This document shows positions 1 through 64,000 of a DNA stretch of 64,000 nucleotides, piece after piece. The DNA is from Methanoculleus sp. 7T (lineage in GTDB: Archaea > Halobacteriota > Methanomicrobia > Methanomicrobiales > Methanoculleaceae), in contig NZ_JALPRP010000002.1 in NCBI RefSeq assembly GCF_023195915.1, forward strand, positions 186,001 through 250,000, given 5' to 3'. Within the stretch, counting starts at the first letter, position 1. Each line of letters starts with the position of its first letter. The notes below the pieces were generated by a model. That model made no database searches, was not told the DNA's origin, and saw only the letters and a list, made by a program, of their open reading frames with translations. Both the position numbers and the translations under genes were made by a program.

Positions 1-1
1 G

Positions 2-526
2 ATCGACCGCATGGGCGAGGCCATGGCGCTGCTTGTCGAGAGGATGGACGCCCGGCTCATCCCGGAGGTCGGGATGAACATCGTCTACGCCCTGCCCGAC
101 GCACGGAGCAAGGACGATATTGCGGGAGTGCTCGGGAGGATCGTCAGGCTCGGCGACCGGGTGCACCCCGTCGGGGAGGTCGCGTTCGGGGCAAGCGACC
201 ATATGGCTCGGATCGTGCTCACGGCCATGCGTTTTGACCCGCAGATCCGGAGTGCGGCAAACATCCGCTTCTCCGAGGCGGTCCTATTAGAGATGGAGAA
301 CCTTATGTTCGAGATCTGCTCGTTTGACCGGGCGAAAGAGCCGCCGGGCGTGCAGACGATGGACTGGGGCGTCGCCTCCTGCTGCAAGGAGGGGGTGCCC
401 GACGTCATCTACGACCGGGGAGCCGTGGGGAAAGAGCCGATGATCAGGGTCTTAGGGGAAGACCCGGTCACGGTCGCACATAATATTCTTAAACTGTCGA
501 ATCGCATTACCTATGCACAACTGTAA
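2..526 (+). CDS. Thiamine-phosphate synthase (ThiN) domain protein, 5' end missing
   Basis: The reading frame is open to the left edge of the window, so the N-terminus is missing. The visible 174 residues look like a ThiN domain: an early PEVGMNIVYA stretch, a GRI element, the FGASDHMAR motif and a late DRGAVGKEP segment. ThiN joins the pyrimidine and thiazole phosphates in archaeal thiamine synthesis when fused to ThiD. When fused to a helix-turn-helix domain it acts as a ligand-sensing repressor. The missing N-terminal part would decide which of the two this is. It ends 12 bases before the S17e start, so the two are probably cotranscribed. Confidence 0.7.
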   Translation: MDRMGEAMALLVERMDARLIPEVGMNIVYALPDARSKDDIAGVLGRIVRLGDRVHPVGEVAFGASDHMARIVLTAMRFDPQIRSAANIRFSEAVLLEMENLMFEICSFDRAKEPPGVQTMDWGVASCCKEGVPDVIYDRGAVGKEPMIRVLGEDPVTVAHNILKLSNRITYAQL

Positions 527-538
527 GGGAAGGTCCAC

Positions 539-727
539 ATGGGAATAAAACCATCGTATATCAAGAACCTCGGCGAAGAACTTCTGGTCAGCCATCGCGA
601 CAGGTTTAGCGGAAATTTCGATGAGAACAAGCATGCCGTCGCCGAAGTCGCCATTATCGACAGCAAGCGCGTCCGGAACAGAGTTGCCGGGTATATCTCA
701 AGAAAGATAAATACAAGGAAGCGGTAA
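539..727 (+). CDS. rps17e: 30S ribosomal protein S17e
   Basis: This 62-residue basic protein begins MGIKPSYIKN and has the family pattern of GNFDENKHAV followed by RNRVAGYISRK. The length is normal for the archaeal protein, which lacks the eukaryotic C-terminal extension. It is a component of the small ribosomal subunit. A purine-rich Shine-Dalgarno stretch (GGAAGGT) lies just upstream of the ATG. It sits at the head of the lysine-branch operon, 11 bases before dapA. Confidence 0.95.
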   Translation: MGIKPSYIKNLGEELLVSHRDRFSGNFDENKHAVAEVAIIDSKRVRNRVAGYISRKINTRKR

Positions 728-738
728 ACCTCTAGTAT

Positions 739-1614
739 ATGTTTGAGGGAATCCTTCCAGCAATTATCACCCCTTTTCACCGGGACTCCAGAGCGAGTCT
801 CGATATTGAAGGATTACGGTCCAACATCGAATCACTGCTGCAACGCGGAGTCCACGGTATCGTGCCCTGCGGGTCGACCGGGGAGTCCGCGACGCTCACG
901 TTCGAGGAGCACGAGCAGGTGATTCATGAGGCCGTCGAGGTCGTCAGCGGACGAGTGCCGGTGCTTGCGGGGACCGGGTCGAACAACACCGAAGAGGCGA
1001 TTCGCCTGACCCGGTCGGCAAAGGATGCGGGCGCTGACGGCGCTCTGGTCATCAGTCCATACTACAACAAGCCGAACCGTTCCGGGCTCATCAAGCACTT
1101 TACGAAGCTTGCCGACCTCGATCTCCCAATCGTCCTCTACAACGTCCCCGGCCGGACAGGACAGAACCTCCAACCCGACCTGGTGGCGGAACTGGCCCGG
1201 CACCCGAACATCGTCGGGATCAAGGAAGCGAGCGGCGACATCACCCAGATATCCCGGATCATCGAGGAGACGCAGGACGAGGACTTCATCGTGCTTTCGG
1301 GGGACGACGCGATGACCCTCCCGGTCCTCGCGCTTGGCGGTGCGGGCGTGATATCGGTGGCCGCAAACGTCGACCCCAGCCGGATGGTGCAGATGTACGA
1401 AGCCTTCCGCGCAGGCGACCTTGCCCGCGCACAGGATCTGCACTACGAACTCGCGCCGCTCATGCGCGCGATGTTTGTCGACACAAACCCCATCCCCGTG
1501 AAGAAGGCCGTAGGGCTCCTTGGGATGGCTGCAGGGCCGGTCAGGCTGCCGCTCGATGAACTGGACGAACAGAAGACTGAACAGTTGAGGATGGTGCTGG
1601 AAAACTATGATTAA
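739..1614 (+). CDS. dapA: 4-hydroxy-tetrahydrodipicolinate synthase
   Basis: DapA condenses pyruvate with aspartate semialdehyde, the first committed step of the diaminopimelate route to lysine. The 291-residue protein has the full family signature: CGSTGES near residue 45, SPYYNKP near 107, the catalytic tyrosine in YNVPGRT (Tyr134), and the Schiff-base lysine in GIKEASGD (Lys162). It overlaps dapB by 8 bases, which indicates translational coupling. The ATG has no obvious Shine-Dalgarno sequence, but the N-terminal FEGILPAIITPF motif supports this start. Confidence 0.96.
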   Translation: MFEGILPAIITPFHRDSRASLDIEGLRSNIESLLQRGVHGIVPCGSTGESATLTFEEHEQVIHEAVEVVSGRVPVLAGTGSNNTEEAIRLTRSAKDAGADGALVISPYYNKPNRSGLIKHFTKLADLDLPIVLYNVPGRTGQNLQPDLVAELARHPNIVGIKEASGDITQISRIIEETQDEDFIVLSGDDAMTLPVLALGGAGVISVAANVDPSRMVQMYEAFRAGDLARAQDLHYELAPLMRAMFVDTNPIPVKKAVGLLGMAAGPVRLPLDELDEQKTEQLRMVLENYD

Positions 1615-2365
1615 GGTAGCGGTATCCGGGGCCCTGGGACGAATGGGCACCACCATAGGCCGGATCGTCGACGAGGCCCCCGACTTGGAGTTGGTCGGCG
1701 GCGTCGATGTGAGAGAGGGTGAATTCTTCGGGAAGGAAGTGGTCTCTGCAGCCCATATCGATGAGTTCCTCAAAGCAAAGAAGCCCGATGTTCTCATCGA
1801 CTTCACTGTTGCGGCCGCTGCGGTCGAGAACATCAAAGCGGCGGCCAGAAACAACGTGGCGCTCATCGTCGGGACGACCGGATTCTCCCCCGAACAGAGG
1901 GAGACGATCAGGAGCACCGTTGAAGGGCATGTCCCGGCGGTAATATCGAGCAACTTCTCAGTCGGTGTCAACATCTTCTGGAAACTCGTGCGGGAGGCCG
2001 CCCGCGAGCTCGGGGACTACGATATCGAGGTCACGGAAGCCCACCACCGCTACAAGAAAGATGCCCCGAGCGGCACCGCAAAGACCATCCTTGAGATCCT
2101 CGACCAAGAACTCGGGGACCGCGAGAAGGTCTACGGCCGCGTGGGTGCAACGGAACGGAAGAACGAGATCGGCGTGCACGTCATCAGGGGCGGCGATATC
2201 GTCGGGGACCATGCGGTCCTCTTTGCGGGGAACTTTGAGTGCATCGAGATCTCTCACCGGGCCTACGACCGGGCGGTATTCGCGCAAGGTGCCGTCCGGG
2301 CCGCACGGTGGGTCGCCGGCAGAGAACCGCGCATCTACGCCATGCAGGATGTCCTTGGGATATGA
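1607..2365 (+). CDS. dapB: 4-hydroxy-tetrahydrodipicolinate reductase
   Basis: DapB performs the NAD(P)H-dependent second step of the diaminopimelate pathway. The N-terminal VSGALGRMG is the dinucleotide-binding loop of the Rossmann fold. The catalytic motif EAHHRYKKDAPSGTA near residues 145-159 carries the active-site histidines and lysine. The 252-residue length is typical. It starts inside the end of dapA, and about 80 bases separate it from the ferredoxin gene, which has its own TATA-like sequence. Confidence 0.96.
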   Translation: MIKVAVSGALGRMGTTIGRIVDEAPDLELVGGVDVREGEFFGKEVVSAAHIDEFLKAKKPDVLIDFTVAAAAVENIKAAARNNVALIVGTTGFSPEQRETIRSTVEGHVPAVISSNFSVGVNIFWKLVREAARELGDYDIEVTEAHHRYKKDAPSGTAKTILEILDQELGDREKVYGRVGATERKNEIGVHVIRGGDIVGDHAVLFAGNFECIEISHRAYDRAVFAQGAVRAARWVAGREPRIYAMQDVLGI

Positions 2366-2445
2366 TAGGCGCTTCTGATCCATCCCGAGGAAGCGAAATT
2401 TATTTTTAACTCGTTTGAAAAATAAGTACGTTCGGAGGAAAAAAA

Positions 2446-2619
2446 TTGCCAGCAGTTGTTGATATTGAGAAGTGTACCGCCTGTGAGACCTGCATAGATG
2501 TCTGCCCGGCTTCCGCCATCAGCATGGAAGACGGGAAAGCGAAAGTCGACGTCGATCTCTGTGTCGATTGCGAGACCTGCGTCGATGAGTGCCCGTCCGA
2601 GGCAATCTCAATGGAATAA
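2446..2619 (+). CDS. Small 2x[4Fe-4S] ferredoxin, TTG start
   Basis: This 57-residue protein has two clean four-cysteine motifs, CTACETCIDVCP and CVDCETCVDECP, so it should bind two [4Fe-4S] clusters as a low-potential electron carrier. The start is TTG rather than ATG. It is supported by a strong GGAGG seven bases upstream and by the conserved PAVVDIEKC N-terminus that follows. An AT-rich box (AAATTTATTTTTAA, about 2396-2409) lies at promoter distance, so it may be transcribed separately from dapB. The redox partner cannot be told from the context. Confidence 0.9.
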   Translation: MPAVVDIEKCTACETCIDVCPASAISMEDGKAKVDVDLCVDCETCVDECPSEAISME

Positions 2620-2665
2620 AGAAACATACTCTTTAATACCACCAACACTACAGATATTTTTGTCT

Positions 2666-3682
2666 ATGATTAATGTAGGAGTGCTTGGTGCCACAGGAGC
2701 GGTGGGACAGCGCTTCGTTCAGCTTTTAGCGGATCATCCCTGGTTTCATCTCCAGACACTCACCGCGTCTGAACGGAGTGCAGGAAAGCCGTATGGTAAA
2801 GTGGTCAACTGGCGCCTCGATGCGCCGTACCCGGACAACGTCAGCGATATCGTCGTCACTCCCACAACCGTCGAGAGCCTGAAGGACTGCGACCTTGTCT
2901 TTTCTGCGCTTCCTGCCGACGTAGCGACACCGCTTGAGACCGAGATCGCCGATGCGGGCATCGCCGTCTGCAGCAACGCCAGGTCGCATCGTATGGACCC
3001 GGACGTCCCTCTGGTGATACCTGAGGTCAATCCGGACCACTTGGGCCTGATCGACGTCCAGCGGGACCGAGGACGCGGGGGATTCATCGTGACCAACCCC
3101 AACTGCTCGACGATCGTCCTTACCCTGGCCCTCGCACCCCTCAGATCGTTCGAGTTCCACGATGTGCGTGCGGCAACCATGCAGGCAATCTCGGGAGCCG
3201 GGTTTGCCGGGGTCTCCGCCATGGATATCTACGACAACGTCGTCCCCTACATCGGCTCCGAGGAGGAGAAGATAGAGACCGAGATCGTAAAGATCATGGG
3301 AACGTTCAACGGGTCCGAGGTGGTTCCTGCCCCGTTCAGCGTGAGTGCGAGTTGCCATCGGGTTCCCGTCATCGACGGGCACACCATAGCGGTCTGGGTC
3401 GACGTGAAGGAGCCGGTCGCCGAAGTGAAAAAAGCTTACGCAACCTTTAAGTCACCCTTCAGCAATCTACCTTTGCAACCGGCGAAGGCAGTTGAGCTCC
3501 TCGACCAGCCGGATCGCCCGCAACCACGGCTCGACCGGAACCGGGGACGGGGCATGACGGTGTCTGTCGGGAGAATCCGGGAAGGATTACGGTTCGTTGC
3601 GCTCGGGCACAACACTATCCGTGGGGCTGCAGGTGCATCCGTCCTCAACGCAGAGCTGATATATTCGAGGAAGTATCTCTAG
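2666..3682 (+). CDS. asd: Aspartate-semialdehyde dehydrogenase
   Basis: Asd reduces aspartyl phosphate to aspartate semialdehyde, the branch-point substrate used by DapA upstream and by the threonine/methionine branch. The 338-residue protein begins with the NADP-binding loop [11 protein letters not shown] and carries the catalytic cysteine in NPNCST (Cys147). The frame is open further upstream, but the ATG chosen directly precedes the conserved nucleotide-binding motif. There is no Shine-Dalgarno sequence. A TTTAATAC box about 30 bases before the ATG suggests a leaderless or nearly leaderless transcript. Confidence 0.95.
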
Positions 3683-3695
3683 ACGAGGTGGGCTA

Positions 3696-3971
3696 ATGAT
3701 AAAGGATAACACAGTATTCGTGGGAAACAAACCGGTCATGAACTACGTGCTCGCGGTGGTCACCCAGTTCAACAACGGAGCGGAGGAAGTCGCGATTAAG
3801 GCGCGAGGAAAGGCAATCTCACGTGCAGTCGACACGGCGGAGATCGCGCTCAACCGGTTCCTTGAGAACGTAAGCAAAAAAGAGATCTTTACATCGACCG
3901 AGATGATCGACACCGACACCGGTAAGACGAACGTCTCGAGCATTGAGATCGTCCTCGCTCATGCGAAGTGA
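3696..3971 (+). CDS. albA: Alba DNA/RNA-binding chromatin protein
   Basis: Alba is a small dimeric archaeal protein that coats DNA and RNA. The 91 residues show the family landmarks: [15 protein letters not shown] at the N-terminus, [17 protein letters not shown] in the middle and a basic C-terminal strand. The gene follows asd by 13 bases with a good GAGGTG ribosome-binding site, so it can be read from the asd transcript. A TTTTT tract about 15 bases after the stop may end transcription. Confidence 0.95.
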
Positions 3972-4213
3972 GATCCCAAAGGCACCTTTTTCGGGTATTT
4001 TCACTGAGGAAGAGCGGCGGGGCAGGGGTTCCCATGGGACCGCCTAATCCGAGTTGCTCTTCATCGGATCGGCGCCCCTATGCTGCGCTGCAGGTTTGGG
4101 TGTCGAGGAATGGGGTTGTATGAGCGCGAACGGGCCGATAGCCCGGATATAAAACTTCTTTGGCCTTGGGGATACCATAAAGGTTTTATGACTCTCTCCA
4201 TAATATTTGTATA

Positions 4214-4666
4214 ATGAAATGGGTGACGGTCGGGGTAGTGCTGATGCTGCTCTCCGCTCTCGTCGTTCCTGCAGTGGCGGAGAATGACGACGGGAGGTAC
4301 AGTTACATCACAGTCAAGGATGTTACCATCCACCTGGTGAAAGATCGGGCCGTCATAACCATGAACTATAAGATCGACGACGGCATCGGGTTCCTCGTCC
4401 TTCTCCTCGGTAAATCTGACTTAAAACGGAAGGTGCTCGATATCCTGAACTTCAACGATGCCGAAGTCCAGCGTCTCGACCTGGAGCATGCCGTGGTGCT
4501 CGTGAACAACGCGTCGGACGACTACGGGCAAGGGTCGTACTGGTTCCCCGCACACAGGTTTGCGGTGGTCGTGCCTTCGCTCACCGTCATCACCCCACAG
4601 GACGTCAAATATTACGAGAATGTCAGCGAGTTCTCCGATGGACTTGGATACTTCGCTAAACAGTGA
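4214..4666 (+). CDS. Secreted protein of unknown function
   Basis: The 150-residue product starts with a typical Sec signal peptide: lysine, a hydrophobic run and AVA-E, with cleavage likely after about residue 22. A compact, mostly beta-looking exported domain of about 125 residues follows. I recognise no catalytic motif. The hydrophobic GFLVLLLGKSDLKRKV segment in the middle is short and polar-flanked, more like a buried strand than a membrane helix. A TATA-like CATAAAGG element about 40 bases upstream suggests its own promoter. It is isolated on this strand. Confidence 0.7.
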   Translation: MKWVTVGVVLMLLSALVVPAVAENDDGRYSYITVKDVTIHLVKDRAVITMNYKIDDGIGFLVLLLGKSDLKRKVLDILNFNDAEVQRLDLEHAVVLVNNASDDYGQGSYWFPAHRFAVVVPSLTVITPQDVKYYENVSEFSDGLGYFAKQ

Positions 4667-4917
4667 GTAGAAGGTACAGTCCTGCGGGGCCGCCACCCGA
4701 CCCGGACACATTACGACTATCCTTTTCTCTCAAAGGGCTGCCGGGCAATATACCCCGGATGCATGAGCCGGGGACATCTACCAGTTTCTACAGGTCTCAC
4801 CATCTCTGCAGTTGCACCTATTAGGTCCCCAAACTCTGATGGGCGCCGTAGCGTACACTCCCTCAAGGTGCTTGCGCTTACGGGATTCACAGAGGCTCCC
4901 GACTGGTATCCCCGGGA

Positions 4918-6042
4918 TCACACCTCTCTCTTCAGTGTGACCGGTCCGCACTCATCTCCCCACCTGCCGAGGAGCGACTGGAGGTAGACACCGAAGAAGG
5001 CGCAGAAGAGGCCTCCGATGGTGGCGAAGATGATGTACTTCACACCGACATCGGTTGTTATCGGGAACCGGGAGACGTCGCTGATCGAGAGGATATAGAT
5101 GCTTGCACCGTAGGCGATGACCCCGATCGCCAGCACGAAGAACGGCAGGGCAACCACCCGCCGCATCGCCTCCCGTTCATTGAGGAAGACATCGATGATC
5201 TTCCCCACCGATGCAACGAGGCCGGCAGCGGTAAACCATGCGATGGCGCCGTATAGGAACGCCAAAATCTGGAAGAAGATGCCGGAAGACGTGTAATAAT
5301 CGAGCATGCTGATGAGCCCGAGGATGATCCCCACGATACCGAGCAGTATCGCGGTGATGTACGAGACGAACGTGAACCTGCCGCCGTGCAGCGACGCCTT
5401 CAACGACGAGATGAAGTAGCCGAAGACCTCATCGATCCCGACCCCCTTGAAGAGCAGGTAGGTGCCGACGACGCCGACGACGACGATGGTTGCACCCTCC
5501 GGGTATCCCAGCAGGTAGCCTGCCGCGTAGAGGAGCATGGCGAGGCCGAGCGGTACGAGCACGATCTTTGAGACCTTCGGATCGTCGAGGAGCCGCTTGA
5601 GGATGTAGTATGTCCCCTCAAGGTTCGGCATCTGATTGACCACGACCCTCCGCACGCTGCTGACCGGCACCCGGGACTGGATGATCGGGAGGACGTACTC
5701 GTCCTCGGCACCGTCCGTCACCAGAATGCAGGTCGTGGCACCCGTCCCCGTCAGGATTGCATCGAGGCTGGACGCTATCCGCCGGTCCCCCTCGAGCAGG
5801 TTCATGTGGTTCCCGCAGATGACGGCGACGGCAACCTCTTCCCCTCGCTCGGTAAGTTCGTCGTAGAGTTTGATCGTCTCGAAGATCGCGTTGACGTCGG
5901 AGTCTTCGGGGTCGATCAGGCCGAGGGATGTCGCCGCGTGGAGGCATGCCTCTCTGCCCACGATGGGACCGTCGATCCGGGCTTTGAATCCGAGATCGTC
6001 ATCGCGATCGACACAGAGGACGAGCGTTCGCTCTTTTGCCAT
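4918..6042 (-). CDS. DUF373 family membrane protein
   Basis: The 374-residue protein has a soluble N-terminal domain of about 150 residues starting with the family hallmark LVLCVDRDDDLG. It contains AVAVICGNHMNLLEGDR and ILVTDGAEDEYVLPII stretches with many conserved acidic residues. About seven hydrophobic helices follow to the C-terminus. The family is confined largely to archaea and its function is not established. The aspartate-rich DRDDD and TDGAEDE motifs suggest a metal- or nucleotide-binding soluble domain anchored in the membrane, but that is inference. Confidence 0.8.
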   Translation of the reverse strand: MAKERTLVLCVDRDDDLGFKARIDGPIVGREACLHAATSLGLIDPEDSDVNAIFETIKLYDELTERGEEVAVAVICGNHMNLLEGDRRIASSLDAILTGTGATTCILVTDGAEDEYVLPIIQSRVPVSSVRRVVVNQMPNLEGTYYILKRLLDDPKVSKIVLVPLGLAMLLYAAGYLLGYPEGATIVVVGVVGTYLLFKGVGIDEVFGYFISSLKASLHGGRFTFVSYITAILLGIVGIILGLISMLDYYTSSGIFFQILAFLYGAIAWFTAAGLVASVGKIIDVFLNEREAMRRVVALPFFVLAIGVIAYGASIYILSISDVSRFPITTDVGVKYIIFATIGGLFCAFFGVYLQSLLGRWGDECGPVTLKREV

Positions 6043-6100
6043 TCAATAGAACATCTCCTCGAATCTATTAAATAATTTGCAGCGGGGGTGGAAAAAAGTA

Positions 6101-6961
6101 TTAGATAAGTTTTGCACGCTGAAGCAGGAGCAGGTCGTCGGTCGTGAGTTTCTCTCCGCCCCGGAACTGCTGGAAGATGCGTTCCGCCTCTTTCCGGACC
6201 GCCTTCTGTTCTTTGGTGACTTTGGTCTTCCGGGTCTTCTTGCGCAGGCCCGAGATCACCTTGTCGTAATCGCGGAGTTCCTTCTGGCAGGCGATGAACT
6301 GTTTGTGCTCCTCATCCGCCGCCTCCTGAGCTTCAACGAACTGCTGGTGAGCCTGGTCCGCCTCCTCGCGGGACTTGTCGGCCTTCCGGTACGACTCCAC
6401 CATCAGGTCGTGGTGCTGCTGCGCAACCTCAGCCTTCTCGGTGACCTCTTTGTGGATCTCGGAGGCCAGCCTGCGGAACTCTCGGGCTTCGGCGAGCTTC
6501 GTCCGCATCTCCTTGTTCTGTTCGAGTTCAGCCTCTTGGTCCTTGACAGCCGCCTTCAACTGCTTGATCTTCTCGATCAGCTCGCGCTCCTTGTCGGTGC
6601 TGTAGACCTCGGTCTGCTGCTTGAACTCCAGGTGCTCGATCTGCTTCTGCAGTTCCTTGATGCCCCGGTTCCGGAGGTTGCCGTGCTCCTTCTTGAATGA
6701 CTCTATCTCTTCAAAGAGCACGTTCGCCTTGTCGTTGTACTCGTTCCTCTGGTCTTTCAGCGCCTGGACTTCTTCGTTAATCTTATCCCGCTGCTCTTTA
6801 TGCTGCTGCGCCTCCTCGACGAATTCGCGGGTCTGCGTGTTCAGCGCGTTGCGTTCACGGGCATTCTTGCTGGCGAGCGCGTTCAGCTCGTTGCGCCTGT
6901 CTTTGTGCTGTTCAGACTCCGCAAGGACTTTTTTTCTCTTCTCAATCAGATCGTTCAGCAT
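6101..6961 (-). CDS. Archaeal coiled-coil protein (COG1340-like)
   Basis: The 286 residues are almost entirely charged heptad-like sequence: Glu, Lys, Gln, Arg and Asp dominate and prolines are absent from the long middle section. This predicts one extended coiled coil from about residue 5 to 235. A short basic segment (RKKTRKTKVTKEQK) and a compact C-terminal tail ending LLLLQRAKLI follow. It resembles the conserved archaeal coiled-coil proteins sometimes mislabelled phosphoserine phosphatase; I see no phosphatase motif. A role in chromosome or translation-associated assemblies is possible but unsupported here. Confidence 0.7.
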   Translation of the reverse strand: MLNDLIEKRKKVLAESEQHKDRRNELNALASKNARERNALNTQTREFVEEAQQHKEQRDKINEEVQALKDQRNEYNDKANVLFEEIESFKKEHGNLRNRGIKELQKQIEHLEFKQQTEVYSTDKERELIEKIKQLKAAVKDQEAELEQNKEMRTKLAEAREFRRLASEIHKEVTEKAEVAQQHHDLMVESYRKADKSREEADQAHQQFVEAQEAADEEHKQFIACQKELRDYDKVISGLRKKTRKTKVTKEQKAVRKEAERIFQQFRGGEKLTTDDLLLLQRAKLI

Positions 6962-7315
6962 TCTCTACCAATCCTCGACATTCGGTACCTGTCTTATATC
7001 CCCACCAGCGCGATCGCTCCCATGCGCTGCGGGATACCGGAGGCTTACGTAGCGGCTACACCACAAGAAAAGACGTTTCCCGGACTCGTTCTGGAGGCCG
7101 TCATTCATCTGTCTGCTCATGTGTTCAACCCCGGTACTCGGCAATCGCAGAACCTGCGGTTCTGCACCCTGCACAATACACCCCGTGCTGGAGGGAGTAT
7201 ACAAGAACGTCTATAATTCAAACGTCATCCGCACTATTAAGTATTTCGTAGAGAACCGGGGGCGTACCGTGGGGAACCGATCCTAGCAAAAAGGTATGAG
7301 TGGGTGGGATGGGTT
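6962..7315. other. Intergenic region between two minus-strand genes
   Basis: No convincing gene is present. The minus strand carries a GATATAAG-type TATA box near 6990-7000, suited to the coiled-coil gene. A perfect inverted repeat, GCAGAACC-TGC-GGTTCTGC, occupies 7147-7165. The part closest to 7315 should hold the ftsZ 3' end signals, but I see no strong T-tract on the minus strand. Confidence 0.6.
7147..7165. repeat. Perfect 8-bp inverted repeat, 3-nt loop
   Basis: GCAGAACC, the loop TGC, then GGTTCTGC. It could be an operator or an RNA hairpin. It lies about 150 bases beyond the end of ftsZ and about 185 bases upstream of the coiled-coil gene. Confidence 0.6.
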
Positions 7316-8440
7316 TCAGAGGAAGTCGATGAGATGCCCGCTCGGGGCGTCCCCCGCCACGCGCCTGCCGGACGACATGCCGGACCGCTGCGTCGCCGGT
7401 TCGTAGGCACGGTGGCTTCCGAGGATCTGTGCGCTTTTAACGCCGGTCATGACCGCCATGACGCGAACTTTCCCCTCATAATCGCTGTTTACCCGCGCTC
7501 CCCAGATGACGTCCGCGTGCGGGTCGAGTTCGTAGGTCAGGGAACTTGCGATCTCCTCGGCGTCCTGGAGGGTCAGGTCGTTCCCGCCCGTGATGTGGAT
7601 GAGGCTCCCCGTGGCTCCGCGGTAGTCGATATCCAGCAGAGGGTGGTTCAGGCATTCGTGGACGACGCTCTCGGCCTTATTCTGCTGCTTGCTCTCTCCG
7701 ACGAGCATCACGGCAACGCCGCCCTTGCTCATGATGGCACGCACGTCTGCGTAGTCGATGTTGATGAGCGAAGGCTCCGTGATCGTCTCGCTGATGCCCT
7801 TGACGGTCTCTGCGATGAGTTGGTCCATGACCGAGAACGCCTGGCCGAGCGGCAGGTTCGGCACATATTTGATGAGCCGGTTGTTGTCGAGCACGATTAC
7901 CGAGTCGGCGGCGGCAGAGAGCGATTCCAGCCCCTCTTCCGCACGGAGAAGCCGGGCCTTCTCGACCTGGAAGGGGTAGCTGACCATGCCGACGACGATT
8001 GCTCCCTGCTCCTTGGCGATCTGGGCGACGACCGGGGCCGTCCCCGTACCGGTACCGCCGCCCATACCGGCAGTGATGAAGACCAAGTCTGCGTCGCAGA
8101 GGAGGCCCTCTAGGGTCGGCCGGGCCATCTCGGCCGCACGCCTGCCGACGTCGGGGAACCCGCCGGCCCCAAGGCCCTTGGTGAGCGACTTGCCGACAAG
8201 CACTCTTTTGTCGGCTTGGATCATGTCCAAGTGCTGCTTGTCCGTGTTGATCGCGATTGTCTCTGCACCGTTGACCTGCATGTGGTACAGGCGATTAATA
8301 GTGTTGTTGCCTGCACCACCGCACCCCACGATGACAATTCGTGGTTGGCCGAGGATGTCGTCTTCTCCCTCAACCGAGTCTGTCTTCAGGTACTTTTCAC
8401 GTTCCGCGTGTTTCAACGCCTCGTTGATGATCGTCTGCAT
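7316..8440 (-). CDS. ftsZ: Cell division GTPase FtsZ
   Basis: FtsZ is the tubulin-like GTPase that forms the division ring. The 374-residue protein has the N-terminal nucleotide-binding [13 protein letters not shown] near residues 39-51, the G-box GGGTGTG at 128-134, and a T7 synergy loop resembling NIDYADVR. The frame runs upstream, but the ATG chosen has AGGAGGT at ideal spacing and matches the archaeal N-terminus. It lies 10 bases downstream of the ribbon-helix-helix gene, whose stop codon overlaps the ftsZ Shine-Dalgarno sequence, so the two are coupled. Confidence 0.96.
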
Positions 8441-8450
8441 CAAATACCTC

Positions 8451-8627
8451 CTAAACTTGAAATGAAATCTGGTCGGCCTCGCGTAGAACACGGTTTCCAT
8501 GCTTCTCAAGAAGCGCCCTGACTGAATACCGCACGGCTTCCGACACCGTAGGGAATTCGCCAGCCTCCACCAGCTTCTCGAGCATCTCAACCTGCTGCCG
8601 GGGCAATCTGATAGTTATCCGATCCAT
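8451..8627 (-). CDS. cdrS: Ribbon-helix-helix regulator, CdrS-like
   Basis: This 58-residue protein begins [12 protein letters not shown], the classic strand of a CopG/MetJ-type ribbon-helix-helix DNA-binding domain, followed by two helices ([29 protein letters not shown]). A short RHH gene directly before ftsZ is the arrangement of CdrS, a transcriptional regulator of division genes in haloarchaea. The ortholog assignment rests on domain plus position. In-frame ATG and GTG codons occur 3 and 12 bases upstream. I chose the ATG that begins the conserved strand. The strong palindromes upstream are natural autoregulatory targets. Confidence 0.85.
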
Positions 8628-8644
8628 CATCTCAATCACTCATA

Positions 8645-8682
8645 TCTGACATACGGCAGCCTGAAGTCTGCCATTTGTCAGA
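8645..8682. promoter_or_regulatory. 38-bp two-step palindrome upstream of cdrS-ftsZ
   Basis: The exact layout is TCTGACA, 3 bases, GGCAG, 8 bases, CTGCC, 3 bases, TGTCAGA. Both arm pairs are perfect and share one centre, and the gap sizes are symmetrical. It sits between the predicted transcription start and the cdrS start codon. It could be an operator for an RHH dimer pair or a stable leader hairpin. RHH proteins commonly bind such paired half-sites and repress their own operon; that link here is inference. Confidence 0.75.
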
Positions 8683-8699
8683 CAATCGTAATCTTCTTG

Positions 8700-8714
8700 T
8701 CTGACTGCATCAGA
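8700..8714. promoter_or_regulatory. Second TCTGA palindrome near the cdrS transcription start
   Basis: TCTGA, 5 bases, TCAGA. It reuses the outer half-site of the neighbouring 38-bp palindrome. On the minus strand a TTTTATATC box at about 8738-8746 would place the transcription start close to this element, so a bound protein could block the polymerase. Confidence 0.65.
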
Positions 8715-8827
8715 TAAGCCATAATAATATCCGTATGATATAAAAACCTTCTGAAATGAATCTTTACCCTGCATAACGGTTTTATGGATAGCAGCCGACA
8801 ACGTACCTTCAAAGGATTGCCACGAAT

Positions 8828-9826
8828 ATGAGAGAAAACCTCCCGGAAAGAATGGAACACGGCGGTCGGGTGCGCTGGCACCGCACCCGGGGAAGAGACG
8901 AACTGCTCGACTTTAGTGCCAATATTAACCCGTATCCACCCAAGATACCCTGGAAACCGGATCCTTCGGTGCTGAAAGACTACCCCGACGACCGATATGA
9001 GACGCTCAAAGAGGTAATCGGCAGGACGTTCGGGCGCGACGCGGCAGAGGTCGCCGTCGGCAACGGATCCGTCGAATTGATCCGCGCGTTCTGTTCCGCC
9101 GTGCTCGGGCATGGAGATACCGCCTGTATCAAGCCCCCGACGTTTGCCGAGTACGAGATGGCGGTCAGGCTCGCCGGTGCTCGGTGCATTGCCGACAGCA
9201 ACGGGGCTTCCGTGAGGTTCCTCTGCAATCCGAACAACCCCACCGGAACGCTTCATACTCGCCCCGAGATCCTCCGGATACTCTCCGATACGGCGGATCG
9301 GGGGGCGTATCTCTTCCTTGACGAAGCGTTCATCGAACTCTCCGACCCGCGCCAGAGCCTCGCCGACGCCTCCCACGAAAACCTCTTCGTCCTGCGTTCC
9401 CTGACGAAGAGTTTCGCCGTGCCGGGTATCAGGTTCGGGTACGGCCTCGGCACTCCCGAACTCATCGAGAGGGTGGAGACGGTGCGCCTTCCCTGGACGG
9501 TGAACGCGTTCGCCGAGTCCTTCGCGATCGAGGCCTTCCTGCACTATGACGAACTCGAGCGCTCGCGAGAACAGATCGCCCGCGAGCGCGGGTGGCTCTG
9601 CGACGGCCTAGCAAAGATCGGCCTTGCCTATGATCCTCCGTCTGCAAACTATATTCTAGTGGAGGTCCCGATGGAGGCGGAGGTGCTGGTCGGACGGCTC
9701 CTCGGCCACGGCGTCCTCGTCAGGGACTGCCGGTCGTTCGGGCTTCCCCGCCATATCCGCGTGGCGGTGCGGACCCATGCGGAGAACCGGCAACTCATCG
9801 AGGCACTTGGGGCATGCTTGTCCTGA
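8828..9826 (+). CDS. cobD: Threonine-phosphate decarboxylase, PLP-dependent (CobD)
   Basis: This is a 332-residue fold-type I PLP enzyme of the histidinol-phosphate aminotransferase family. The visible motifs are DFSANINPY near the N-terminus, NPNNPTG at 134-140, LDEAF with Asp165, and the PLP lysine in SLTKSFAVPGIRFGY (Lys194). HisC and CobD are hard to separate by motif. The DFSANINP opening and the overlap with cobY favour CobD, which makes the aminopropanol-phosphate arm of cobamides. Transcription diverges from cdrS-ftsZ. A TTTTATGG box about 45 bases upstream is a candidate promoter. Confidence 0.82.
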   Translation: MRENLPERMEHGGRVRWHRTRGRDELLDFSANINPYPPKIPWKPDPSVLKDYPDDRYETLKEVIGRTFGRDAAEVAVGNGSVELIRAFCSAVLGHGDTACIKPPTFAEYEMAVRLAGARCIADSNGASVRFLCNPNNPTGTLHTRPEILRILSDTADRGAYLFLDEAFIELSDPRQSLADASHENLFVLRSLTKSFAVPGIRFGYGLGTPELIERVETVRLPWTVNAFAESFAIEAFLHYDELERSREQIARERGWLCDGLAKIGLAYDPPSANYILVEVPMEAEVLVGRLLGHGVLVRDCRSFGLPRHIRVAVRTHAENRQLIEALGACLS

Positions 9827-10419
9827 TCATGGCCGGGGGACAGGGGTCCCGGCTCCGGATGGGCGAGAAGCCGCTGGTCACCATCTGCGGGAGACCGATG
9901 CTCTCCTACGTCATCGAGGCCTTCGAATCTGCAGGGCATGAGGTGGTCGTGGTCGCCTCGCACCGGACACCCTACACCAAGAACTGGTGCCGGGCAAGGG
10001 GGATTACTCTTTATGATGCCGAGGGGCTCGGCTACGTCGAAGATATCCAGGCGGCCGCCGGGGATCTCGCAGAAGAGGGAACCCCGTTCTTCACCTGCGT
10101 CTCCGACCTTCCCTGCCTTGCGCCCGAGATCATCGCCGGCGTCGAGGACGCATGGCGCCGGGCTGGAACGCCGGCATGCTCCACGTGGGTTCCCCGAGAC
10201 CTCTACGAAGAGCACGGCTGCCGCACGCAGTATACGGAGTCGGTCGACGGCACGCCGGCCTGCCCGGCCGGGATTAACATCCTGACGGCGGGCGGCCTCG
10301 ACGGCCCTGAGGAGGAACTGCGGCTCCTCCTGCACGACCGGAGACTTGTCTTCAACATCAACACGCGCGAGGAACTTGCGCGGGTGCAGGAGTACCTCTG
10401 CCGGAAGCGGATCCCGTAG
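9814..10419 (+). CDS. cobY: Adenosylcobinamide-phosphate guanylyltransferase (CobY)
   Basis: CobY is the archaeal replacement for bacterial CobU and transfers GMP from GTP to adenosylcobinamide phosphate in nucleotide-loop assembly. The 201-residue protein starts with the nucleotidyltransferase motif MAGGQGSRLRMGEKP and has the CVSDLPCL metal-binding aspartate near residue 93. It is shorter than sugar nucleotidyltransferases and lacks MobA features. It overlaps cobD by 13 bases, so the pair forms a cobamide operon. Confidence 0.85.
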   Translation: MLVLIMAGGQGSRLRMGEKPLVTICGRPMLSYVIEAFESAGHEVVVVASHRTPYTKNWCRARGITLYDAEGLGYVEDIQAAAGDLAEEGTPFFTCVSDLPCLAPEIIAGVEDAWRRAGTPACSTWVPRDLYEEHGCRTQYTESVDGTPACPAGINILTAGGLDGPEEELRLLLHDRRLVFNINTREELARVQEYLCRKRIP

Positions 10420-10494
10420 CCTCCGACAAATGCCGGCCCCACCCTTCATTCCTTGAGAGAAACTGTATTATCGAACCATCGCAGATCTCTATAT

Positions 10495-11724
10495 ATGGAA
10501 TCCTGCCGGGAAATCGAACTAGAGGGTCATATCATCGATTCAGGTATCATGACCCTGGTGTTCGACAAGATCATGGATATGGGAGGGGAATTCGAGATCC
10601 TCACATTCAATGTCGGGAAGCTGAAGACGGACACAAGTTACGCACGCCTGCGCGTGACTGCCCACACCGACCCGCAACTCGACGCCATCCTCTCCGAACT
10701 GCACCGGCTCGGCGCACGCACGCCCGAGATCAGCGACGTCACCCTCGTACCGGCAGAGGGCGACCGGATCCTCCCGAAGGGGTTCTACTCGACCACTAAC
10801 CATCTGACGTTCGTGAAATACCTGGACGAATGGCTGCCTGTCGAGCACATCGAGATGGACTGCCACATCGTGGTCGATGAGAAGGAACATCGGGCGTACT
10901 GCAGACCGATATCGAAGATAAAGGCCGGCGATGCCGTCGTCGTCAGTGAGGCCGGGGTGCGTGTGGTCTACCCGGAGCGGCCGCGGAAGGTCAGCACGTT
11001 CGAGTTCATGCACGGGACCGTCTCGTCGGAGCGGCCGAGCGAGGCGATCATCGCGAAGATTGCCCGCGAGATCCTGGAGATGAAGCGGGATGGGGAGAAG
11101 ATCGCGCTCGTCGGCGGCCCGGCAATCGTCCACACCGGGGCGGCAGGAGCACTTGCAAAGATGATACGCGAGGGCTACATCGATGTGCTCTTTGCAGGAA
11201 ACGCTCTTGCCACCCACGATATCGAGTCGAACCTCTTCGGCACGTCTCTTGGGATGAACATCAAGACGGGAACGCTCGTCACCGGCGGGCACAAGCACCA
11301 CATCTATGCCATCAGCGAGATCATGCGGGCGGGGTCCATCAAGGACGCGGTCGACAAGGAGGTCGTCACTGGCGGGATCATGTACGAGTGCGTGAAGAAG
11401 AACATCCCGTTCGTGCTCGCCGGCTCCATCCGGGACGACGGCCCGCTCCCCGACACCATCACGGACGTCGTCGTGGCGCAGGATACCATGCGCCGTCATC
11501 TCCAAGATGTCGGGATGGTGCTGATGGTCGGGACGCTCCTCCACTCCATCGCAGTCGGGAACTGTCTCCCTTCCTACGTCAAGACCGTCTGCGTCGATAT
11601 CAACCCTGCATCGGTGACGAAACTGATGGACCGGGGCACGACGCAGGCGATCGGCGTCGTGAGCGATGCAGGGACGTTCCTCCCGCTGCTTGCAAAGCAG
11701 CTGGAGGAACAGAAAAAGTGCTAG
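10495..11724 (+). CDS. Archaeal-type ornithine cyclodeaminase (TIGR00300/COG1915 family)
   Basis: The 409-residue protein has an N-terminal LOR-type domain (EIELEGHIIDSGIM at the start) and a C-terminal Rossmann-like domain with ALVGGPAIVHTGAAGALA, FAGNALATHDIESN, and TLVTGGHKHHIYAI. This family contains an ornithine cyclodeaminase characterised in methanogens and unrelated to the bacterial enzyme; it converts ornithine to proline. I started at the ATG preceding the conserved ELEGHIIDSG stretch. A TGTATTAT box about 26 bases upstream and the absence of a Shine-Dalgarno sequence suggest a leaderless message. The stop overlaps the RaSEA gene tail by 4 bases. Confidence 0.78.
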   Translation: MESCREIELEGHIIDSGIMTLVFDKIMDMGGEFEILTFNVGKLKTDTSYARLRVTAHTDPQLDAILSELHRLGARTPEISDVTLVPAEGDRILPKGFYSTTNHLTFVKYLDEWLPVEHIEMDCHIVVDEKEHRAYCRPISKIKAGDAVVVSEAGVRVVYPERPRKVSTFEFMHGTVSSERPSEAIIAKIAREILEMKRDGEKIALVGGPAIVHTGAAGALAKMIREGYIDVLFAGNALATHDIESNLFGTSLGMNIKTGTLVTGGHKHHIYAISEIMRAGSIKDAVDKEVVTGGIMYECVKKNIPFVLAGSIRDDGPLPDTITDVVVAQDTMRRHLQDVGMVLMVGTLLHSIAVGNCLPSYVKTVCVDINPASVTKLMDRGTTQAIGVVSDAGTFLPLLAKQLEEQKKC

Positions 11725-12707
11725 CGGGTAAGCGGCATACAGAACGGTTCTTCCCGTTCGAGCACAAACTCCCACTCTTCTTTGCACCCGCACTCGGTCT
11801 CCGCAAGTGCGCGTAAAAGCTCGGTATCTCCGGTCAGCGAGTAGTCGCCGATCCCCTTCACGATTGGTTTGTCGCAGTTACCGCAGTTGTGCGGTCCCCG
11901 GGCCTGCCCGCCGCCGACCGGGTCGCAGAGGACGTGCACCGGCGATTGGATCAGGACGTCAAGGACGCTCCAGAGGTACGGCGGGCGGTATGCGTTCTGC
12001 TTCCAGAGGCGTTCGACCTCGGTCCTGCTCTGGACGGTGCAGAGATTCATAGATATCATATCGGCAACGGGGGCGACGTCCCTGATGGAGCGCACCATAT
12101 CGTCGCGCGCCTCGCGCTCGGTCAGGAACGGCGGTTTCATCAGCAGGTAGGCTTTCATGCCCGCACCGGCGGCGTGCGCAACCTCTGCGGCGCGGAGGAA
12201 GTCGGCGTACGTGAAGCCCTTGTCGATGCTCTTGTCCCTGATGGCGTCGTTCGTGGTCTCAAGCCCCACGGCGACGGAGAGCGGCCGCGTCCAAGCACCG
12301 GTGTCGATGCCCTCCTGGAACTCCCGGAGCGCGTCCGCATCGACGTATTCGGGCCTTGTCTCGGCGATCACCGCCTTGCCCCGGAACGCCTCCGCGACGG
12401 CGCGCCTGACGGCGGGGGGGACCTCATCGGGATCGAAGAAACTCCCGGACGTGAAGATCTTGAGCACCTGGTAATCCTCGTCGCGGAAGTTCTCTTTCAC
12501 CCAGCGGACCTGGCGGATCAGCCGATCGGCAAGGTCGTCCCGCGGGAGGTCGTGGTAGCGCTCGTGCCGGTAGCCGCACATACGGCACCGGTTCCAAGAA
12601 CACCCGCCGCTCTTGAAGATAACCGTCAGCGTATCGAGAATCTGCCCTTCATAGCGGTCTTTCCCCCGCCAAGACGCCAGCGGCTTCTCAACAGATTTGG
12701 ATAGCAT
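11721..12707 (-). CDS. raSEA: Radical SAM enzyme RaSEA, archaeosine biosynthesis
   Basis: The 328-residue protein has a radical SAM cluster motif of form C-x4-C-x2-C (GGCSWNRCRMCGY, Cys36/41/44) and SAM-binding features such as FTSGSFFDP and VGLETTND. A C-terminal HNCGNCDKP and ECGC region adds further cysteines. This arrangement matches the archaeal partner of ArcS that finishes archaeosine in tRNA; ArcS is not in this window. A GAGGT precedes the ATG by 3 bases. Only 28 bases separate this start from that of the divergent secreted-protein gene, so the two promoters must overlap coding sequence. Confidence 0.75.
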   Translation of the reverse strand: MLSKSVEKPLASWRGKDRYEGQILDTLTVIFKSGGCSWNRCRMCGYRHERYHDLPRDDLADRLIRQVRWVKENFRDEDYQVLKIFTSGSFFDPDEVPPAVRRAVAEAFRGKAVIAETRPEYVDADALREFQEGIDTGAWTRPLSVAVGLETTNDAIRDKSIDKGFTYADFLRAAEVAHAAGAGMKAYLLMKPPFLTEREARDDMVRSIRDVAPVADMISMNLCTVQSRTEVERLWKQNAYRPPYLWSVLDVLIQSPVHVLCDPVGGGQARGPHNCGNCDKPIVKGIGDYSLTGDTELLRALAETECGCKEEWEFVLEREEPFCMPLTR

Positions 12708-12735
12708 TATACCTCATATTCGTTGATGTACTGGT

Positions 12736-13824
12736 ATGAAAAGGATCGCATGGCTGACGGTCATCGCCGCGATGCTGCTCGTCGGTGCGGCATCGGCCGC
12801 GTATGTCGAGATCAGTGCTCCAAAGACAGTATATGTCGGTGACTCGCTCGTCGTCACCGGCACCACGATTGTGGGAGGGCTCACCAAGCCTTCGCTCAAC
12901 CCCGGGTTCAGCACGGACGTCGTCTTATACTCCGTCAAGCATACGAAGAGCGAAGTTGACCGGAAGACCATTGTCGTGCAGCAGGACGGTTCGTTCTCAG
13001 CGACATTCAAGACCGAGGGTCTTGCTGCAGGAGATTATACGGTCGAGATCATCGACCCCGAGCCGCCGAACACCTTCGGGGGCAGTTCAAAGACCCTGCA
13101 GTTCCTCAAACTGGTCGACCGGTCCGGCGGGATCAAGATTGTTTCGCCGCTCACCCAGGACTTCGACGGCAGCCTCGACATCACGGGCGCGATCACCGGT
13201 CTCGGCGGCTCGGGGGTGCAGGTCAGGGTCGAGCATGAGTCCGCCACCGTTTACGGGCCGGAGTACATCAGGACCGACGCCAACGGCGCGTTCTCTACGG
13301 CGGTGCCCATCACCGCTGCGGGCCCCTACAAGGTCACCTTCTCCGATTCCCAAGGGTACATCGGCACCGTCATATTCGTGGTGACGGGTAAACCCACCCC
13401 CACAGCGACGCAGGCGACGGTCTCAGCCAGCGCGCCCGCCACCAGGTCGGCCCCGGCATACTTCGAGGTCGATACCAAGGTCGGCGCGGTGACGATCTCG
13501 ACGTCGTCCGGGATCGACTGGGTGGTCGAGTACGTCGACGAGAACGGAGAACTCCATAAAGTCAACGACAAGGGCCTGCTTGAACCCGAGGTTGCGGAAT
13601 TTTCAGCACAGGGAGGCTTGGTCTACGTCAAGGTCTATCCCATGAGTTACAAGGACAGCGGGACGGTACAGGTCTCAGCCGCGAACGCCAAGTCGGTCAA
13701 GGTGAGTACTGCCGCGCCCGGGCTCTTCGGCGACGCGACCCCTACCCCCGCTCAGGCTACGCCGATCCCTGTAGCGCTGGCGCTGCTCGCGCTTCTTGTC
13801 GTCGTCCTCGCCCGTCGGGGATGA
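12736..13824 (+). CDS. Surface-anchored secreted protein with beta-rich repeats
   Basis: The 362-residue product has a signal peptide (hydrophobic run ending GAASA-AYVEI), two or three Ig-like beta domains up to about residue 225, and a threonine/proline linker (PTPTATQATVSASAP). A further beta domain follows, then a second Thr-Pro linker, a single hydrophobic helix and a terminal Arg-Arg-Gly. This is the usual plan of methanogen cell-surface proteins attached by a C-terminal helix. A CATTATACC box overlapping the start of the divergent gene would give a leaderless transcript. The binding partner is unknown. Confidence 0.7.
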   Translation: MKRIAWLTVIAAMLLVGAASAAYVEISAPKTVYVGDSLVVTGTTIVGGLTKPSLNPGFSTDVVLYSVKHTKSEVDRKTIVVQQDGSFSATFKTEGLAAGDYTVEIIDPEPPNTFGGSSKTLQFLKLVDRSGGIKIVSPLTQDFDGSLDITGAITGLGGSGVQVRVEHESATVYGPEYIRTDANGAFSTAVPITAAGPYKVTFSDSQGYIGTVIFVVTGKPTPTATQATVSASAPATRSAPAYFEVDTKVGAVTISTSSGIDWVVEYVDENGELHKVNDKGLLEPEVAEFSAQGGLVYVKVYPMSYKDSGTVQVSAANAKSVKVSTAAPGLFGDATPTPAQATPIPVALALLALLVVVLARRG

Positions 13825-13830
13825 ACAACC

Positions 13831-13837
13831 TTTTTTT
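13831..13837 (+). terminator. T7 tract after the surface-protein gene
   Basis: Seven consecutive thymines start 7 bases after the stop codon. Archaeal RNA polymerase ends at such U-tracts without a hairpin. The tract also separates this gene from the tRNA-Ser promoter. Confidence 0.6.
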
Positions 13838-13864
13838 CATCCGGCGACCAATAGATTAAGGCGA

Positions 13865-13949
13865 GCCGGGATAGTCTAGTCCGGGAAGGCGGTGGCCTTG
13901 AAAGCCACTGGTGCCTGGCACCTCGGGAGTTCAAATCTCCCTCCCGGCG
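13865..13949 (+). tRNA. tRNA-Ser (TGA anticodon)
   Basis: The acceptor stem is GCCGGGA paired with TCCCGGC, followed by discriminator G, as expected for serine. The anticodon arm is GTGGC, loop CTTGAAA, GCCAC, giving anticodon TGA. A long variable arm (GGTGCCTGGCACC) and the T-arm GGGAGTTCAAATCTCCC follow. CCA is not encoded. It reads UCA and UCN serine codons. No intron is evident. Confidence 0.95.
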
Positions 13950-14194
13950 CTCTTTACGTATGGTCTGTTTTCAGGAACCGGAGGTTTTGGAGTGATCCGA
14001 TTCTTAAAGTCGGAGTAGGAGCCCTGAAAGGTGTGAGTCGTGGCTTCTCGGAAGAAAGAGTTTGGGACTCATGACCGAACGGGGGGCGCGGAAGAGGCCG
14101 AAGACTTTACTCTCCCCCAGGCCTGCACACTCACGCCTTCCGCCCGAGTAATCCCCGGCCTGACCGGACAAAGATGTTCTCACCAAAAATGGTT

Positions 14195-14599
14195 TCAGGC
14201 GATCTTCTCTCCCGCCTTCGGGCCGGGGGAGCACTCGTAGACCTCCCGGATCTTCATGATGAGGAGGCTCTTTGCCGGCGCCTTCGCCATCTTTGAGTGG
14301 ACGGTAAACTGCATCTTCTCAAACTCGGGACCGCTGGTCTTGATCTCGACGTCGCCCTTGACCTGGAAGCAGCCCTTCGTCTCGGCCCCCCAGACGTAGA
14401 TGGAGATCTTCGGGTTCTCGCGGATGTTCGCGAGCGTCTTCTTCATGAAGTTGTCCGCAATCCAGATCGTCTCATCGTCGACGAGTTCGACGAACCCGAT
14501 CGGCACGACGTTCGGCCACCCGTCCTTTGAGGCCGTGGCAACCGGAAAGACCTTCATCGTCCGGAACGCCGTCTTCATCTCTTCAGTTAGTGCAACCAT
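14195..14599 (-). CDS. Pyridoxamine 5'-phosphate oxidase-like FMN-binding protein
   Basis: This 134-residue single-domain split-barrel protein contains VFPVATASKDGWPNVVPIGF and IWIADNFMKKTLANIRENPKI-type stretches, the usual flavin-binding pattern of small PPOX-family proteins. Its length fits the family. The substrate is unknown; true PdxH activity is unlikely for this short form. A GGTGA Shine-Dalgarno sequence precedes the ATG. The shared AT-rich box upstream also faces the divergent HTH regulator, so the two may be co-regulated. Confidence 0.75.
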   Translation of the reverse strand: MVALTEEMKTAFRTMKVFPVATASKDGWPNVVPIGFVELVDDETIWIADNFMKKTLANIRENPKISIYVWGAETKGCFQVKGDVEIKTSGPEFEKMQFTVHSKMAKAPAKSLLIMKIREVYECSPGPKAGEKIA

Positions 14600-14630
14600 C
14601 GTTTTTCACCAATACATTCTCTGAACTACA

Positions 14631-14642
14631 GATATATATACA
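14631..14642. promoter_or_regulatory. Shared TATA-like box in a divergent intergenic region
   Basis: GATATATATACA lies between the divergent PPOX-family and HTH genes. The TATATATA core is symmetrical. It is about 32 bases from the minus-strand ATG and about 95 bases from the plus-strand ATG, so it could serve both directions. Confidence 0.5.
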
Positions 14643-14732
14643 AATTCGTCAGAAAACTATAGCACCAGCAGCGGCGCTACAGAACCCTGACCCGGCGGGC
14701 CGCGCTGCCCCATCACAGAGACGTGAGAGAAC

Positions 14733-15494
14733 ATGAAAACTACAACCGACGAGTCGGAACTCACTGCTCTCCGGCATGAGATTGCAGAACTCCGCGCCGA
14801 AATCCGGCGGTATGCCGTTCCGGACGGCCGGCAGGTGGACCAACTCTTCTCCGAGTTCCGGGGGCAGTGTGCCGAAGCCGCCGTGCGCGGACACATTGAA
14901 AATGCAAGCGACCTGATCGGCCGCGAGGCTTCGGGGTGTCCTCTGGAGGAAGAGTGTAAGGCTGCTTTTGCCGCCCTCTTTGAGAGCGCGATCGAGCGCC
15001 TGAAGGCCGGAGAGGTTCCAGCCGACGCCGTCGCTGCAGCCAGGGAACGGCTCACGGTCCTGCAACAAAACGCCCCGACCGATCACTGCGCCCCCTGCTT
15101 TCGAGAGGCGGGCAGGCAACTCGACCGTCAGCTCCGGTTGATCGAGTCGATCCACGGTTACCGGGACGAGCAGGAGGAAGAACACGACATCGAGGACCTC
15201 CCGCCCGAGGCACTCGCAGGCAGGATCTGTCACCCCTTGAGCAGTCCTCACCGGGTCCGGATCCTCAAGGCGCTTTACCGGGAAGGAAAGTCGTTCTCGG
15301 ATCTCGCAAAGATCACCGGTCTGCGCGGGGGAAACCTCCTCTTCCACCTGGAGAAACTCTTGGAGGCTGATCTAGTCCGCCAGCGCGGAGACCGAGGGGA
15401 ATACTGCATCAGCTTGAGCGGCTACGAATCGCTCAGAACGCTCGCGGAACTCAACCGGCGGGTCCGGATCGGGGCTCCGGCAGAGCCAAATTAG
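14733..15494 (+). CDS. ArsR-type winged-helix protein with cysteine-containing N-terminal domain
   Basis: The 253-residue protein has a helical N-terminal half with a coiled-coil start (ELTALRHEIAELRAEIRR) and two Cys pairs (CPLEEEC near residue 69 and CAPC near 119) that could bind a metal or sense redox state. The C-terminal 80 residues are a winged helix: LSSPHRVRILKALYREGKSFSDLAKITG, then GGNLLFHLEKLLEADLV. It is probably a transcription regulator. It is divergent from the flavin-binding protein, a plausible target. The ligand is unknown. Confidence 0.72.
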   Translation: MKTTTDESELTALRHEIAELRAEIRRYAVPDGRQVDQLFSEFRGQCAEAAVRGHIENASDLIGREASGCPLEEECKAAFAALFESAIERLKAGEVPADAVAAARERLTVLQQNAPTDHCAPCFREAGRQLDRQLRLIESIHGYRDEQEEEHDIEDLPPEALAGRICHPLSSPHRVRILKALYREGKSFSDLAKITGLRGGNLLFHLEKLLEADLVRQRGDRGEYCISLSGYESLRTLAELNRRVRIGAPAEPN

Positions 15495-15517
15495 CAGAAT
15501 CGCGATTTAGGGAGCGA

Positions 15518-16483
15518 TCACGGGTCGAAGTCCATCACGACGGCGGAGTGGTCGCTCAACCCCTGCCCCCGCAGGTCGTGCAGGTACCAGCACGCCGTCG
15601 GATTGAGGCGTGCGGACGCGAATATGTGATCGTAGCGCTTGCACTTCGGGACATCCTCAGGCCCCCGGTCCGGACACCAACTGTACTCCCTTGCTCGGTA
15701 ACCGTGCAGTTTCCGGAAGACGTCGGGGAGATCGTACTCCTCAAGGCCGGAAAGGACGTTCATCTCTGCGTTATACCACCACTTCCTCGGCCGCCCGAGA
15801 TACTCGTCATCGTCAGAGACCGTAACGTAGGCCTTGTCCGGGATGATATCGCGGTAAAAAGGTACAATCGTGCCGTCGGGGAGTTCCTCCTCCGGGATGT
15901 GGAGGTCCCCGCAGAGGACCCGCGGTCTTGCCGACCTGACGGCGAGGCGGCGGTAGATCCCGACCAGCGTCTCGGCCTTGGCAATCTCGTTCCTCCGGCT
16001 GCCTATCGCCGTGGGCACGTGGACGTTGTGGACTTCGATCTCACCCATAGGTGCGCTGACGACTGCAGAGACCGCCCGCTGCTTCCACGGGATATCGAAG
16101 TCGAGCGGGTTTAGCGGGGTGAGAGGGTACCTGCTCGCTATCAAGCACCCGAAATCCTTCGCTTCGCCGAGCGGCGAGCACTGCTCGGCGAGCCGAGAGA
16201 TGCTGTACGCGAACTGGAACGAATCGTTTGCGTTCCGCGTTCGAAGATCGTTTAACCGCTCGGCCATGTAGGCAACCCGCGCAATCTCCACCAACGCAAG
16301 GCTGTCGATGGAGTAGAGCAACCCGAAGTTCCCCAGTTCCTCTCGGAAGAGCGGTAGAGTCCGATCCGTCACTTCCTGGAAGGCGACGATATCGGGGGAG
16401 TGCCGGCAGACCGCTTCGACCTTCTTCTCTACGCTCTTTGTGCCGGAGCGGAAGAGATCCACGTTCCACGAGATGAGCCGCAT
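15518..16483 (-). CDS. Endonuclease/exonuclease/phosphatase family protein
   Basis: The 321-residue protein has the EEP-fold signature in order: ISWNVDLFRSG at the N-terminus, DIVAFQEVTD (metal-binding Glu), CGDLHIPEEE in the middle, and a C-terminal YDHIFASARL and LSDHSAVVMDF (catalytic His). This is the fold of exonuclease III and related Mg-dependent phosphoesterases. Substrate specificity is not clear, and it lacks exact ExoIII/APE motifs. I started at the ATG before RLISWNVD. The gene sits in a cluster of nucleic-acid enzymes on the same strand (recQ, methylase, glycosylase). Confidence 0.75.
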   Translation of the reverse strand: MRLISWNVDLFRSGTKSVEKKVEAVCRHSPDIVAFQEVTDRTLPLFREELGNFGLLYSIDSLALVEIARVAYMAERLNDLRTRNANDSFQFAYSISRLAEQCSPLGEAKDFGCLIASRYPLTPLNPLDFDIPWKQRAVSAVVSAPMGEIEVHNVHVPTAIGSRRNEIAKAETLVGIYRRLAVRSARPRVLCGDLHIPEEELPDGTIVPFYRDIIPDKAYVTVSDDDEYLGRPRKWWYNAEMNVLSGLEEYDLPDVFRKLHGYRAREYSWCPDRGPEDVPKCKRYDHIFASARLNPTACWYLHDLRGQGLSDHSAVVMDFDP

Positions 16484-16571
16484 GGTGCTGGTACATTGCG
16501 CATTGGCATTACACACTCATTAACACATCGAGTTGAGAGTGATTCCGCAGCGCTTTGCGCAGGATCCCACG

Positions 16572-18386
16572 TTACCCACGGCGGTGCTCCGGCCCGATCC
16601 CCTGTGCGGCGCAGTGCTTATCGATAGCGTCGAGGAACCTTCTGCCGTAGCGCCGCAGTTTCCCTTCGCTGACGCCGTAGATCTGGAGGAACGCAACACC
16701 GGTGCGTGGGTAGTACTTCGCCATCTCTTTGAGGCTCCGGTCGTGGAAGACGACGAACGGCGGCACTTTTTCGAGGTCGGCAACGATTTTCCGGAGCTGA
16801 CGGAGCCTCGCGAAGAGGACGTCGTCATAGTCGTCTTCGGCTTCCGCCGCGACGACGCCCGCCGGCTCCGGTTCCGTAAGCGGCACGGGGAGGTTACCCG
16901 CGAGCACCGCCCGGCTCCGGTCGTTCAGCGTGAGGACCGGGTAACGGCCGCCGGTCGAGGTGACAAACCCCTTCCTGACCATCTCCTGGATGAAGAGCAG
17001 CCACTGGTCGCGGGTGTAGCCCCCGCCCGAGTTGTAGGCGGGGAGGGCGTCATGCCCGTTCTCGCGGATTCTCGCGTTCTTCGACCCGGTCAGAACGTCG
17101 ACGACATAGGACGCCCCGAACCGCTCCCCCGTTTGCCGGATGCAGGAGATGACCGCCGATGCAGCGTCCGTTCCGTCGAAGACCTTCACCGGCGTCTCGC
17201 AGCGGTCGCAACCGCCGCACCGCTCCTCCGGGTAGGCCTCGCCGAAGTAGGTGAGCAGGAACTTCCTCCGGCACCCGGTGGTCTCGCAGTAGTCGAGCAT
17301 CGCCCCCGCCTTGCGGTAGGCCACATCCTTCCGCACCGCATCGGCGCACTCCTTCTCGATGAGGTATCGGGTCGTGTTGTAGTCACCCCGGCTGTAGAAG
17401 AGGATGCAGTCGGCCGGATCCCCGTCCCTTCCCGCCCGGCCGGTCTCCTGGTAGTAGGACTCGAGGTCCTTTGGGAGGTCGGTGTGGATGACGAACCTGA
17501 CGTCGGGCTTGTCGATGCCCATCCCGAAGGCGACGGTGGCGCAGATGATCCCGACGTCGCCGTGGGAGAATGCCTCTTGGTGCTCCTCGCGGACGGCGTC
17601 GGGGAGGCCGGCGTGGTAGGGGAGCGCCGAAAAACCTTTGCTCTGGAGTTTTTCCGCGAGGTCCTCAGTCGCCTTCTGGGAGAAACAGTAGATGATCCCG
17701 GCGTCGTCCCGGTGCTCGTTAAGGTACTTCACAAGTTTTTGGAAGTAATGAGCCTTCGGCACCACCCGGTAGGTGAGGTTCTTCCGGTTGAAACTCCCGA
17801 CGAACTTGGCAGGGTTTTTCAGGGCGAGCTGCACGACAATGTCGTCCTGAACGGCGGGGATGGCGGTCGCGGTCAGGGCGATGACCGGGACCGCGGGGAA
17901 CCGCTCTTTGAGCACCCGGAGACGGCGGTACTCGGGCCGGAAGTTGTGGCCCCACATCGATATGCAGTGAGCCTCGTCGATGGCAATCAGCCTGACGTTT
18001 GCTTTCGCGAGGAGCGAGAGGAAGAACGGCTGCACGGCGCGTTCGGGAGAGACGTAGAGGATCTTGATGCGGCCTTCGAGGATCACCCGTTCGATGATCC
18101 TCTGCTCTCCATAGCCGAGCGAACTGTTGAGCGTCGCCGCCGTGATGCCGTTTGACCGCAAGCCGTCGACTTGGTCCTTCATCAGGGCGATGAGGGGCGA
18201 CACGACGACCGTGAGCCCGCCGAAGACCAGAGCCGGGAGTTGGTAGCAGAGGGATTTCCCGCCCCCGGTCGCCATGACGGCAAGGACATCCCTTCCGGCG
18301 AGCACGGCATCGATGATCTCTTCCTGGTGAGGAAGGAACGATGTGTAGCCGAAATATTTCTCAAGAGCACTGTATTTTGCATCCAT
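16572..18386 (-). CDS. recQ: ATP-dependent DNA helicase RecQ
   Basis: This is a 604-residue SF2 helicase. FLPHQEEIIDAVLAGRD precedes Walker A (MATGGGKS, about residues 38-45), then AIDEAHC (DExH box), TATA and QETGRAGRDG (motif VI). The zinc-binding cysteines lie in CRRKFLLTYFGE to CGGCDRC near residue 370. An RQC-type winged helix and a C-terminal HRDC domain (ARLRQLRKIVADLEKVPPFVVF) complete the protein. RecQ unwinds forked and recombination intermediates. Archaeal methanogens have it patchily, and acquisition from bacteria is plausible. Confidence 0.94.
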   Translation of the reverse strand: MDAKYSALEKYFGYTSFLPHQEEIIDAVLAGRDVLAVMATGGGKSLCYQLPALVFGGLTVVVSPLIALMKDQVDGLRSNGITAATLNSSLGYGEQRIIERVILEGRIKILYVSPERAVQPFFLSLLAKANVRLIAIDEAHCISMWGHNFRPEYRRLRVLKERFPAVPVIALTATAIPAVQDDIVVQLALKNPAKFVGSFNRKNLTYRVVPKAHYFQKLVKYLNEHRDDAGIIYCFSQKATEDLAEKLQSKGFSALPYHAGLPDAVREEHQEAFSHGDVGIICATVAFGMGIDKPDVRFVIHTDLPKDLESYYQETGRAGRDGDPADCILFYSRGDYNTTRYLIEKECADAVRKDVAYRKAGAMLDYCETTGCRRKFLLTYFGEAYPEERCGGCDRCETPVKVFDGTDAASAVISCIRQTGERFGASYVVDVLTGSKNARIRENGHDALPAYNSGGGYTRDQWLLFIQEMVRKGFVTSTGGRYPVLTLNDRSRAVLAGNLPVPLTEPEPAGVVAAEAEDDYDDVLFARLRQLRKIVADLEKVPPFVVFHDRSLKEMAKYYPRTGVAFLQIYGVSEGKLRRYGRRFLDAIDKHCAAQGIGPEHRRG

Positions 18387-18660
18387 TGCGTCACACGGTC
18401 GAGTATGCTGTTAATACTGTTGGCCGGAGGCCGGTATAGCGTTTGTTGTTTTCGGCAGGTATCTGCTGGGTTTCCCGAGCAGCGGGGGTGTTCCCAAAAC
18501 CCCTAAGGCCGCTACTACCTGCTGCCCGGGGAAGATCCGGACACGGGACCGCAGCCAAGGGAGGAGCAGCGCTGCAATTTTCGCGTTCGTGACCGGGACA
18601 ACCCCTGCCCGCGCCGCATCGAAGCGCATATCCGCCTGAAGCGCGCTTACTGAAAACCAT

Positions 18661-18840
18661 ATGAAGAACGTGGACATGACGATCGAGGGAAACACCCTCA
18701 CCATACGTGTAGATCTCGAGAGAGAGTTCGGGGAGTCGAAGAGCGGAAAGTCGATCACGATCGCCTCGACCGAGGGGAACGTCGCGGTGCCGGGGCATGA
18801 AGAGATCAAGATCGGCCTGAACATCTATCGCAAGAAGTGA
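18661..18840 (+). CDS. Small conserved protein, 59 residues
   Basis: The product begins MKNVDMTIEGNTLTIRVDL and ends with a basic NIYRKK. It contains FGESKSGKSITIASTEGN, a Ser/Gly/Lys-rich turn of a type I associate with a small conserved family in archaea and bacteria whose function I cannot name. The pattern of short beta-strands suggests a compact all-beta fold. It is the only plus-strand gene between minus-strand recQ and the DNA methylase. The stop lies about 70 bases from the methylase stop. Confidence 0.7.
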   Translation: MKNVDMTIEGNTLTIRVDLEREFGESKSGKSITIASTEGNVAVPGHEEIKIGLNIYRKK

Positions 18841-18909
18841 CGGCCCCAAATCCTTCTTCCTATGCCGCCGACCGGCGAATGGCGGCAACTTCCCGCGTAG
18901 GCCGGGCGT

Positions 18910-20175
18910 TCAGTCCTTCCTGAGGACGAGCAGGTACTCGGCCTTCATACCGTCGGGGTTTTTGTTTTTCCGGGAGCCAAAGAGCCTGCGGACCTTGATG
19001 GTATCCTCATAGACTCCTTCGACGGCATACCCCCGCCCGGAGAAGTGCTCGGCGAGGATACGCCAGATCTCGACCGTCTTCCCGTCTGCCTTCGGGTTCC
19101 CGGTGAAGATGCAGGCCCTTGAGCCGGGCGCGAGGCGGGCCGCGGCGTTCTCGAGCGCCGTGATGGTGTGACAGAAGTACGAGTCCAGCATCCGGACAAG
19201 ACGCTCTCGGCCGACCTCCGCCTTCAGCGCATCGAGCGTCTCCGTCCGAACGATCCGGTCGGGCTTCCGGTAGGGGATCTCAAGACGCGAGAGCGTACGT
19301 ATCTCCTCCTCGGTATGCCCCATCCAGTAGAGGTTCAGTTTTGCGGTTCGCAGATACTCCTGTGCCTGCAGGTAGGGCGGCGATGTGATGAGAGCGTCGA
19401 AACGGGCATGAGGACCGAAGGTATAGGTCACAGAGTCCACGCCGCCGTGGTGGGAGACCCGAGCGGTGTTGCCTGCGGCGAGGGCAACGAGAGCATTCAC
19501 GTCGCGGAGGTGGGCCTCGGCGCCGCCGCCGACCATGGCAATGAGCCTCCCCTCCCAGTCTTCCTGCAGGATCCGAGCGATGAGCCGGCGTTTCTTCCCG
19601 GTGCGGAAGAGTTTCGGCGTCGTATGGTCGGCGTAACTGAAGTACTTGCTCGCTTTTGCGAGCGCCGCCGTGATGAGCCTGGTGTAGGCGGCGTCCGGGT
19701 CGGCCGCATGCACCCATCCCCAGCATTCGGCAAGCCGGTCGTAGACCCGGGTCGGGTACCAATAGCCTATCTTCGACCACTGGGGATGAAACGCGGCCTC
19801 GTTTCGTATCATATCGTGCAGGCGCTCCTGAAGAATGCCCTGGTCGAGCGGGACTTTGCCGGTATAGACCTTGATCGGGACGATATGGTCGAGGAGCGGG
19901 TTGATGTCGAGAAGGAGGGCGTTTCTTCGGAGGAGATAGGCTTCGAGCCCGACCGTGCCCGACCCGGCAAAGGGATCGACGATGCAGTCGTTCTCGTGGG
20001 TGTAGGTACGGATGCAGTACCTGACGACCTGCGGGATGAATTTGGCAGGGTATGCGTAGATTCCGTGGGTGAGGTACCCGGTCGTGGGGATCTCCGGCAC
20101 CACGTCGCGAAAAGAGATGGGGGTGACCTCGATTCGGCGGCGCCCGTCAGGTCCCGGTGTATCGTGCTCGCCCAT
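18910..20175 (-). CDS. Orphan DNA methyltransferase (N6-A/N4-C type)
   Basis: The 421-residue protein has GIYAYPAKFIPQ followed by the SAM-binding DPFAGSGTVGLEA (about residues 67-79) and LLDINPL. The catalytic TSPPYLQAQEY motif IV comes later. This I-then-IV order with a YPAKF element fits amino-methylating DNA methylases. The frame is open upstream, but GAGGAG before this ATG and loss of family similarity upstream support the start. I see no restriction endonuclease beside it. It may be a solitary epigenetic methylase or the relic of an R-M system. Confidence 0.78.
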   Translation of the reverse strand: MGEHDTPGPDGRRRIEVTPISFRDVVPEIPTTGYLTHGIYAYPAKFIPQVVRYCIRTYTHENDCIVDPFAGSGTVGLEAYLLRRNALLLDINPLLDHIVPIKVYTGKVPLDQGILQERLHDMIRNEAAFHPQWSKIGYWYPTRVYDRLAECWGWVHAADPDAAYTRLITAALAKASKYFSYADHTTPKLFRTGKKRRLIARILQEDWEGRLIAMVGGGAEAHLRDVNALVALAAGNTARVSHHGGVDSVTYTFGPHARFDALITSPPYLQAQEYLRTAKLNLYWMGHTEEEIRTLSRLEIPYRKPDRIVRTETLDALKAEVGRERLVRMLDSYFCHTITALENAAARLAPGSRACIFTGNPKADGKTVEIWRILAEHFSGRGYAVEGVYEDTIKVRRLFGSRKNKNPDGMKAEYLLVLRKD

Positions 20176-20266
20176 CCGTCTCCTCTCGGCGGCATCCCCC
20201 GGATCGGGCCTTGCCCACCGGCTGCGTGCAGTGGTGCGAGGGGTTATCAGGGTTACGGACGGCAGG

Positions 20267-20950
20267 TCAAACCCGGGCGGCACAGACGCACCGGAGCGAT
20301 CCGCGGATCGCCCGGATAGGACAACGATCGCAGAGCGGTGCCTTCCTGCAGAAGCTTTTGCCGAGCTGGACGATCTGAGCGTGGTAATCGTTGAAGAGTC
20401 CCACGTCCGGAGGCAGGTGGTCGGAGAAGAGGCGCTGCGTCCGGTCATAGGATACCTTCTCCGGCAGGAAGCCGTAGCGTGAGAATATCCGCCTGGTGTA
20501 AGCGTCGACGACGAATACAGGCTTTCCGCAGGCATAGAGCAGGATCGTATCGACCGTCTCCTCCCCGAGGCCCCGGATGGAGAGCAGGCGCTCGCGGAGG
20601 GGTCCGGTCTCCACGGCGGCCATCACTGCCGGGTCCGCCCGGTAATCAGTGACATAGACCCGAGCGAACTCCCGGACCCGCTCCGCCTTCTGGTTGTAGA
20701 ACCGGGACGGAACGATCAAGGGGGCGATATCGCCGGGGTCGGCCGCGGAGAGCAGGCCCGGGTCGAGCATCCCGGCGGTTTCCAGATTGCCGACAGCCTG
20801 CGCCGCGTTTGTCCAGGAGACGTTCTGGGTGAGGATGGCGCCGACCATCGTCTCGAAGGCGGTCTTTGCAGGCCACCAGTGCTGGTGGCCGAACGCCGCA
20901 TGCAGAGCGTCGTAGATTGCGAGCAGGTCTTCGGTGAGGGGTGCCGTCAT
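20267..20950 (-). CDS. HhH-GPD DNA glycosylase, endonuclease III-related (COG2231-like)
   Basis: The 227-residue protein contains AFETMVGAILTQNVSWTNA, the helix-hairpin-helix LLSIRGLGEETVDTILLYACGK, the catalytic aspartate in VVDAYTRR (Asp149), and a C-terminal iron-sulfur-like cysteine set (Cys201, Cys207, Cys210 plus Cys221/223). The lysine of true Nth is absent from the hairpin, as in the 3-methyladenine glycosylase branch, so alkylation-damage repair is more likely than pyrimidine repair. Its ATG overlaps the nadE stop (ATGA), so it is translated from the nadE message. Confidence 0.8.
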   Translation of the reverse strand: MTAPLTEDLLAIYDALHAAFGHQHWWPAKTAFETMVGAILTQNVSWTNAAQAVGNLETAGMLDPGLLSAADPGDIAPLIVPSRFYNQKAERVREFARVYVTDYRADPAVMAAVETGPLRERLLSIRGLGEETVDTILLYACGKPVFVVDAYTRRIFSRYGFLPEKVSYDRTQRLFSDHLPPDVGLFNDYHAQIVQLGKSFCRKAPLCDRCPIRAIRGSLRCVCAARV

Positions 20951-22590
20951 CGGCAGACGTCCTCCCGCCACCATGGTTTTGCTGCGATCGGCATCCGCCA
21001 GTCGGTGCCGAAGGCCCGGTCGGTCACCCGGATCCCGGGCGCGGCCTGCCGGCGCTTGAACTCCGCCTGCCCGACCATCCCGATGACCCGGCGGACGGTC
21101 TCCGCAGGATATCCGGCTGCGATGATCTCCTCCGGGGACTCGGAGCAGTCGATATAGCGATGGAGTACGGCGTCGAGGATGTCGTAAGGGGGGAGAGTCT
21201 CTTGGTCGGTCTGGCCGGGGCGGAGCTCCGCCGAGGGGGGTTTCTCCAGCACCCGTTCGGGGATGGTGGGGCGCTCTCTGTTCAGCCACCTGCTGATCCG
21301 ATAGACCATCCCTTTCGGCACGTCGGCGATCACCGCAAGTCCCCCCGCCATATCCCCGTAGAGGGTGGAATAGCCGACCGCGACCTCTGACTTGTTCCCG
21401 GTGGAGAGAAGCATGGCGCCGAACTTGTTGGCGAGGGCCATCAGGACCGTCGCCCGGATCCTGGCCTGCAGGTTCTCCTCGGTGATGTCGGGGGCAAGCC
21501 CGGCAAAGACGTCTGCAAGGATTCCGTCGAATGCCTCCATCGCGGGAGCGATCGGGAGACAATGCACCCGGATGCGGAGGTTCTCTGCAAGTTCCCGCGC
21601 ATCCTCGATGCTCTCCGATGAGGTGTAGGGGGAGGGGAGGAGCACCCCGAGGACGTTTTCAGGCCCCAGCGCCTCGACGGCGACCGCAGCCACGAGCGAT
21701 GAGTCGATCCCGCCGGAGAGGCCGAGGAGGACCGATCCGAGACCGCACTTCCGGACGTAGTCGCGGGTGCCGAGCACCAGCGCCCGCCAGATCTCGGATT
21801 CGGGTGCCGGGTCGTCGGGAGCGACCGCCTGCGGAACGGGCCGGGCGAGATCGACGGTTACGATATCCTCGGCGAAAGCCGCGCCCCGGGCGATGAGGCT
21901 CCCGTCGGCGCCGAAGGCAGAACTCCGGCCGTCGAAGACCAAGTCGTCGTTCCCGCCGACAAGGTTTGCTGCGGCGATTGCGACCCGGTGGTCTCGCGCG
22001 GTGCGGGAGAGCGCCTCCTCGCGCAGGCTCTGCCTGCCGGCGGCAAACGGCGATGCCGCGAGGTTCACGATCACCTCCGCGCCGGCGCGGACCAGTTCTC
22101 CGGCAGGGTCGCGGTGGTACCGCCGGCCGCGCCAGAGTTCTTCGCCGATGGCGACCCCGACCCTCGTCGCGCCGAGGCGGAGGATCGGGAGGGGTCCTGA
22201 CGCCGGCTCAAAGTAGCGCTCTTCATCGAGTGCGCCGGAGGAGAGATGGGCCTTCCCAAACACCTCCAAAACCGCCCCATCATGGAGGAGGGCGGCGACG
22301 TTGAAGAGCGGCCGGCCGGTGCCGGAGGGATTCGGCGCGGCGAGACCGACGAGGACCGGCGGCGCAGCCTCGAGGTCGGCCGCAAGGTCGTCCAGGACGG
22401 CGAGGCTCCGCTCCACGAACCCCTTCGCGAGGAGCAGGTCCCGGGGAGGACAGCCGGGCAGGGAGAGTTCCGGGGCCACGATCAGGTCGGGCCGGTAACG
22501 AGACGCCTCCTCTGCGCCTGCTGCTATCCGGTCGGCGTTGCCGGCAAGATCGCCGACGACTGTATTGACCTGGAGGAGTGAGATCTTCAT
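20947..22590 (-). CDS. nadE: NAD synthetase with N-terminal nitrilase domain lacking the catalytic Cys
   Basis: The 547-residue two-domain protein amidates nicotinate adenine dinucleotide to NAD. The N-terminal 260 residues are a nitrilase-type glutaminase domain with Glu41 and Lys113 (FGKAHL) of the triad. The nucleophile position reads VGVAIGEELW, with Gly149 (codon GGC) where the family has Cys. The C-terminal synthetase carries the ATP-pyrophosphatase loop LLGLSGGIDSSLVAA and STGNKSEVAVGY. On this reading the enzyme should use free ammonia rather than glutamine. I started at the ATG before KISLLQVN. It is coupled to the glycosylase gene downstream. Confidence 0.9.
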   Translation of the reverse strand: MKISLLQVNTVVGDLAGNADRIAAGAEEASRYRPDLIVAPELSLPGCPPRDLLLAKGFVERSLAVLDDLAADLEAAPPVLVGLAAPNPSGTGRPLFNVAALLHDGAVLEVFGKAHLSSGALDEERYFEPASGPLPILRLGATRVGVAIGEELWRGRRYHRDPAGELVRAGAEVIVNLAASPFAAGRQSLREEALSRTARDHRVAIAAANLVGGNDDLVFDGRSSAFGADGSLIARGAAFAEDIVTVDLARPVPQAVAPDDPAPESEIWRALVLGTRDYVRKCGLGSVLLGLSGGIDSSLVAAVAVEALGPENVLGVLLPSPYTSSESIEDARELAENLRIRVHCLPIAPAMEAFDGILADVFAGLAPDITEENLQARIRATVLMALANKFGAMLLSTGNKSEVAVGYSTLYGDMAGGLAVIADVPKGMVYRISRWLNRERPTIPERVLEKPPSAELRPGQTDQETLPPYDILDAVLHRYIDCSESPEEIIAAGYPAETVRRVIGMVGQAEFKRRQAAPGIRVTDRAFGTDWRMPIAAKPWWREDVCR

Positions 22591-22968
22591 GGTTCTCGCG
22601 GGTATCCTGATCAATTATGGCGAAACGGAGGGCATATGCCTTTGCATCTCCAGGAAACCGACTCGCCGGCACCGGGTACGGCGCTCCGGCGATCAGATCT
22701 ATTTTAAAGGCAGGAGACCAAAGCGCCAGATAGAGACTATGCAGAGAGCATACCATCGATCAGCATCCCCCATTCGGGCCTTTAAAAAGCCGTTTTTGTC
22801 CGATACTAAAAGCAGGGGGCGAGCGGCCTGATCTCCGGGCAACGCCGGCCTGCAAGGGCGGCAAGAGAGAATGTCCGGATCCTCCTGCTTGCGGTCTCGG
22901 TCGCCGCCGCCTTTGCCGCAAACGCCGCCGGGCTTTTTGTCGGCATCGCCGGCGTCCTCCCGCACCTG

Positions 22969-24174
22969 ATGTATCTGCCGATCGTCCTCGCCGCCTACTG
23001 GTTCCCCCGCCGCGGCACCGCCTTCTCGCTCGTCCTGAGCCTTGGGTACCTGGCGATGGCCCTGCCCTTTGCCGAGGGGGACGCCGGACTGATCGTCGCG
23101 GCGCTCTCACGGGCGGTGGTCTTCGTCGCCATCGGCGCTATCATATCATTCCTCTCGCTGAGGCTGCGGGAGCAGGAACAGCGGTACCGGGGGGTCTTCG
23201 ACAACTCGGAGGCAGGGACGTTCATCGTTGCACCGGAGAACACAGGGCCCCGCATTGAGGAGGCCAATTACATGGGTGCCGCTCTCCTTGGCTCCGCGGC
23301 AGGCGACCTGATCGGCGAGCCCATCACCAGGTTCATCGACGAGCCCGGGGCATGGGGGGACTTTGGGGAGAGGATCCGCTCGGACAACGCGGTCTACGGC
23401 TACGAGACCGTCCTCCGGCGCTTGGACGGGGCCGCCGTCCAGGTGCTCGTGTCGGGCGGTCGGCTCCCCGACGGACGGATCATCCTCACGCTCGTCGATA
23501 TCACCGCCCGGAAGAACGCCGAAGATGCGCTCCGCCAGGCCAACGCCAAACTGAACACGATGGGGCGCCTCACTCGGAACGACCTGATGGCGGCGGTGTC
23601 GGCGCTTCTTAAGCGGATCGCCGAGGGCATACGAGAGTTCGGCGACCCGGCCGTCCGTCGGTATTTGGACAGTCTGGAAGAGGATGCCCGGCTCGTACAA
23701 CGCCGCGCAGAGATCACCCGTGACTACCAGGACCTCGGCCTCCGGTCGCCGGGCTGGCAGCCCCTGCAGAAGGTGATCCGGGAGGCGACGTCATGCCTGC
23801 TGCTGCCGGGAGTCTCGGTTCGCCCTTGGGTGGAGCGGCTCGAGGTCTTCGCCGACCCGATGCTGGACCGGGTCTTCTCGAACCTGATCGAGAACTCAGC
23901 CCGCCATGGGAAGACCGTATCGCAGGTCGTCATCACCTACCAACTCCGGGACGGCGCGCTCTCGCTCTACGTTGAGGACGACGGTGTGGGCGTCCCCGAA
24001 GCGGAGAAAGAGAAGATATTCGAGTATGGCGTCGGTGAAGGGGGCGGGCTCGGGCTCTTCTTTGTCCGGGAGATCCTCTCCATCACCAACATGACGATCC
24101 GGGAGACCGGGAGGCCCGGCGAGGGGGCGAGGTTCGTGATCGATGTGCCGCCGGACGGATACCGGATCGTATGA
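22969..24174 (+). CDS. Membrane PAS histidine-kinase-like protein with substituted H-box
   Basis: From this ATG, 401 residues encode membrane helices, a PAS domain (about 65-185), a dimerisation region and an HATPase domain with N-box NLIENSARHG, DDGVGVP and GGGLGLFF. The phospho-acceptor position reads LTRNDLMAAV; the related kinase at 35.9 kb has ITRHDILNQL there. The Asn is codon 204 (AAC, 23578-23580). In-frame coding for a further membrane helix continues back to about 22828 without ATG, GTG or TTG; only CTG at 22828 is available after an in-frame stop. The true start is therefore uncertain. It is followed 9 bases later by the Usp-GNAT gene. Confidence 0.8.
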   Translation: MYLPIVLAAYWFPRRGTAFSLVLSLGYLAMALPFAEGDAGLIVAALSRAVVFVAIGAIISFLSLRLREQEQRYRGVFDNSEAGTFIVAPENTGPRIEEANYMGAALLGSAAGDLIGEPITRFIDEPGAWGDFGERIRSDNAVYGYETVLRRLDGAAVQVLVSGGRLPDGRIILTLVDITARKNAEDALRQANAKLNTMGRLTRNDLMAAVSALLKRIAEGIREFGDPAVRRYLDSLEEDARLVQRRAEITRDYQDLGLRSPGWQPLQKVIREATSCLLLPGVSVRPWVERLEVFADPMLDRVFSNLIENSARHGKTVSQVVITYQLRDGALSLYVEDDGVGVPEAEKEKIFEYGVGEGGGLGLFFVREILSITNMTIRETGRPGEGARFVIDVPPDGYRIV

Positions 24175-24183
24175 GGTAAGACC

Positions 24184-25425
24184 ATGTTTGCGAAGGTGCT
24201 CATTCCAACAGACCTCTCCGAAGCCTCCATCGTCATGGCGGAGCGGATCGGCGAGGTTCCGGGTGTCCGTGAGGTCGTCCTCTTCCACGCCCGGGTATCG
24301 GCGGGGCCGCCGCCCGCCGACGAACCGTTCCGCCGGATGCAGGAGGCGCTGCAGCGGCAGGGCATCCCTGCGGAGGTCTCGATCGCGGAGAGCGATGGGA
24401 CGTCTGTTCCGGAGATGATACTCAGGGCCGCCGCCGAGATGGGTGCGAACCTGATTGCGATGGGCGTCAGAGACCAAGGGCTTCTCCGGAACCTCTTCTC
24501 AGGGAACGTTGCGGCCGCCGTGCTCCGGGATGCCAAGACGCACGTCCTGATCGTCTCTCAGTCGGGAGGCGGCGGCGGGCCGCTCTTTGCGCGATTGCTG
24601 GTGCCGACCGACCTCGCAGACCCGGCGCCGGAGGTCCGCTCGGTGCTGGAAGATCCTGCAGGGAGCGGGACGGCGGTGCTCCTGCATGTCGTCGAGCCGG
24701 AACGCGCCGGCACGGAGCGGGAGGCAGGTGACCGGCTCGCTGCTCTCTGTGAAAACCTCAAACCTACGGGGCGCAGGCTCACAGCGATGGTCCGAACCGG
24801 GAGCCCGGCACGCACCATCTGCGCCGTAGCAGATGAGACGGGCGCCTCTGCGGTCGTCATCCCGCGTATCGGTAAGCGCGACGCCCCGGGAAGCGCCCCG
24901 CTCGGGAGCGTCACCGCCGGCGTCGTGGGGTGCATAAAGTCGCCGGTGCTGGTGCTGGCGGTTCCGGTTCATCTGCGGATAGAGACCCGGGAGCTGCGAA
25001 GAGACGAATTCGCGCTCGCCGAGGAGATCTGGACCGATTATCACCAGTTGAAAGCGGATCCGGAGACGGACCGAATATTCGGGGTCTTCGCGGACGAGAC
25101 CCTCGTCTCCGTCGCCAGATGCCGCCGGCACCCGGACGGCTACGAGGTGGACGGCGTCTTTACCCCGGTCCGGTTCCGGGGCAGGGGGTATGCCCGGAGA
25201 GCGATGGACGCCCTCGTCGAGGCATGCCAGCACGATACCCTGTACATGCACTCGGTCCGGAACCTCGTCGATTTCTACGGAGCATACGGGTTCGTATCGA
25301 TACCGGAGAGCGACCTCCCGCCGACCATCCGTGCGAGGTTCGCGTTTGCCCTCGGCGAGATGGAGGGGGCGAACGTCCAGCCGATGCGCCGGGCGGCGGG
25401 CCCGTTTCGGAGGAACAAAGCATAA
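24184..25425 (+). CDS. Usp-Usp-GNAT fusion protein
   Basis: The 413-residue protein joins three domains. Residues 1-130 are a universal stress protein domain (KVLIPTDLSEAS, GANLIAMGVRDQGLL). Residues 135-265 form a second, divergent Usp domain (RLLVPTDLADPA, LGSVTAGVVGCIKSPVLVLAV). Residues 270-390 form a GNAT acetyltransferase with the acetyl-CoA loop VRFRGRGYARRAMDAL. A GAGGT site precedes the ATG. Usp domains can bind ATP and may regulate the attached acetyltransferase. The acetylated target is unknown. It appears to be in an operon with the kinase-like gene. Confidence 0.82.
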   Translation: MFAKVLIPTDLSEASIVMAERIGEVPGVREVVLFHARVSAGPPPADEPFRRMQEALQRQGIPAEVSIAESDGTSVPEMILRAAAEMGANLIAMGVRDQGLLRNLFSGNVAAAVLRDAKTHVLIVSQSGGGGGPLFARLLVPTDLADPAPEVRSVLEDPAGSGTAVLLHVVEPERAGTEREAGDRLAALCENLKPTGRRLTAMVRTGSPARTICAVADETGASAVVIPRIGKRDAPGSAPLGSVTAGVVGCIKSPVLVLAVPVHLRIETRELRRDEFALAEEIWTDYHQLKADPETDRIFGVFADETLVSVARCRRHPDGYEVDGVFTPVRFRGRGYARRAMDALVEACQHDTLYMHSVRNLVDFYGAYGFVSIPESDLPPTIRARFAFALGEMEGANVQPMRRAAGPFRRNKA

Positions 25426-25568
25426 GACGCTCGAAGAGTGCGAGCGGATCTCCCGCAACAGGGCGTAGGGGTTGTTCCGCGGTTGCTCTGGAACTCCTCC
25501 CATAGAGAGCAGAGGGTTTCCAAAAAAGCCCTATATCGTCATTTAGAGCCGGCCTTTGTAGGATCGCT

Positions 25569-26573
25569 TCAGCGCCGGACGAGGGTATCGACGGCGCTTT
25601 TTACTGCGTAGGCGACCCTCGTTCTGAACGCGGTCACTGCGACCTGATAGTAGGGGGTCAGGACGGGGCGATAACTTGCATAGAATGCCGAGAGCTGCGG
25701 CGTGTTGCCTGTCTGGAGGTTGAACCCTGTAAATCCCCGGCTTTGCAGGTCCCTGCATACCTCTCGAAAGAGGTGCGCATGCGCCTCCGTCTCCCGCAGT
25801 TCCGGATCGGATACCGCCGACCACGCGTGGGCGTGCCTGCTATCCCATAAGACGATCATCGAGGCCGCGGTCTCTCCTGACGGCGTTTTTGCGTGCCACA
25901 TCTCGCCGATCCGTCTCGCCTCGATCAGGTCGATCATCCTGCCGAGAAACTCTTTGGAGACCGGCGGGGGAAGGTTCTGCCTCTCAAACGTCTTTTGGAA
26001 GAGATCGGCGTAGAGTGCGCCGTCTACCATCTTCTCCACCGTGATCCCGTTCTTTGCCGCCCGTTTGAGGGCGTTTCTTACGGTTCGCGACGTGGTGTCG
26101 GCAACGGCGTCGGAGAGCATGAGGTAGTTGGTAAAGAGCACGTTGCTCTTCCACCCATCCCAGGTAAACGGGCGTATGTCCACAAGGCCGGGAGAGTTCG
26201 TCAGATTGACCGCATCGAAGCGAGCCGCCAGGTGATCCCGGAGCGCCCCTATGATCAAGTGCCTGTAGAGCAGCTGCTTCTTGCCCTTCACGCTCTCCGA
26301 TGGGAGGATGCAGACGCCTCCAAACGGCGTCAGAGGGGCGTCCGTGGTTGCGGAGGAGAGCACTCGGGAAGGGCGCACGTAGAGCGCACAGCCGCCGAGA
26401 AGGTCGTCCTGCCGGAAGACTCCAAGGATCGCGGTCTTTCTTTGAGTCAGATCCCCGACGGTCGTTACCCAGCCGCTCAGGTGGAAGACGGTCCCTTCGA
26501 GCGACGCTCTCACGACATCGTCCCACCGGGAGTAGTCCTCCGGCGGGATCTCGCACACCTCAAACGCGGACAT
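25569..26573 (-). CDS. FemAB/GNAT-like acyltransferase
   Basis: The 334-residue protein resembles the FemAB-like acetyltransferase branch: an N-terminal half with SGWVTTVGDLTQRKTAILGVFRQDDLLGG, and a C-terminal half with ETAASMIVLWDSRHAHAWSAVSDPELRE and FNLQTGNTPQLSAFYASYRP. In this family the fold is used for aminoacyl transfer onto cell-wall precursors or for transfer onto surface polysaccharide. A role in cell-envelope or exopolysaccharide modification is a guess. I started at the ATG before SAFEVCEIPPEDY, where the downstream protein keeps a family-like N-terminus. The gene stands alone on its strand. Confidence 0.6.
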   Translation of the reverse strand: MSAFEVCEIPPEDYSRWDDVVRASLEGTVFHLSGWVTTVGDLTQRKTAILGVFRQDDLLGGCALYVRPSRVLSSATTDAPLTPFGGVCILPSESVKGKKQLLYRHLIIGALRDHLAARFDAVNLTNSPGLVDIRPFTWDGWKSNVLFTNYLMLSDAVADTTSRTVRNALKRAAKNGITVEKMVDGALYADLFQKTFERQNLPPPVSKEFLGRMIDLIEARRIGEMWHAKTPSGETAASMIVLWDSRHAHAWSAVSDPELRETEAHAHLFREVCRDLQSRGFTGFNLQTGNTPQLSAFYASYRPVLTPYYQVAVTAFRTRVAYAVKSAVDTLVRR

Positions 26574-26769
26574 TCCTTGACACCATAATGCTCGCCGTCG
26601 TGGGTTTATTACCCTCAACCTTACGTCGAGCCCTCTCCTCCTGTCGATTATACCGGCAGTGCCGTTCTTATCGCAGTGTTTTCGGGTCGACTCGAGAATG
26701 GTAGTCAGGAAGGTGCTGGTATATCAACCTGCTCCTCGCGGGTCGTCGTCACGCTTCCTCGGGTTCCGT

Positions 26770-27357
26770 TCACTTTCCGAGCCGCACCGACCGGTGAGGG
26801 AGGCCGGACCACACGCCCCGGTCGGACTGGGGAAACGTTCCGCGGGTGGTCGACCTGACATCCTCGATGGTGCAGAACGCGGAAGGGCTCATCTCTTCGA
26901 CCATCTCGGTGATCCGCAGGAGGTCGTACCGCCGCACCACGGAGTAGAAGATGGTGCACGGCCCCTGGAGCCCCTCGGCGGCGACGACGGTGACACCGTA
27001 GCCGGTGGCTCTGATGGCGTCGATGAGGGAGCGGTCCTCGCGCGAGGTGATCACCCGGAGGATGCAGACTCCCATCGCGAGCCTCTCCTCAAGGAGGATG
27101 CCGACATAGTTCCCGGTGGCGAAGCCGGCGGCATACGAGAGGAGGTAGACCGGATTGGTGAAGTCGTTGACGACAAGGCCGAGGGAGACGACCCAGAAGA
27201 TGATCTCGATAAAAGCGATGGTGGGGACGATGAAGCGGCCGCCCCGGGCGAGGAGTATGATCCTGAGCGTCTCGAGGCTGACATCGATCACCCGTGCCCC
27301 GAAGACGAGGAGCGGTATGAGAACCGGAGTGAGGGCGCCGGCAGAGAGGAAGTCCAT
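26770..27357 (-). CDS. UPF0316 (DUF2179) membrane protein
   Basis: The 195-residue protein has three N-terminal transmembrane helices (ALTPVLIPLLVFGARVIDV, a GRFIVPTIAFIEIIFWVVSLG segment and one around YLLSYAAGFATGNYVG). A cytosolic domain with VCILRVITSREDRSLID and GPCTIFYSVVRRYDLLRI follows. This matches the UPF0316 family, whose role is unknown. The C-terminal domain resembles the ligand-binding DUF2179 module. The length is normal. No linked gene suggests a pathway. Confidence 0.8.
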   Translation of the reverse strand: MDFLSAGALTPVLIPLLVFGARVIDVSLETLRIILLARGGRFIVPTIAFIEIIFWVVSLGLVVNDFTNPVYLLSYAAGFATGNYVGILLEERLAMGVCILRVITSREDRSLIDAIRATGYGVTVVAAEGLQGPCTIFYSVVRRYDLLRITEMVEEMSPSAFCTIEDVRSTTRGTFPQSDRGVWSGLPHRSVRLGK

Positions 27358-27512
27358 ATGGGAGGATCGCCCCGGTAGGTATATTAGGGTGCAGGCACGA
27401 GTCGCCGGCGGCCCAGGATCTGCGTGATATCCGAGGCCGAATACCCTAGTCCTCCTCTCTCAAGCCGCAAGCGCGCATCCGCACCCCGCGCCCTGCCGGG
27501 AATGGGCCCCCT

Positions 27513-29507
27513 TCACCCCTGCAGGCCCCTGCGAAAGAGAGAGGATACCTCTACGCTGCTCTGCCCGGCGTCGAGGAGGATGCAGAGATCGCCGGCCTCG
27601 ATCTTTGTCCCGCCGTCGGGCCCAGCGAGCGTCTCCGCTCCGCGCCTGACCGCGAGCACCGTCACCTCGTACTTCCGCCGCAGGTCGGTCTCGGCTAGAG
27701 TCTTCCCGGCAATCGGTGAACCCTCCTCCACCCGGACAATCGATAGCTCGGTGTTGTCCAGGTGCAACCCTATGTCCCGGAGCGAAGGAACCTGCTCCGA
27801 CGCCTCTCGCAGCATCTCGTACTTCTCGGTCCGCATCGATGCAACGAGCCTGTCAATCTCGCTCTTTTGCACCGGATACTTGATCAGGACCCTCGGAAGC
27901 GCCTCGGCCGCAGTCTCGAACTCCTCGCAGATCACGTCGTCGGCACCGAGCGCGTAGAGGGCGAGGGAATCCTCCATGTATCTGGTCCGGGTGATGATCG
28001 CGCATTTGGGGTTCATCTTTCTTGCAATCGCCGTAACCTGGCGTGCAGTGGCCGCATTTGGGAGGGTGACGACCACCACGCGTGCGTGCTCGATCCCGGC
28101 ATGAGCAAGGACCTCCTCGTTTATGGCGTCACCGAAGAAGATCGGCTCGCCCTTCTTCCGCTCTTCCCGAACTGTCTTCGGATTGAGTTCGACGGCCATG
28201 TAGGGGACGCCCGTGCTCCGTGCCGCCTCAGCGATGTGCCGCCCCATCGGTCCGAACCCGACGATGATGATATGCCCCTCCTTCGGCCCGTTTGCGGGGG
28301 CCACCTTCAGAGGCGCGTCTCTTGCCCTGAGCCAGCCCGGTAGAGGCAGGCGGCGGACGGCGGCGGTCGCTCTCGGAGCCGATGCGATGACGAACGGAGC
28401 GACCGCCATCGTCCCGACCGATACGGCGAGGAAGATCTGCTCGAGATCGGGACCGAGCAGCCCGAACTCGATTCCCGTCCTTGAGAGGATGAAGGCGAAC
28501 TCGCCGATCTGGCCGATGGCAAGTCCTGTGAGGACGGCGTTTTGGAGGGAGACCCCTGCCGGGAGGACGGCAACGGCCCCGATGATCGCCTTGAGGATGA
28601 TGACGCCGATGATGAGAGCGACGATCAGGAGCGCGTGGGCCGCGAAGAAGCCGGTGTTGAGGAGCATCCCCATCGAGACGAAGAAGAAACTCGTGAAGAT
28701 GTCGCGGAAGGGAATGACGGTGGAGAGGGCCGCATTGCTGTACTCGGACTCCGAGATGATCAGGCCGGCGAGGAAGGCCCCGAGGGCGAGGGAGAGGCCG
28801 GCACGGGAGGTGAGCCATGCCGTCCCGAGGCAGAGGGTGACGATGGTGATCATGAAGAGTTCGCGGCTCCGGAGGCTTGCGACCCGGTAGAGGAAGCGGG
28901 GGACGACCCAGAGAGCGCTTGCCGTGACGGCCCCGAGGAGGAGGAGGCCGACGACGAAGTTTATGAGCGAGGGGACGAGCCCCGCCGACCCCATCCCGCC
29001 GAGCATCGGGACGATAAGGATCATCGGTACGGTGCTCAAGTCCTGGAGGACCGATACCCCGAGTGCGAGCCGGACCGGCGGCGTGTCCACCTCTCCCCGG
29101 TGCTGGAAGACGGTCAGCATCACAGTGGTGCTCGTGTGGGCAAGGAGCATCCCAAAGAAGATCGCTTCGGGCGGGGCGAGACCGAAGGCCGATGCTATGA
29201 CGGCGACAACGCCGATTGTCAGGCCGATCTGGAGCACCCCGCCGGTGAGCATCCCCTTCTTCATCTCAAGGAGGCTCTTGAGCGAGAGTTCCATGCCGAT
29301 GGTGAAGAGGAGGAAGATGATGCCGAGTTCGGCGAGGATCTCCACATCGGCCCGGTTCGTGATGAGGCCGAGGCCGTAGGGTCCGGCGATGATGCCGGTG
29401 AGGAAGAATGCCACGATCCCCGGCATCTTCAGCCGGTAGCAGAGGGCGAGTGCTGCGATGGAGAGGGCGAATATGATCAGGATCTGTTCGAGGAAGGTCG
29501 CGTCCAT
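27513..29507 (-). CDS. CPA2-type cation:proton antiporter with RCK domains (KefB-like)
   Basis: The 664-residue protein has about 12 hydrophobic helices in the first 390 residues (FFLTGIIAGPYGLGLI, LLLFTIGMELSLKSLLEMKKG). An RCK/TrkA-N domain follows (IIVGFGPMGRHIAEAA, GDAINEEVLAHAGI), then a TrkA-C domain (RVEEGSPIAGKTLAETDLRRKY). This is a K+ or Na+ antiporter gated by nucleotide binding. I started at the ATG before DATFLEQILII. It lies about 450 bases downstream of trkH on the same strand, suggesting a K+-handling pair. A GC-rich hairpin lies about 40-60 bases upstream of the ATG. Confidence 0.88.
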   Translation of the reverse strand: MDATFLEQILIIFALSIAALALCYRLKMPGIVAFFLTGIIAGPYGLGLITNRADVEILAELGIIFLLFTIGMELSLKSLLEMKKGMLTGGVLQIGLTIGVVAVIASAFGLAPPEAIFFGMLLAHTSTTVMLTVFQHRGEVDTPPVRLALGVSVLQDLSTVPMILIVPMLGGMGSAGLVPSLINFVVGLLLLGAVTASALWVVPRFLYRVASLRSRELFMITIVTLCLGTAWLTSRAGLSLALGAFLAGLIISESEYSNAALSTVIPFRDIFTSFFFVSMGMLLNTGFFAAHALLIVALIIGVIILKAIIGAVAVLPAGVSLQNAVLTGLAIGQIGEFAFILSRTGIEFGLLGPDLEQIFLAVSVGTMAVAPFVIASAPRATAAVRRLPLPGWLRARDAPLKVAPANGPKEGHIIIVGFGPMGRHIAEAARSTGVPYMAVELNPKTVREERKKGEPIFFGDAINEEVLAHAGIEHARVVVVTLPNAATARQVTAIARKMNPKCAIITRTRYMEDSLALYALGADDVICEEFETAAEALPRVLIKYPVQKSEIDRLVASMRTEKYEMLREASEQVPSLRDIGLHLDNTELSIVRVEEGSPIAGKTLAETDLRRKYEVTVLAVRRGAETLAGPDGGTKIEAGDLCILLDAGQSSVEVSSLFRRGLQG

Positions 29508-29547
29508 GGTAGAATTCCTAGTTGTCGTGTCCGGTGGTATGGGCGGC

Positions 29548-29567
29548 CCCCGGGTTTCCACCCGGGG
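29548..29567. repeat. Inverted repeat in the antiporter leader
   Basis: CCCCGGGT, loop TTCC, ACCCGGGG: a perfect 8-bp stem. It lies 41-60 bases upstream of the antiporter ATG on the transcribed minus strand, so it can form in the mRNA leader. Confidence 0.6.
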
Positions 29568-29908
29568 CGTGTGCATTCGGGGTTGAGCCGCACCGTGTTT
29601 TATGATGGGCTGCGCTTGATTTGCGGCAACCCGGTTCGGTGAATGATAAGAAGTTGTTGCCTCTCTCTTTAGATAATTATTCTGCACACGGCCCCGAATC
29701 GCCGCCTTTCCGATGAGTATGGTTGCTTTCGGTGCAAGAGCGCATGGCCGGGCTCCGGGGTAAGACCGAGGTCGTCCCGGAAGTATCCGCGGATCGAAGA
29801 TCCACGTGATTCAGAGCACTCTTACGTATGTCCACGGAGAACTGAGTCATACCTAGCATCAGATCGCTGACACGGCTTTCCACTGGGTATCGTGTTTCGG
29901 GGGAGGGA

Positions 29909-29933
29909 CCGGGAGGGGGACACCCCCTCCCGG
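29909..29933. repeat. 11-bp GC-rich palindrome after trkH
   Basis: CCGGGAGGGGG, loop ACA, CCCCCTCCCGG: a perfect stem 31 bases beyond the trkH stop. A very similar GGGGAGGGGG palindrome occurs at 50784-50807. It may be a 3' RNA stabiliser or a dispersed genomic element. Confidence 0.7.
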
Positions 29934-29964
29934 CTGAGGTGTTTTTGGGACGACCTCCCGGAGG

Positions 29965-31479
29965 TCAGCGTCTCCGTGACGCTCCGATCACCACTAGGGC
30001 GATGACGGGAACGATCTCCAGCCGCCCGACCCACATGACGATGATGAAGACCCCTTTTGCCGCCGACCCCATCCCGGGATTCACAAACCCCGTGCTGATC
30101 CCGACGTTCGATACGGCCGAGACGACCTCGAAGACGACGTCGGCGGAGTCGAACCCGGCGTGTGGTGCAATGTGGAGCAGGAGAAGGGTGGCGACCGTGG
30201 CCACCAGAACAAAGAGCACGACGACGAGCATGCTCTTTGATACCTCGTATTCCGGGAGGTGCTCTAAGATCGGCCGCCCGTCGTGCCGGAGCGGGGTGAT
30301 TGCCCGCCAGCCGGAATAAAGCCTCCGGAACCACCAGTTGAGCATCTCCAGGCTGAGGATGATCCTGCCGAGTTTGATGCCCCCGGCGGTGCTCCCTGCC
30401 GATCCGCCGATCAGCATCAGCATGGTAAGGACCATCACGGTCGCGCCGTACCAGTCGAAGGGGTTTGCGTTCTGGAACCCGGTGCAGGTGATGCCGCTCA
30501 CCGTCATGAAGACGCCCTGCCTGAGTGCCTCGGCGGGGGCAAGGGAGGAGATGGTCACGAGGTCGAAGGTGATGACGGCGCACCCGGCAAGGATGAGCGC
30601 GAAGAGGAGGATAGCCTGCGGGTCCGCAAGGAGCGCAAACGTTCGCCGGTGATAGAGGAGGTAATAGAGTTTGAACGGCAGGGCTCCGGCGATCATGATC
30701 GGGACGACGAGCATCTCGAGCACCGGGTTCTCGTAGTAGAGGATGCCGGCCGCATGTACCGAGAACCCGCCGGTCGATATCGCCGTCATGGCGATGTTTA
30801 CGGCGTCCCAGAGGGGCACCCCGGAGAGGAGGACGAGCCCTACGCCGATGGCCGTGAGCACGAGATATATCCGCCACATCTCGATAGCGGTTGCCACGAC
30901 GCTCGGCATGAACGTCTCGGATCGCCCTTCCGAGCGGTAGAGCCTGAACCGGGTCAGGCCCGACCTGCCCGCGAGAGCGACGGTGAACGCGACGATCCCA
31001 AGGCCGCCCATCCACTGGGTCAGCGACCGCCAGAAGAGTATCATCCGCGGGGCGGTCTCGATCGACGGCATGAGGGAGAGTCCTGTCCCCGTCCATCCCG
31101 ACATCGCCTCAAACACGCTGTCGACATACGGCATCCCAAGACCGAGGGTGTACGGCAGCGCACCAATCAGGGCGGCGATGAGCCAGATCAGGGCGACCGC
31201 AGAGAGTGCGACGGAGAGATGCGCCTCCCCCTCCGCCCTCGGGATACCGGCAAGCAGGATCCCGAGGAGGCCGAATCCTGCCGGCGCCGAGGCCATCGGG
31301 AGGAGGTATTCGACCTCGCCGTACCGGAAACCGATAAGGAACGGAGCGCAGGATACCAGTGCGATGAAGAGGAAGAGGAGCCCGAGGTCGGGAGCGATGA
31401 TTGCAAACTGGCTGTTTGCCGTAGGCAGTATCTTTCTACCCGGAAGCGCAGGAACGTGACGGTCGTTACGATGGTCCAT
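29965..31479 (-). CDS. trkH: TrkH-type potassium uptake membrane subunit
   Basis: The 504-residue membrane protein has four pore-loop repeats with filter glycines: AMSGWTGTGLS, MTAISTGGFSV, TVSGITCTGFQ and SAVSNVGISTGF. TrkH-type channels import K+ and are usually gated by a separate TrkA/RCK ring. No stand-alone trkA is in the window; the nearest RCK domains are in the neighbouring antiporter. The N-terminus is polar for about 25 residues before the first helix, so a slightly later start is possible. Confidence 0.92.
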   Translation of the reverse strand: MDHRNDRHVPALPGRKILPTANSQFAIIAPDLGLLFLFIALVSCAPFLIGFRYGEVEYLLPMASAPAGFGLLGILLAGIPRAEGEAHLSVALSAVALIWLIAALIGALPYTLGLGMPYVDSVFEAMSGWTGTGLSLMPSIETAPRMILFWRSLTQWMGGLGIVAFTVALAGRSGLTRFRLYRSEGRSETFMPSVVATAIEMWRIYLVLTAIGVGLVLLSGVPLWDAVNIAMTAISTGGFSVHAAGILYYENPVLEMLVVPIMIAGALPFKLYYLLYHRRTFALLADPQAILLFALILAGCAVITFDLVTISSLAPAEALRQGVFMTVSGITCTGFQNANPFDWYGATVMVLTMLMLIGGSAGSTAGGIKLGRIILSLEMLNWWFRRLYSGWRAITPLRHDGRPILEHLPEYEVSKSMLVVVLFVLVATVATLLLLHIAPHAGFDSADVVFEVVSAVSNVGISTGFVNPGMGSAAKGVFIIVMWVGRLEIVPVIALVVIGASRRR

Positions 31480-31822
31480 GGTCGTACCCGATGCGGTTCA
31501 ACGGGAACTCCAGCCGCACCGCGGGCTTGGCGCGCAACATCTATGTAGTTTTTCATCCTCTCGTCGGCTCGAACCCGCACGGCCGGGACCGGCGGGGCGT
31601 GAGTGCAGAAGGCGCAAGATGAAGCGCGGCTATCGGAGAGAGCAGAAGTATGGGCCCGGGTCGACCGCCGGCAACCGGTATTCTCAGGATTGGTTTTACC
31701 CTCCTGAACTGCGGGACCCGATAACCCGGGTTGCCGTCTTCATAGTGCCTATTCCGAGGTCGATCAATTTTATCTGATTAGATTTATACATGTACTGATT
31801 TCCTCCAGCGGGTGATGCTCCT
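31480..31822. other. Upstream region of the PAS sensor
   Basis: No gene is supported. The right end holds GATTTATACATG near 31783-31794, a TATA-like box for the plus-strand genes that follow. Nothing else stands out. Confidence 0.5.
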
Positions 31823-32056
31823 ATGACTGCCGAACTGCCGATGATACACCAACTGCTCGACAAGGGATCCCCCTTAGTCGATCGGAATGCTCGGGCGCCC
31901 CTGCCGCCGAGCCGCCCGCCCGAGAACCCCCTGAACGCCCACAGAGGAGGTGCGGACGACCCCGCGAAACCGCACGGGCGCCGGCAGGTATCGGTGGAGA
32001 CTGGGGCTCTCCTATGCCCGGAAGCGGGTGCGGCATCGATGCCGAAGGGAGGCTAG
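31823..32056 (+). CDS. Possible short leader ORF before the PAS sensor
   Basis: The 77-codon frame has a GGGTGATG ribosome-binding-like sequence before its ATG, a TATA-like box about 35 bases upstream, and a stop one base before the sensor ATG. Its product is rich in proline, arginine and alanine and has no recognisable domain. Position and signals favour translation; composition does not. It could be a regulatory leader peptide or chance. Confidence 0.3.
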   Translation: MTAELPMIHQLLDKGSPLVDRNARAPLPPSRPPENPLNAHRGGADDPAKPHGRRQVSVETGALLCPEAGAASMPKGG

Positions 32057-32057
32057 G

Positions 32058-34004
32058 ATGGAGAACCTGTATAATACGTCTCCGGCCGACCTTCTGCACG
32101 AGGTGCTGCAGGACATCGGGCCGGCCCTCGACCGCCGGTCGCAGGAGAGGCTCAAAGCCGGTATCGAATCTTTGCTCGCCGAGAACCGGGACCTCGCCGC
32201 ACGAGCCGCGCGGTCGGAGGAGGAGGTGAGCGAGGCGCTCCGGGAGAGCGAGGAGCGGTATCGTTCGTTTGTGGAGAACTTCCAGGGGATAGCGTTCCAG
32301 GCCGACCTCGCCTTTACCCCGATCTTCCTCCACGGCGCGGTCGAGGCGATCACCGGCTACACCGAAGAAGCGTTCATGAAGGGCAAGGTCCGCTGGAGCG
32401 CCATCATTCATCCCGAGGACCGGCCGGCCGTCTCCGGCCTTGCCAAGCGGGTGGCTGCGTCCGAACCGGGCGTGGTGATCGAGCGGGAGTACCGGATCGT
32501 CCGGAAGGACGGCGAGATACGGTGGATACGGGAACTGGTCCATACCGTCGAGAGGGGTCCGAGACGGGAGAGGCGGGTGCAGGGCTCGCTCTACGACGTC
32601 ACTGATTACAAGCGGGCGGAAGAAAGGCTGCGGGAGAGCGAAGCGACGGCACGCGCGCTCCTCAACGCCCCGACCGATACGATAGCCCTGCTGGATACGG
32701 CCGGCCGGCTCCTCGACGTCAACGATGCGGTGATCCGGCGGTTTTCGCGGAGCCGGGAGGAACTCATCGGCATGAACATCTCCGAAGTATTTCCCCCTAC
32801 TGTGACGGAGGTGCATGCCGCACGCCTGCGCAAGGTTGCGGAATCCGGAGCTCCCGTCCGGTTCGAAGAGGTGTGGGAGGGGCGGTGGTACGACACCGTC
32901 CTCTACCCGGTCAGGGATGCGCATGGCGCCGTCACCCGGATCGCGGTCATCGCGAGGGATATCACCGGTATGAAGCAGGCGGAGGACGCCCTGCGAAGGC
33001 GGACGCACGACCTGGACGAACGGGTAAAAGAACTCTCGTGCCTGTATGCGATATCCCGCATCGTCGAGCAGCCGGGGGTATCGCTCGACCGTATCCTCCA
33101 AGAGGCCGCCCTGGCGCTCCCGCAGGGCTGGCAGTATCCTGACGACACCGTCGTCCGAATAACCGTACACGGGCGCAAATTTGAGACTGAAGGGTTCCGC
33201 GAGACGCCGTGGCGGCAGGTGTCTCCGGTCCTTGTCGACAGGAACCCGGTCGGCATGGTGGAGGTCCGCTATCTCCACAGGAGACCCGAGGAGGACGAGG
33301 GGCCGTTCCTCCGGGAGGAGCGGTCGCTGCTCGATACCGTCGCCAGCCGCCTTGGTGAAGCGATCGAGCGCCTTCAAGCCGTGGAGAACCTCCGGAGGAG
33401 CGAGGAGAAGTTCCGGGAGATTGCTCAGCGGAGTTTCGATATGATCTACACCTGCTACCATGAGGGCGGAATCGCCTATATCTCACCCGCCGTGATCCGG
33501 ATCCTCGGCTATACTCCTGCCGAACTCATCGGTTCCCGGTGCCGCGACTTCGTCAGTTCGTCGTCTCTCCCCGCATGGGAGGAGGGGCAGAAGAAGATAG
33601 CCCGGGGCGAACCGGTCGAGGGGCTTGAGATCGAGTTCTACCGCAAAGACGGGTCCGCGGCGTTTGTCGAACTGAACGAGTCCCCGATCGTCCGCGAGCA
33701 AGCGGTGATTGGAGTTCATGTGGTCGGCAGGGATATCACCGAGCGGAAACAGTACGAGCGCCTCAGGCAACAAGCGTTCGAGCAGATCGAGCGGAACATC
33801 GAGCAGTTCGCGGTTCTTGGGGACCACATCCGCCAGCCTCTCCAGGTGATCCTCGGCACGGCCGATCTCTCCGTCGAGGGAGCGGCTACGGCAAAGATCC
33901 GGGAGCAGGTCGACCGGATCAACGGCTATATCAGGGAACTCGACCGGGGCTGGATCGAGTCGAGGCAGGTCAGGGAGTTCCTCCGGAAGCATGAGTTGGC
34001 CTGA
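32058..34004 (+). CDS. Multi-PAS/GAF sensor protein without kinase ATPase domain
   Basis: The 648-residue protein begins with a short helical segment, then PAS 1 (about 70-190), PAS 2 (about 195-310), a GAF-like domain (about 330-450) and PAS 3 (about 455-580). Each PAS domain ends in a typical DITxxKxxE linker. The C-terminal 75 residues (GDHIRQPLQVILGTADL, QVDRINGYIRELDRGWIESRQVREFL) look like a histidine-kinase dimerisation helix pair with a histidine, but the protein ends before any ATP-binding domain. It may be phosphorylated by another kinase or signal by contact. GGGAGG precedes the ATG. Confidence 0.8.
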   Translation: MENLYNTSPADLLHEVLQDIGPALDRRSQERLKAGIESLLAENRDLAARAARSEEEVSEALRESEERYRSFVENFQGIAFQADLAFTPIFLHGAVEAITGYTEEAFMKGKVRWSAIIHPEDRPAVSGLAKRVAASEPGVVIEREYRIVRKDGEIRWIRELVHTVERGPRRERRVQGSLYDVTDYKRAEERLRESEATARALLNAPTDTIALLDTAGRLLDVNDAVIRRFSRSREELIGMNISEVFPPTVTEVHAARLRKVAESGAPVRFEEVWEGRWYDTVLYPVRDAHGAVTRIAVIARDITGMKQAEDALRRRTHDLDERVKELSCLYAISRIVEQPGVSLDRILQEAALALPQGWQYPDDTVVRITVHGRKFETEGFRETPWRQVSPVLVDRNPVGMVEVRYLHRRPEEDEGPFLREERSLLDTVASRLGEAIERLQAVENLRRSEEKFREIAQRSFDMIYTCYHEGGIAYISPAVIRILGYTPAELIGSRCRDFVSSSSLPAWEEGQKKIARGEPVEGLEIEFYRKDGSAAFVELNESPIVREQAVIGVHVVGRDITERKQYERLRQQAFEQIERNIEQFAVLGDHIRQPLQVILGTADLSVEGAATAKIREQVDRINGYIRELDRGWIESRQVREFLRKHELA

Positions 34005-34175
34005 GCGGCGTGGAGACGGGCCCGATGATCGGCCGAAAGAGCGAACACACGGGCCGACATCTCTTTGGGCCTTCGGCAGGATGTGCTTGACTATTGCCGG
34101 AAATCGGCGAATATCTCCCAATATAAGTCGGCTCGTATCGGTTGCTTTATCCTCGGGTGGGAATACCTGTACTCT

Positions 34176-34847
34176 ATGGGACCGAAATCCCCGGACCACC
34201 TGGACTCGGCCGCATCTTCTTCCCGCATCTCTGATCTGGAAGAGGCGCTGCTGGCTGTCGACTCGGTGCGAGCGGCCAGGATCCTTCGAGACGCGTGCGC
34301 TGCGAGTTCCCCCGTCTCCTGCATAGAGGCCTTGGTCATCCCTGCCCTTGAGGAGATCGGGAGAGGCTGGGAGCAGGGGCGGGTTGCCCTTTCGCAGGTC
34401 TATATGAGCGGGCGGATCTGTGAGGAGGTCGTCAACACGATGCTCCCTCCGGGCTGCCCTGATCGTGTATCTCAACCGAAGATGGCGATAGCGGTCCTCG
34501 AGGACCACCATACCCTGGGAAAGCGGATCCTCCTTGCCGTGCTCCGGGCGGGCGGCTATGAGGTGACTGATTACGGCTCGGGGGTGACGGTCGACGAGCT
34601 CGTCGAGAGCGTGATCAGGGACGGGACCGAGATCCTGCTCATATCCACGCTCATGCTCCCCGCAGCGCTCAGGGCAAAGGAGGCGATCGCCCGCATCAAA
34701 GAGGCGATGCCGGAGACCCGGGTGATCGTCGGTGGAGCGCCGTTCAGGTTCGACTCGAACCTCTGGAGAGAGGCCGGGGCCGATGCCGTGGGCCGCTCGG
34801 CATCGGATACCCTTGCGACCGTGCGGGCGATGGCGGGGGCCGTATGA
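34176..34847 (+). CDS. Corrinoid (cobalamin-binding) protein, MtaC-like
   Basis: The 223-residue protein has the helical cap domain of methyltransferase corrinoid proteins (ISDLEEALLAVDS to ICEEVVNTMLPP, about 18-92). A B12-binding Rossmann domain follows with DHHTLG (Asp110, His112 as lower cobalt ligand, Gly115), STLMLPA and GGAPF. The frame opens earlier, but AATATAAG upstream and the domain boundary favour this ATG. Its stop overlaps the next start (ATGA). Such proteins carry methyl groups between two methyltransferases; no first methyltransferase (MtaB, MtmB type) is in the window. Confidence 0.85.
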   Translation: MGPKSPDHLDSAASSSRISDLEEALLAVDSVRAARILRDACAASSPVSCIEALVIPALEEIGRGWEQGRVALSQVYMSGRICEEVVNTMLPPGCPDRVSQPKMAIAVLEDHHTLGKRILLAVLRAGGYEVTDYGSGVTVDELVESVIRDGTEILLISTLMLPAALRAKEAIARIKEAMPETRVIVGGAPFRFDSNLWREAGADAVGRSASDTLATVRAMAGAV

Positions 34848-35893
34848 CCCGGGAGATGACGCCGGCGGAGAGGACGGCCGTCACGATGGGGTTTGAGGAA
34901 CCCGACCGCGTCCCGCTCTTCCTGCTCTTCACCATCTACGGGGCGAAGGAACTCGGGCTCTCCATCCGGGAGTACTTCTCGAAACCTGAGTACGTCGCCG
35001 CAGGCCAGATGCGTCTCCTGAAGAAGTTCGGCGGCGACTGCCTCAACCCCTTCTGCTACGCGGCGGCCGAGGTCGAGGCATGGGGCGGGGAGGTGATCTT
35101 CTCGGTGGACGGCCCGCCCAATGCCGGCCGGCCGCCTATCCGGAGGCCCGAAGAGATTGAATCTCTCGAGGTGCCGCTCGTCGAGGAGAGTCCGAGCCTT
35201 CTCTTCGGGCTCCGGACGATCGAACTGCTGAAGCGGGAGGTCGGCGACGACGTGCCCATCATGGGATCGGCGATATCCCCGTTCTCCCTCCCGATACTCC
35301 AGATGGGTTTTGCTGCGTATATCGAACTCCTCTACGGCGAACCCGACCTCTTCTGGACGCTGATGAAGAAGAACGAGGAGTTCTGCGTCCGGTGGGCGAA
35401 CGCCCAACTCGAAGCCGGCGCAACCGCCGTCGGCTACGCCGACCCCCTTGCCTCGCCCGATATGATACCCCGGGACCTCTATCGCCGGACCGGGTTTATC
35501 GTTGCAAAACGCACCATATCCCGGATAGAGGGCGGGGTATCGACCGGCCTTGCTTCTGCAAGGGCTCTCCCCGTCATCGACGACGTGGCCGAGACCGGCA
35601 GCATCGGCATCGGCGTCAGCACCTTTGACGATCTCGCCGCCGTAAAACGGCAGTGCGCGGGCAGGCTCACCGTACTCGGGAACCTCAACGCCATCGAGAT
35701 GTGCCGGTGGACGCCCGCACAGGCTGAAGCCGAGGTGAAGAAGGCGATCGCAGCCGCAGGTCCGGGCGGGGGGTTCGTCCTCTCGGACAACCACGGCGAG
35801 ATCCCCTTGCAGGTGCCCGAGAGCGTTCTCCTGGCGATCTCGGCCGCCGTGCGGAAGTGGGGCAGATATCCGCTTGACCGGGTCTCCGTATGA
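34844..35893 (+). CDS. Uroporphyrinogen decarboxylase-fold protein (MtaA/MtbA-like, zinc motif missing)
   Basis: The 349-residue protein has the UroD fold pattern, including FEEPDRVPLF near the start, a GGDCLNPF segment and GSAISPFSLPILQMGF in the middle. Methylcobamide:CoM methyltransferases of this fold bind zinc through H-x-C and a late Cys. Here the H-x-C-G position reads VSTGLA (about 233-237), and the late motif is LSDNHGEIP with no Cys. Binding of a methylcorrinoid is likely from its partner gene, but classical zinc-thiolate CoM methylation is doubtful. It is translationally coupled on both sides by ATGA overlaps. Confidence 0.8.
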   Translation: MTREMTPAERTAVTMGFEEPDRVPLFLLFTIYGAKELGLSIREYFSKPEYVAAGQMRLLKKFGGDCLNPFCYAAAEVEAWGGEVIFSVDGPPNAGRPPIRRPEEIESLEVPLVEESPSLLFGLRTIELLKREVGDDVPIMGSAISPFSLPILQMGFAAYIELLYGEPDLFWTLMKKNEEFCVRWANAQLEAGATAVGYADPLASPDMIPRDLYRRTGFIVAKRTISRIEGGVSTGLASARALPVIDDVAETGSIGIGVSTFDDLAAVKRQCAGRLTVLGNLNAIEMCRWTPAQAEAEVKKAIAAAGPGGGFVLSDNHGEIPLQVPESVLLAISAAVRKWGRYPLDRVSV

Positions 35894-37668
35894 CGAGAAT
35901 GTTCGGCGTCCTCTGCTGCGAGAATCTGGCCCGAGAACTGGCGGCGGTGGTTGCCGCCGGGGAGTTTCAGGGCGTCCTCACGAGAACGTTCCATATCGGC
36001 TGCGGCGGGAAGCGTGTGCGGTGGGGAGACGGGATCGAGGCTCCTTTCCTTGACATGCGGGAGACCTGTGACCGGATCTGCATCCTTGGGTGCGGGGCGG
36101 GCATCGAGCCCCCCGCTCTGCCGGGGCCTGCTCCCGTCGTGGTGACTCCCGACCTTATGCGGGGCGTCCTCCTTCCTGAGCCCCTCTTTGATGCCTGCGT
36201 CCGGGAGGGGGCGCTCATGGTCATCCCGGGCATCCTCTCGCGGTGGAAGGAACATGTTGCAGCCCTCGGTTTTGCGGAAGAAGTGCCGACGGAGTTCTTC
36301 CGGGAGTCGGTCAAAAAGATCGTGCTCATCGACACGGGCGTAGACCCTGAAAGTCCCCGGACTCTTGCAAAACTCGGCGAAGAACTCCGGATCCCCACGG
36401 AGCGGGTTCCTATCGGCATTGAGCCGCTCCGCCGGTATATCGGCCTCCAGTATCTCCAGTGGCGTATGGATGCCGAGAAAAAGGCTTTCCGGGAATCCAT
36501 CGCTGCGGCGAACCGGAGATCCGCAGATTACGCGATGATCATCGATATCCTCGGCAGGATCGCGGCGCTCCAGAGCGAGGGGACGGTGGTGGAGGAGATG
36601 CTCAACCTCTTTACCGCCCTCTTCGGCCCTGCCCGGATCGGTTTTGCGCCCGTCGATGAGGGGAAGATGGGCAGGGTCGTCGGCCGCCCGCCCGGCTACT
36701 ACGATGCGCCGGAGCAGGGAAGGAAGTTCTTCGCGGAGGAGGGGCGGTCTATCGGACGGCGCGGCGATGACTGGTTCTCGATAGAGATCCGGCATGAAGG
36801 CTCCCTGGTCGGCGTTCTCCTGCTTGAGGGGCTCGCCCTGCCGGAGCGGATCGATGATTACCTCGGCATCAGCCGGCTCGTGGCAGGGGTCTGCGGGCTC
36901 GCTATTGATAACGCCCGGATGTACCGGAGGCTCCAAGAGGTCGTGAAGGAGCGCGATGAAGAGATCGGGGAACGGATGCGGGTAGAGAAGGCGCTGCGTG
37001 AGGCAAACAAAAAACTCAACACCCTCTCGTCCATCACCCGGCACGATATACTGAATCAACTGGCGGCGCTGCTTGGGTATCTTGAGATAACGCAGATGGA
37101 CCTCGCGGCGGGGCGCCTGCCCGCGGACCCGACCCTCATCCGGTATGTCGAAAACGAACTGCAGGCCGCAAGGACGATCCAGCGGCAGGTTGAGTTCACC
37201 CGGTTTTATCAGGATATCGGCGTGAAGGAAGCGGAGTGGCACGATGCAGAAACCCTGATCCGGAAGGCGGCAGAAGACCTCCCGCTCTCCGGGGTCAGGG
37301 TGGACGTCGGGGTTGCGGGGCTCCGGGTGTATGCCGATCCCCTGATCGGGAAGGTCTTCTACAACCTCATGGAGAACTCGGTCCGGCATGGAGGGGATAT
37401 CTCCCGGATATCGTTTCTCTCATCCCTGGCCGACGGCGGCCTCGTGATCGTCTATACCGATGACGGCGGGGGTATCCCGGCCGCAGATAAGGAGAGGATC
37501 TTCCGCAAGGGTTTCGGCAAGAATACGGGGCTTGGGCTGTTTCTCACCCGTGAGATCCTCGCGATCACCGGCATCGCCATCCGAGAGACCGGCGTTGAGG
37601 GAGAGGGCGCCCGGTTTGAGATCTTCGTCCCGGAAGGGGCGTATAGGTTTGCGGAAGGGGATACCTGA
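35890..37668 (+). CDS. Histidine kinase with unrecognised cysteine-rich N-terminal domain
   Basis: The 592-residue soluble protein has an N-terminal domain of about 190 residues that I cannot name. It contains Cys9, Cys10, Cys38 (HIGCGG), Cys60, Cys64 and Cys68. A GAF-like domain follows (about 215-340), then a short coiled coil, a DHp helix with an intact H-box (ITRHDILNQLAALLGY) and an HATPase domain (NLMENSVRHGG, DDGGGIP, GKNTGLGLFL). Its start overlaps the UroD-like gene stop, so sensor, corrinoid protein and methyltransferase-like protein are made together. The cysteines could hold a metal or corrinoid. No response regulator is adjacent. Confidence 0.85.
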   Translation: MTRMFGVLCCENLARELAAVVAAGEFQGVLTRTFHIGCGGKRVRWGDGIEAPFLDMRETCDRICILGCGAGIEPPALPGPAPVVVTPDLMRGVLLPEPLFDACVREGALMVIPGILSRWKEHVAALGFAEEVPTEFFRESVKKIVLIDTGVDPESPRTLAKLGEELRIPTERVPIGIEPLRRYIGLQYLQWRMDAEKKAFRESIAAANRRSADYAMIIDILGRIAALQSEGTVVEEMLNLFTALFGPARIGFAPVDEGKMGRVVGRPPGYYDAPEQGRKFFAEEGRSIGRRGDDWFSIEIRHEGSLVGVLLLEGLALPERIDDYLGISRLVAGVCGLAIDNARMYRRLQEVVKERDEEIGERMRVEKALREANKKLNTLSSITRHDILNQLAALLGYLEITQMDLAAGRLPADPTLIRYVENELQAARTIQRQVEFTRFYQDIGVKEAEWHDAETLIRKAAEDLPLSGVRVDVGVAGLRVYADPLIGKVFYNLMENSVRHGGDISRISFLSSLADGGLVIVYTDDGGGIPAADKERIFRKGFGKNTGLGLFLTREILAITGIAIRETGVEGEGARFEIFVPEGAYRFAEGDT

Positions 37669-37805
37669 CCCACGGGGGCTGTGGTGATAGGAGAGCGGCA
37701 GTGCTTAGACCGTGGCGTCCCGGAAACTACCACGCCGAAGGGATCCGGGGGCGGGCTTAAAACGGAGGGTCGGGCGGTCGGCAAGCCCTTTAGTCCAGGT
37801 TGCGA

Positions 37806-37943
37806 TCAATAGACGATCTGGTCTTTTGGTTTCGGCGGTTTTTCGTCTGACTCTCGGGTGATGACGAGCTTCCCCGGATCCCAGCAGAACTTGTCCGCAT
37901 GGTCCCGGGGTTCCGGCTTCTTTTTAGTGTCCATGTCTGTCAT
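37806..37943 (-). CDS. Small acidic/basic protein of about 45 residues
   Basis: The frame encodes a charged peptide, MTDMDTKKKPEPRD at the start and a Lys-Pro repeat (EKPPKPKDQIVY) at the end, with one Cys-Trp pair (KFCWDPGKLVI). Its first ATG overlaps the stop of the upstream minus-strand reading frame (ATGA). The second ATG, 9 bases on, is better spaced from the strong AGGAGG. Either start gives 42-45 residues. I do not recognise the family. Confidence 0.55.
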   Translation of the reverse strand: MTDMDTKKKPEPRDHADKFCWDPGKLVITRESDEKPPKPKDQIVY

Positions 37944-38250
37944 TCCTCCTTCAGGCCACCTGGCAGGGCCGGCAGGTCGGTCTCAACCTGCCAGCCCGGA
38001 TGGTTGATGGCTGTGGTCCGGACGCAGTCGAGGATCCAGTATGCGTCGGTCTTGCCGCCCGGGAGGTTGAGGTGCGACCACGGGGGCATCTCGATCTCCG
38101 GGCCTGCGCCTCTCGATACACCGCGCCGGGGCGGCCGGTGACGGCGGTCTCGATCTCGTCGGGGTAGTGGGGGTCGTCGCCTGTGATCGTGTAGGTAATC
38201 CGGGCTTTATTCTGGAATAGGGCGACGGTCCAGGTGTCCATGCGTGACAT
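37940..38250 (-). pseudogene. Small hypothetical gene split by a frameshift
   Basis: The first frame gives a protein-like N-terminus (MSRMDTWTVALFQNKARITY, then DDPHYPDEIE). It then degenerates into arginine/serine-rich sequence. The next frame gives a convincing continuation (PEIEMPPWSHLNLPGG, DAYWILDCVRTTAINHPGW) that ends exactly in the ATGA overlap with the following small gene. The frames join by restoring one base, and a CCCC run in the overlap is the likely slip site. It could be a real pseudogene, a sequencing error or programmed frameshifting. The intact product would be about 103 residues. Confidence 0.65.
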
Positions 38251-38407
38251 TAGTTACCCCTTCTTTATAAAATCATCCAAGGCCAAGGCCAGCCATGATG
38301 GTCAATATGAACGAGAAAAATACTCCGGATCCTTTTCGAGCAGGCCTCGGCCTCGGAACGCGGCCGAGAGCTGTTCGAGGCCTATGCTGATGGTATCGGA
38401 GCGGCAG

Positions 38408-38492
38408 TGCGGGGGAAGGGATTCGAACCCTTGAACTCCTGCGAGACTGGACCCTAAATCCAGCGCCTTTGACCTGGCTCGGCAACCCCCGC
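38408..38492 (-). tRNA. tRNA-Leu (TAG anticodon)
   Basis: On the minus strand the acceptor stem is GCGGGGG paired with CCCCCGC, and the discriminator is A. The anticodon arm CTGGA, loop TTTAGGG, TCCAG gives anticodon TAG. A long variable arm and the T-arm AAGGGTTCGAATCCCTT follow. CCA is not encoded. It decodes CUA/CUN leucine codons. A GTATAATTC box upstream on the minus strand is at promoter distance. Confidence 0.95.
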
Positions 38493-38924
38493 GTGCATAT
38501 ATGTCGGTGCCGGGAGAATTATACTTGTTCCCCCGACAGCCGCCCGACTTGCCTTGGGACCCTCCCTCTCCGGCACCGCAGGTCGTGCAGGGCGGCGGCA
38601 TGCGCGCAAGCGGGAGAGACGAATCTCCCTCCAAGAGGTCATAGCCCGGAACTCCAATCCGCGGCACGGGATCGCTTCCCGACATCGCCGCGGCGCCGAC
38701 CGCACCGCGGCCGTGATTGCGCCGACGGCGGTGCATGAGGCAACTATAGATATGTGTGGAAAAATATATTGTATATAAAATTCAGTACATTAGTACGAAA
38801 AATCATCTGGAGTCGTCATGCCCGGCATGCGCCGGAGGCGCATTCTGGTGGAAAAAAGCATGATTTGGTAACAACAAAACCTTTATTGAATTGATCGACC
38901 GTATTTTCCAATAGTTGAGATAGA
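38493..38924. other. Regulatory region between tRNA-Leu and the Eha-Fwd run
   Basis: No gene is supported. A very AT-rich stretch (38758-38800) contains TGTATATAAAA at 38770-38780, a strong TATA box on the plus strand. A second box, CCTTTATTG, lies near 38879-38887. Two adjoining hairpins sit between them. The region could give the hydrogenase operon two transcription starts, one with a structured leader of about 120 bases. Confidence 0.55.
38817..38842 (+). promoter_or_regulatory. Two abutting hairpins upstream of the Eha operon
   Basis: CATGCC-C-GGCATG at 38817-38829 overlaps by two bases TGCGCC-GGA-GGCGCA at 38828-38842. Because the arms share bases they cannot form together fully, which is a feature of switching leaders. 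They lie between the two candidate TATA boxes of the operon. Confidence 0.5.
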
Positions 38925-39410
38925 ATGCTGGGTGAGATCCTCCATATCCTGGCCGCAGCGGTTATCGCTTGGATCCTCTTCGTAATGGTCGATATTTTCT
39001 TCAAATTACCGGAAGCGGGGGGCGTCAGCGGAGCGTCGGCCATCGCGCGGGATATCGAAGCCGGCGGCGGCGCCCTCTCCGGCGGGACCATGATGGGGAA
39101 CATCGTCTGCTCCCCCGACGCCTCGGCGGGGACGCTCCTTGCCGCCTGCGGCGTCTACGTCGCCGGCATCCCCGGCGGGCTCGTTGCAGCCGTGCTCGTC
39201 TTCATCGGCAACCGCATCTGCCACGACCCCGGCTACGCGGGGACCACCGGAGCGGTTCTCGCCACGTTCGTCGTCTACGGGTTCACCCAGGTCGGGTTCG
39301 CCGCCACCGACTTCATCGCAGGCATGGTGATCGCCATCCTCACCATCCAAGGACTGTCGCACGCCCACGCAAGCAGGCTTCTTGCGCGGCTCTGGAGGGT
39401 CAGGCAGTGA
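38925..39410 (+). CDS. ehaB: Energy-converting hydrogenase A, subunit EhaB
   Basis: The 161-residue integral membrane protein has an N-terminal helix and about four more hydrophobic segments (AGTLLAACGVYVAGIPGG, AAVLVFIGNRICHD, TGAVLATFVVYGFTQ, FIAGMVIAILTIQGL). Its place at the head of the gene run, size and the GNIVCSPDASAG loop fit EhaB. I see no separate EhaA gene in front of it. It contributes to the ion-translocating membrane arm of the hydrogenase. No clear Shine-Dalgarno sequence precedes the ATG. Confidence 0.72.
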   Translation: MLGEILHILAAAVIAWILFVMVDIFFKLPEAGGVSGASAIARDIEAGGGALSGGTMMGNIVCSPDASAGTLLAACGVYVAGIPGGLVAAVLVFIGNRICHDPGYAGTTGAVLATFVVYGFTQVGFAATDFIAGMVIAILTIQGLSHAHASRLLARLWRVRQ

Positions 39411-39649
39411 TCGCACTCTACATCGTAGCCGCGATCGCGGTCTTTGCCGTCGTCAGGGCCACCATCGAGAAGAACACCGGCAGGAAACTCCCTTACGTGA
39501 ACGTCATGAACTTCGCCGTCGCCGGGGCGCTCGTCCTGCTGCTCGACCACCCGCTCTCCCTCGTTGCGGCGGCAGCCTACTTCGTCGGCTCCACGCTCGA
39601 GGCAAACGCGATTGCAAGCACCTACGCGGGGGGTGTCCGCCGTGGATGA
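39407..39649 (+). CDS. ehaC: Energy-converting hydrogenase A, subunit EhaC
   Basis: This 80-residue membrane protein starts with GTG that overlaps the EhaB stop (GTGA). It has three hydrophobic segments (ALYIVAAIAVFAVV, NFAVAGALVLLLDHP, LVAAAAYFVGSTLEANAI). Small proteins with this layout occupy the EhaC position. The role is structural within the membrane arm, by analogy with small Mrp/complex I subunits. The assignment rests on size and order. Confidence 0.68.
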   Translation: MIALYIVAAIAVFAVVRATIEKNTGRKLPYVNVMNFAVAGALVLLLDHPLSLVAAAAYFVGSTLEANAIASTYAGGVRRG

Positions 39650-39878
39650 CCTCCTCGTGGTCCTCTTTGCGGCCGTAGCGCTCATCGGCGCGGTGAGCGC
39701 CCACCTCCAGCAGGACCGCTTCAACAAGCTGATCGCGGTCGGGATCATCTTCGGCGGCGTCGTGCCGTTCATCGTAGACCGCGGCTACCTAGACGTCGCC
39801 ATCCTCATCAGCCTGATCATCCCCATCACGACGATCATCATGCTGCTGATCTGCAGGAGGGAACCTCATGACGCCTGA
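39642..39878 (+). CDS. ehaD: Energy-converting hydrogenase A, subunit EhaD
   Basis: This membrane protein of about 78 residues has three helices (LLVVLFAAVALIGAVSAHL, FNKLIAVGIIFGGVVPFIV, VAILISLIIPITTIIMLLI). I chose the GTG with GGGGTG six bases upstream; a GTG 9 bases earlier is an alternative. The start lies inside the EhaC end. It matches the small hydrophobic subunit in the EhaD slot, related in topology to MnhC/NuoK-like proteins. Confidence 0.68.
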   Translation: MDDLLVVLFAAVALIGAVSAHLQQDRFNKLIAVGIIFGGVVPFIVDRGYLDVAILISLIIPITTIIMLLICRREPHDA

Positions 39879-40104
39879 GTTCATCCTCGGATGCATCATC
39901 CTCATCATCGGCGTGATCGCAGCCGGGTTCCCGCGCCCGAAGACCTACCTCTCACGGCTGATAAGCCTCGAGATCCCCGGGTTCGGGCTCCTGCTTATCA
40001 TGCTCGCCTACGATGAGATGCTCGCCCTGCTGACGTTCATCGGCGTCACGGCAATCTCGACCTTCGTCCTCGTGCGGGTCATCGAACGGAGGGGTCCGGA
40101 ATGA
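39868..40104 (+). CDS. ehaE: Energy-converting hydrogenase A, subunit EhaE
   Basis: The 78-residue membrane protein has helices at FILGCIILIIGVIAAGF, IPGFGLLLIMLAYDEM and LALLTFIGVTAISTFVLV. The acidic YDEM between two helices is unusual for so small a membrane subunit and could take part in ion transfer. It overlaps its upstream neighbour by 11 bases and the next gene by 4. Confidence 0.68.
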   Translation: MTPEFILGCIILIIGVIAAGFPRPKTYLSRLISLEIPGFGLLLIMLAYDEMLALLTFIGVTAISTFVLVRVIERRGPE

Positions 40105-40565
40105 AGGCGAACCGGTCGATCATCACCCGGATATCGGCGACGATGTCCCGTGTCGAGAACCTCACCGGGCTCTACGCCTTCCTCCTCGTGGCTGTCGCCG
40201 TACTCGGCCTCGTCACCCTGCCGTTCATCACCTACCACGACGACCAGCTCTACCCGAAGACCATCAACCCGGATAGCACCCTGAATCCCTACGACCGGGG
40301 CGGCGTGCCGTTCGGGACCACCCCGGTGAAGGCGCAGTACCCCGAGAACTCTCCCTACGCCGGTTACGTGACCACCTACCTGACGCCGGTCAGCCAGTGG
40401 CTCGCCGACACCACCTACCATATGGGGACGACGATCGTCTCGCACCCCGGCGGCATCATCGACGAGATCCTCTACAACACCCGTGGCCTCGATACGGTCG
40501 TCGAGACGAGCATCCTCTTTGTAGCGTTTGCGATCGCAAGTTACCTCTTCCGGAGGGATTCCTGA
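40101..40565 (+). CDS. ehaF: Energy-converting hydrogenase A, subunit EhaF
   Basis: The 154-residue protein has one N-terminal helix (TGLYAFLLVAVAVLGLVTLPFI), a long extracytoplasmic loop with many Asp, Pro and Tyr residues, and a C-terminal helix (VETSILFVAFAIASYLF). This hairpin-with-loop topology and length fit EhaF. It is coupled to EhaE by an ATGA overlap and to EhaG by TGATG. Confidence 0.7.
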   Translation: MKANRSIITRISATMSRVENLTGLYAFLLVAVAVLGLVTLPFITYHDDQLYPKTINPDSTLNPYDRGGVPFGTTPVKAQYPENSPYAGYVTTYLTPVSQWLADTTYHMGTTIVSHPGGIIDEILYNTRGLDTVVETSILFVAFAIASYLFRRDS

Positions 40566-41167
40566 TGGATATGACCTACACCGTCGGTCTCTCGGTCGTT
40601 GCGCTCGCGCTCGTCATCGGGTTTACGGCCATCGTCCGTGAGCGCGACGACCTTCACCGGATCCTCCTCACCGACCTTGCTGAGGTCGTCTCGCTCGTCC
40701 TGATCGCGCTCGTCGCCACCGACCTTGCCGAGGCGCTCATCCTACCCGGCCTCGTCGTCGGGATATCGGAACTGATGGCGGTCTCCGAGGTGTATATCGC
40801 GAAAGAGGGGCTCCAGGCGCCGCCTGCGGAGCCTGCGTTCCACATCGAGGTGATGGACAGCGCGCCCGGCATCCTCGCCCTGATCCTCGTCGCCTACGGG
40901 ATCGTCCTCTCCGGGTTCACCGGGGGCGCGGTCGCCGCGGTCGGTGCGGTCTTCTACTTCATGTGCCGGGGTCATGCCGAGCAGTTCGAGTTGATCGAGA
41001 CCGTGAGCGGCTACGCGTGGGCGATCTGGATCGGGTCGTTCTTCATCTTCATGTTCCTCCCGCAGTACTGGTTCTTCGCAGTGATGATGGCAGGCGGCGC
41101 GATCCTCCTCAAAGTGATGGCAAAGATGTCCCTCGTCGGGACGATGCGGGGTGGTTCCGATGTTTAA
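40565..41167 (+). CDS. ehaG: Energy-converting hydrogenase A, subunit EhaG
   Basis: The 200-residue membrane protein has about six helices (VGLSVVALALVIGFTAIV, LVLIALVATDLAEALILPG, ALILVAYGIVLSGFTGGAV, IWIGSFFIFMFLPQYWFF among them). The AEVVSLVLIALVATDLAEA region has acidic residues in the bilayer, as expected for an ion-conducting subunit. The ATG overlaps the EhaF stop by one base. Its position and length fit EhaG. Confidence 0.72.
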   Translation: MDMTYTVGLSVVALALVIGFTAIVRERDDLHRILLTDLAEVVSLVLIALVATDLAEALILPGLVVGISELMAVSEVYIAKEGLQAPPAEPAFHIEVMDSAPGILALILVAYGIVLSGFTGGAVAAVGAVFYFMCRGHAEQFELIETVSGYAWAIWIGSFFIFMFLPQYWFFAVMMAGGAILLKVMAKMSLVGTMRGGSDV

Positions 41168-41828
41168 TCTCCCCACGGCAAACATCGGCGGGCAGGAGCT
41201 CTTCGTGCTGGAGTTCGGCGACATCGTCAACTACTTCAGCCCCTACACCGCGGCACTCTTCATCTTCGCCCTCATCTTCACGATCCTCGCCATCGTGAGC
41301 AGACCCGAGCGGCAGGTGGATATAGCGTTCGGCGGCGATGCCTACTACGCAAAGGAGGTCGATCCGGGGCTGCTGCGGTTCCAGCGCTTCATGGCGATCG
41401 CCTGCGGCCTTGCCACGCTCGGAGCGATGGTGAGCGGGGACATCTTCAACTTCACCCTCTTTGCATCGCTCGTGGGGATCACGAACATCGGCATCGTCGC
41501 CGCATACAGGAACAGGCACGTCCTGAACGCCGCGTTCCAGTACGGCATCGTCGCGATGCTCGCCACCGTCCCGCTCTTCGGGGGGGCGGCGATCATCCTC
41601 GCCAGCACCGGCACGCTGAGCATGTGGGAACTCTTCACCGACGCGGTGGCGGTCCCGGTCATCGCGAAGGCGTTCCTGGTCATCGGCGTCATGGGGGAGG
41701 GCATGGCGCCGTTCTACGTGGCAAAGGCCGAGATCACGAGGGCGCAGGGAGCCCCGTTCATCCTGATGGTTCACGTCAGCTCGCTCCTCCTCTTCCTGCG
41801 CGTGATAGAGATCGTCATATCGATGTGA
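41160..41828 (+). CDS. ehaH: Energy-converting hydrogenase A, subunit EhaH (NuoL/MrpD-like fragment)
   Basis: The 222-residue membrane protein resembles part of an antiporter-like complex I subunit: a helix-loop with FMAIACGLATLGAMVSGDIFNF, YGIVAMLATVPLFGGAAII and the conserved lysine-bearing VIAKAFLVIGVMGEGMAPF and VAKAEI segment. It is much shorter than NuoL, as known for EhaH. I chose the ATG with GGGGTGG five bases upstream; GTG nine bases earlier is possible. It is the likely H+/Na+-pumping core. Confidence 0.75.
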   Translation: MFNLPTANIGGQELFVLEFGDIVNYFSPYTAALFIFALIFTILAIVSRPERQVDIAFGGDAYYAKEVDPGLLRFQRFMAIACGLATLGAMVSGDIFNFTLFASLVGITNIGIVAAYRNRHVLNAAFQYGIVAMLATVPLFGGAAIILASTGTLSMWELFTDAVAVPVIAKAFLVIGVMGEGMAPFYVAKAEITRAQGAPFILMVHVSSLLLFLRVIEIVISM

Positions 41829-41834
41829 TGGGGT

Positions 41835-42038
41835 ATGAAGAAACAGACTGCACTGATCACCGGACTTGCGGCGGGGGGCGTCTCGGTAGCGGCCGGGCTC
41901 CTTGCGGCCGGCGGCTACCTCCCGGTCTGGGCCGCGGGACTCCTTACCATCGTCGCATTCCCCGTCTTTGTCATCTTCATCGCACTGTGGTGGAACGCGA
42001 AATCCGGAGACGAGGACATCCCGTTCATAGGATACTGA
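41835..42038 (+). CDS. ehaI: Energy-converting hydrogenase A, subunit EhaI
   Basis: This 67-residue protein has two helices (ALITGLAAGGVSVAAGLLAAGG and WAAGLLTIVAFPVFVIFIALWW) and a short acidic tail (KSGDEDIPFIGY). It lies 6 bases after EhaH and 1 base before EhaJ. Size, topology and order match EhaI; there is no catalytic feature. Confidence 0.68.
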   Translation: MKKQTALITGLAAGGVSVAAGLLAAGGYLPVWAAGLLTIVAFPVFVIFIALWWNAKSGDEDIPFIGY

Positions 42039-42039
42039 T

Positions 42040-42885
42040 ATGATCGCATACCTGCTCTTTGCAACCTTCGTCGGCCTGCTCTTCCACGGCATCCATAGGA
42101 AAGTCATCGCCAGAGTCCAGGGACGGCCCGGGCCGCCGATCTGGCAGGAGATCCTTCATACGCTGAAGTTCTCCTTCAAAGAGACCTGGATACCGAAGAC
42201 TGCCAGCCAGACGCTCTTCGTCGCGGTCGTCTTCGTGGCGATCGGCATCTGGAGCGCAGCCCTCTACTTGCTCCTCTCCGGGGGGAGCCTCCTGCTCCTC
42301 TTCGGGATCTACCTCCTCCACAAGATCGTAGAGCACGGGATGGGGCTCTCGTCGGGCTCCCCATACGGCAAGTTCGGGGCTATCAGGTCGGTCATATCGG
42401 CGGCGTCGGAGCTGCCGCTCCTCGTCACCGTCGTCGCGATCTACTTCTTCACCCGCTCGCTCTCGATCGCGGATATCGCGGCCTACCAACAGGTGCACGG
42501 GCCGCTTCTCATCGTAGCGCTCCCGGCAGCCGCGGCGATGTACCTCGTCATCCTCTCCAAGATGCACTACGGCCCGTTCTCGATCATCGAGGCGAAGGAG
42601 ATCGTGAGCGGGAACATGACCGAACACTTCGGGGTCTGGCGCGCCGGGCTCGAGGTTGGGTTCGCCCTCAAGACCTACGTGCTCCTCTACGCGTTCGTCC
42701 TCCTCTTCATCGGCCAGCTGCCGCTTGCCCTGACGCTGCTCCTGATGCTCTTGGTCCTCGTCTCGCTCTCGTTCGTCTGCGCGGTCACCCCCATGCTCTC
42801 GCCCTACGACACCGTGACGGTGCAGAGTCTCGTGACAGGCGCACTCGTCGTCTACATCATTGTCCTTGGGGTGGTCATGGGATGA
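42040..42885 (+). CDS. ehaJ: Energy-converting hydrogenase A, subunit EhaJ (NuoH-like)
   Basis: The 281-residue membrane protein with about eight helices has NuoH/EchB landmarks. GIHRKVIARVQGRPGPP follows helix 1, and MHYGPFSIIEAKEIVSG carries the conserved acidic loop that contacts the hydrogenase small subunit. This subunit couples electron transfer in EhaN/EhaO to the ion-moving arm. It ends inside the start of the next gene (ATGA). Confidence 0.85.
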   Translation: MIAYLLFATFVGLLFHGIHRKVIARVQGRPGPPIWQEILHTLKFSFKETWIPKTASQTLFVAVVFVAIGIWSAALYLLLSGGSLLLLFGIYLLHKIVEHGMGLSSGSPYGKFGAIRSVISAASELPLLVTVVAIYFFTRSLSIADIAAYQQVHGPLLIVALPAAAAMYLVILSKMHYGPFSIIEAKEIVSGNMTEHFGVWRAGLEVGFALKTYVLLYAFVLLFIGQLPLALTLLLMLLVLVSLSFVCAVTPMLSPYDTVTVQSLVTGALVVYIIVLGVVMG

Positions 42886-43133
42886 ACGCGATACGTCTTC
42901 TGCTTACGGTAGGAGCGGCCTTCTATGCGGCGGTATTCCTCGCTCAGGTCGCCCAGAACGGGAGCGTGGCCGACCAGGCCCTGGCAGGCGTCGTCCTGCT
43001 CGCCGTGGCGACGGCGCTCACCTGGATGCACGACGAACTCACCTTGAAGCGCTACGAGATGGGGCTGCTCTGGGTGATGGTGCTCGGGTTCCTTGCCTAT
43101 GCAATGGCACACGCCTCGGGGGTGCTGTCGTGA
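42882..43133 (+). CDS. ehaL: Energy-converting hydrogenase A, subunit EhaL (or EhaK)
   Basis: The 83-residue membrane protein has three helices (LLLTVGAAFYAAVFLAQVA, LAGVVLLAVATALTW, GLLWVMVLGFLAYAMAHA). Only one such small gene lies between EhaJ and EhaM, so either EhaK or EhaL is absent from this run. I favour EhaL because it adjoins EhaM. Overlaps with both neighbours are 4 bases. Confidence 0.6.
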   Translation: MNAIRLLLTVGAAFYAAVFLAQVAQNGSVADQALAGVVLLAVATALTWMHDELTLKRYEMGLLWVMVLGFLAYAMAHASGVLS

Positions 43134-43513
43134 AGTACCTCTACGAGAAAGACCTCCGGCCGATGAAGTACACCATCCTCACGAGCACGAAGCATGACCT
43201 GACGGTTCGAGAGATCGCCCGGCGCCTCGGTATGGCCGACGCAAAACTCCGGATGGCGATGATCCGGCGGCTCGATATGTCCCTGCTTGAGAACCTCGAG
43301 TCCCGGTGGGAGATGGGGCAAAAGTATGGGGATTCGGACGACCCGGTGGCGGAAAAACTCGGGTGCGAACTCTTCACCCGGTTTATACCACTCGTTGATA
43401 CAGAGACGATGCAGACAATTTACAACGACACAAAAACGATGATCGACGACGGACCACTCGACGAGGCGCTAGAGCAAGGAAGAGCACGGATACGGGAGGC
43501 GGTCCTCTCATGA
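43130..43513 (+). CDS. ehaM: Energy-converting hydrogenase A, subunit EhaM (DUF1959)
   Basis: The 127-residue soluble helical protein starts at GTG overlapping the previous stop. It has YEKDLRPMKYTILTSTKHDLTVREIARRLG and a C-terminal acidic/Arg tail, the DUF1959 pattern of EhaM, for which only a structure is known. It has no membrane segment or cofactor motif, so it is probably a cytosolic peripheral subunit or assembly factor. Confidence 0.8.
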   Translation: MKYLYEKDLRPMKYTILTSTKHDLTVREIARRLGMADAKLRMAMIRRLDMSLLENLESRWEMGQKYGDSDDPVAEKLGCELFTRFIPLVDTETMQTIYNDTKTMIDDGPLDEALEQGRARIREAVLS

Positions 43514-43965
43514 AGATCCTCCAGGATATCAAGAACGCAGTGCGGTCGAGGTCGATCCATGTCTGTTACGTCGACGTCGGGTCATGCAACGGCTGCGACA
43601 TCGAGGTGCTCGCCTGCCTTGCGCCGCGCTACGACATCGAGCAGTATGGGATCTACGTCCACAACAACCCCCGTGAGGCCGACGTCCTTCTGGTCATCGG
43701 GTCTGTGACACCGCAGTGGGTGGACAAACTCCGCGATATCTGGGACAAGATTCCGGAGCCGAAGGTGGCCGTCGCCATCGGGAACTGCCCGATATCGGGG
43801 TGCGTCTATGCCCGGAGGGGTACCTTGACGAGCCCGCCTGTTGAGAAGTACATACCCATCGCCGCACAGGTGCCGGGCTGCCCGCCCCGCCCAACAGAGA
43901 TACTCAACGCCATACTCTCGGTCGCACCGCTGATATTCAAAGACTACGAGGAGAAACAGTCATGA
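43510..43965 (+). CDS. ehaN: Energy-converting hydrogenase A small subunit EhaN
   Basis: This 151-residue NuoB/EchC-like subunit has GSCNGCDIEVLAC at residues 25-36, then GNCPISGC and VPGCPPRP, giving the four cysteines of the proximal [4Fe-4S] cluster. It receives electrons from the NiFe site in EhaO and passes them to EhaP. Overlaps of 4 bases on both sides keep its stoichiometry tied to EhaM and EhaO. Confidence 0.88.
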   Translation: MKILQDIKNAVRSRSIHVCYVDVGSCNGCDIEVLACLAPRYDIEQYGIYVHNNPREADVLLVIGSVTPQWVDKLRDIWDKIPEPKVAVAIGNCPISGCVYARRGTLTSPPVEKYIPIAAQVPGCPPRPTEILNAILSVAPLIFKDYEEKQS

Positions 43966-45050
43966 AGAAGACCGTCGACGTATCCATTCCGCTCGGTCCG
44001 ATGCACCCCTGCTGGAAAGAGCCCGTCCGCATCAAGTGCGAGACGGCGGGCGAACGGGTGATCAGGACCGAGGTTGAACTCGGGTACATGAAGAAGGGGA
44101 TCGAGCGGATCATGCGGGGCCGCCCCTGGCAGGAGGTGATGTTCCTTGCCGAGCGCGTCTGCGGTATCTGCTCGGTCATCCACAACATGGTCTTCATCGA
44201 GACGATGGAGGAGATCAGCGGCATCTCTGTCCCGCCGCGGGCCGCTTACCTCCGGGTCATCGTCAATGAACTCGACCGAATAGCAAGCCACATCCTCGCG
44301 AACTTCTCCTACTGCTACACGATCGAGCACGAGACGCTCGCGATGTACCTCTTGAATACCCGGGAGACGGTGCTCGACAACCTCGAACGAATCACGGGCT
44401 CGCGGATCAACACAGCCTACATGATCCCGGGCGGGGTCAGGTTCGACCTCCTGCCTGAGGACGCCGCGGCGATGCTTGCCGACCTCGCGAAGGTGGAGGA
44501 TGAGATGAAGCGGCATACCCGGATCTTCGAGACCGGCCCCCTGATCGCCCTCCGGAGCAAGGGGATTGGGGTCATGACCCGCGAGGAAGCAATTTTGGCC
44601 CACACCGTCGGCCCCACGGCCCGGGCAAGCGGTGTCACGGACTGCGACCTGCGTCTCCGCCACCCGACCTACCAGGCGCTCGGCTTTACGCAGATAACGA
44701 GGACCGAGGGCGACAACTTCGCCCGGATCATGGTCAGGTTCCAGGAGATCTTCCAGAGCATCGACCTGATCCGGAAGTGCGTAGAGACCCTCCCCGACGG
44801 GCCTATCCGGGGCGGCGGCCTCTGCAAGGCGGGCGAGGCCTCGCACAGCGGCGAAGCCCCTCGGGGCGAGTTGATCTACTCCATAAAGACCGACGACTAC
44901 GGCAGGGTGCTCGACATCGCGATCCGGACGCCCTCGATCATGAATGTCGAGGCCTGTTCCCACTCGATGATCAAAGACGCCGCGTCGATCGCCGACGTGA
45001 CATCGACGTTCATCAGCAGCGACCCCTGTATCGCGTGCAATGAGAGGTAA
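43962..45050 (+). CDS. ehaO: Energy-converting hydrogenase A large subunit EhaO (NiFe site)
   Basis: This 362-residue NuoD-like catalytic subunit has both NiFe-binding motifs: RVCGIC (Cys67, Cys70) and, at the extreme C-terminus, DPCIAC (Cys356, Cys359). It ends three residues after the last Cys, so there is no processed C-terminal extension, as in other group 4 hydrogenases. It oxidises H2 for ferredoxin reduction. Confidence 0.92.
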   Translation: MKKTVDVSIPLGPMHPCWKEPVRIKCETAGERVIRTEVELGYMKKGIERIMRGRPWQEVMFLAERVCGICSVIHNMVFIETMEEISGISVPPRAAYLRVIVNELDRIASHILANFSYCYTIEHETLAMYLLNTRETVLDNLERITGSRINTAYMIPGGVRFDLLPEDAAAMLADLAKVEDEMKRHTRIFETGPLIALRSKGIGVMTREEAILAHTVGPTARASGVTDCDLRLRHPTYQALGFTQITRTEGDNFARIMVRFQEIFQSIDLIRKCVETLPDGPIRGGGLCKAGEASHSGEAPRGELIYSIKTDDYGRVLDIAIRTPSIMNVEACSHSMIKDAASIADVTSTFISSDPCIACNER

Positions 45051-45054
45051 GGAG

Positions 45055-45660
45055 ATGCGATCAATCATCTACTACGTGCAGGAGTTCCTCAGGCCGGAAT
45101 GGCTGAAGAAGTTCTTCTTCGCAAAGACCGCACCGCTCTCCACCCCCCCTTACTTCAAGGACTACCCGTTCCAGACGGAGAAAGAGTGCACGGGGTGCTT
45201 TTCCTGTATGATGATCTGCCCCGCGCCCGAGGCCATCGCGGTCCTCCGCCGGAAGGACCAGTGGGTCCCTGAGGTCTACCCGGGTCACTGCATCAGGTGC
45301 GGCCTCTGTGTCGAGGCGTGCCCGGAAGGCGTCCTTTCAAGCGGGCGGATTCTCGATGTCACCCGGCGCGATGGGACTGCGCTCTCCTCGTGGTACCACC
45401 TCGAGGTCGACGACACCCTCTGCATGCGGTGCGGGAACTGTTGTGTCTCCTGCCCGATCAACAGGCAGGAGGACCCGCAGCTCGCAGCGACGGGGACGTC
45501 CGCGAGCGACGAGGTCATCATGCGGATCGAGGGCGGCCGGGTGCGGATACTCCACGAGGAGAAGTGCACCGGGTGCAAGACCTGCGAGACCCACTGCCCG
45601 AACCGCGCAATCAGGGTCGCCCGCATGGTGGAAGGGGTGCAGAAGGAGGTGGAGGCGTGA
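45055..45660 (+). CDS. ehaP: Polyferredoxin subunit with four [4Fe-4S] clusters (EhaP-like)
   Basis: The 201-residue protein has four C-x2-C-x2-C-x3-C motifs beginning near residues 45, 79, 123 and 171 (CTGCFSC, CIRCGLC, CMRCGNC, CTGCKTC). It has fewer clusters than the six described for EhaP in Methanothermobacter, and no second polyferredoxin follows. I chose the second ATG, seven bases after GAGGT; the first ATG, 15 bases earlier, is possible. It bridges Eha and FwdD, and its stop overlaps the FwdD start. Confidence 0.8.
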   Translation: MRSIIYYVQEFLRPEWLKKFFFAKTAPLSTPPYFKDYPFQTEKECTGCFSCMMICPAPEAIAVLRRKDQWVPEVYPGHCIRCGLCVEACPEGVLSSGRILDVTRRDGTALSSWYHLEVDDTLCMRCGNCCVSCPINRQEDPQLAATGTSASDEVIMRIEGGRVRILHEEKCTGCKTCETHCPNRAIRVARMVEGVQKEVEA

Positions 45661-46046
45661 CGTTTCTGATGATCACCGGACGGACGGTGAACCAAGGCGC
45701 GACCGTCGAGAACAAGACATCGGCCGGCTACGCCGAGGAGACCTCCACCTGCTTCATGCACGAGTTTGATATGCTGGAACTCGGGCTTGCCGACCAAGAC
45801 GCCGTCAGGGTGGCCGGACCCTGCGGAGAGGTCGTCATGCGGGCGGTTGCGTCGGACGAGGTGGAGATGGGCACCGTCTTCGTCCCCTACGGCCCCTACG
45901 CAAACCACATCATCGCTGCCGATACCCACTCCACCGGGATGCCCGACTTCAAGTCGCACGAGGTGGAGATCGAACCGACGGACGAAGAACCGAAGACTGT
46001 TCACGAACTGATGGAAGAACTGGGAGGGCTTGCTTATGATCGTTAA
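45657..46046 (+). CDS. fwdD: Formylmethanofuran dehydrogenase subunit D
   Basis: The 129-residue protein starts with GTG overlapping the polyferredoxin stop. It has the molybdopterin-dinucleotide-binding fold pattern LITGRTVNQGATVENK-like start, then FDMLELGLADQDAVRVAGP and VFVPYGPYANHII. With FwdB it forms the split Mo/W-pterin formate dehydrogenase core that reduces CO2 to formate inside the complex. It overlaps FwdB by 11 bases. Confidence 0.9.
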   Translation: MTFLMITGRTVNQGATVENKTSAGYAEETSTCFMHEFDMLELGLADQDAVRVAGPCGEVVMRAVASDEVEMGTVFVPYGPYANHIIAADTHSTGMPDFKSHEVEIEPTDEEPKTVHELMEELGGLAYDR

Positions 46047-47325
46047 GGACGTGGTCTGCCCCTTCTGCGGATGCCTCTGTGACGATATCGAGGTGGACGT
46101 CGCAGAGAACCGGGTAGTCGCCGTCACCAACGCCTGCGAGCTCGGCACGAAGAAACTCATGGGCGAGAAGAGGATGAAGAACCCGATCCTGCGCGATGGG
46201 GATACATGGAAGGATATCACCTACGACGAAGCGATCCGCTACACCGTCGATATGCTCACGCATGCCGAGCGTCCGCTCCTCTACGGGTGGAGCGGCACTC
46301 ACGGAGAGGCCCAGTGCGTGGGGGTGCACATGGCCGAACTCGTGCGCGGCGTGATCGACAACACGTCTTCGGTCTGCCACGGGCCGTCCATCCTTGCCAT
46401 CCAAGAGGTCGGGCACCCGGGGTGCACGCTCGGTGTGGTGAAGAACCGGGCCGACCTCGTGATCTACTGGGGCGCGAACCCAATCGACGCCCACCCCCGC
46501 CACCTCTCCCGGTACACGCGCTACGCTGACGGGTTCTTCCTCGAGAACGCCTTCCGCGACCGGAAGGTGATCGTCATGGACGTTCGGAAGACCGAGACCG
46601 CGAACATCGCCGACGAGTTCGTGCAGATCAAACCCGGCGGGGACTACGCAGTCCTCTCGGCGCTCCGGGCTATCGTCCGGGGGAAGGAGGATATAGTCCC
46701 GCGGACGGTCGCGGGCGTCACCCGCGAGCAGCTCATCCGGGTGGTCGACCTCTGCAAAGCCGCGAAGTTCGGTGCGGTCTACTTCGGGCTCGGGCTCACG
46801 ATGACCCGGGGGAAGTACAAGAACGTCAGAAACGCCATCGAACTCGTCTCAGAGTTGAACCGGCACACGAAGTTTACCATCTCGGCGATGCGTGGCCACT
46901 ACAACGTCTACGGCTCGAACGAAGTGAATACCTGGATGACCGGCTATCCCTTCGGGATTGACTTCTCCCGGGGGATCGCCTTCTACAACCCCGGAGAGAC
47001 CACGGCCGTGGATATCCTGGCTAGGAAGGAGTGCGATGCGGCGCTGATCGTCGGGAGCGACCCGGCCGCCCACTTCCCGCGGTCCTGCCTCAAGCACCTC
47101 GCCGATATCCCGGTAGTCCAACTCGATCCCTACCCGAACGCCACCACGGCGTTCTGCAACGTCCAGATCCCGGTGGCGGTGACCGGCATCGATGCGGAGG
47201 GGACGGCTTATCGGATGGACGGGGTGCCCATCCGGACCCGGAAAGTCCTCTCCACCAGTTACCCCTCCGACGAGGAAGTCCTCTCCCGGATCTACAGAGA
47301 GATGCAGGAGGCGCAAGCGGTATGA
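46036..47325 (+). CDS. fwdB: Formylmethanofuran dehydrogenase subunit B
   Basis: This 429-residue catalytic subunit has a [4Fe-4S] motif at the N-terminus (CPFCGCLCDD, Cys8/11/15, with Cys34) and the metal ligand SSVCHGPS (Cys114). The ligand is a normal cysteine codon, not selenocysteine. Sequence alone does not tell tungsten from molybdenum. The ATG has GGGAGGG seven bases upstream. The stop overlaps the FwdA start (ATGA). Confidence 0.92.
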   Translation: MIVKDVVCPFCGCLCDDIEVDVAENRVVAVTNACELGTKKLMGEKRMKNPILRDGDTWKDITYDEAIRYTVDMLTHAERPLLYGWSGTHGEAQCVGVHMAELVRGVIDNTSSVCHGPSILAIQEVGHPGCTLGVVKNRADLVIYWGANPIDAHPRHLSRYTRYADGFFLENAFRDRKVIVMDVRKTETANIADEFVQIKPGGDYAVLSALRAIVRGKEDIVPRTVAGVTREQLIRVVDLCKAAKFGAVYFGLGLTMTRGKYKNVRNAIELVSELNRHTKFTISAMRGHYNVYGSNEVNTWMTGYPFGIDFSRGIAFYNPGETTAVDILARKECDAALIVGSDPAAHFPRSCLKHLADIPVVQLDPYPNATTAFCNVQIPVAVTGIDAEGTAYRMDGVPIRTRKVLSTSYPSDEEVLSRIYREMQEAQAV

Positions 47326-49022
47326 GCGAGATCCTGATCAAGAACGCCTGTGTGATCGATCCCCTCAGGGGCATCAACGCCGAGACGATGGATATCGCCA
47401 TCCGCGACGGCAGGGTCGTCGAGGAGGTGAGCGGGGCCGCCGAGGTGATCGATGCCCACGGTGCGCTCACCCTCCCGGGCGGGATAGACTCGCACACCCA
47501 CATCTGCGGAACGAAGGTGAATTTCGGCAGGTACATGAGCCCTGAGGACATGCGGGCCGGCAGGACGCCCCGGCGCGGACCGATGCACGCCACGTCAGGC
47601 TACAGCGTTCCGACCACCTACGGCAACAGTTACCGCTACAGTGCGATGGGCTACACCACCCTGCTCGAAGGTGCGATGGCGCCGCTTGAGGCCCGCCACA
47701 CCCACGAGGAGTTCACCTACACTCCCCTTCAGGATACGATGGCGAACGCCCTCTTCGACGGGAACTGGGGGATCATGGAGGCGATCCGCGACGGCGACAC
47801 GAAAAGGGTTGCCGCCATCATCGGCTGGACGCTCTCTGCGGTGAAGGGGTTTGCCGTCAAACTCACGAATCCGGGCGGCACTGAGGCTTGGCAGTGGGGC
47901 AAGAACGTCTCGTGCATCAGGGACCCGGTGCCCTATTTTGAGGTGACGCCTGCGGAGATCATCAGGACGGTCGTCGAGGCGAACGAGCTCCTCCATCTCC
48001 CGCACTCTGTCCACCTCCACTGCAACAACCTCGGGACGCCCGGAAACTACACCTGCACGCTCGGGTCTCTCGGCCTCATCCCGGACCTGAACCCGAAGCG
48101 GCAGACCCTGTATGCGACCCACGTCCAGTTCCATGCCTACGGGGGGTCTGGGTGGAAGGACTTCTGCTCGAAGAGCGAGCCGATCGCAAACTTCGTCAAC
48201 ATGCGCCCGCAGATCGTCATCGATATGGGGCAGGTGATGTTCGGGCGGACGACCACGATGACCGCCGACGGGCCGATGGAGTTCAACCTCCACCGCCTCC
48301 ACCACGACAAGTGGAGCAACCACGACGTGGAACTCGAGACCGGTTCCGGGATTATCCCGGTCGTTTACCGGCGTAAGAACCTGGTCAACTCGGTTATGTG
48401 GGCGATCGGCCTCGAACTCGCGCTCCTCACGAAGAGTCCCTGGCAGTGCCTGCTCACGACCGACAACCCGAACGGCGCGCCGTTCGTCCGCTACCCTGAG
48501 ATCATCGCCCTCCTGATGAGCAAGAAGTACCGTGACGCCGAGTTCGCCACGGTCCACCCCGATACCTCGGCACGGGCGCCTCTCCCGGCGATCGAGCGGG
48601 AGTTGGACTGGTACGAGATCGCAGTGATGACCCGGGCCGGCCAGGCGAAGGCGCTCGGGATCCAAGACCTCGGAAAAGGCTATCTCGGGCCGGGCGCGGA
48701 GGCGGATGTCGCCGTCTACCCGATCCATATCGACGAGGTCGACCCGTCGACCGACTATCGGAAGGTGATCGAGGCGTTCGGCCGGACCGAGTACACGATC
48801 AAGCGGGGAAGGGTCGTCTCCCGGAGGGGCGAGTGCTTGGTCGACGGGAGCAACGCCACGTTCTGGGTCAAGCCGAAGATCTCCGATAACTACGACATGG
48901 GGAAAGACCCTGACTTCATCGAGAAGTTCGACCGCTACTACACGGTCCGGATGAGGAACTACCCGGTGCAGGAGGAGTACGTGAACCGGAGCCGGTGCAT
49001 CGAGACGGAGGCGGAGATATGA
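47322..49022 (+). CDS. fwdA: Formylmethanofuran dehydrogenase subunit A
   Basis: This 566-residue amidohydrolase-fold subunit condenses formate with methanofuran at a dinuclear zinc site. The visible ligands are IDSHTH (His58, His60), a carboxylated lysine region VKLTNPGG, VHLHCNN and the aspartate in TTDNPNG. The length is typical. The start is fixed by the ATGA overlap with FwdB and the ILIKNACVIDP beginning. Confidence 0.94.
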   Translation: MSEILIKNACVIDPLRGINAETMDIAIRDGRVVEEVSGAAEVIDAHGALTLPGGIDSHTHICGTKVNFGRYMSPEDMRAGRTPRRGPMHATSGYSVPTTYGNSYRYSAMGYTTLLEGAMAPLEARHTHEEFTYTPLQDTMANALFDGNWGIMEAIRDGDTKRVAAIIGWTLSAVKGFAVKLTNPGGTEAWQWGKNVSCIRDPVPYFEVTPAEIIRTVVEANELLHLPHSVHLHCNNLGTPGNYTCTLGSLGLIPDLNPKRQTLYATHVQFHAYGGSGWKDFCSKSEPIANFVNMRPQIVIDMGQVMFGRTTTMTADGPMEFNLHRLHHDKWSNHDVELETGSGIIPVVYRRKNLVNSVMWAIGLELALLTKSPWQCLLTTDNPNGAPFVRYPEIIALLMSKKYRDAEFATVHPDTSARAPLPAIERELDWYEIAVMTRAGQAKALGIQDLGKGYLGPGAEADVAVYPIHIDEVDPSTDYRKVIEAFGRTEYTIKRGRVVSRRGECLVDGSNATFWVKPKISDNYDMGKDPDFIEKFDRYYTVRMRNYPVQEEYVNRSRCIETEAEI

Positions 49023-49789
49023 GAGTCACGCTCGCGATGAAACCCGCCGCCAAGTCGTCCATCCCCATCGAGGCGGAGGCAATCGTCCCGAAGAACTTCC
49101 TCTCCGGAACCGACCTCTCGGTCTGGCGGGGGAACCGAGAACTCAAACTCGACGAGGTCTTCGTGGTCTCCGTGGAGGGCGATGCCGAGCGGCCGGAGGA
49201 GGTCGAGGTCGTCCTCTCGGGGGACAACATCTTCCGGCTCAAGAGGGTCGGGGAATACATGGACGGCGGCAAGATCACCATCCTCGGCGACATCGGTATG
49301 CACTGCGGCAACTTCATGAGCGGCGGGAGCATCGAGATCCACGGCAACGCCGATGGGTGGCTCGGTCGGGAGATGGCGGGTGGAACCATCGTCTGCAAGG
49401 GCGATGCCGCCGACTACTGCGCGTCGGGATATCGCGGCGGCAGGAAGGGCATGACCGGCGGCACCGTGGAGGTCTTCGGCCGCGCCGGCGACTTCCTTGC
49501 AGAGAGCATCGCCGGCGGCACCGTAACCGTGCACGGCGATGCCGGGGATATGGCTGGGGCGGAGATGCACGGCGGCACGCTCATCGTCCACGGGGACTGC
49601 GGCCGTCCGGGTGCGAACATGAAGGGCGGTTCCTGCTACGTCTACGGAACCGCGCATGGGATGCTCCCCTCATTTCGGAAGATCGGGCCGATCCGGCACG
49701 AGGGGCGCACTCTTATCCACTTCGCGGGGGATGTTGCGAACCGCGGAAAAGGAAATCTTTTTGTGAAGGACTACGAATATCTGGATTGA
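49019..49789 (+). CDS. fwdC: Formylmethanofuran dehydrogenase subunit C
   Basis: The 256-residue protein is dominated by repeated beta-helix turns (GGTIVCKGDAADY, GGTVEVFGRAGDF, GGTVTVHGDAGDM, GGTLIVHGDCG), as in the C-terminal domain of glutamate synthase. FwdC scaffolds FwdA and FwdB. Its start overlaps FwdA by ATGA and its stop overlaps the small zinc-ribbon gene by TGATG. FwdE, FwdF and FwdG are not in this cluster. Confidence 0.93.
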   Translation: MRVTLAMKPAAKSSIPIEAEAIVPKNFLSGTDLSVWRGNRELKLDEVFVVSVEGDAERPEEVEVVLSGDNIFRLKRVGEYMDGGKITILGDIGMHCGNFMSGGSIEIHGNADGWLGREMAGGTIVCKGDAADYCASGYRGGRKGMTGGTVEVFGRAGDFLAESIAGGTVTVHGDAGDMAGAEMHGGTLIVHGDCGRPGANMKGGSCYVYGTAHGMLPSFRKIGPIRHEGRTLIHFAGDVANRGKGNLFVKDYEYLD

Positions 49790-49938
49790 TGGTCAGACAC
49801 GAGTGTGGGTTTGAGGCCCCGATTCACTGTAAGAGGTGCGGGAGACCGCTATCGAACAACGAACGTGGGGGCCTTTACTGCCCGCACTGCGGAAGAAGAG
49901 TCAGCATTCTCTGCCCCGGCTGCGGCCGTCTCTGGTGA
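49789..49938 (+). CDS. Small zinc-ribbon protein coupled to fwdC
   Basis: The 49-residue protein has three Cys pairs: CKRC near residue 14, CPHC near 33 and CPGC near 43, plus an N-terminal Cys6. It should bind one or two zinc ions. It starts one base inside the fwdC stop, so it belongs to the Eha-Fwd operon, which is a hint of a role in that system. The stop abuts the convergent DUF1922-like gene with no spacer. Confidence 0.75.
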   Translation: MVRHECGFEAPIHCKRCGRPLSNNERGGLYCPHCGRRVSILCPGCGRLW

Positions 49939-50205
49939 TCAGACCCGGTTTTTCACCCATTGGGCGTATTGGGCCCGCAATTTCCGGATGTCCTGCTCCG
50001 TCAGGTCTTCCTTTCCGGTCTGGTGCAGGTACGACTCCAATTGTTCCACGACCTGTTCCGCATCCAGAAAGTCGTCGGTATCCAGGTAGACCGGCGCCTT
50101 CCCGACGTTGATCGCCTCGCCGCACATCGGACAGAGTCTCCAGCGCTGGTACCTGTCCACGTAGGTGAAGGTTTTGCAGCCCGGGCAGCGGATGACAAGG
50201 TACAT
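49939..50205 (-). CDS. DUF1922-like zinc-ribbon protein
   Basis: The 88-residue protein starts MYLVIRCPGCKTFTYV and has LCPMCGEAINVGKAP, giving two CxxC zinc knuckles. An acidic helical tail follows (LDTDDFLDAEQVVEQLESYL). The layout resembles archaeal DUF1922 proteins, of unknown function but known zinc-ribbon structure. The frame is open upstream, but the ATG chosen begins the conserved strand. It converges on the Eha-Fwd operon. Confidence 0.75.
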   Translation of the reverse strand: MYLVIRCPGCKTFTYVDRYQRWRLCPMCGEAINVGKAPVYLDTDDFLDAEQVVEQLESYLHQTGKEDLTEQDIRKLRAQYAQWVKNRV

Positions 50206-50501
50206 GATCAAGGCAATGTCTGACCGGCCGGATATATAATTATCTTTCCGTAGTCTCTTCGTCTGCGATGCCCCCGTCGGGATGGGATTTGTGCGCCGCC
50301 GGGTGGCGAGCATGGGAGGGGCAAAGTCCGATGAGGCGGACCGCGAGGGCCTGCACACCTGGCGGTGCTCGAGCTCCGCCTGCCCCTCCGGGGCACGCAT
50401 CGCAAGTCCAAGACCTGGCGGTCTTCTCCTGCTCCGTTCCTCAAAGACCTTCGGTCTTCTCAAACTCCTGTCCTATGGACAGTCGTTCTCCGGAACGTCG
50501 C

Positions 50502-50533
50502 ATATCCCCACACACTGCCCCCGCCTCCCGGGG
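50502..50533 (+). repeat. 32-base direct repeat, copy 1
   Basis: It begins ATATCC and ends CTCCCGGGG. It matches the copy at 50998-51029 with three C/T or A/G differences. Confidence 0.7.
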
Positions 50534-50783
50534 GGCGGGGAATCGACGCTCCGATAGGAGCGGAGTTTGAGCACCAAAGGTGCGATTCGTCGAGCGTAGC
50601 GAGCGTGAGAAGACCGAAGGTCTTCGATTGACGACCTCCCCAGAAGGGGAAGGAGTCCGAACACCGTAGGTGTGAGTCGTCGACCGGCCGAAGGGCGGGA
50701 GCGTGAGAAACCCGAAGGGTTTCGAGTGAGGAGCGCGAAGTGCGGGCGGAGTGGGGGCCAAGGACTTACGGGTACCCACCTGC

Positions 50784-50807
50784 GGGGAGGGGGCAAGCCC
50801 CCTCCCC
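50784..50807. repeat. 11-bp GC-rich palindrome
   Basis: GGGGAGGGGGC, AA, GCCCCCTCCCC: a perfect stem. It shares its core with the palindrome after trkH at 29909-29933. A CACCCC/GGGGTG pair and an AACGCCC/GGGCGTT pair follow within 60 bases. Confidence 0.7.
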
Positions 50808-50997
50808 GGTCCCCACCCCCAGGGGTGATAAACGCCCGGTGGCACAGCGGGCGTTCGAGCACCGGAGGTGCGCAGTCCGCCACGGTCCAGTGTATTAGAA
50901 TTGGTGGAAGAAAAACCGGGTCCGGGCTACCCCTGCATTCCACTTGCCCCTCCGGGAACTCCTCTCCGGAGCCACTCCTAAACACCGATTTCTCCAG

Positions 50998-51029
50998 ATA
51001 TCCTCACGCACTGCCCCCGTCTCCCGGGG
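50998..51029 (+). repeat. 32-base direct repeat, copy 2
   Basis: This is the second copy of the ATATCC...CTCCCGGGG element. The two copies are 496 bases apart and bracket the right half of the hairpin-rich region. Confidence 0.7.
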
Positions 51030-51131
51030 CCGGGCGGAGTGGGGGTTTGAGGGTATTGCCTCCCCGCGAAAGGGCTGTTAGCCGCCGGGAAACCGTGCCG
51101 TGGAGTTGTTCCTCAAGAGCCTTCGCCCCTC

Positions 51132-52670
51132 TCAACCCCCTCGCGGCGGGAGCCCCTTGACGGCCGGCCCGTGGATCACCTTCCCGTAGGCGTCGTAGCG
51201 GGAGCCGTGGCAGGGGCAGTCCCAGGTCTCTTCGGCGCTGTTCCACGCGACGACGCACCCCTTATGGGTGCAGGTTGGGTTGACCGCGTGGACCCGGCCC
51301 TCCCGGTCCCGGAAAACCCCCGTCTTCCTGCCCTCGATCATCAGGATCCTCCCCTCTCCGGGGAGGACATCCCGCAGGTCACCTGACGGCCGGGATATGG
51401 CCCCGCCGATGTACTTCTCGGCCACCTCGATGTTGTGCGCGAGAAACGTCTGGATCGATGCCATCGGCTTGAACCGGTCGGGAGCGTAGACCCCGCTCCA
51501 TGGGTTCTCGCGCCCCCGAATCATGTCGGCAAGGATCATCGCGGCCGCGGTGCCGTTGGTCATCCCCCACTTCCGAAAGCCTGTCGCGATGTAGACGTTC
51601 TCGTGGCCGTCGGCCAAGCGGCCGATGTAGGGAACGCCGTCGATGGTGATGTAGTCCTGCGCCGACCAATGGTAGTCGATGGACCGAACCGGGTAGACCG
51701 ACCGGGCGTAATCGGCGAGGCTGCGATAGTGCTCTCTTGTATCCACATTCTCGCCGGTACGGTGCTCCATCCCGCCGACGAGCACCAGTTCGCCGCCTTC
51801 GGCGGGTTGCGACCGCCACGAGTGGGCAGGGCTTTCTGCGTTGATGAACATCCCCTCGGGAAACGGCTCGCCGATCCTGATGCCGAGGACATAGGAGCGC
51901 GAGGGGTACATCCGGGCGTAGTAGAACCCCGGGCCGTCGTAGAAAGGGTAGTGGGTGGCAAGGACCACAGCCTTGGCCGTGACGGTCCCTCGCTCCGTCC
52001 GGACCATGGAGCGATCCCGCTCATCGTGTACCTCAAGCGCCCGGGTCTTCTCAAAGACCCTGCTTCCGTCGCCGGGTATCAGGGAGGCCAGCCGCAGGAG
52101 GTACTTCAGCGGATGAAACTGCGCCTGGTCGGCGAACCGCACCGCACCGTAGGTCCTGCCCGGCAGCGGGACGTCGTCCGTGAACGTCGCCGGGAGCCCG
52201 AGGCTCCGTGCCGCATCCGCCTCCGCCGCGACAAGGTCGCGGGACTCCGCCGATTCTGCGTAGGTGTAGGCGGGTTTCCGTTCGAAGTCGCAGGGGATGT
52301 TGTACTCCCGTACGAACGACGCAATCATCTCGATCGCCGCCTGGTTCGCGTCGGCATACTGCTTCGCCTGCCCGCCCCCGAACCGGTCGATGAGATTCGC
52401 GTAGATGAGCCGGTGGAGCGAGGTGACCTTCGCCGTCGTGTGGCCGGTCACCCCCTTGCAGATCCTGTCCCCTTCGATCACGGTAACCGCGTAACCGGCC
52501 TGTTTGAGCAGGACGGCGGCGGTGATGCCGGTGATGCCGCCGCCCACGACCGCGACGTCGGTCTCCACGTTCCCCGGCAAGGGGGGATACGACGTCTCGG
52601 GGGTTGTCTCCATCCAGAACGATTCGTGCCTGCCCGGCAGTTCATATCCAGTACCCGGCCCGTGCTCCAT
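51132..52670 (-). CDS. FAD-dependent oxidoreductase with C-terminal Rieske domain, copy A
   Basis: The 512-residue protein has an N-terminal FAD-binding loop (VAVVGGGITGITAAVLLKQAG, about 39-59), a DAO-type oxidoreductase body with YITIDGVPYIGRL, and a Rieske [2Fe-2S] domain from about 440 with CTHKGC and CPCHGSRYDAYG. The plan matches bacterial DAO-Rieske fusions of the YhfW type with unknown substrate. It is a close paralogue of the next gene. The 5' leader has a GTTCCC/GGGAAC hairpin. Acquisition from bacteria is plausible. Confidence 0.85.
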   Translation of the reverse strand: MEHGPGTGYELPGRHESFWMETTPETSYPPLPGNVETDVAVVGGGITGITAAVLLKQAGYAVTVIEGDRICKGVTGHTTAKVTSLHRLIYANLIDRFGGGQAKQYADANQAAIEMIASFVREYNIPCDFERKPAYTYAESAESRDLVAAEADAARSLGLPATFTDDVPLPGRTYGAVRFADQAQFHPLKYLLRLASLIPGDGSRVFEKTRALEVHDERDRSMVRTERGTVTAKAVVLATHYPFYDGPGFYYARMYPSRSYVLGIRIGEPFPEGMFINAESPAHSWRSQPAEGGELVLVGGMEHRTGENVDTREHYRSLADYARSVYPVRSIDYHWSAQDYITIDGVPYIGRLADGHENVYIATGFRKWGMTNGTAAAMILADMIRGRENPWSGVYAPDRFKPMASIQTFLAHNIEVAEKYIGGAISRPSGDLRDVLPGEGRILMIEGRKTGVFRDREGRVHAVNPTCTHKGCVVAWNSAEETWDCPCHGSRYDAYGKVIHGPAVKGLPPRGG

Positions 52671-52704
52671 ACGTTAAGCCTCCGTTTGCCCCCACCGCTC
52701 CAAC

Positions 52705-52722
52705 GTTCCCGAGGAAGGGAAC
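52705..52722 (-). promoter_or_regulatory. Leader hairpin upstream of oxidoreductase copy A
   Basis: GTTCCC, 6 bases, GGGAAC lies about 35-52 bases before the ATG. A CCTATATATGG TATA box (52753-52763) is upstream on the minus strand, so the hairpin would fall in the transcribed leader. Confidence 0.5.
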
Positions 52723-52887
52723 GGCGGCGGTCGGTCCCCATTATGCCGAGGCCATATATAGGTATGGAACGTGGGGGAGGCCCGTGGGACTGGCCCCCTA
52801 TCCGCGACGTGATGCCCCACGGCCCGGTGAATATGGCAGTACACAACCCCGCCTCTTCTTTCAGGCGCAACCTGAGGCCTTCTTGGA

Positions 52888-54435
52888 CTACCGCCGCACC
52901 ACCTCCTTCTCCTTGAGGTCCTTCACCGTCGGGCTCTCGATCACCCTCCCGTAGGCATCGTAGCGCGAGCCGTGGCAGGGGCAGTCCCAGGACTTCTCCG
53001 CGTTGTTCCAGGCGACGGTGCAGGCCATGTGCATGCAGGTCGGGTCCAGCGTTCGGACGGCGCCGTGCTCGTCCCGGTAGACCGCGACCTTCTGTTCGTT
53101 AATCTCGACGACCCTCCCCTCCCCGTGCGGTATCGCCGCAACCTCCCGGTCGAACCGGGCGGCCTCGACCTCGAACGGCCTCCCGGCTGATTGGAGTTTG
53201 TTGCGCACCCAATCCGGGTACTCGGGCTGCTCTTTGAACCGTGCGGGGTCGAAGACCTCCGCCCAGGGGCTCGCACGGTCCCGGATCAGGTCCGCAAGGA
53301 TCATCCCCGCCGCCGTGCCGGCAGCCATTCCCCACTTCCCAAAGCCCGTTGCGACAAAGACGCGGTCGTGCCCCTCCGCCAAGCGGCCGATGTAGGGAAC
53401 GCGGTCGGCCGTGATGTAATCCTGCGCCGACCAATGGTAGTCGATGGACCGGACCGGGTAGACCGACCGGGCGTAGTCAGCAAGGCGGCGGTAGTGCTCC
53501 CTCGTGTCGGCCGCTTTCCCGGTGTCGTGCGCCGCGCCGGTGACGATGACGAGTTCGCCTCCGCCTGCGGGCTGCGACCGCCACGAGTGGACCGCTCCGG
53601 CGGCGTTGATGAAGATGCCGTTCGGGAACGGCTCATCGATCCTGAGGCCGAGCGCGTAGGAGCGCGAGGCCCGCATTCGGGAAAAATACGACCCGGGGCG
53701 GTCGTAGATGGGATAGTGCGTGGCAAGGACCGCGTAGTCGGAGTAGAGCGAACCCCAATCGGTCGTAACCCTCACGCCGTCGGTCTGCTCTTCGACGCCC
53801 ACGGCGCGGGTCCTCTCGAAGATGTAACTCCCCTCTCCCGGGAGGTGCCCTGCGAGCAGCAGCAGGTAGTTGCGCGGGTGGAACTGCGCTTGGTTCTCCA
53901 GGACGACGGCCCCGTGCGCCCTTCCCGGCAGCGGGACGTCGTCCGTGAACGTCGCCGGGAGCCCGAGGCTCTTCGCCGCGTCCGCCTCCGCCGCGACAAG
54001 GTCGCGGGACTCCGCCGACTCCGCGTAGGTGTAGGCGGGTTTCCGTTCGAAGTCGCAGGGGATGTTGTACTCCCGCACGATCGATGCAATCATCTCGATC
54101 GCCGCCTGGTTCGCGTCGGCATACTGTTTCGCCTTCGCGCTCCCGAACCGGTCGATAAGGTCCGCGTAGATGAGCCGGTGGAGCGAGGTGACCTTTGCCG
54201 TCGTATAGCCGGTGGCCCCTTTGACTATCCGATAGGCATCGAGGAGAGCGACGGTCAGTCCGGCCCGTTTCAGCAAGAATGCCGTGGTGATGCCTGCTAT
54301 TCCCCCGCCGATCACAGTGACGTCCACCCTCCCGTCTCCGTCGAGGGGCGGAAACCCCGTCTCCGGCGAGGTATCTACCCAGTACGACTCCGCCTTCCCC
54401 GGCAGACCGCCGTTGCGCTCCGGTGACTCTCCCAT
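52888..54435 (-). CDS. FAD-dependent oxidoreductase with C-terminal Rieske domain, copy B
   Basis: The 515-residue paralogue of copy A has VTVIGGGIAGITTAFLLKRAG near the N-terminus and a C-terminal Rieske motif CMHMAC with CPCHGSRYDAYG. The frame extends upstream, but this ATG aligns with the family start (ESYWVDTSPETGFPPL follows). Linker and Rieske regions have diverged from copy A, while an internal block is nearly identical in DNA. The presence of two copies suggests dosage or two related substrates. An electron partner is not evident nearby. Confidence 0.85.
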   Translation of the reverse strand: MGESPERNGGLPGKAESYWVDTSPETGFPPLDGDGRVDVTVIGGGIAGITTAFLLKRAGLTVALLDAYRIVKGATGYTTAKVTSLHRLIYADLIDRFGSAKAKQYADANQAAIEMIASIVREYNIPCDFERKPAYTYAESAESRDLVAAEADAAKSLGLPATFTDDVPLPGRAHGAVVLENQAQFHPRNYLLLLAGHLPGEGSYIFERTRAVGVEEQTDGVRVTTDWGSLYSDYAVLATHYPIYDRPGSYFSRMRASRSYALGLRIDEPFPNGIFINAAGAVHSWRSQPAGGGELVIVTGAAHDTGKAADTREHYRRLADYARSVYPVRSIDYHWSAQDYITADRVPYIGRLAEGHDRVFVATGFGKWGMAAGTAAGMILADLIRDRASPWAEVFDPARFKEQPEYPDWVRNKLQSAGRPFEVEAARFDREVAAIPHGEGRVVEINEQKVAVYRDEHGAVRTLDPTCMHMACTVAWNNAEKSWDCPCHGSRYDAYGRVIESPTVKDLKEKEVVRR

Positions 54436-54657
54436 ACTTCTTCCCCCATCTGCGGCCCGGAAGACCCCTGCACGCTCTTGCCATCGGCGGCCCAGTTGCG
54501 GGTTTGCGAGGCATCCCTGTGCAGAAATCCGGGTTCTTTGGGTGATGGGTACCGAGGCACCTATATAACGATTGCGCAGGAACGGTAGCGAGACCTCGAC
54601 CATCCCAGTGCAGGTCGGCGAGGAGACCTGCCGTTATGCATAAGAGGGATCGGGAGA

Positions 54658-55959
54658 ATGCATCCCGCCGGACCCGATGATCTTGCTGTAGAGCAAAACG
54701 TTCGGGAGGTGTTGGAAGTGGTTGGCATGAGTACGATTCACGGTATCAGAGCATATGAGCGCTACGTGGGAAAAGAGACGGTGCGTCGCATAGAGGCTAA
54801 GGCGAGGCCGCTTCAGGATATGCATATCCTGCATATGAACTCCACCTACTACGGCGGAGGTGTCTCTCAACTTCTTGCATCTCTGACGCTCCTGATGAAC
54901 AGCCTCGGCATCCAGACCGGATGGCGTGTTGTGCACGGGCCGCCCGACTTCTTCAGCGTGACAAAGAAGTTTCACAACGCCCTCCAAGGGGCGAAGATCA
55001 ACCTGACCGGCAGGAAGAAAGAGATCTACGAGCAGGTCGTCCACGAGAACGCCGTGAGAAACCACCTAAACCATGATATGGTCTTCATCCACGACCCGCA
55101 ACCGCTTCCGATGATCACTCATTATCGGAAGAAGAGTCCCTGGATATGGCGCTGCCACATCGATCTCTCCGCACCGAACCGGGAGGTCTGGAACTACCTT
55201 GCCCCGTTCATCGAGCAGTACGATGCCGTCGTCCTCTCGTGCAAGGAGTACCGTCAGGACCTTGCGACGCCGCAGGTCTTCTTCACCCCGGCCATCGACC
55301 CCTTCTCCATCGTGAACCGGGAACTCTCCGAGAGCGCCGTCGACGAGCGCCTGGCGCACTACGGCATCCCGACCGACCTTCCTCTGGTCGTGCAGGTCTC
55401 CCGGTTCGACCGCTGGAAGGATCCCGAAGGGGTCATCAGGGCGTTCCAGAAGGCAAGAAAGGAGGAAGAATGCACGCTGGTCCTCGTCGGGAACGTGGCG
55501 ACCGACGACCCCGAGGGCGCCGAGGTCTATCGCTCGCTCCTCTCCCATCGGAGCGAGCGGATCATCATCCTTAGCGTCCAAGACGGGGCGCTGGTGAACG
55601 CGCTTCAGCGCCGCGCCGCGGTCGTCCTGCAGAAGTCTATCCGCGAAGGGTTCGGGATGACCGTATCTGAGGCGATGTGGAAGGGCGCGGCGGTTATCGG
55701 CGGGAACGTCGGCGGCATCCGCTACCAGATCCGGGACGGGGAAAACGGGTTTCTGGTCTCCTCCGTCGATGAGGCGGCGGAGAGGATCGTCCAGTTGCTC
55801 CGTGACCCAGACCTCGCGGAGCGGCTCGGGCGCGCTGCGCATGAGACGGTGCGGGAGTGCTTCCTCTTCACCCGCACCATCGAGCAGTACCTCGACCTGA
55901 TCGGCTCGTTTGAGCCAGAATTCAGGCTGCGAGGGGTGGAGGAGACCTCCTGTCCGTGA
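54658..55959 (+). CDS. treT: Glycosyltransferase, trehalose synthase TreT-like
   Basis: This 433-residue GT-B enzyme has HMNSTYYGGGVSQLLASLTLLMNSLG in the N-terminal domain. The GT4 donor site includes LPLVVQVSRFDRWKDPEGVI, REGFGMTVSEAMWKGAAVIGG and GGIRYQIRDGENGFLV. TreT makes trehalose from NDP-glucose and glucose in archaea and some bacteria, giving an osmolyte. The strong N-terminal and SREGFGM-type motifs favour TreT over other GT4 enzymes. An ATG 69 bases later is an alternative start. Confidence 0.8.
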   Translation: MHPAGPDDLAVEQNVREVLEVVGMSTIHGIRAYERYVGKETVRRIEAKARPLQDMHILHMNSTYYGGGVSQLLASLTLLMNSLGIQTGWRVVHGPPDFFSVTKKFHNALQGAKINLTGRKKEIYEQVVHENAVRNHLNHDMVFIHDPQPLPMITHYRKKSPWIWRCHIDLSAPNREVWNYLAPFIEQYDAVVLSCKEYRQDLATPQVFFTPAIDPFSIVNRELSESAVDERLAHYGIPTDLPLVVQVSRFDRWKDPEGVIRAFQKARKEEECTLVLVGNVATDDPEGAEVYRSLLSHRSERIIILSVQDGALVNALQRRAAVVLQKSIREGFGMTVSEAMWKGAAVIGGNVGGIRYQIRDGENGFLVSSVDEAAERIVQLLRDPDLAERLGRAAHETVRECFLFTRTIEQYLDLIGSFEPEFRLRGVEETSCP

Positions 55960-56201
55960 TCCTATGCAGGGATGACCCGAGACACTCTCCTGCATGGTGA
56001 GTTCGGGAAAGCCCTGGTTTGGCATCCTCTCATCGTTGGTGGAGAGCGGCGGATCGCCCGAGTACGGGGCAAGGAGAGGCCGGCCCGGTCACGCGCCGCG
56101 CATCGGTGCGGGACCGCTATCGGCGGAATTCGCCGGTATCCTCCCGCGGAAAACCCGAGCATTTTTCTGCAATCGTAGCCGATCACTGATCCGTGAGTTC
56201 C

Positions 56202-56948
56202 ATGGAGATCCAGGTAATCGGTGTTCAGGGCCTCCCCCTGATCCGGAAAGGTGACGACCTGCCTGCCCTGATCTGCGATCGGGTCACGTTCGAAGATGGA
56301 GACATCCTCACCGTCGCCTCGTCCGTCTACTCAAAGGCAAAAGGCTTCACCCGCGACCTCGCTGCTATTACCCCCAGTGCGGACGCCGTGCGGATTGCGG
56401 CAAAAACGAAGGAAGACCCCCGGTTCGTGCAGGCGGTGCTGGACTCGTCCGCCGATATCCTGCTTGAATACCCGTTCATCCTCTCCGAACTGCCTTCCGG
56501 GCACATCGGGGTGCGGGCGGGCGTCGATCACAGCAACGTCGAAGACGGCCGGATCATCATTCTCCCGCCCGACCCCATGGGGGCCGCTGCAGAGGTGCGG
56601 AGCGCGATCAGCCGTATCACCGGAAAGGATGTCAGGGTTATCATCACCGACACCTGCGGACGGTCGTTTCGGCGCGGGCAGACCGGCATCGCCATCGGGT
56701 GGGCGGGAATGACGGCGATCAACGACTACCGGGGCGACACCGACCTCTTCGGCCACGTCCTTGAGATCACCGAAGAAGCGGCGGTCGACGAGATTGCGGC
56801 CTTCGCAAACTTCGTCATGGGGGAGAGCCACCAGGGCGTCCCTGCGGTGGTCTTCCGGAACTGCAGGACTTGGAACGGGCACGACGCGGTCTACTTCACG
56901 CCTGAGGAAGACATCATCAGGACGGCTCTGAAGAACAAAAAAGATTAG
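56202..56948 (+). CDS. cofE: Coenzyme F420-0:L-glutamate ligase
   Basis: CofE adds glutamates to F420-0 using GTP. The 248-residue protein shows VIGVQGLPLIRKGDDL, SVYSKAKG, LLEYPFILSELPSGHIGVRAGVDHSNV-type loops and the metal-binding TDTCGRSFRRGQTGIAIGWAG. I chose the ATG before EIQVIGVQG. A GTG nine bases earlier would add three residues but overlaps the likely GTGAG ribosome-binding site. The 3' end overlaps the convergent Sec61-beta gene by 4 bases. Confidence 0.93.
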   Translation: MEIQVIGVQGLPLIRKGDDLPALICDRVTFEDGDILTVASSVYSKAKGFTRDLAAITPSADAVRIAAKTKEDPRFVQAVLDSSADILLEYPFILSELPSGHIGVRAGVDHSNVEDGRIIILPPDPMGAAAEVRSAISRITGKDVRVIITDTCGRSFRRGQTGIAIGWAGMTAINDYRGDTDLFGHVLEITEEAAVDEIAAFANFVMGESHQGVPAVVFRNCRTWNGHDAVYFTPEEDIIRTALKNKKD

Positions 56949-57103
56949 AAGAAGGCATTGAACATGAAGACTGCCACTCCGGTCACAAGGGTTATGATGA
57001 TCACGGTTGTCGGACTGATATGAATAGCCCGGTGATCTTCGCTGTCATAGTAGTTGACCAGGCCGGCAGAGGATACCAGTCTTCCGCCAGATTTTTTCGC
57101 CAT
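56945..57103 (-). CDS. secG: Preprotein translocase Sec61-beta subunit
   Basis: The 52-residue protein starts MAKKSGGRLVSSAGLVNYYD and has a single C-terminal helix (TTVIIITLVTGVAVFMFNAF). This is the archaeal Sec61-beta/SecG pattern, with a Lys/Ser-rich cytosolic part. The start codon has no Shine-Dalgarno sequence and lies at transcription-start distance from the shared AT-rich box, so it is probably leaderless. Confidence 0.9.
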   Translation of the reverse strand: MAKKSGGRLVSSAGLVNYYDSEDHRAIHISPTTVIIITLVTGVAVFMFNAFF

Positions 57104-57120
57104 GCAGAAATATTCACTCT

Positions 57121-57134
57121 TGCAATATATAAAA
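57121..57134. promoter_or_regulatory. Bidirectional TATA element between secG and the amidohydrolase gene
   Basis: The sequence TGCAATATATAAAA is nearly symmetrical in its core. Its centre is about 25 bases from the secG ATG on the minus strand and about 20 bases from the amidohydrolase ATG on the plus strand. Neither gene has a clear ribosome-binding site. One AT box probably serves both, giving two leaderless messages. Confidence 0.6.
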
Positions 57135-57147
57135 CAAAGGTCTAAAG

Positions 57148-58191
57148 ATGCACACCACACCCTACGTTGTCACCGGCCGGGCGCTCCTCGGTGAAGGCCT
57201 CACTGAAGAAGACGTGCGTATCACCGTCTCCGAGGGCATCATCAGGTCGATAGAGCCCTACTCGGGGACGCCGGACCGGTGGATCGTGCCCGCCTTCTTC
57301 AACGCCCATACGCATCTCGGCGATACCGTCGCGATGGACCTCCCCGCCAGGGGCAGCCTCGCCGAGCTCGTCAAACCTCCAAACGGCCTCAAGCACCGGA
57401 TCCTTGCGGCAACCCCGCGGGCCGAACTGGTCCGGGGGATGCGTGCAAGCATCACGACGATGATCGCGACCGGGACGGCCGGGTTTGCCGACTTCAGGGA
57501 AGGAGGGGCTGCCGGGGTGGCTGCTCTCCGCGAAGCGGCAGCCGGGCTCGACTGCCGCCCCGTCATCCTCGGCCGTGAAGGCGGGGAAGAGGTGAGCGAC
57601 GGAGCGGGCATCAGCAGCGTCCATGACGTCGCGAACGCCGAAGAGGTCGTCAGAGACACGAGGAGGGCAGGGAAACTCGTCGCCTTCCATGCCGGGGAGA
57701 AGAACCCGGACGACGTCGATGAGGCACTTGCGTTCGAGCCCGACCTGCTCGTCCACTGCACCCACGCGACCGACGCACAGCTCCGGCGGATCGTCGATAT
57801 GGATATCCCCGTCGCCGTCTGTCCGAGGTCGAACTGGCTGCTCGGGGTTACGGCGTCGCCGGCCCACCCGCCGATCGCGCGCATCCTCGAACTCGGGGGC
57901 CGGTTCTTTCTCGGGACGGATAACGTGATGTTTGTTCAACCGGACTTACTCCAAGAGATGGCTTTCACCGCAACCGTCTACCGCGCGCCGCCCGACGAGG
58001 TCCTGCGTGCCGCAATCGCAGGTGCGGCGCTCGCGGGAGGGTCTGGATACCTTGAGGAAGGGCGGGAAGCGCACTTTTTAGTCATAAATCCGGCAAAAAG
58101 CAATCTTTCTTTCAGCAAGGACATCCTGACGACTATCGTAAAACGTCTGGATTCCTCCTCCATCGAACATAATGTTTTAAACATACGATAG
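57148..58191 (+). CDS. Amidohydrolase-superfamily protein
   Basis: The 347-residue protein has metal ligands in NAHTHLGD (His53, His55), a third His in VAFHAGE, HCTHATD and the catalytic GTDNVMF. This is the cytosine deaminase/chlorohydrolase-like subgroup. The substrate is unknown; hydrolytic deamination of a purine or related base is the usual chemistry. The start follows the shared TATA box directly, with no Shine-Dalgarno sequence. It is transcribed toward a Usp gene 36 bases on. Confidence 0.75.
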   Translation: MHTTPYVVTGRALLGEGLTEEDVRITVSEGIIRSIEPYSGTPDRWIVPAFFNAHTHLGDTVAMDLPARGSLAELVKPPNGLKHRILAATPRAELVRGMRASITTMIATGTAGFADFREGGAAGVAALREAAAGLDCRPVILGREGGEEVSDGAGISSVHDVANAEEVVRDTRRAGKLVAFHAGEKNPDDVDEALAFEPDLLVHCTHATDAQLRRIVDMDIPVAVCPRSNWLLGVTASPAHPPIARILELGGRFFLGTDNVMFVQPDLLQEMAFTATVYRAPPDEVLRAAIAGAALAGGSGYLEEGREAHFLVINPAKSNLSFSKDILTTIVKRLDSSSIEHNVLNIR

Positions 58192-58227
58192 AGATTAAAT
58201 AAGAAGTATCTGTTCTGCGTGGTGTGT

Positions 58228-58656
58228 ATGTTCCGTAAGATACTTGTTGCTATAGACGGTTCCGAGCCGGCCAGTCGAGCTTTAGATACAGCCATCGAAG
58301 AGGCCGGTGTATGGAACGCCGAAGTTCATGTTATTTATGTAGTCGAATCCGGGCTTTTTTCATCCCTTCCCATGGACAACACACTCGAAGTAATCTATAG
58401 TGTTTTGCAGAAGGAAGGCGAAGAGATCCTTGGATCGGCTCAGAAGAAGGCGGAGGCGGCGGGCGTTCCGCTTACCACGCACCTCCGGCAGGGGCATGCT
58501 GGGTCTCAGATCGTCGCCCTCGCCGAAGAACTGGGAGTCGATCTCATTCTTCTCGGGTCCTATGGTAAGAGCGGTGTCGACCGCCTTCTGCTCGGCAGCG
58601 TAACCGACTATGTCGTGAGAAACAGCCCCATTACGACCACGGTGGTGAGATCATAA
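58228..58656 (+). CDS. Universal stress protein UspA-like
   Basis: The 142-residue single-domain Usp has ILVAIDGSEPASRALD at the N-terminus and the ATP-binding signature GLGS-type ILLGSYGKSGVDRLLLGSV near residues 108-127. The end reads SPITTTVV. The G-x2-G-x9-G pattern suggests ATP binding. I chose the ATG before FRKILVAIDG; a GTG nine bases earlier is possible. It sits 17 bases before the CBS-domain gene, and these two classes often act together as adenylate sensors. Confidence 0.85.
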   Translation: MFRKILVAIDGSEPASRALDTAIEEAGVWNAEVHVIYVVESGLFSSLPMDNTLEVIYSVLQKEGEEILGSAQKKAEAAGVPLTTHLRQGHAGSQIVALAEELGVDLILLGSYGKSGVDRLLLGSVTDYVVRNSPITTTVVRS

Positions 58657-58673
58657 CCCCCTCCCAGCAGCAG

Positions 58674-59534
58674 ATGCTCGTCCGGGACTTCATGATAACC
58701 GACGTCGTCTGCGTTGAGATCCCCGGAAATAGGGACGATGTCCTGCGTATCTTGAAGCGGACGGGAATAAGCGGCGTGCCGGTCCTCAAGGACGGCGAAC
58801 TCGTCGGCATCATCACTCGAAAGGACCTCCTCCGGAAAGCGGAAGAGACCCAACTCGGGCTCCTGATGACGCCGAACCCTGTCGTCATCAGGCCGGACGC
58901 TCCCATCTCCGAAGCTGCCCAACTGATGGTGCGGCATAACATCAGGAGGCTCCCGGTCGTGGAAGACGGTTCCATGATCGGGCTCATCAGCGTGGCCGAC
59001 CTCATCGGCGCCATCGCCCAGATGCGCCTCACCGAACCTATCAAGGATAGGTACGTCAGCAAGACCTACGCTCTCTGGGAGGATACGCCGCTCTCGCTTG
59101 TAGGGAGGATCCTCGAGATATCGGGCTATGACGCCATTCCCATCCTGATGGAGGACGGCACGCTTACCGGCATCATATCGGAGCGCGACCTCATCAGGCA
59201 TACCCGCATCGAGGACGGCGTCGAAGTCAGCGACTTCTCGAACGGCACCGACGACGATGAGTGGACCTGGGAGAGCATCAGGGATATGCATACCATCAGT
59301 TACGGGATCTCAAGGATCCAGCTCCTCCCGATCCCCGTGAAGAACGCGATGGTCAAGAACGTCCTCGCCGTTCCCTTGAATGCGGATGTCGGTGAGTGCG
59401 CACTGAAGATGAAGCGTGCCCGGGTCGACCAGCTCCCGGTGGTCAACGGGAACAAGCGGCTCATTGCCATGCTCTTTGATCGAGAGTTGATCAAAGTCCT
59501 GCTGCCGGATCAGCAGGGCTTGCGAAAGAATTAA
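58674..59534 (+). CDS. Protein with four CBS domains
   Basis: The 286-residue protein is built of two CBS pairs: domains near residues 1-55, 60-120, 125-180 and 220-280. Each has a short motif such as GISGVPVLKDGELVGIITRKDL, IRRLPVVEDGSMIGLISVADL or VDQLPVVNGNKRLIAM. CBS pairs bind AMP, ATP or SAM and regulate partner proteins. No enzymatic domain is attached, so it may act in trans. It is likely in an operon with the Usp gene. Confidence 0.85.
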   Translation: MLVRDFMITDVVCVEIPGNRDDVLRILKRTGISGVPVLKDGELVGIITRKDLLRKAEETQLGLLMTPNPVVIRPDAPISEAAQLMVRHNIRRLPVVEDGSMIGLISVADLIGAIAQMRLTEPIKDRYVSKTYALWEDTPLSLVGRILEISGYDAIPILMEDGTLTGIISERDLIRHTRIEDGVEVSDFSNGTDDDEWTWESIRDMHTISYGISRIQLLPIPVKNAMVKNVLAVPLNADVGECALKMKRARVDQLPVVNGNKRLIAMLFDRELIKVLLPDQQGLRKN

Positions 59535-59680
59535 GGGGCAACATTCATATAGAGTAGGGATGCTTACCGTATCGTGCTGCAAAGCAGTACGACGATAAAT
59601 TTATGTTTTATGATATCGCTGTATACGCTTAACCGCTTTTGAGCGAGTTGAAGCGTTTTAATGGTTTTAGGGGTGTTTCA

Positions 59681-60325
59681 ATGCTTGATATTTCAGAGCA
59701 GGTCATGAAAGGTACAACCACAGTAGGACTGATCTTCAAAGACGGCGTTGTCCTTGCCACGGAGATGCGGGCGACGATGGGGAACCTCATTGCGAGCAAA
59801 CGTGCTAAGAAGATCTACAAAATTACGCCGAGGATCGGCATGACCACCGCCGGCGGCGTCGGCGACGCGCAGCAGCTGGTCAGGATCCTGCAGGTCGAAT
59901 GCAATCTCTTCGAGATGCGCCGTGGAAAGACCATGTCGGTCGGCGCAGCATCGACCCTGCTCTCGAACTACTTGAACCAGAACCGCTACTATCCCTACTA
60001 CGTCCAACTCCTGATGGGCGGATTCGACGACGAGGGGCCGAGCGTCTACTCCGTCGATGCCATGGGTGGAGCGACCAAAGAAGAGGATATCGTCGCTACC
60101 GGTTCGGGCTCTCCTTTTGCCTACGGTGTGCTCGAAGACCAGTACCGGCCCGATATGGGCGAAGACGAGGCAAAAGACCTTGCCGTTCGTGCGATCCGGT
60201 CGGCGATGCGCCGCGACTCCGCATCGGGTGAGGACATCATGGTGGTTGTGATAACGAAGGATAAATACGAAGAACACATAGAGCATGGGCTGCAGAGGCC
60301 GTCTGCGGCCCGCTCGACAACCTAA
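59681..60325 (+). CDS. psmB: Proteasome beta subunit
   Basis: The 214-residue precursor has a short propeptide, [11 protein letters not shown], before the catalytic threonine (Thr12), then [20 protein letters not shown] and the [10 protein letters not shown] lysine. Later segments [16 protein letters not shown]-type and the SVGAAST strand complete the fold. Processing after Gly11 gives the active 20S beta ring. I chose this ATG for its GGGGTG site and propeptide; an in-frame TTG lies 42 bases upstream. Confidence 0.95.
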
Positions 60326-60327
60326 CA

Positions 60328-60333
60328 TTTTTT
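60328..60333 (+). terminator. T6 tract between psmB and aCPSF1
   Basis: Six thymines begin 2 bases after the psmB stop, bracketed by CCTAA and TTAGG, which are complementary. This is a likely U-tract termination or partial read-through site, 13 bases before the gene for the archaeal termination ribonuclease. Confidence 0.5.
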
Positions 60334-60345
60334 AGGACGATTTTA

Positions 60346-62238
60346 ATGGTGATTGAAGATAAGCTTCAGGAACTCAAAGAGCAGATTAACAAGATTGTTC
60401 CCAGCGGGATTACGATCTCGGATGTCGAGTTCGAAGGGCCTGAACTGGTAATTTATACCGATGATCCGAAGCAGTTTGCCGATCAGGCGGATCTGATTAA
60501 AGTATTGGCACGTGACCTCCGGAAGCGCATCGTCGTGCGCCCGAACATCCTCGAGGACCCCGAGCGGGCGGCCCAAGAGATCAGGGCCGTTGTGCCGGAG
60601 AATGCAGGGATATCCGACCTCTTCTTCGACCCGGAGACCGGCGAGGTCCTCATCGAGGCGGAGAAGCCGGGCGTGGTCATCGGCAAGAACGGCGTAACGC
60701 TCCGGGAGATCACAAAGCAGATCGGCTGGACGCCGAAGGTGGTCCGGACACCGCCTATCGAGAGTTCGACGGTGAAGCAGATCCGGACGTTTCTGCGTTC
60801 GGTGAAGGATGAGCGGAAGGCGTTCTTGCGAAAGATCGGCCACCGCATCCATAGAGAGGTCACGAGCAAAGACCAGTGGCTGCGGGTCACCACGCTCGGA
60901 TGCTGCCGTGAGGTCGGTCGCGCTGCGTTCCTGATCTCAACGCCGGAGAGTAAGATCCTCGTGGACTGCGGCGAGAAGCCGGGCAGCGCTGCGAACGGGA
61001 CGCCCTATCTCTACGTGCCCGAGATCTATCCCCTCGACTCGCTCGACGCGGTGGTGCTCACCCACGCGCACCTCGACCACTGCGCTCTCGTCCCCCTTCT
61101 CTTCAAGTACGGCTATGAGGGCCCGGTCTACTCGACCCCGCCGACGAGGGACCTCTCGGCGATGCTTCAACTCGACTACTTGGACGTCGTCAGGAAGGAG
61201 ACGGATAAGATTCCCTACACCTCGAGCGAGGTGAAGACTTACATAAAGCACTCCATCACCCTCAACTACGGCAGCGTGACCGATATCGCTCCCGATATCA
61301 AACTCACCTTCCATAACGCGGGGCACATCCTCGGGTCGGCAGTCGCGCACTTCCACATCGGAGAGGGCCTCTACAACATCGCATTCACCGGGGACTTCAA
61401 TTATCAGAAGACCAGGCTCTTCTCCCCGGCGGTCTCGTCGTTCCCCCGCCTAGAGGCTCTCTTCATGGAGAGCACCTACGGCGGATCGAACGATATCCAG
61501 CCGCAGCGCAAAGATGCGGAGGAGAAACTCTACGAGACGGTCTCGACGACGCTCCAGCGCGGCGGCAAGGTGATCATTCCTGCGTTCGCCGTCGGGCGGT
61601 CGCAGGAGGTCATGCTCGCCCTCGAGGAGGGGATTCGAAGGCAGAAGATACCCCCGGTGAAGATCTACCTCGACGGGATGATCAAGGAAGCGACGGCGAT
61701 CCACACCACCTACCCGGAGTACCTGAACAACGACCTCCGGAACCAGATCTTCCGCGAGGGGTTGAACCCCTTCCTGGCCGACGCCTTTGTCCAGGTGGAC
61801 TCGCCGGTTCTCCGCGAGCAGGTGGTCTCGGGCGAACCCTGCGTCATCATCACCACGAGCGGTATGGTCAACGGCGGGCCGGTGATGGAGTACCTTAAGG
61901 CTCTCGGTCCCGACGAGCGCAACGCACTGGTCTTCGTCGGGTATCAGGCTGAAGGGACGCTCGGGCGGCGTATCCAGAAAGGGTGGCGTGAGATCCCGCT
62001 CGGATGGCGCGAGACGATCGTGATCAACCTCGAGATAGCCACCATCGACGGGTTCTCGGGCCACTCCGACCGGAAGCAGCTGATGAACTACGTCGCTCAT
62101 CTTCAGCCGCGTCCGGAGAAGATCTTTACCATTCACGGCGATGAGAACAAGACCATCGACCTTGCCAGTTCCATCTACAAGCGGTACCGTATCGAGACCC
62201 ACTCTCCCATGAACCTCGAGACCTACCGCATGATCTAG
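60346..62238 (+). CDS. Beta-CASP ribonuclease aCPSF1/FttA (transcription termination factor)
   Basis: The 630-residue protein has two N-terminal KH-like domains (to about residue 145, with KPGVVIGKNGVTLREI), a metallo-beta-lactamase core (LTHAHLDHCALVP, NAGHILGSAVAHF, FTGDFN) and an inserted beta-CASP domain (AFAVGRSQEVMLAL, TTSGMVNGGP). The late SGHSDR follows. This is the archaeal CPSF73-like nuclease that cleaves nascent RNA and ends transcription genome-wide. The length is normal and the catalytic motifs are intact. Confidence 0.95.
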   Translation: MVIEDKLQELKEQINKIVPSGITISDVEFEGPELVIYTDDPKQFADQADLIKVLARDLRKRIVVRPNILEDPERAAQEIRAVVPENAGISDLFFDPETGEVLIEAEKPGVVIGKNGVTLREITKQIGWTPKVVRTPPIESSTVKQIRTFLRSVKDERKAFLRKIGHRIHREVTSKDQWLRVTTLGCCREVGRAAFLISTPESKILVDCGEKPGSAANGTPYLYVPEIYPLDSLDAVVLTHAHLDHCALVPLLFKYGYEGPVYSTPPTRDLSAMLQLDYLDVVRKETDKIPYTSSEVKTYIKHSITLNYGSVTDIAPDIKLTFHNAGHILGSAVAHFHIGEGLYNIAFTGDFNYQKTRLFSPAVSSFPRLEALFMESTYGGSNDIQPQRKDAEEKLYETVSTTLQRGGKVIIPAFAVGRSQEVMLALEEGIRRQKIPPVKIYLDGMIKEATAIHTTYPEYLNNDLRNQIFREGLNPFLADAFVQVDSPVLREQVVSGEPCVIITTSGMVNGGPVMEYLKALGPDERNALVFVGYQAEGTLGRRIQKGWREIPLGWRETIVINLEIATIDGFSGHSDRKQLMNYVAHLQPRPEKIFTIHGDENKTIDLASSIYKRYRIETHSPMNLETYRMI

Positions 62239-62240
62239 GG

Positions 62241-63308
62241 ATGTCTCGGAACCTGCCCATTCTCCTCGGGGTATTCGTGGTGATGGCGCTCTCCAACGCC
62301 GTCGTCCCGGTTCTTCCCGATTTCGGAGAGGGGGCGGCAATGCAAGGGGCGGTCTACGCCGCATACTTTTTTGGCGCGTTTGTTGCGGTGCTCCCGGCAG
62401 GGATAGCGAGCGACCGGATCGGCCGCGTGCCGCTCATTCGTGCCGGGCTTCTCCTGACCCTCATAAGCGGGGTTCTCATCCTGCTCTTTCCCTCGGGCCT
62501 CCCGCTCCTCATCTTCCGCGTGGTCGAGGGGGTTGGGGCCGGGCTCTTCCTCTCGGCGGCGCTTGCGTGGGCGAACTCGCACCCGTCGTCAGGGCAGATC
62601 AGCGGCTACGTCATGGCGGCCCAGAACCTCGGTCTGGTTGCCGGGCTCCTTGCCGCCGGATGGCTTGACGCAGTCTTCGAGAGCCATCTTGCAGGAATCG
62701 CCCTCTTTACGGTGTTCGCCGTCCCTGCACTCGGGATGAGCGTCGTGGTCAGGGAGAGCGGTCATGGGGGGTTTGCGAAGGCCGACCTCCCGGCAATCGT
62801 CAGGAACTACTTCTGGCTCTTTGCAGCGGCAGCCGTCCTTGTGGGCATGACGGGAGCGGTAGCGGCCATCTATCCGGGATACACGGGGAGCGACCCGTCG
62901 CTCCTTGCCCTCCAGTTAGCGACGATCAACATCGCGACCGTCGTTGCCGTGCTCATCGCACCCCGTGTCGCCCTCCGGCCGGTTCCGACCATCCAGGTCT
63001 CCTCGATTCTCATGGCCGGGGCGGTCGCGGCGGGTTACTTCACACCCTATGCCCTCCCGGTCATCGGCGGCCTTGCGGGCGTGATCATCGTCGCAATACT
63101 TGCGTTCCTTGCCGAGACGAGGATCCAGCAGGGTGTGATGGCCGGGCTCTTCAACACCGCGACCTACGCCGGATTCACATTCCTTGCCGCCTTTGCCGGA
63201 CTGGCTGCGGGAGAACTCGGTTTCCCGACCGCGTTTCTCCTGCTTGCCGTGATGGCGGCGGTGATGGCGTTTACCGTCGGCGGGTGCCGATGCGAGTATC
63301 GCGGGTGA
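62241..63308 (+). CDS. Major facilitator superfamily transporter
   Basis: The 355-residue protein has about 11-12 hydrophobic helices and a clear MFS motif A variant between helices 2 and 3 (GIASDRIGRVPLIR). The second half is less conserved. It is somewhat short for an MFS protein. The substrate is unknown. It starts two bases after the aCPSF1 stop and has no clear ribosome-binding site, so it is probably read from the aCPSF1 message. Confidence 0.8.
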   Translation: MSRNLPILLGVFVVMALSNAVVPVLPDFGEGAAMQGAVYAAYFFGAFVAVLPAGIASDRIGRVPLIRAGLLLTLISGVLILLFPSGLPLLIFRVVEGVGAGLFLSAALAWANSHPSSGQISGYVMAAQNLGLVAGLLAAGWLDAVFESHLAGIALFTVFAVPALGMSVVVRESGHGGFAKADLPAIVRNYFWLFAAAAVLVGMTGAVAAIYPGYTGSDPSLLALQLATINIATVVAVLIAPRVALRPVPTIQVSSILMAGAVAAGYFTPYALPVIGGLAGVIIVAILAFLAETRIQQGVMAGLFNTATYAGFTFLAAFAGLAAGELGFPTAFLLLAVMAAVMAFTVGGCRCEYRG

Positions 63309-63353
63309 CCCGAAGCGCATTTCATATTACTATCCCCATCATAGGATCACCGC

Positions 63354-64000
63354 ATGAAGTTGCTGATCAACGGCGAGCGGCGCGACTCGGTCTCCGGGAA
63401 GGTGTTTACGGTGCGTAATCCCGCCACAGGGGATGTGGTCGGTGAGGCGCCGCTCGGGGGAGAGGACGACGTCCGACACGCCGTGGAGGCTGCCGGCGAG
63501 GCGTTCGCGGACTGGTCCGCAAAAAACCCGAGGGACAGGGCGAAGATTCTCTTCTTCGCCGCAGAAGAGGTGCGCCGCAGGAACACGGAACTCGGGTCGC
63601 TCCTGACCGCCGAGCAAGGGAAGCCCATCCGGGAAGCGGTCGACGAGATCAACGGGTTTGCGAACATCCTCGAGTACTACTACGCTCTCTCCGCGGGTGA
63701 GCGGGGGGAGTACCTGAACCTCCGGGGTTACGGTCGAACCCTTGTCCGGAGACGCCCGCTCGGTATTTGCGGCGCGATCATCCCTTGGAACATGCCGGCG
63801 ATCATCATGGGCTGGAAGATCGGGCCGGCCCTGACGGCAGGGAATACCTTGGTCCTGAAGCCGGCAGGGACCGCTCCGCTGACCTGTGGGAAACTTGCGG
63901 AGATCCTCGAGGGTGCGGGGCTTCCGCCGGGCGTCCTGAACGTCGTCACCGGGCCGGGGGAGACGGTCGGCCGTGAGATCGCGAGGAACCCGGGCATTCG
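63354..64000 (+). CDS. NAD(P)-dependent aldehyde dehydrogenase, 3' end missing
   Basis: The window cuts this gene after about 215 residues. The visible part has the aldehyde dehydrogenase N-terminus (INGERRDSVSGKVF), RRPLGICGAIIPWNMP (oxyanion Asn), LVLKPAGTAPLT with the NADP-site lysine, and GLPPGVLNVVTGPG. The catalytic Cys region lies outside. It resembles succinate-semialdehyde or lactaldehyde dehydrogenases; the exact substrate is undecided. GGATC lies upstream of the ATG. Confidence 0.88.
   Translation, partial: MKLLINGERRDSVSGKVFTVRNPATGDVVGEAPLGGEDDVRHAVEAAGEAFADWSAKNPRDRAKILFFAAEEVRRRNTELGSLLTAEQGKPIREAVDEINGFANILEYYYALSAGERGEYLNLRGYGRTLVRRRPLGICGAIIPWNMPAIIMGWKIGPALTAGNTLVLKPAGTAPLTCGKLAEILEGAGLPPGVLNVVTGPGETVGREIARNPGI

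Follow-up and report, generated by a model that had tools for sequence, protein, structure and literature searches.

A corrinoid protein, a UroD-like protein and a DUF1638-type kinase form a cross-domain gene trio that is probably a B12-based sensor rather than a methane-making pathway

The window analysed here is a 64,000-nucleotide stretch of the Methanoculleus sp. 7T genome. At 34176–37668 its forward strand carries three genes, whose products are a corrinoid protein (34176–34847), a UroD/MtaA-fold protein (34844–35893) and a histidine kinase (35890–37668); each gene overlaps the next by ATGA. These coordinates and both overlaps agree with the original prediction, which was also right in describing the surroundings as those of an H2/CO2 methanogen, with a hydrogenase-like operon and FwdA lying downstream of the trio. 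The features are as follows.

32058..34004 (+), PAS-PAS-GAF-PAS protein upstream of the trio, with a DHp-like end (DHIRQPLQ, H590)
34176..34847 (+), corrinoid (cobalamin-binding) carrier protein, 223 aa, PF02607 cap and PF02310
34503..34520 (+), D-x-H-x-x-G motif (D110, H112, G115), predicted lower axial cobalt ligand site
34844..35893 (+), UroD/MtaA-fold protein, 349 aa, methylcobamide:CoM methyltransferase-like without the zinc site
35549..35557 (+), L236-A237-S238, replacing the H-x-C zinc ligands of MtaA
35786..35806 (+), D-N-H317-G-E319-I-P motif, with H317 at the place of the third zinc ligand of MtaA, a Cys
35890..37668 (+), sensor histidine kinase, 592 aa, assigned as DUF1638–GAF–DHp–HATPase_c
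35890..36459 (+), domain assigned as divergent DUF1638, residues 1–190, with conserved C10, C38 and C68
36490..36969 (+), GAF domain, residues 201–360, AlphaFold2 pLDDT 84
37042..37044 (+), predicted phospho-acceptor His385 (RHDILNQ), in a SPOB_a/DHp-like region (residues 374–405)
37345..37635 (+), HATPase_c catalytic domain, residues 486–582, PF02518 49.6 bits, with N, G1 and G2 motifs

The corrinoid protein resembles MtaC and MtbC in combining a PF02607 cap (47.8 bits) with a PF02310 domain (71 bits) that carries D-x-H-x-x-G, S-x-L and GG. Its score against TIGR02370 is 82.8 bits, under the cut-off of 215, and its nearest solved structure is a trimethylamine corrinoid protein. The B12 ligand motif (DHHTLG) had been called intact; D110, H112 and G115 are indeed present, and the D, H, L and G of E-D-H-H-T-L-G are invariant among 88 relatives. 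Cobalamin binding is a prediction from motif and domain content. CarH repressors share the same cap and B12 domains and score in searches, which raises the alternative of a B12 light sensor whose kinase would respond to photolysis of adenosylcobalamin. The cap motif of CarH is W-x9-E-H; the corrinoid protein has W65-x9-V-Y, and the residues conserved in place of E-H are Q74 and Y76. CarH and cobalamin-binding GGDEF proteins (PDB 5c8d, 8j2y) do use a B12 domain as signal input, as proposed for the trio, and 8j2y shows B12 domains joined to GGDEF proteins, but both hold the B12 domain and the output in one protein, whereas the trio has a separate carrier. CarH systems also lack a methyltransferase-fold partner, and many trio carriers come from sediments, so that a light sensor of this type seems extremely unlikely.

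The second protein belongs to the UroD fold family (PF01208, 163 bits), with PDB 4ay7 as its top solved match (phmmer E 8.5e-16). It shares this fold, and a corrinoid protein as partner, with the methylcobamide methyltransferases MtaA, MtbA and CmuA, yet it falls under every family cut-off (TIGR01463, 91.6 bits against 235.4; MtaA family, 75.8 against 400) and its carriers are mostly non-methanogens. A role in heme biosynthesis (HemE) was rejected, the TIGR01464 score being 34 bits where the cut-off is 303; the protein is the sole UroD-family member in its genome. The earlier statement that the zinc H-x-C and the late Cys are missing proved correct, L-x-S and His317 standing in their places. 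Relatives carry L/M/F-x-S/A where MtaA-type enzymes carry H-x-C, the S238 position being S in 90 of 94, A in 4 and Cys in none, and not one of the 94 retains the zinc site that CoM methyltransferases have. They possess a motif of their own, D-N-H-G-E-I-P, whose H, G, E, I and P are invariant (94/94). Loss of the thiol-activating zinc site, together with a new invariant site (H317/E319, with S238), suggests that this protein probably does not methylate CoM.

The third protein carries a phospho-acceptor His and a HATPase_c domain with N and G motifs, and kinase activity is predicted on this basis; a PHROGs search gave generic kinase matches only. The model of its GAF domain matches GAF domains in Foldseek (best E 1.2e-5, probability 1.00). 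Its N-terminal domain finds no Pfam match even at E 10, and a DUF1638 search of the window's own genome is likewise negative because this copy is too divergent. PF07796 (DUF1638) does match orthologous kinases: one Methanomicrobiales orthologue reaches 28 bits against the gathering cut-off of 27, and relatives at further loci also pass it, for example with 42.7 (L128) and 47 bits (L163). HHalign of the domain against 31 DUF1638 proteins gives E 9e-8, with decoys far lower. As the window copy lies below Pfam detection, its assignment as a divergent DUF1638 domain is based on orthology and profile comparison. The original prediction of a cysteine-rich histidine kinase holds, whereas its unrecognised domain with six cysteines is assigned here to DUF1638 and has seven (9, 10, 38, 60, 64, 68 and 103), of which only C10 (57/60), C38 (57/59) and C68 (53/60) are widely conserved. 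Prediction of the domain's structure, proposed earlier as a check, yielded an AlphaFold2 model with pLDDT 87; Foldseek against the PDB returned nothing at E below 1e-3, leaving the domain without a solved relative. Stand-alone DUF1638 proteins, homologous to the kinase domain along its entire length, are tied to corrinoid proteins: one is required with a corrinoid methionine synthase in Phaeobacter, and the family is genetically linked to corrinoid proteins and RamA-type activases, with no established biochemical role (PMC5764234). The window domain differs in being fused to GAF and to an output, here a kinase and in relatives also GGDEF, and its kinase alignment does not show the DDC motif found in the stand-alone members compared.

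When about 85,000 species genomes were searched with only the UroD-like protein as query, 346 relatives were retrieved, and the loci of the best 80 were examined, a pattern search that favours close relatives. These 80 come from 11 phyla, covering archaea and at least 10 bacterial phyla, and 71 of the 73 loci that could be tested preserve the corrinoid–UroD–sensor set. The original prediction had proposed looking up the three-gene order across Methanomicrobiales, where it is kept as a unit in 25 of 27 genomes possessing the kinase domain. Carriers include methanogens, aerobic methanotrophs, sulfur oxidisers, sulfate reducers and Chloroflexi. Conservation of gene order across domains of life indicates that the trio is more than chance, and distances of its three proteins correlate (r 0.65–0.79; none of 2000 permutations reached such values). 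Gene order would likewise be preserved for a metabolic enzyme pair encoded together with its regulator.

The third gene shows which part of the trio is constant. In 57 distant relatives it encodes DUF1638 (PF07796) in 45, HATPase in 38, HisKA in 30, a receiver in 9 and GGDEF in 7; the output half swaps between histidine kinase, hybrid kinase and diguanylate cyclase, with the corrinoid, UroD and DUF1638-GAF input remaining the same. The only recurrent neighbours are two-component (receiver or kinase) proteins.

All three protein families are known from methyl-transfer systems, so an ordinary corrinoid methyl-transfer pathway, whose adjoining kinase only regulates the enzymes, has to be weighed. 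One parallel is the mec cassette of dichloromethane degraders, in which a two-component system likewise accompanies a corrinoid protein and an MtaA/CmuA-family protein; that cluster, however, is catabolic and includes MTI, MTII and a transporter, and its kinase has PocR where the trio kinase has DUF1638 (PMC9768040). MTI, MTII and a PocR kinase are absent among the 25 commonest neighbour families of the trio, nor are a second methyltransferase, an activase or a transporter among its recurrent neighbours. The window had been described as lacking an MtaB-type partner, and this extends to whole genomes: an MtaB or MttB family protein, the substrate methyltransferase of methylotrophic methanogenesis, is found in none of 12 carriers, with a positive control in Methanosarcina acetivorans. 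A dedicated substrate methyltransferase beside orthologues, which the earlier note held would make this an ordinary methyl-transfer system, was thus found neither in the 12 carriers nor among the commonest neighbours, where no corrinoid methyltransferase family occurs. The lost zinc site and a kinase input from a family tied to corrinoid proteins, rather than a substrate-binding domain, also argue against such a pathway. In its favour, the Azoarcus copy, on a plasmid, sits in a C1 island between methanol oxidation and H4MPT C1 genes; C1 genes are absent near the other 100 loci checked (80 loci and 20 of Methanomicrobiales). On balance we consider an ordinary pathway unlikely. A link of the trio to methanol oxidation was set aside as a lead only, C1 genes occurring, among the loci checked, at the Azoarcus copy alone and a methanol dehydrogenase relative in only 9 of 22 carriers.

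An incomplete mlp-type cluster (MGC) for recycling methyl-sulfur/selenium compounds would equally bring MtaA-like proteins together with a corrinoid protein, and such clusters occur in many bacteria and in some methanogens (PMC10418091). A type 1 MGC has, by definition, a Ram activase and no fewer than two Mlps next to a corrinoid gene (Kountz and Balskus, PMC10418091), and the text on mlp clusters reports no sensor protein and mentions neither a histidine kinase nor DUF1638. The window's genome has one UroD protein and a RACo-type protein on another contig, and neither a second Mlp nor a Ram activase is a recurrent trio neighbour, which makes this origin very improbable. The RACo-type protein means that reductive activation is available in the window's genome, a point against a sensory module. 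In favour of such a module, no RACo/RamA-type activase is present in three carriers whose genomes are 99% complete, unlike what a catalytic corrinoid pathway would require.

Carriers without this activase also fit a redox or oxygen sensor, in which the signal would arise when Co(I)/Co(II) or the three DUF1638 cysteines become oxidised, while the UroD-like protein would be a mere cap or ligand holder. Consistent with this, C10, C38 and C68 sit directly past three strands of the sheet in the AlphaFold2 model, and redox gradients are the habitat of many carriers (Beggiatoa relatives, Thiomargarita, cable bacteria, sulfate reducers). The H and E kept in 94 of 94 UroD-like relatives are, however, hard to explain for a mere cap, and cobalt redox chemistry alone needs no methyltransferase-fold partner; we regard a purely redox sensor as possible but rather doubtful. 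RdmS and MsmS of Methanosarcina acetivorans, methyltransferase-associated methanogen sensor kinases, are proposed heme/thiol redox sensors; they differ from the trio kinase in lacking an H-box and not being autokinases, and the available text of these reports describes no DUF1638, corrinoid or UroD partner (PMC11784639, PMC11619418).

Recurrence in archaea and at least 10 bacterial phyla suggests that the trio is probably a B12-based sensor, and not a methane-making pathway; no description of it was found among the open-access papers searched. The sensory reading of the original prediction is supported by the conserved trio, the swappable output, the two-component neighbours and the lack of a substrate methyltransferase in 12 carriers. 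The trio is not confined to methanogens but crosses domains. That the trio is a signalling module is very likely, and we put at roughly 0.7 the probability that it feeds a corrinoid-based input into phosphorelay or c-di-GMP signalling. The corrinoid protein would hold the cobamide, for which the motif is present, and the UroD-like protein would be its methyltransferase-fold partner, probably swapping an upper ligand, methyl or another, with a small molecule, or gating the ligand, rather than methylating CoM. The DUF1638-GAF part would dock onto the corrinoid protein, read its state, either whether it is methylated or whether its cobalt is Co(I) or Co(II), and relay this to the attached output: in the window a histidine kinase with no dedicated regulator adjoining, elsewhere hybrid kinases or diguanylate cyclases, as their observed domain content suggests. 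That the state of the corrinoid protein is the signal appears fairly likely; that methyl state and not redox is read is plausible, if somewhat short of an even bet. The fullest version, in which a zinc-less UroD-type methyltransferase sets the methylation state from an environmental methyl donor, DUF1638 reads it and kinases or diguanylate cyclases relay it, is more tentative still.

Corrinoid methyl transfer is known as metabolism, and B12 as signal input mainly from light-sensing repressors. If correct, the sensory reading would add a means of sensing methyl compounds or redox state that is widespread and apparently undescribed, coupled to phosphorelay or c-di-GMP; it would offer for DUF1638 a role that can be tested, the reading of corrinoid proteins, and account for annotations as "uroporphyrinogen decarboxylase family" in hundreds of genomes that are unrelated to heme. 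Were methyl state what is read, enzymatic methyl transfer would serve as a sense organ in a cross-domain signalling family.

The window has no response regulator beside the trio; at other loci receivers are the commonest neighbours. The upstream PAS-PAS-GAF-PAS protein (32058..34004) has no ATPase domain and keeps its position in four congeners; it is a possible partner of the trio.

The three genes lie where the original prediction placed them and are joined by two ATGA overlaps:

34176–34847 (+), corrinoid protein
34844–35893 (+), UroD-like protein
35890–37668 (+), histidine kinase

The first product carries the Pfam domains PF02607 and PF02310 of a corrinoid protein, the second belongs to the UroD superfamily with MtaA/CmuA methyltransferases as its nearest members, and the third is a histidine kinase with HATPase_c. 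The kinase N-terminus, which contains seven cysteines by count rather than the six first reported, had been described as unrecognised; it indeed gives zero matches in Pfam when searched alone, yet it is a divergent DUF1638 domain (PF07796), as four lines of evidence indicate. First, a blind six-frame PF07796 scan of 232 Methanomicrobiales genomes returned nine matches, four of them on the N-terminal domain of orthologous kinases (G205, 28 bits, above cut-off; G046, E 2.6e-5; G201, 3.7e-5; G015, 0.007). Second, 26 kinase domains compared with 31 stand-alone DUF1638 proteins in HHalign scored 58.3 (E 9e-8); the highest score among 60 column-shuffled decoys was 21.6, and two unrelated families scored 14.3 and 13.1. 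A broader kinase set reached E 5e-9, and in its alignment C10 falls on the N-terminal Cys of DUF1638 and the C68 region on the Y-G-L-C-G-N motif. Third, PF07796 matches the third gene in 45/57 distant relatives, many above cut-off. Fourth, the kinase domain and DUF1638 alike are associated with corrinoid proteins (PMC5764234). The AlphaFold2 model of the domain (pLDDT 87, pTM 0.83) retrieved zero solved relatives. Residues 201–360 adopt a GAF fold, and the architecture is thus DUF1638-GAF-DHp-HATPase.

Alignment of the UroD-like protein with 4ay7 and 94 relatives bore out the predicted absence of the zinc site, with L-x-S replacing H-x-C and an invariant His replacing the late Cys. The second position of H-x-C is Cys in 0/94 relatives; one position before the first residue of this motif, 78/94 have His (T-H-L-A-S) and the window's protein has Gly. 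Residues H317, G318, E319, I320 and P321 are invariant among the 94, a pattern suggesting retention of an active or binding site. A 26%-identical UroD protein at L091 (genome G196), of a family separate from the trio's, carries H-I-A-G and S-G-C-E, a zinc site whose middle Cys is gone and whose late Cys is retained.

The kinase N-terminal domain occurs in 27/232 Methanomicrobiales genomes (8 genera), and the three-gene order is kept in 25 of these, the exceptions being the congener G062 and G112, which has merely a related kinase. The G062 locus (L034, identical to record L151, Methanoculleus sp. UBA303) is without the corrinoid gene and the first 108 UroD residues (the first third), a PAS gene directly abutting residue 109; this truncation is a deletion or a misassembly. 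GTDB species genomes were scanned with the UroD alignment alone, so the trio association was not built into the search. The best 80 of 346 relatives were retained; they span 11 NCBI phyla, with 53–63% identity outside Methanomicrobiales, and carriers include Beggiatoa relatives, Methylobacter, Thiobacillus, Desulfonema, cable bacteria, Anaerolineales and Brocadia. A corrinoid gene lies directly upstream of the UroD gene at 72/77 loci, and DUF1638 and/or GAF directly 3' at 69/73 loci with enough downstream sequence; two more of the 73 (L172, L195) hold the DUF1638/GAF gene within a rearranged cluster. L172, L195 and L201 (Electrothrix and a relative) are all rearranged with a corrinoid gene after a UroD gene, and two contain a second UroD copy. 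Among the three proteins, pairwise distances are correlated (r 0.65–0.79; 0/2000 permutations as high), as expected for genes inherited or transferred jointly. In the tree, a single group with weak support, placed amid bacteria, takes in most of the Methanomicrobiales copies, the G200/G207 genus standing apart; this fits transfer between domains, whose direction it does not prove.

Output domains vary in the 57 third genes from outside Methanomicrobiales (HATPase_c 38, HisKA 30, receiver 9, GGDEF 7). Ten loci have GAF without DUF1638; L143, the sole short protein scanned from this set, gave zero Pfam matches and is followed by a large kinase-type gene. Clustering of 914 flanking frames produced one large recurrent group (40 loci), in which 28 of the 36 scanned members carry a receiver and 26 a kinase ATPase domain. 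The 92 nearer flanking frames were again richest in receiver (21) and HATPase (17) domains, and none of the 25 most frequent families, out of 121, is a corrinoid methyltransferase family. The neighbour of the corrinoid gene in one genus of Methanomicrobiales combines a receiver with a methanogen output domain:

L046, 10165–10809, receiver plus methanogen output domain 2 (PF18548), with a large kinase encoded on one side and the corrinoid protein on the other

Upstream of the window's trio, 32058–34004 encodes a PAS-PAS-GAF-PAS protein with a C-terminal DHp-like stretch (DHIRQPLQ) and without an ATPase domain. The gene holds this upstream position in four congeners, and its product could be a phospho-acceptor partner of the trio.

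Protein families, gene order, motifs, domain swaps and distribution were observed directly for the trio. By family knowledge, the corrinoid protein would bind a cobamide and the UroD-fold partner would dock on its upper face. The DUF1638 domain may read the corrinoid protein, and GAF would pass the signal to the output domain; in Phaeobacter a stand-alone DUF1638 relative is needed, with a RamA-like protein, for a corrinoid methionine synthase (PMC5764234). That signal might be methylation by a small donor via the altered UroD pocket or the cobalt redox state, and the H317–P321 invariance slightly favours methylation. The nearest systems, namely the mec cassette (PMC9768040), mlp clusters (PMC10418091), CarH-type B12 sensors and RdmS/MsmS kinases (PMC11784639), each differ from the trio in a defining feature. 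No description of the trio was found in open-access literature; its novelty is provisional, since subscription papers and preprint servers lie largely outside that coverage.

The window's genome encodes one UroD protein and four B12-binding matches, the one classified being a cap-type corrinoid protein. MttB and MtaB families were found in 0/12 carrier genomes, and were detected in the Methanosarcina acetivorans control; a methyl-transfer pathway is therefore not evident. A RACo/RamA-type protein is present in 9/12, the window's genome included, and was not found in three 99%-complete carriers, so ATP-driven reactivation is no strict companion of the trio. On Azoarcus sp. KH32C plasmid pAZKH (L207, 14772–36011), the trio has formylmethanofuran dehydrogenase/Fae genes on one side and a PQQ methanol dehydrogenase cluster on the other, C1 surroundings that possibly hint at a C1 ligand. 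In the window, 38925–49022 holds a NuoH/B/D/I-like energy-converting hydrogenase operon and, after it, the genes for formylmethanofuran dehydrogenase.
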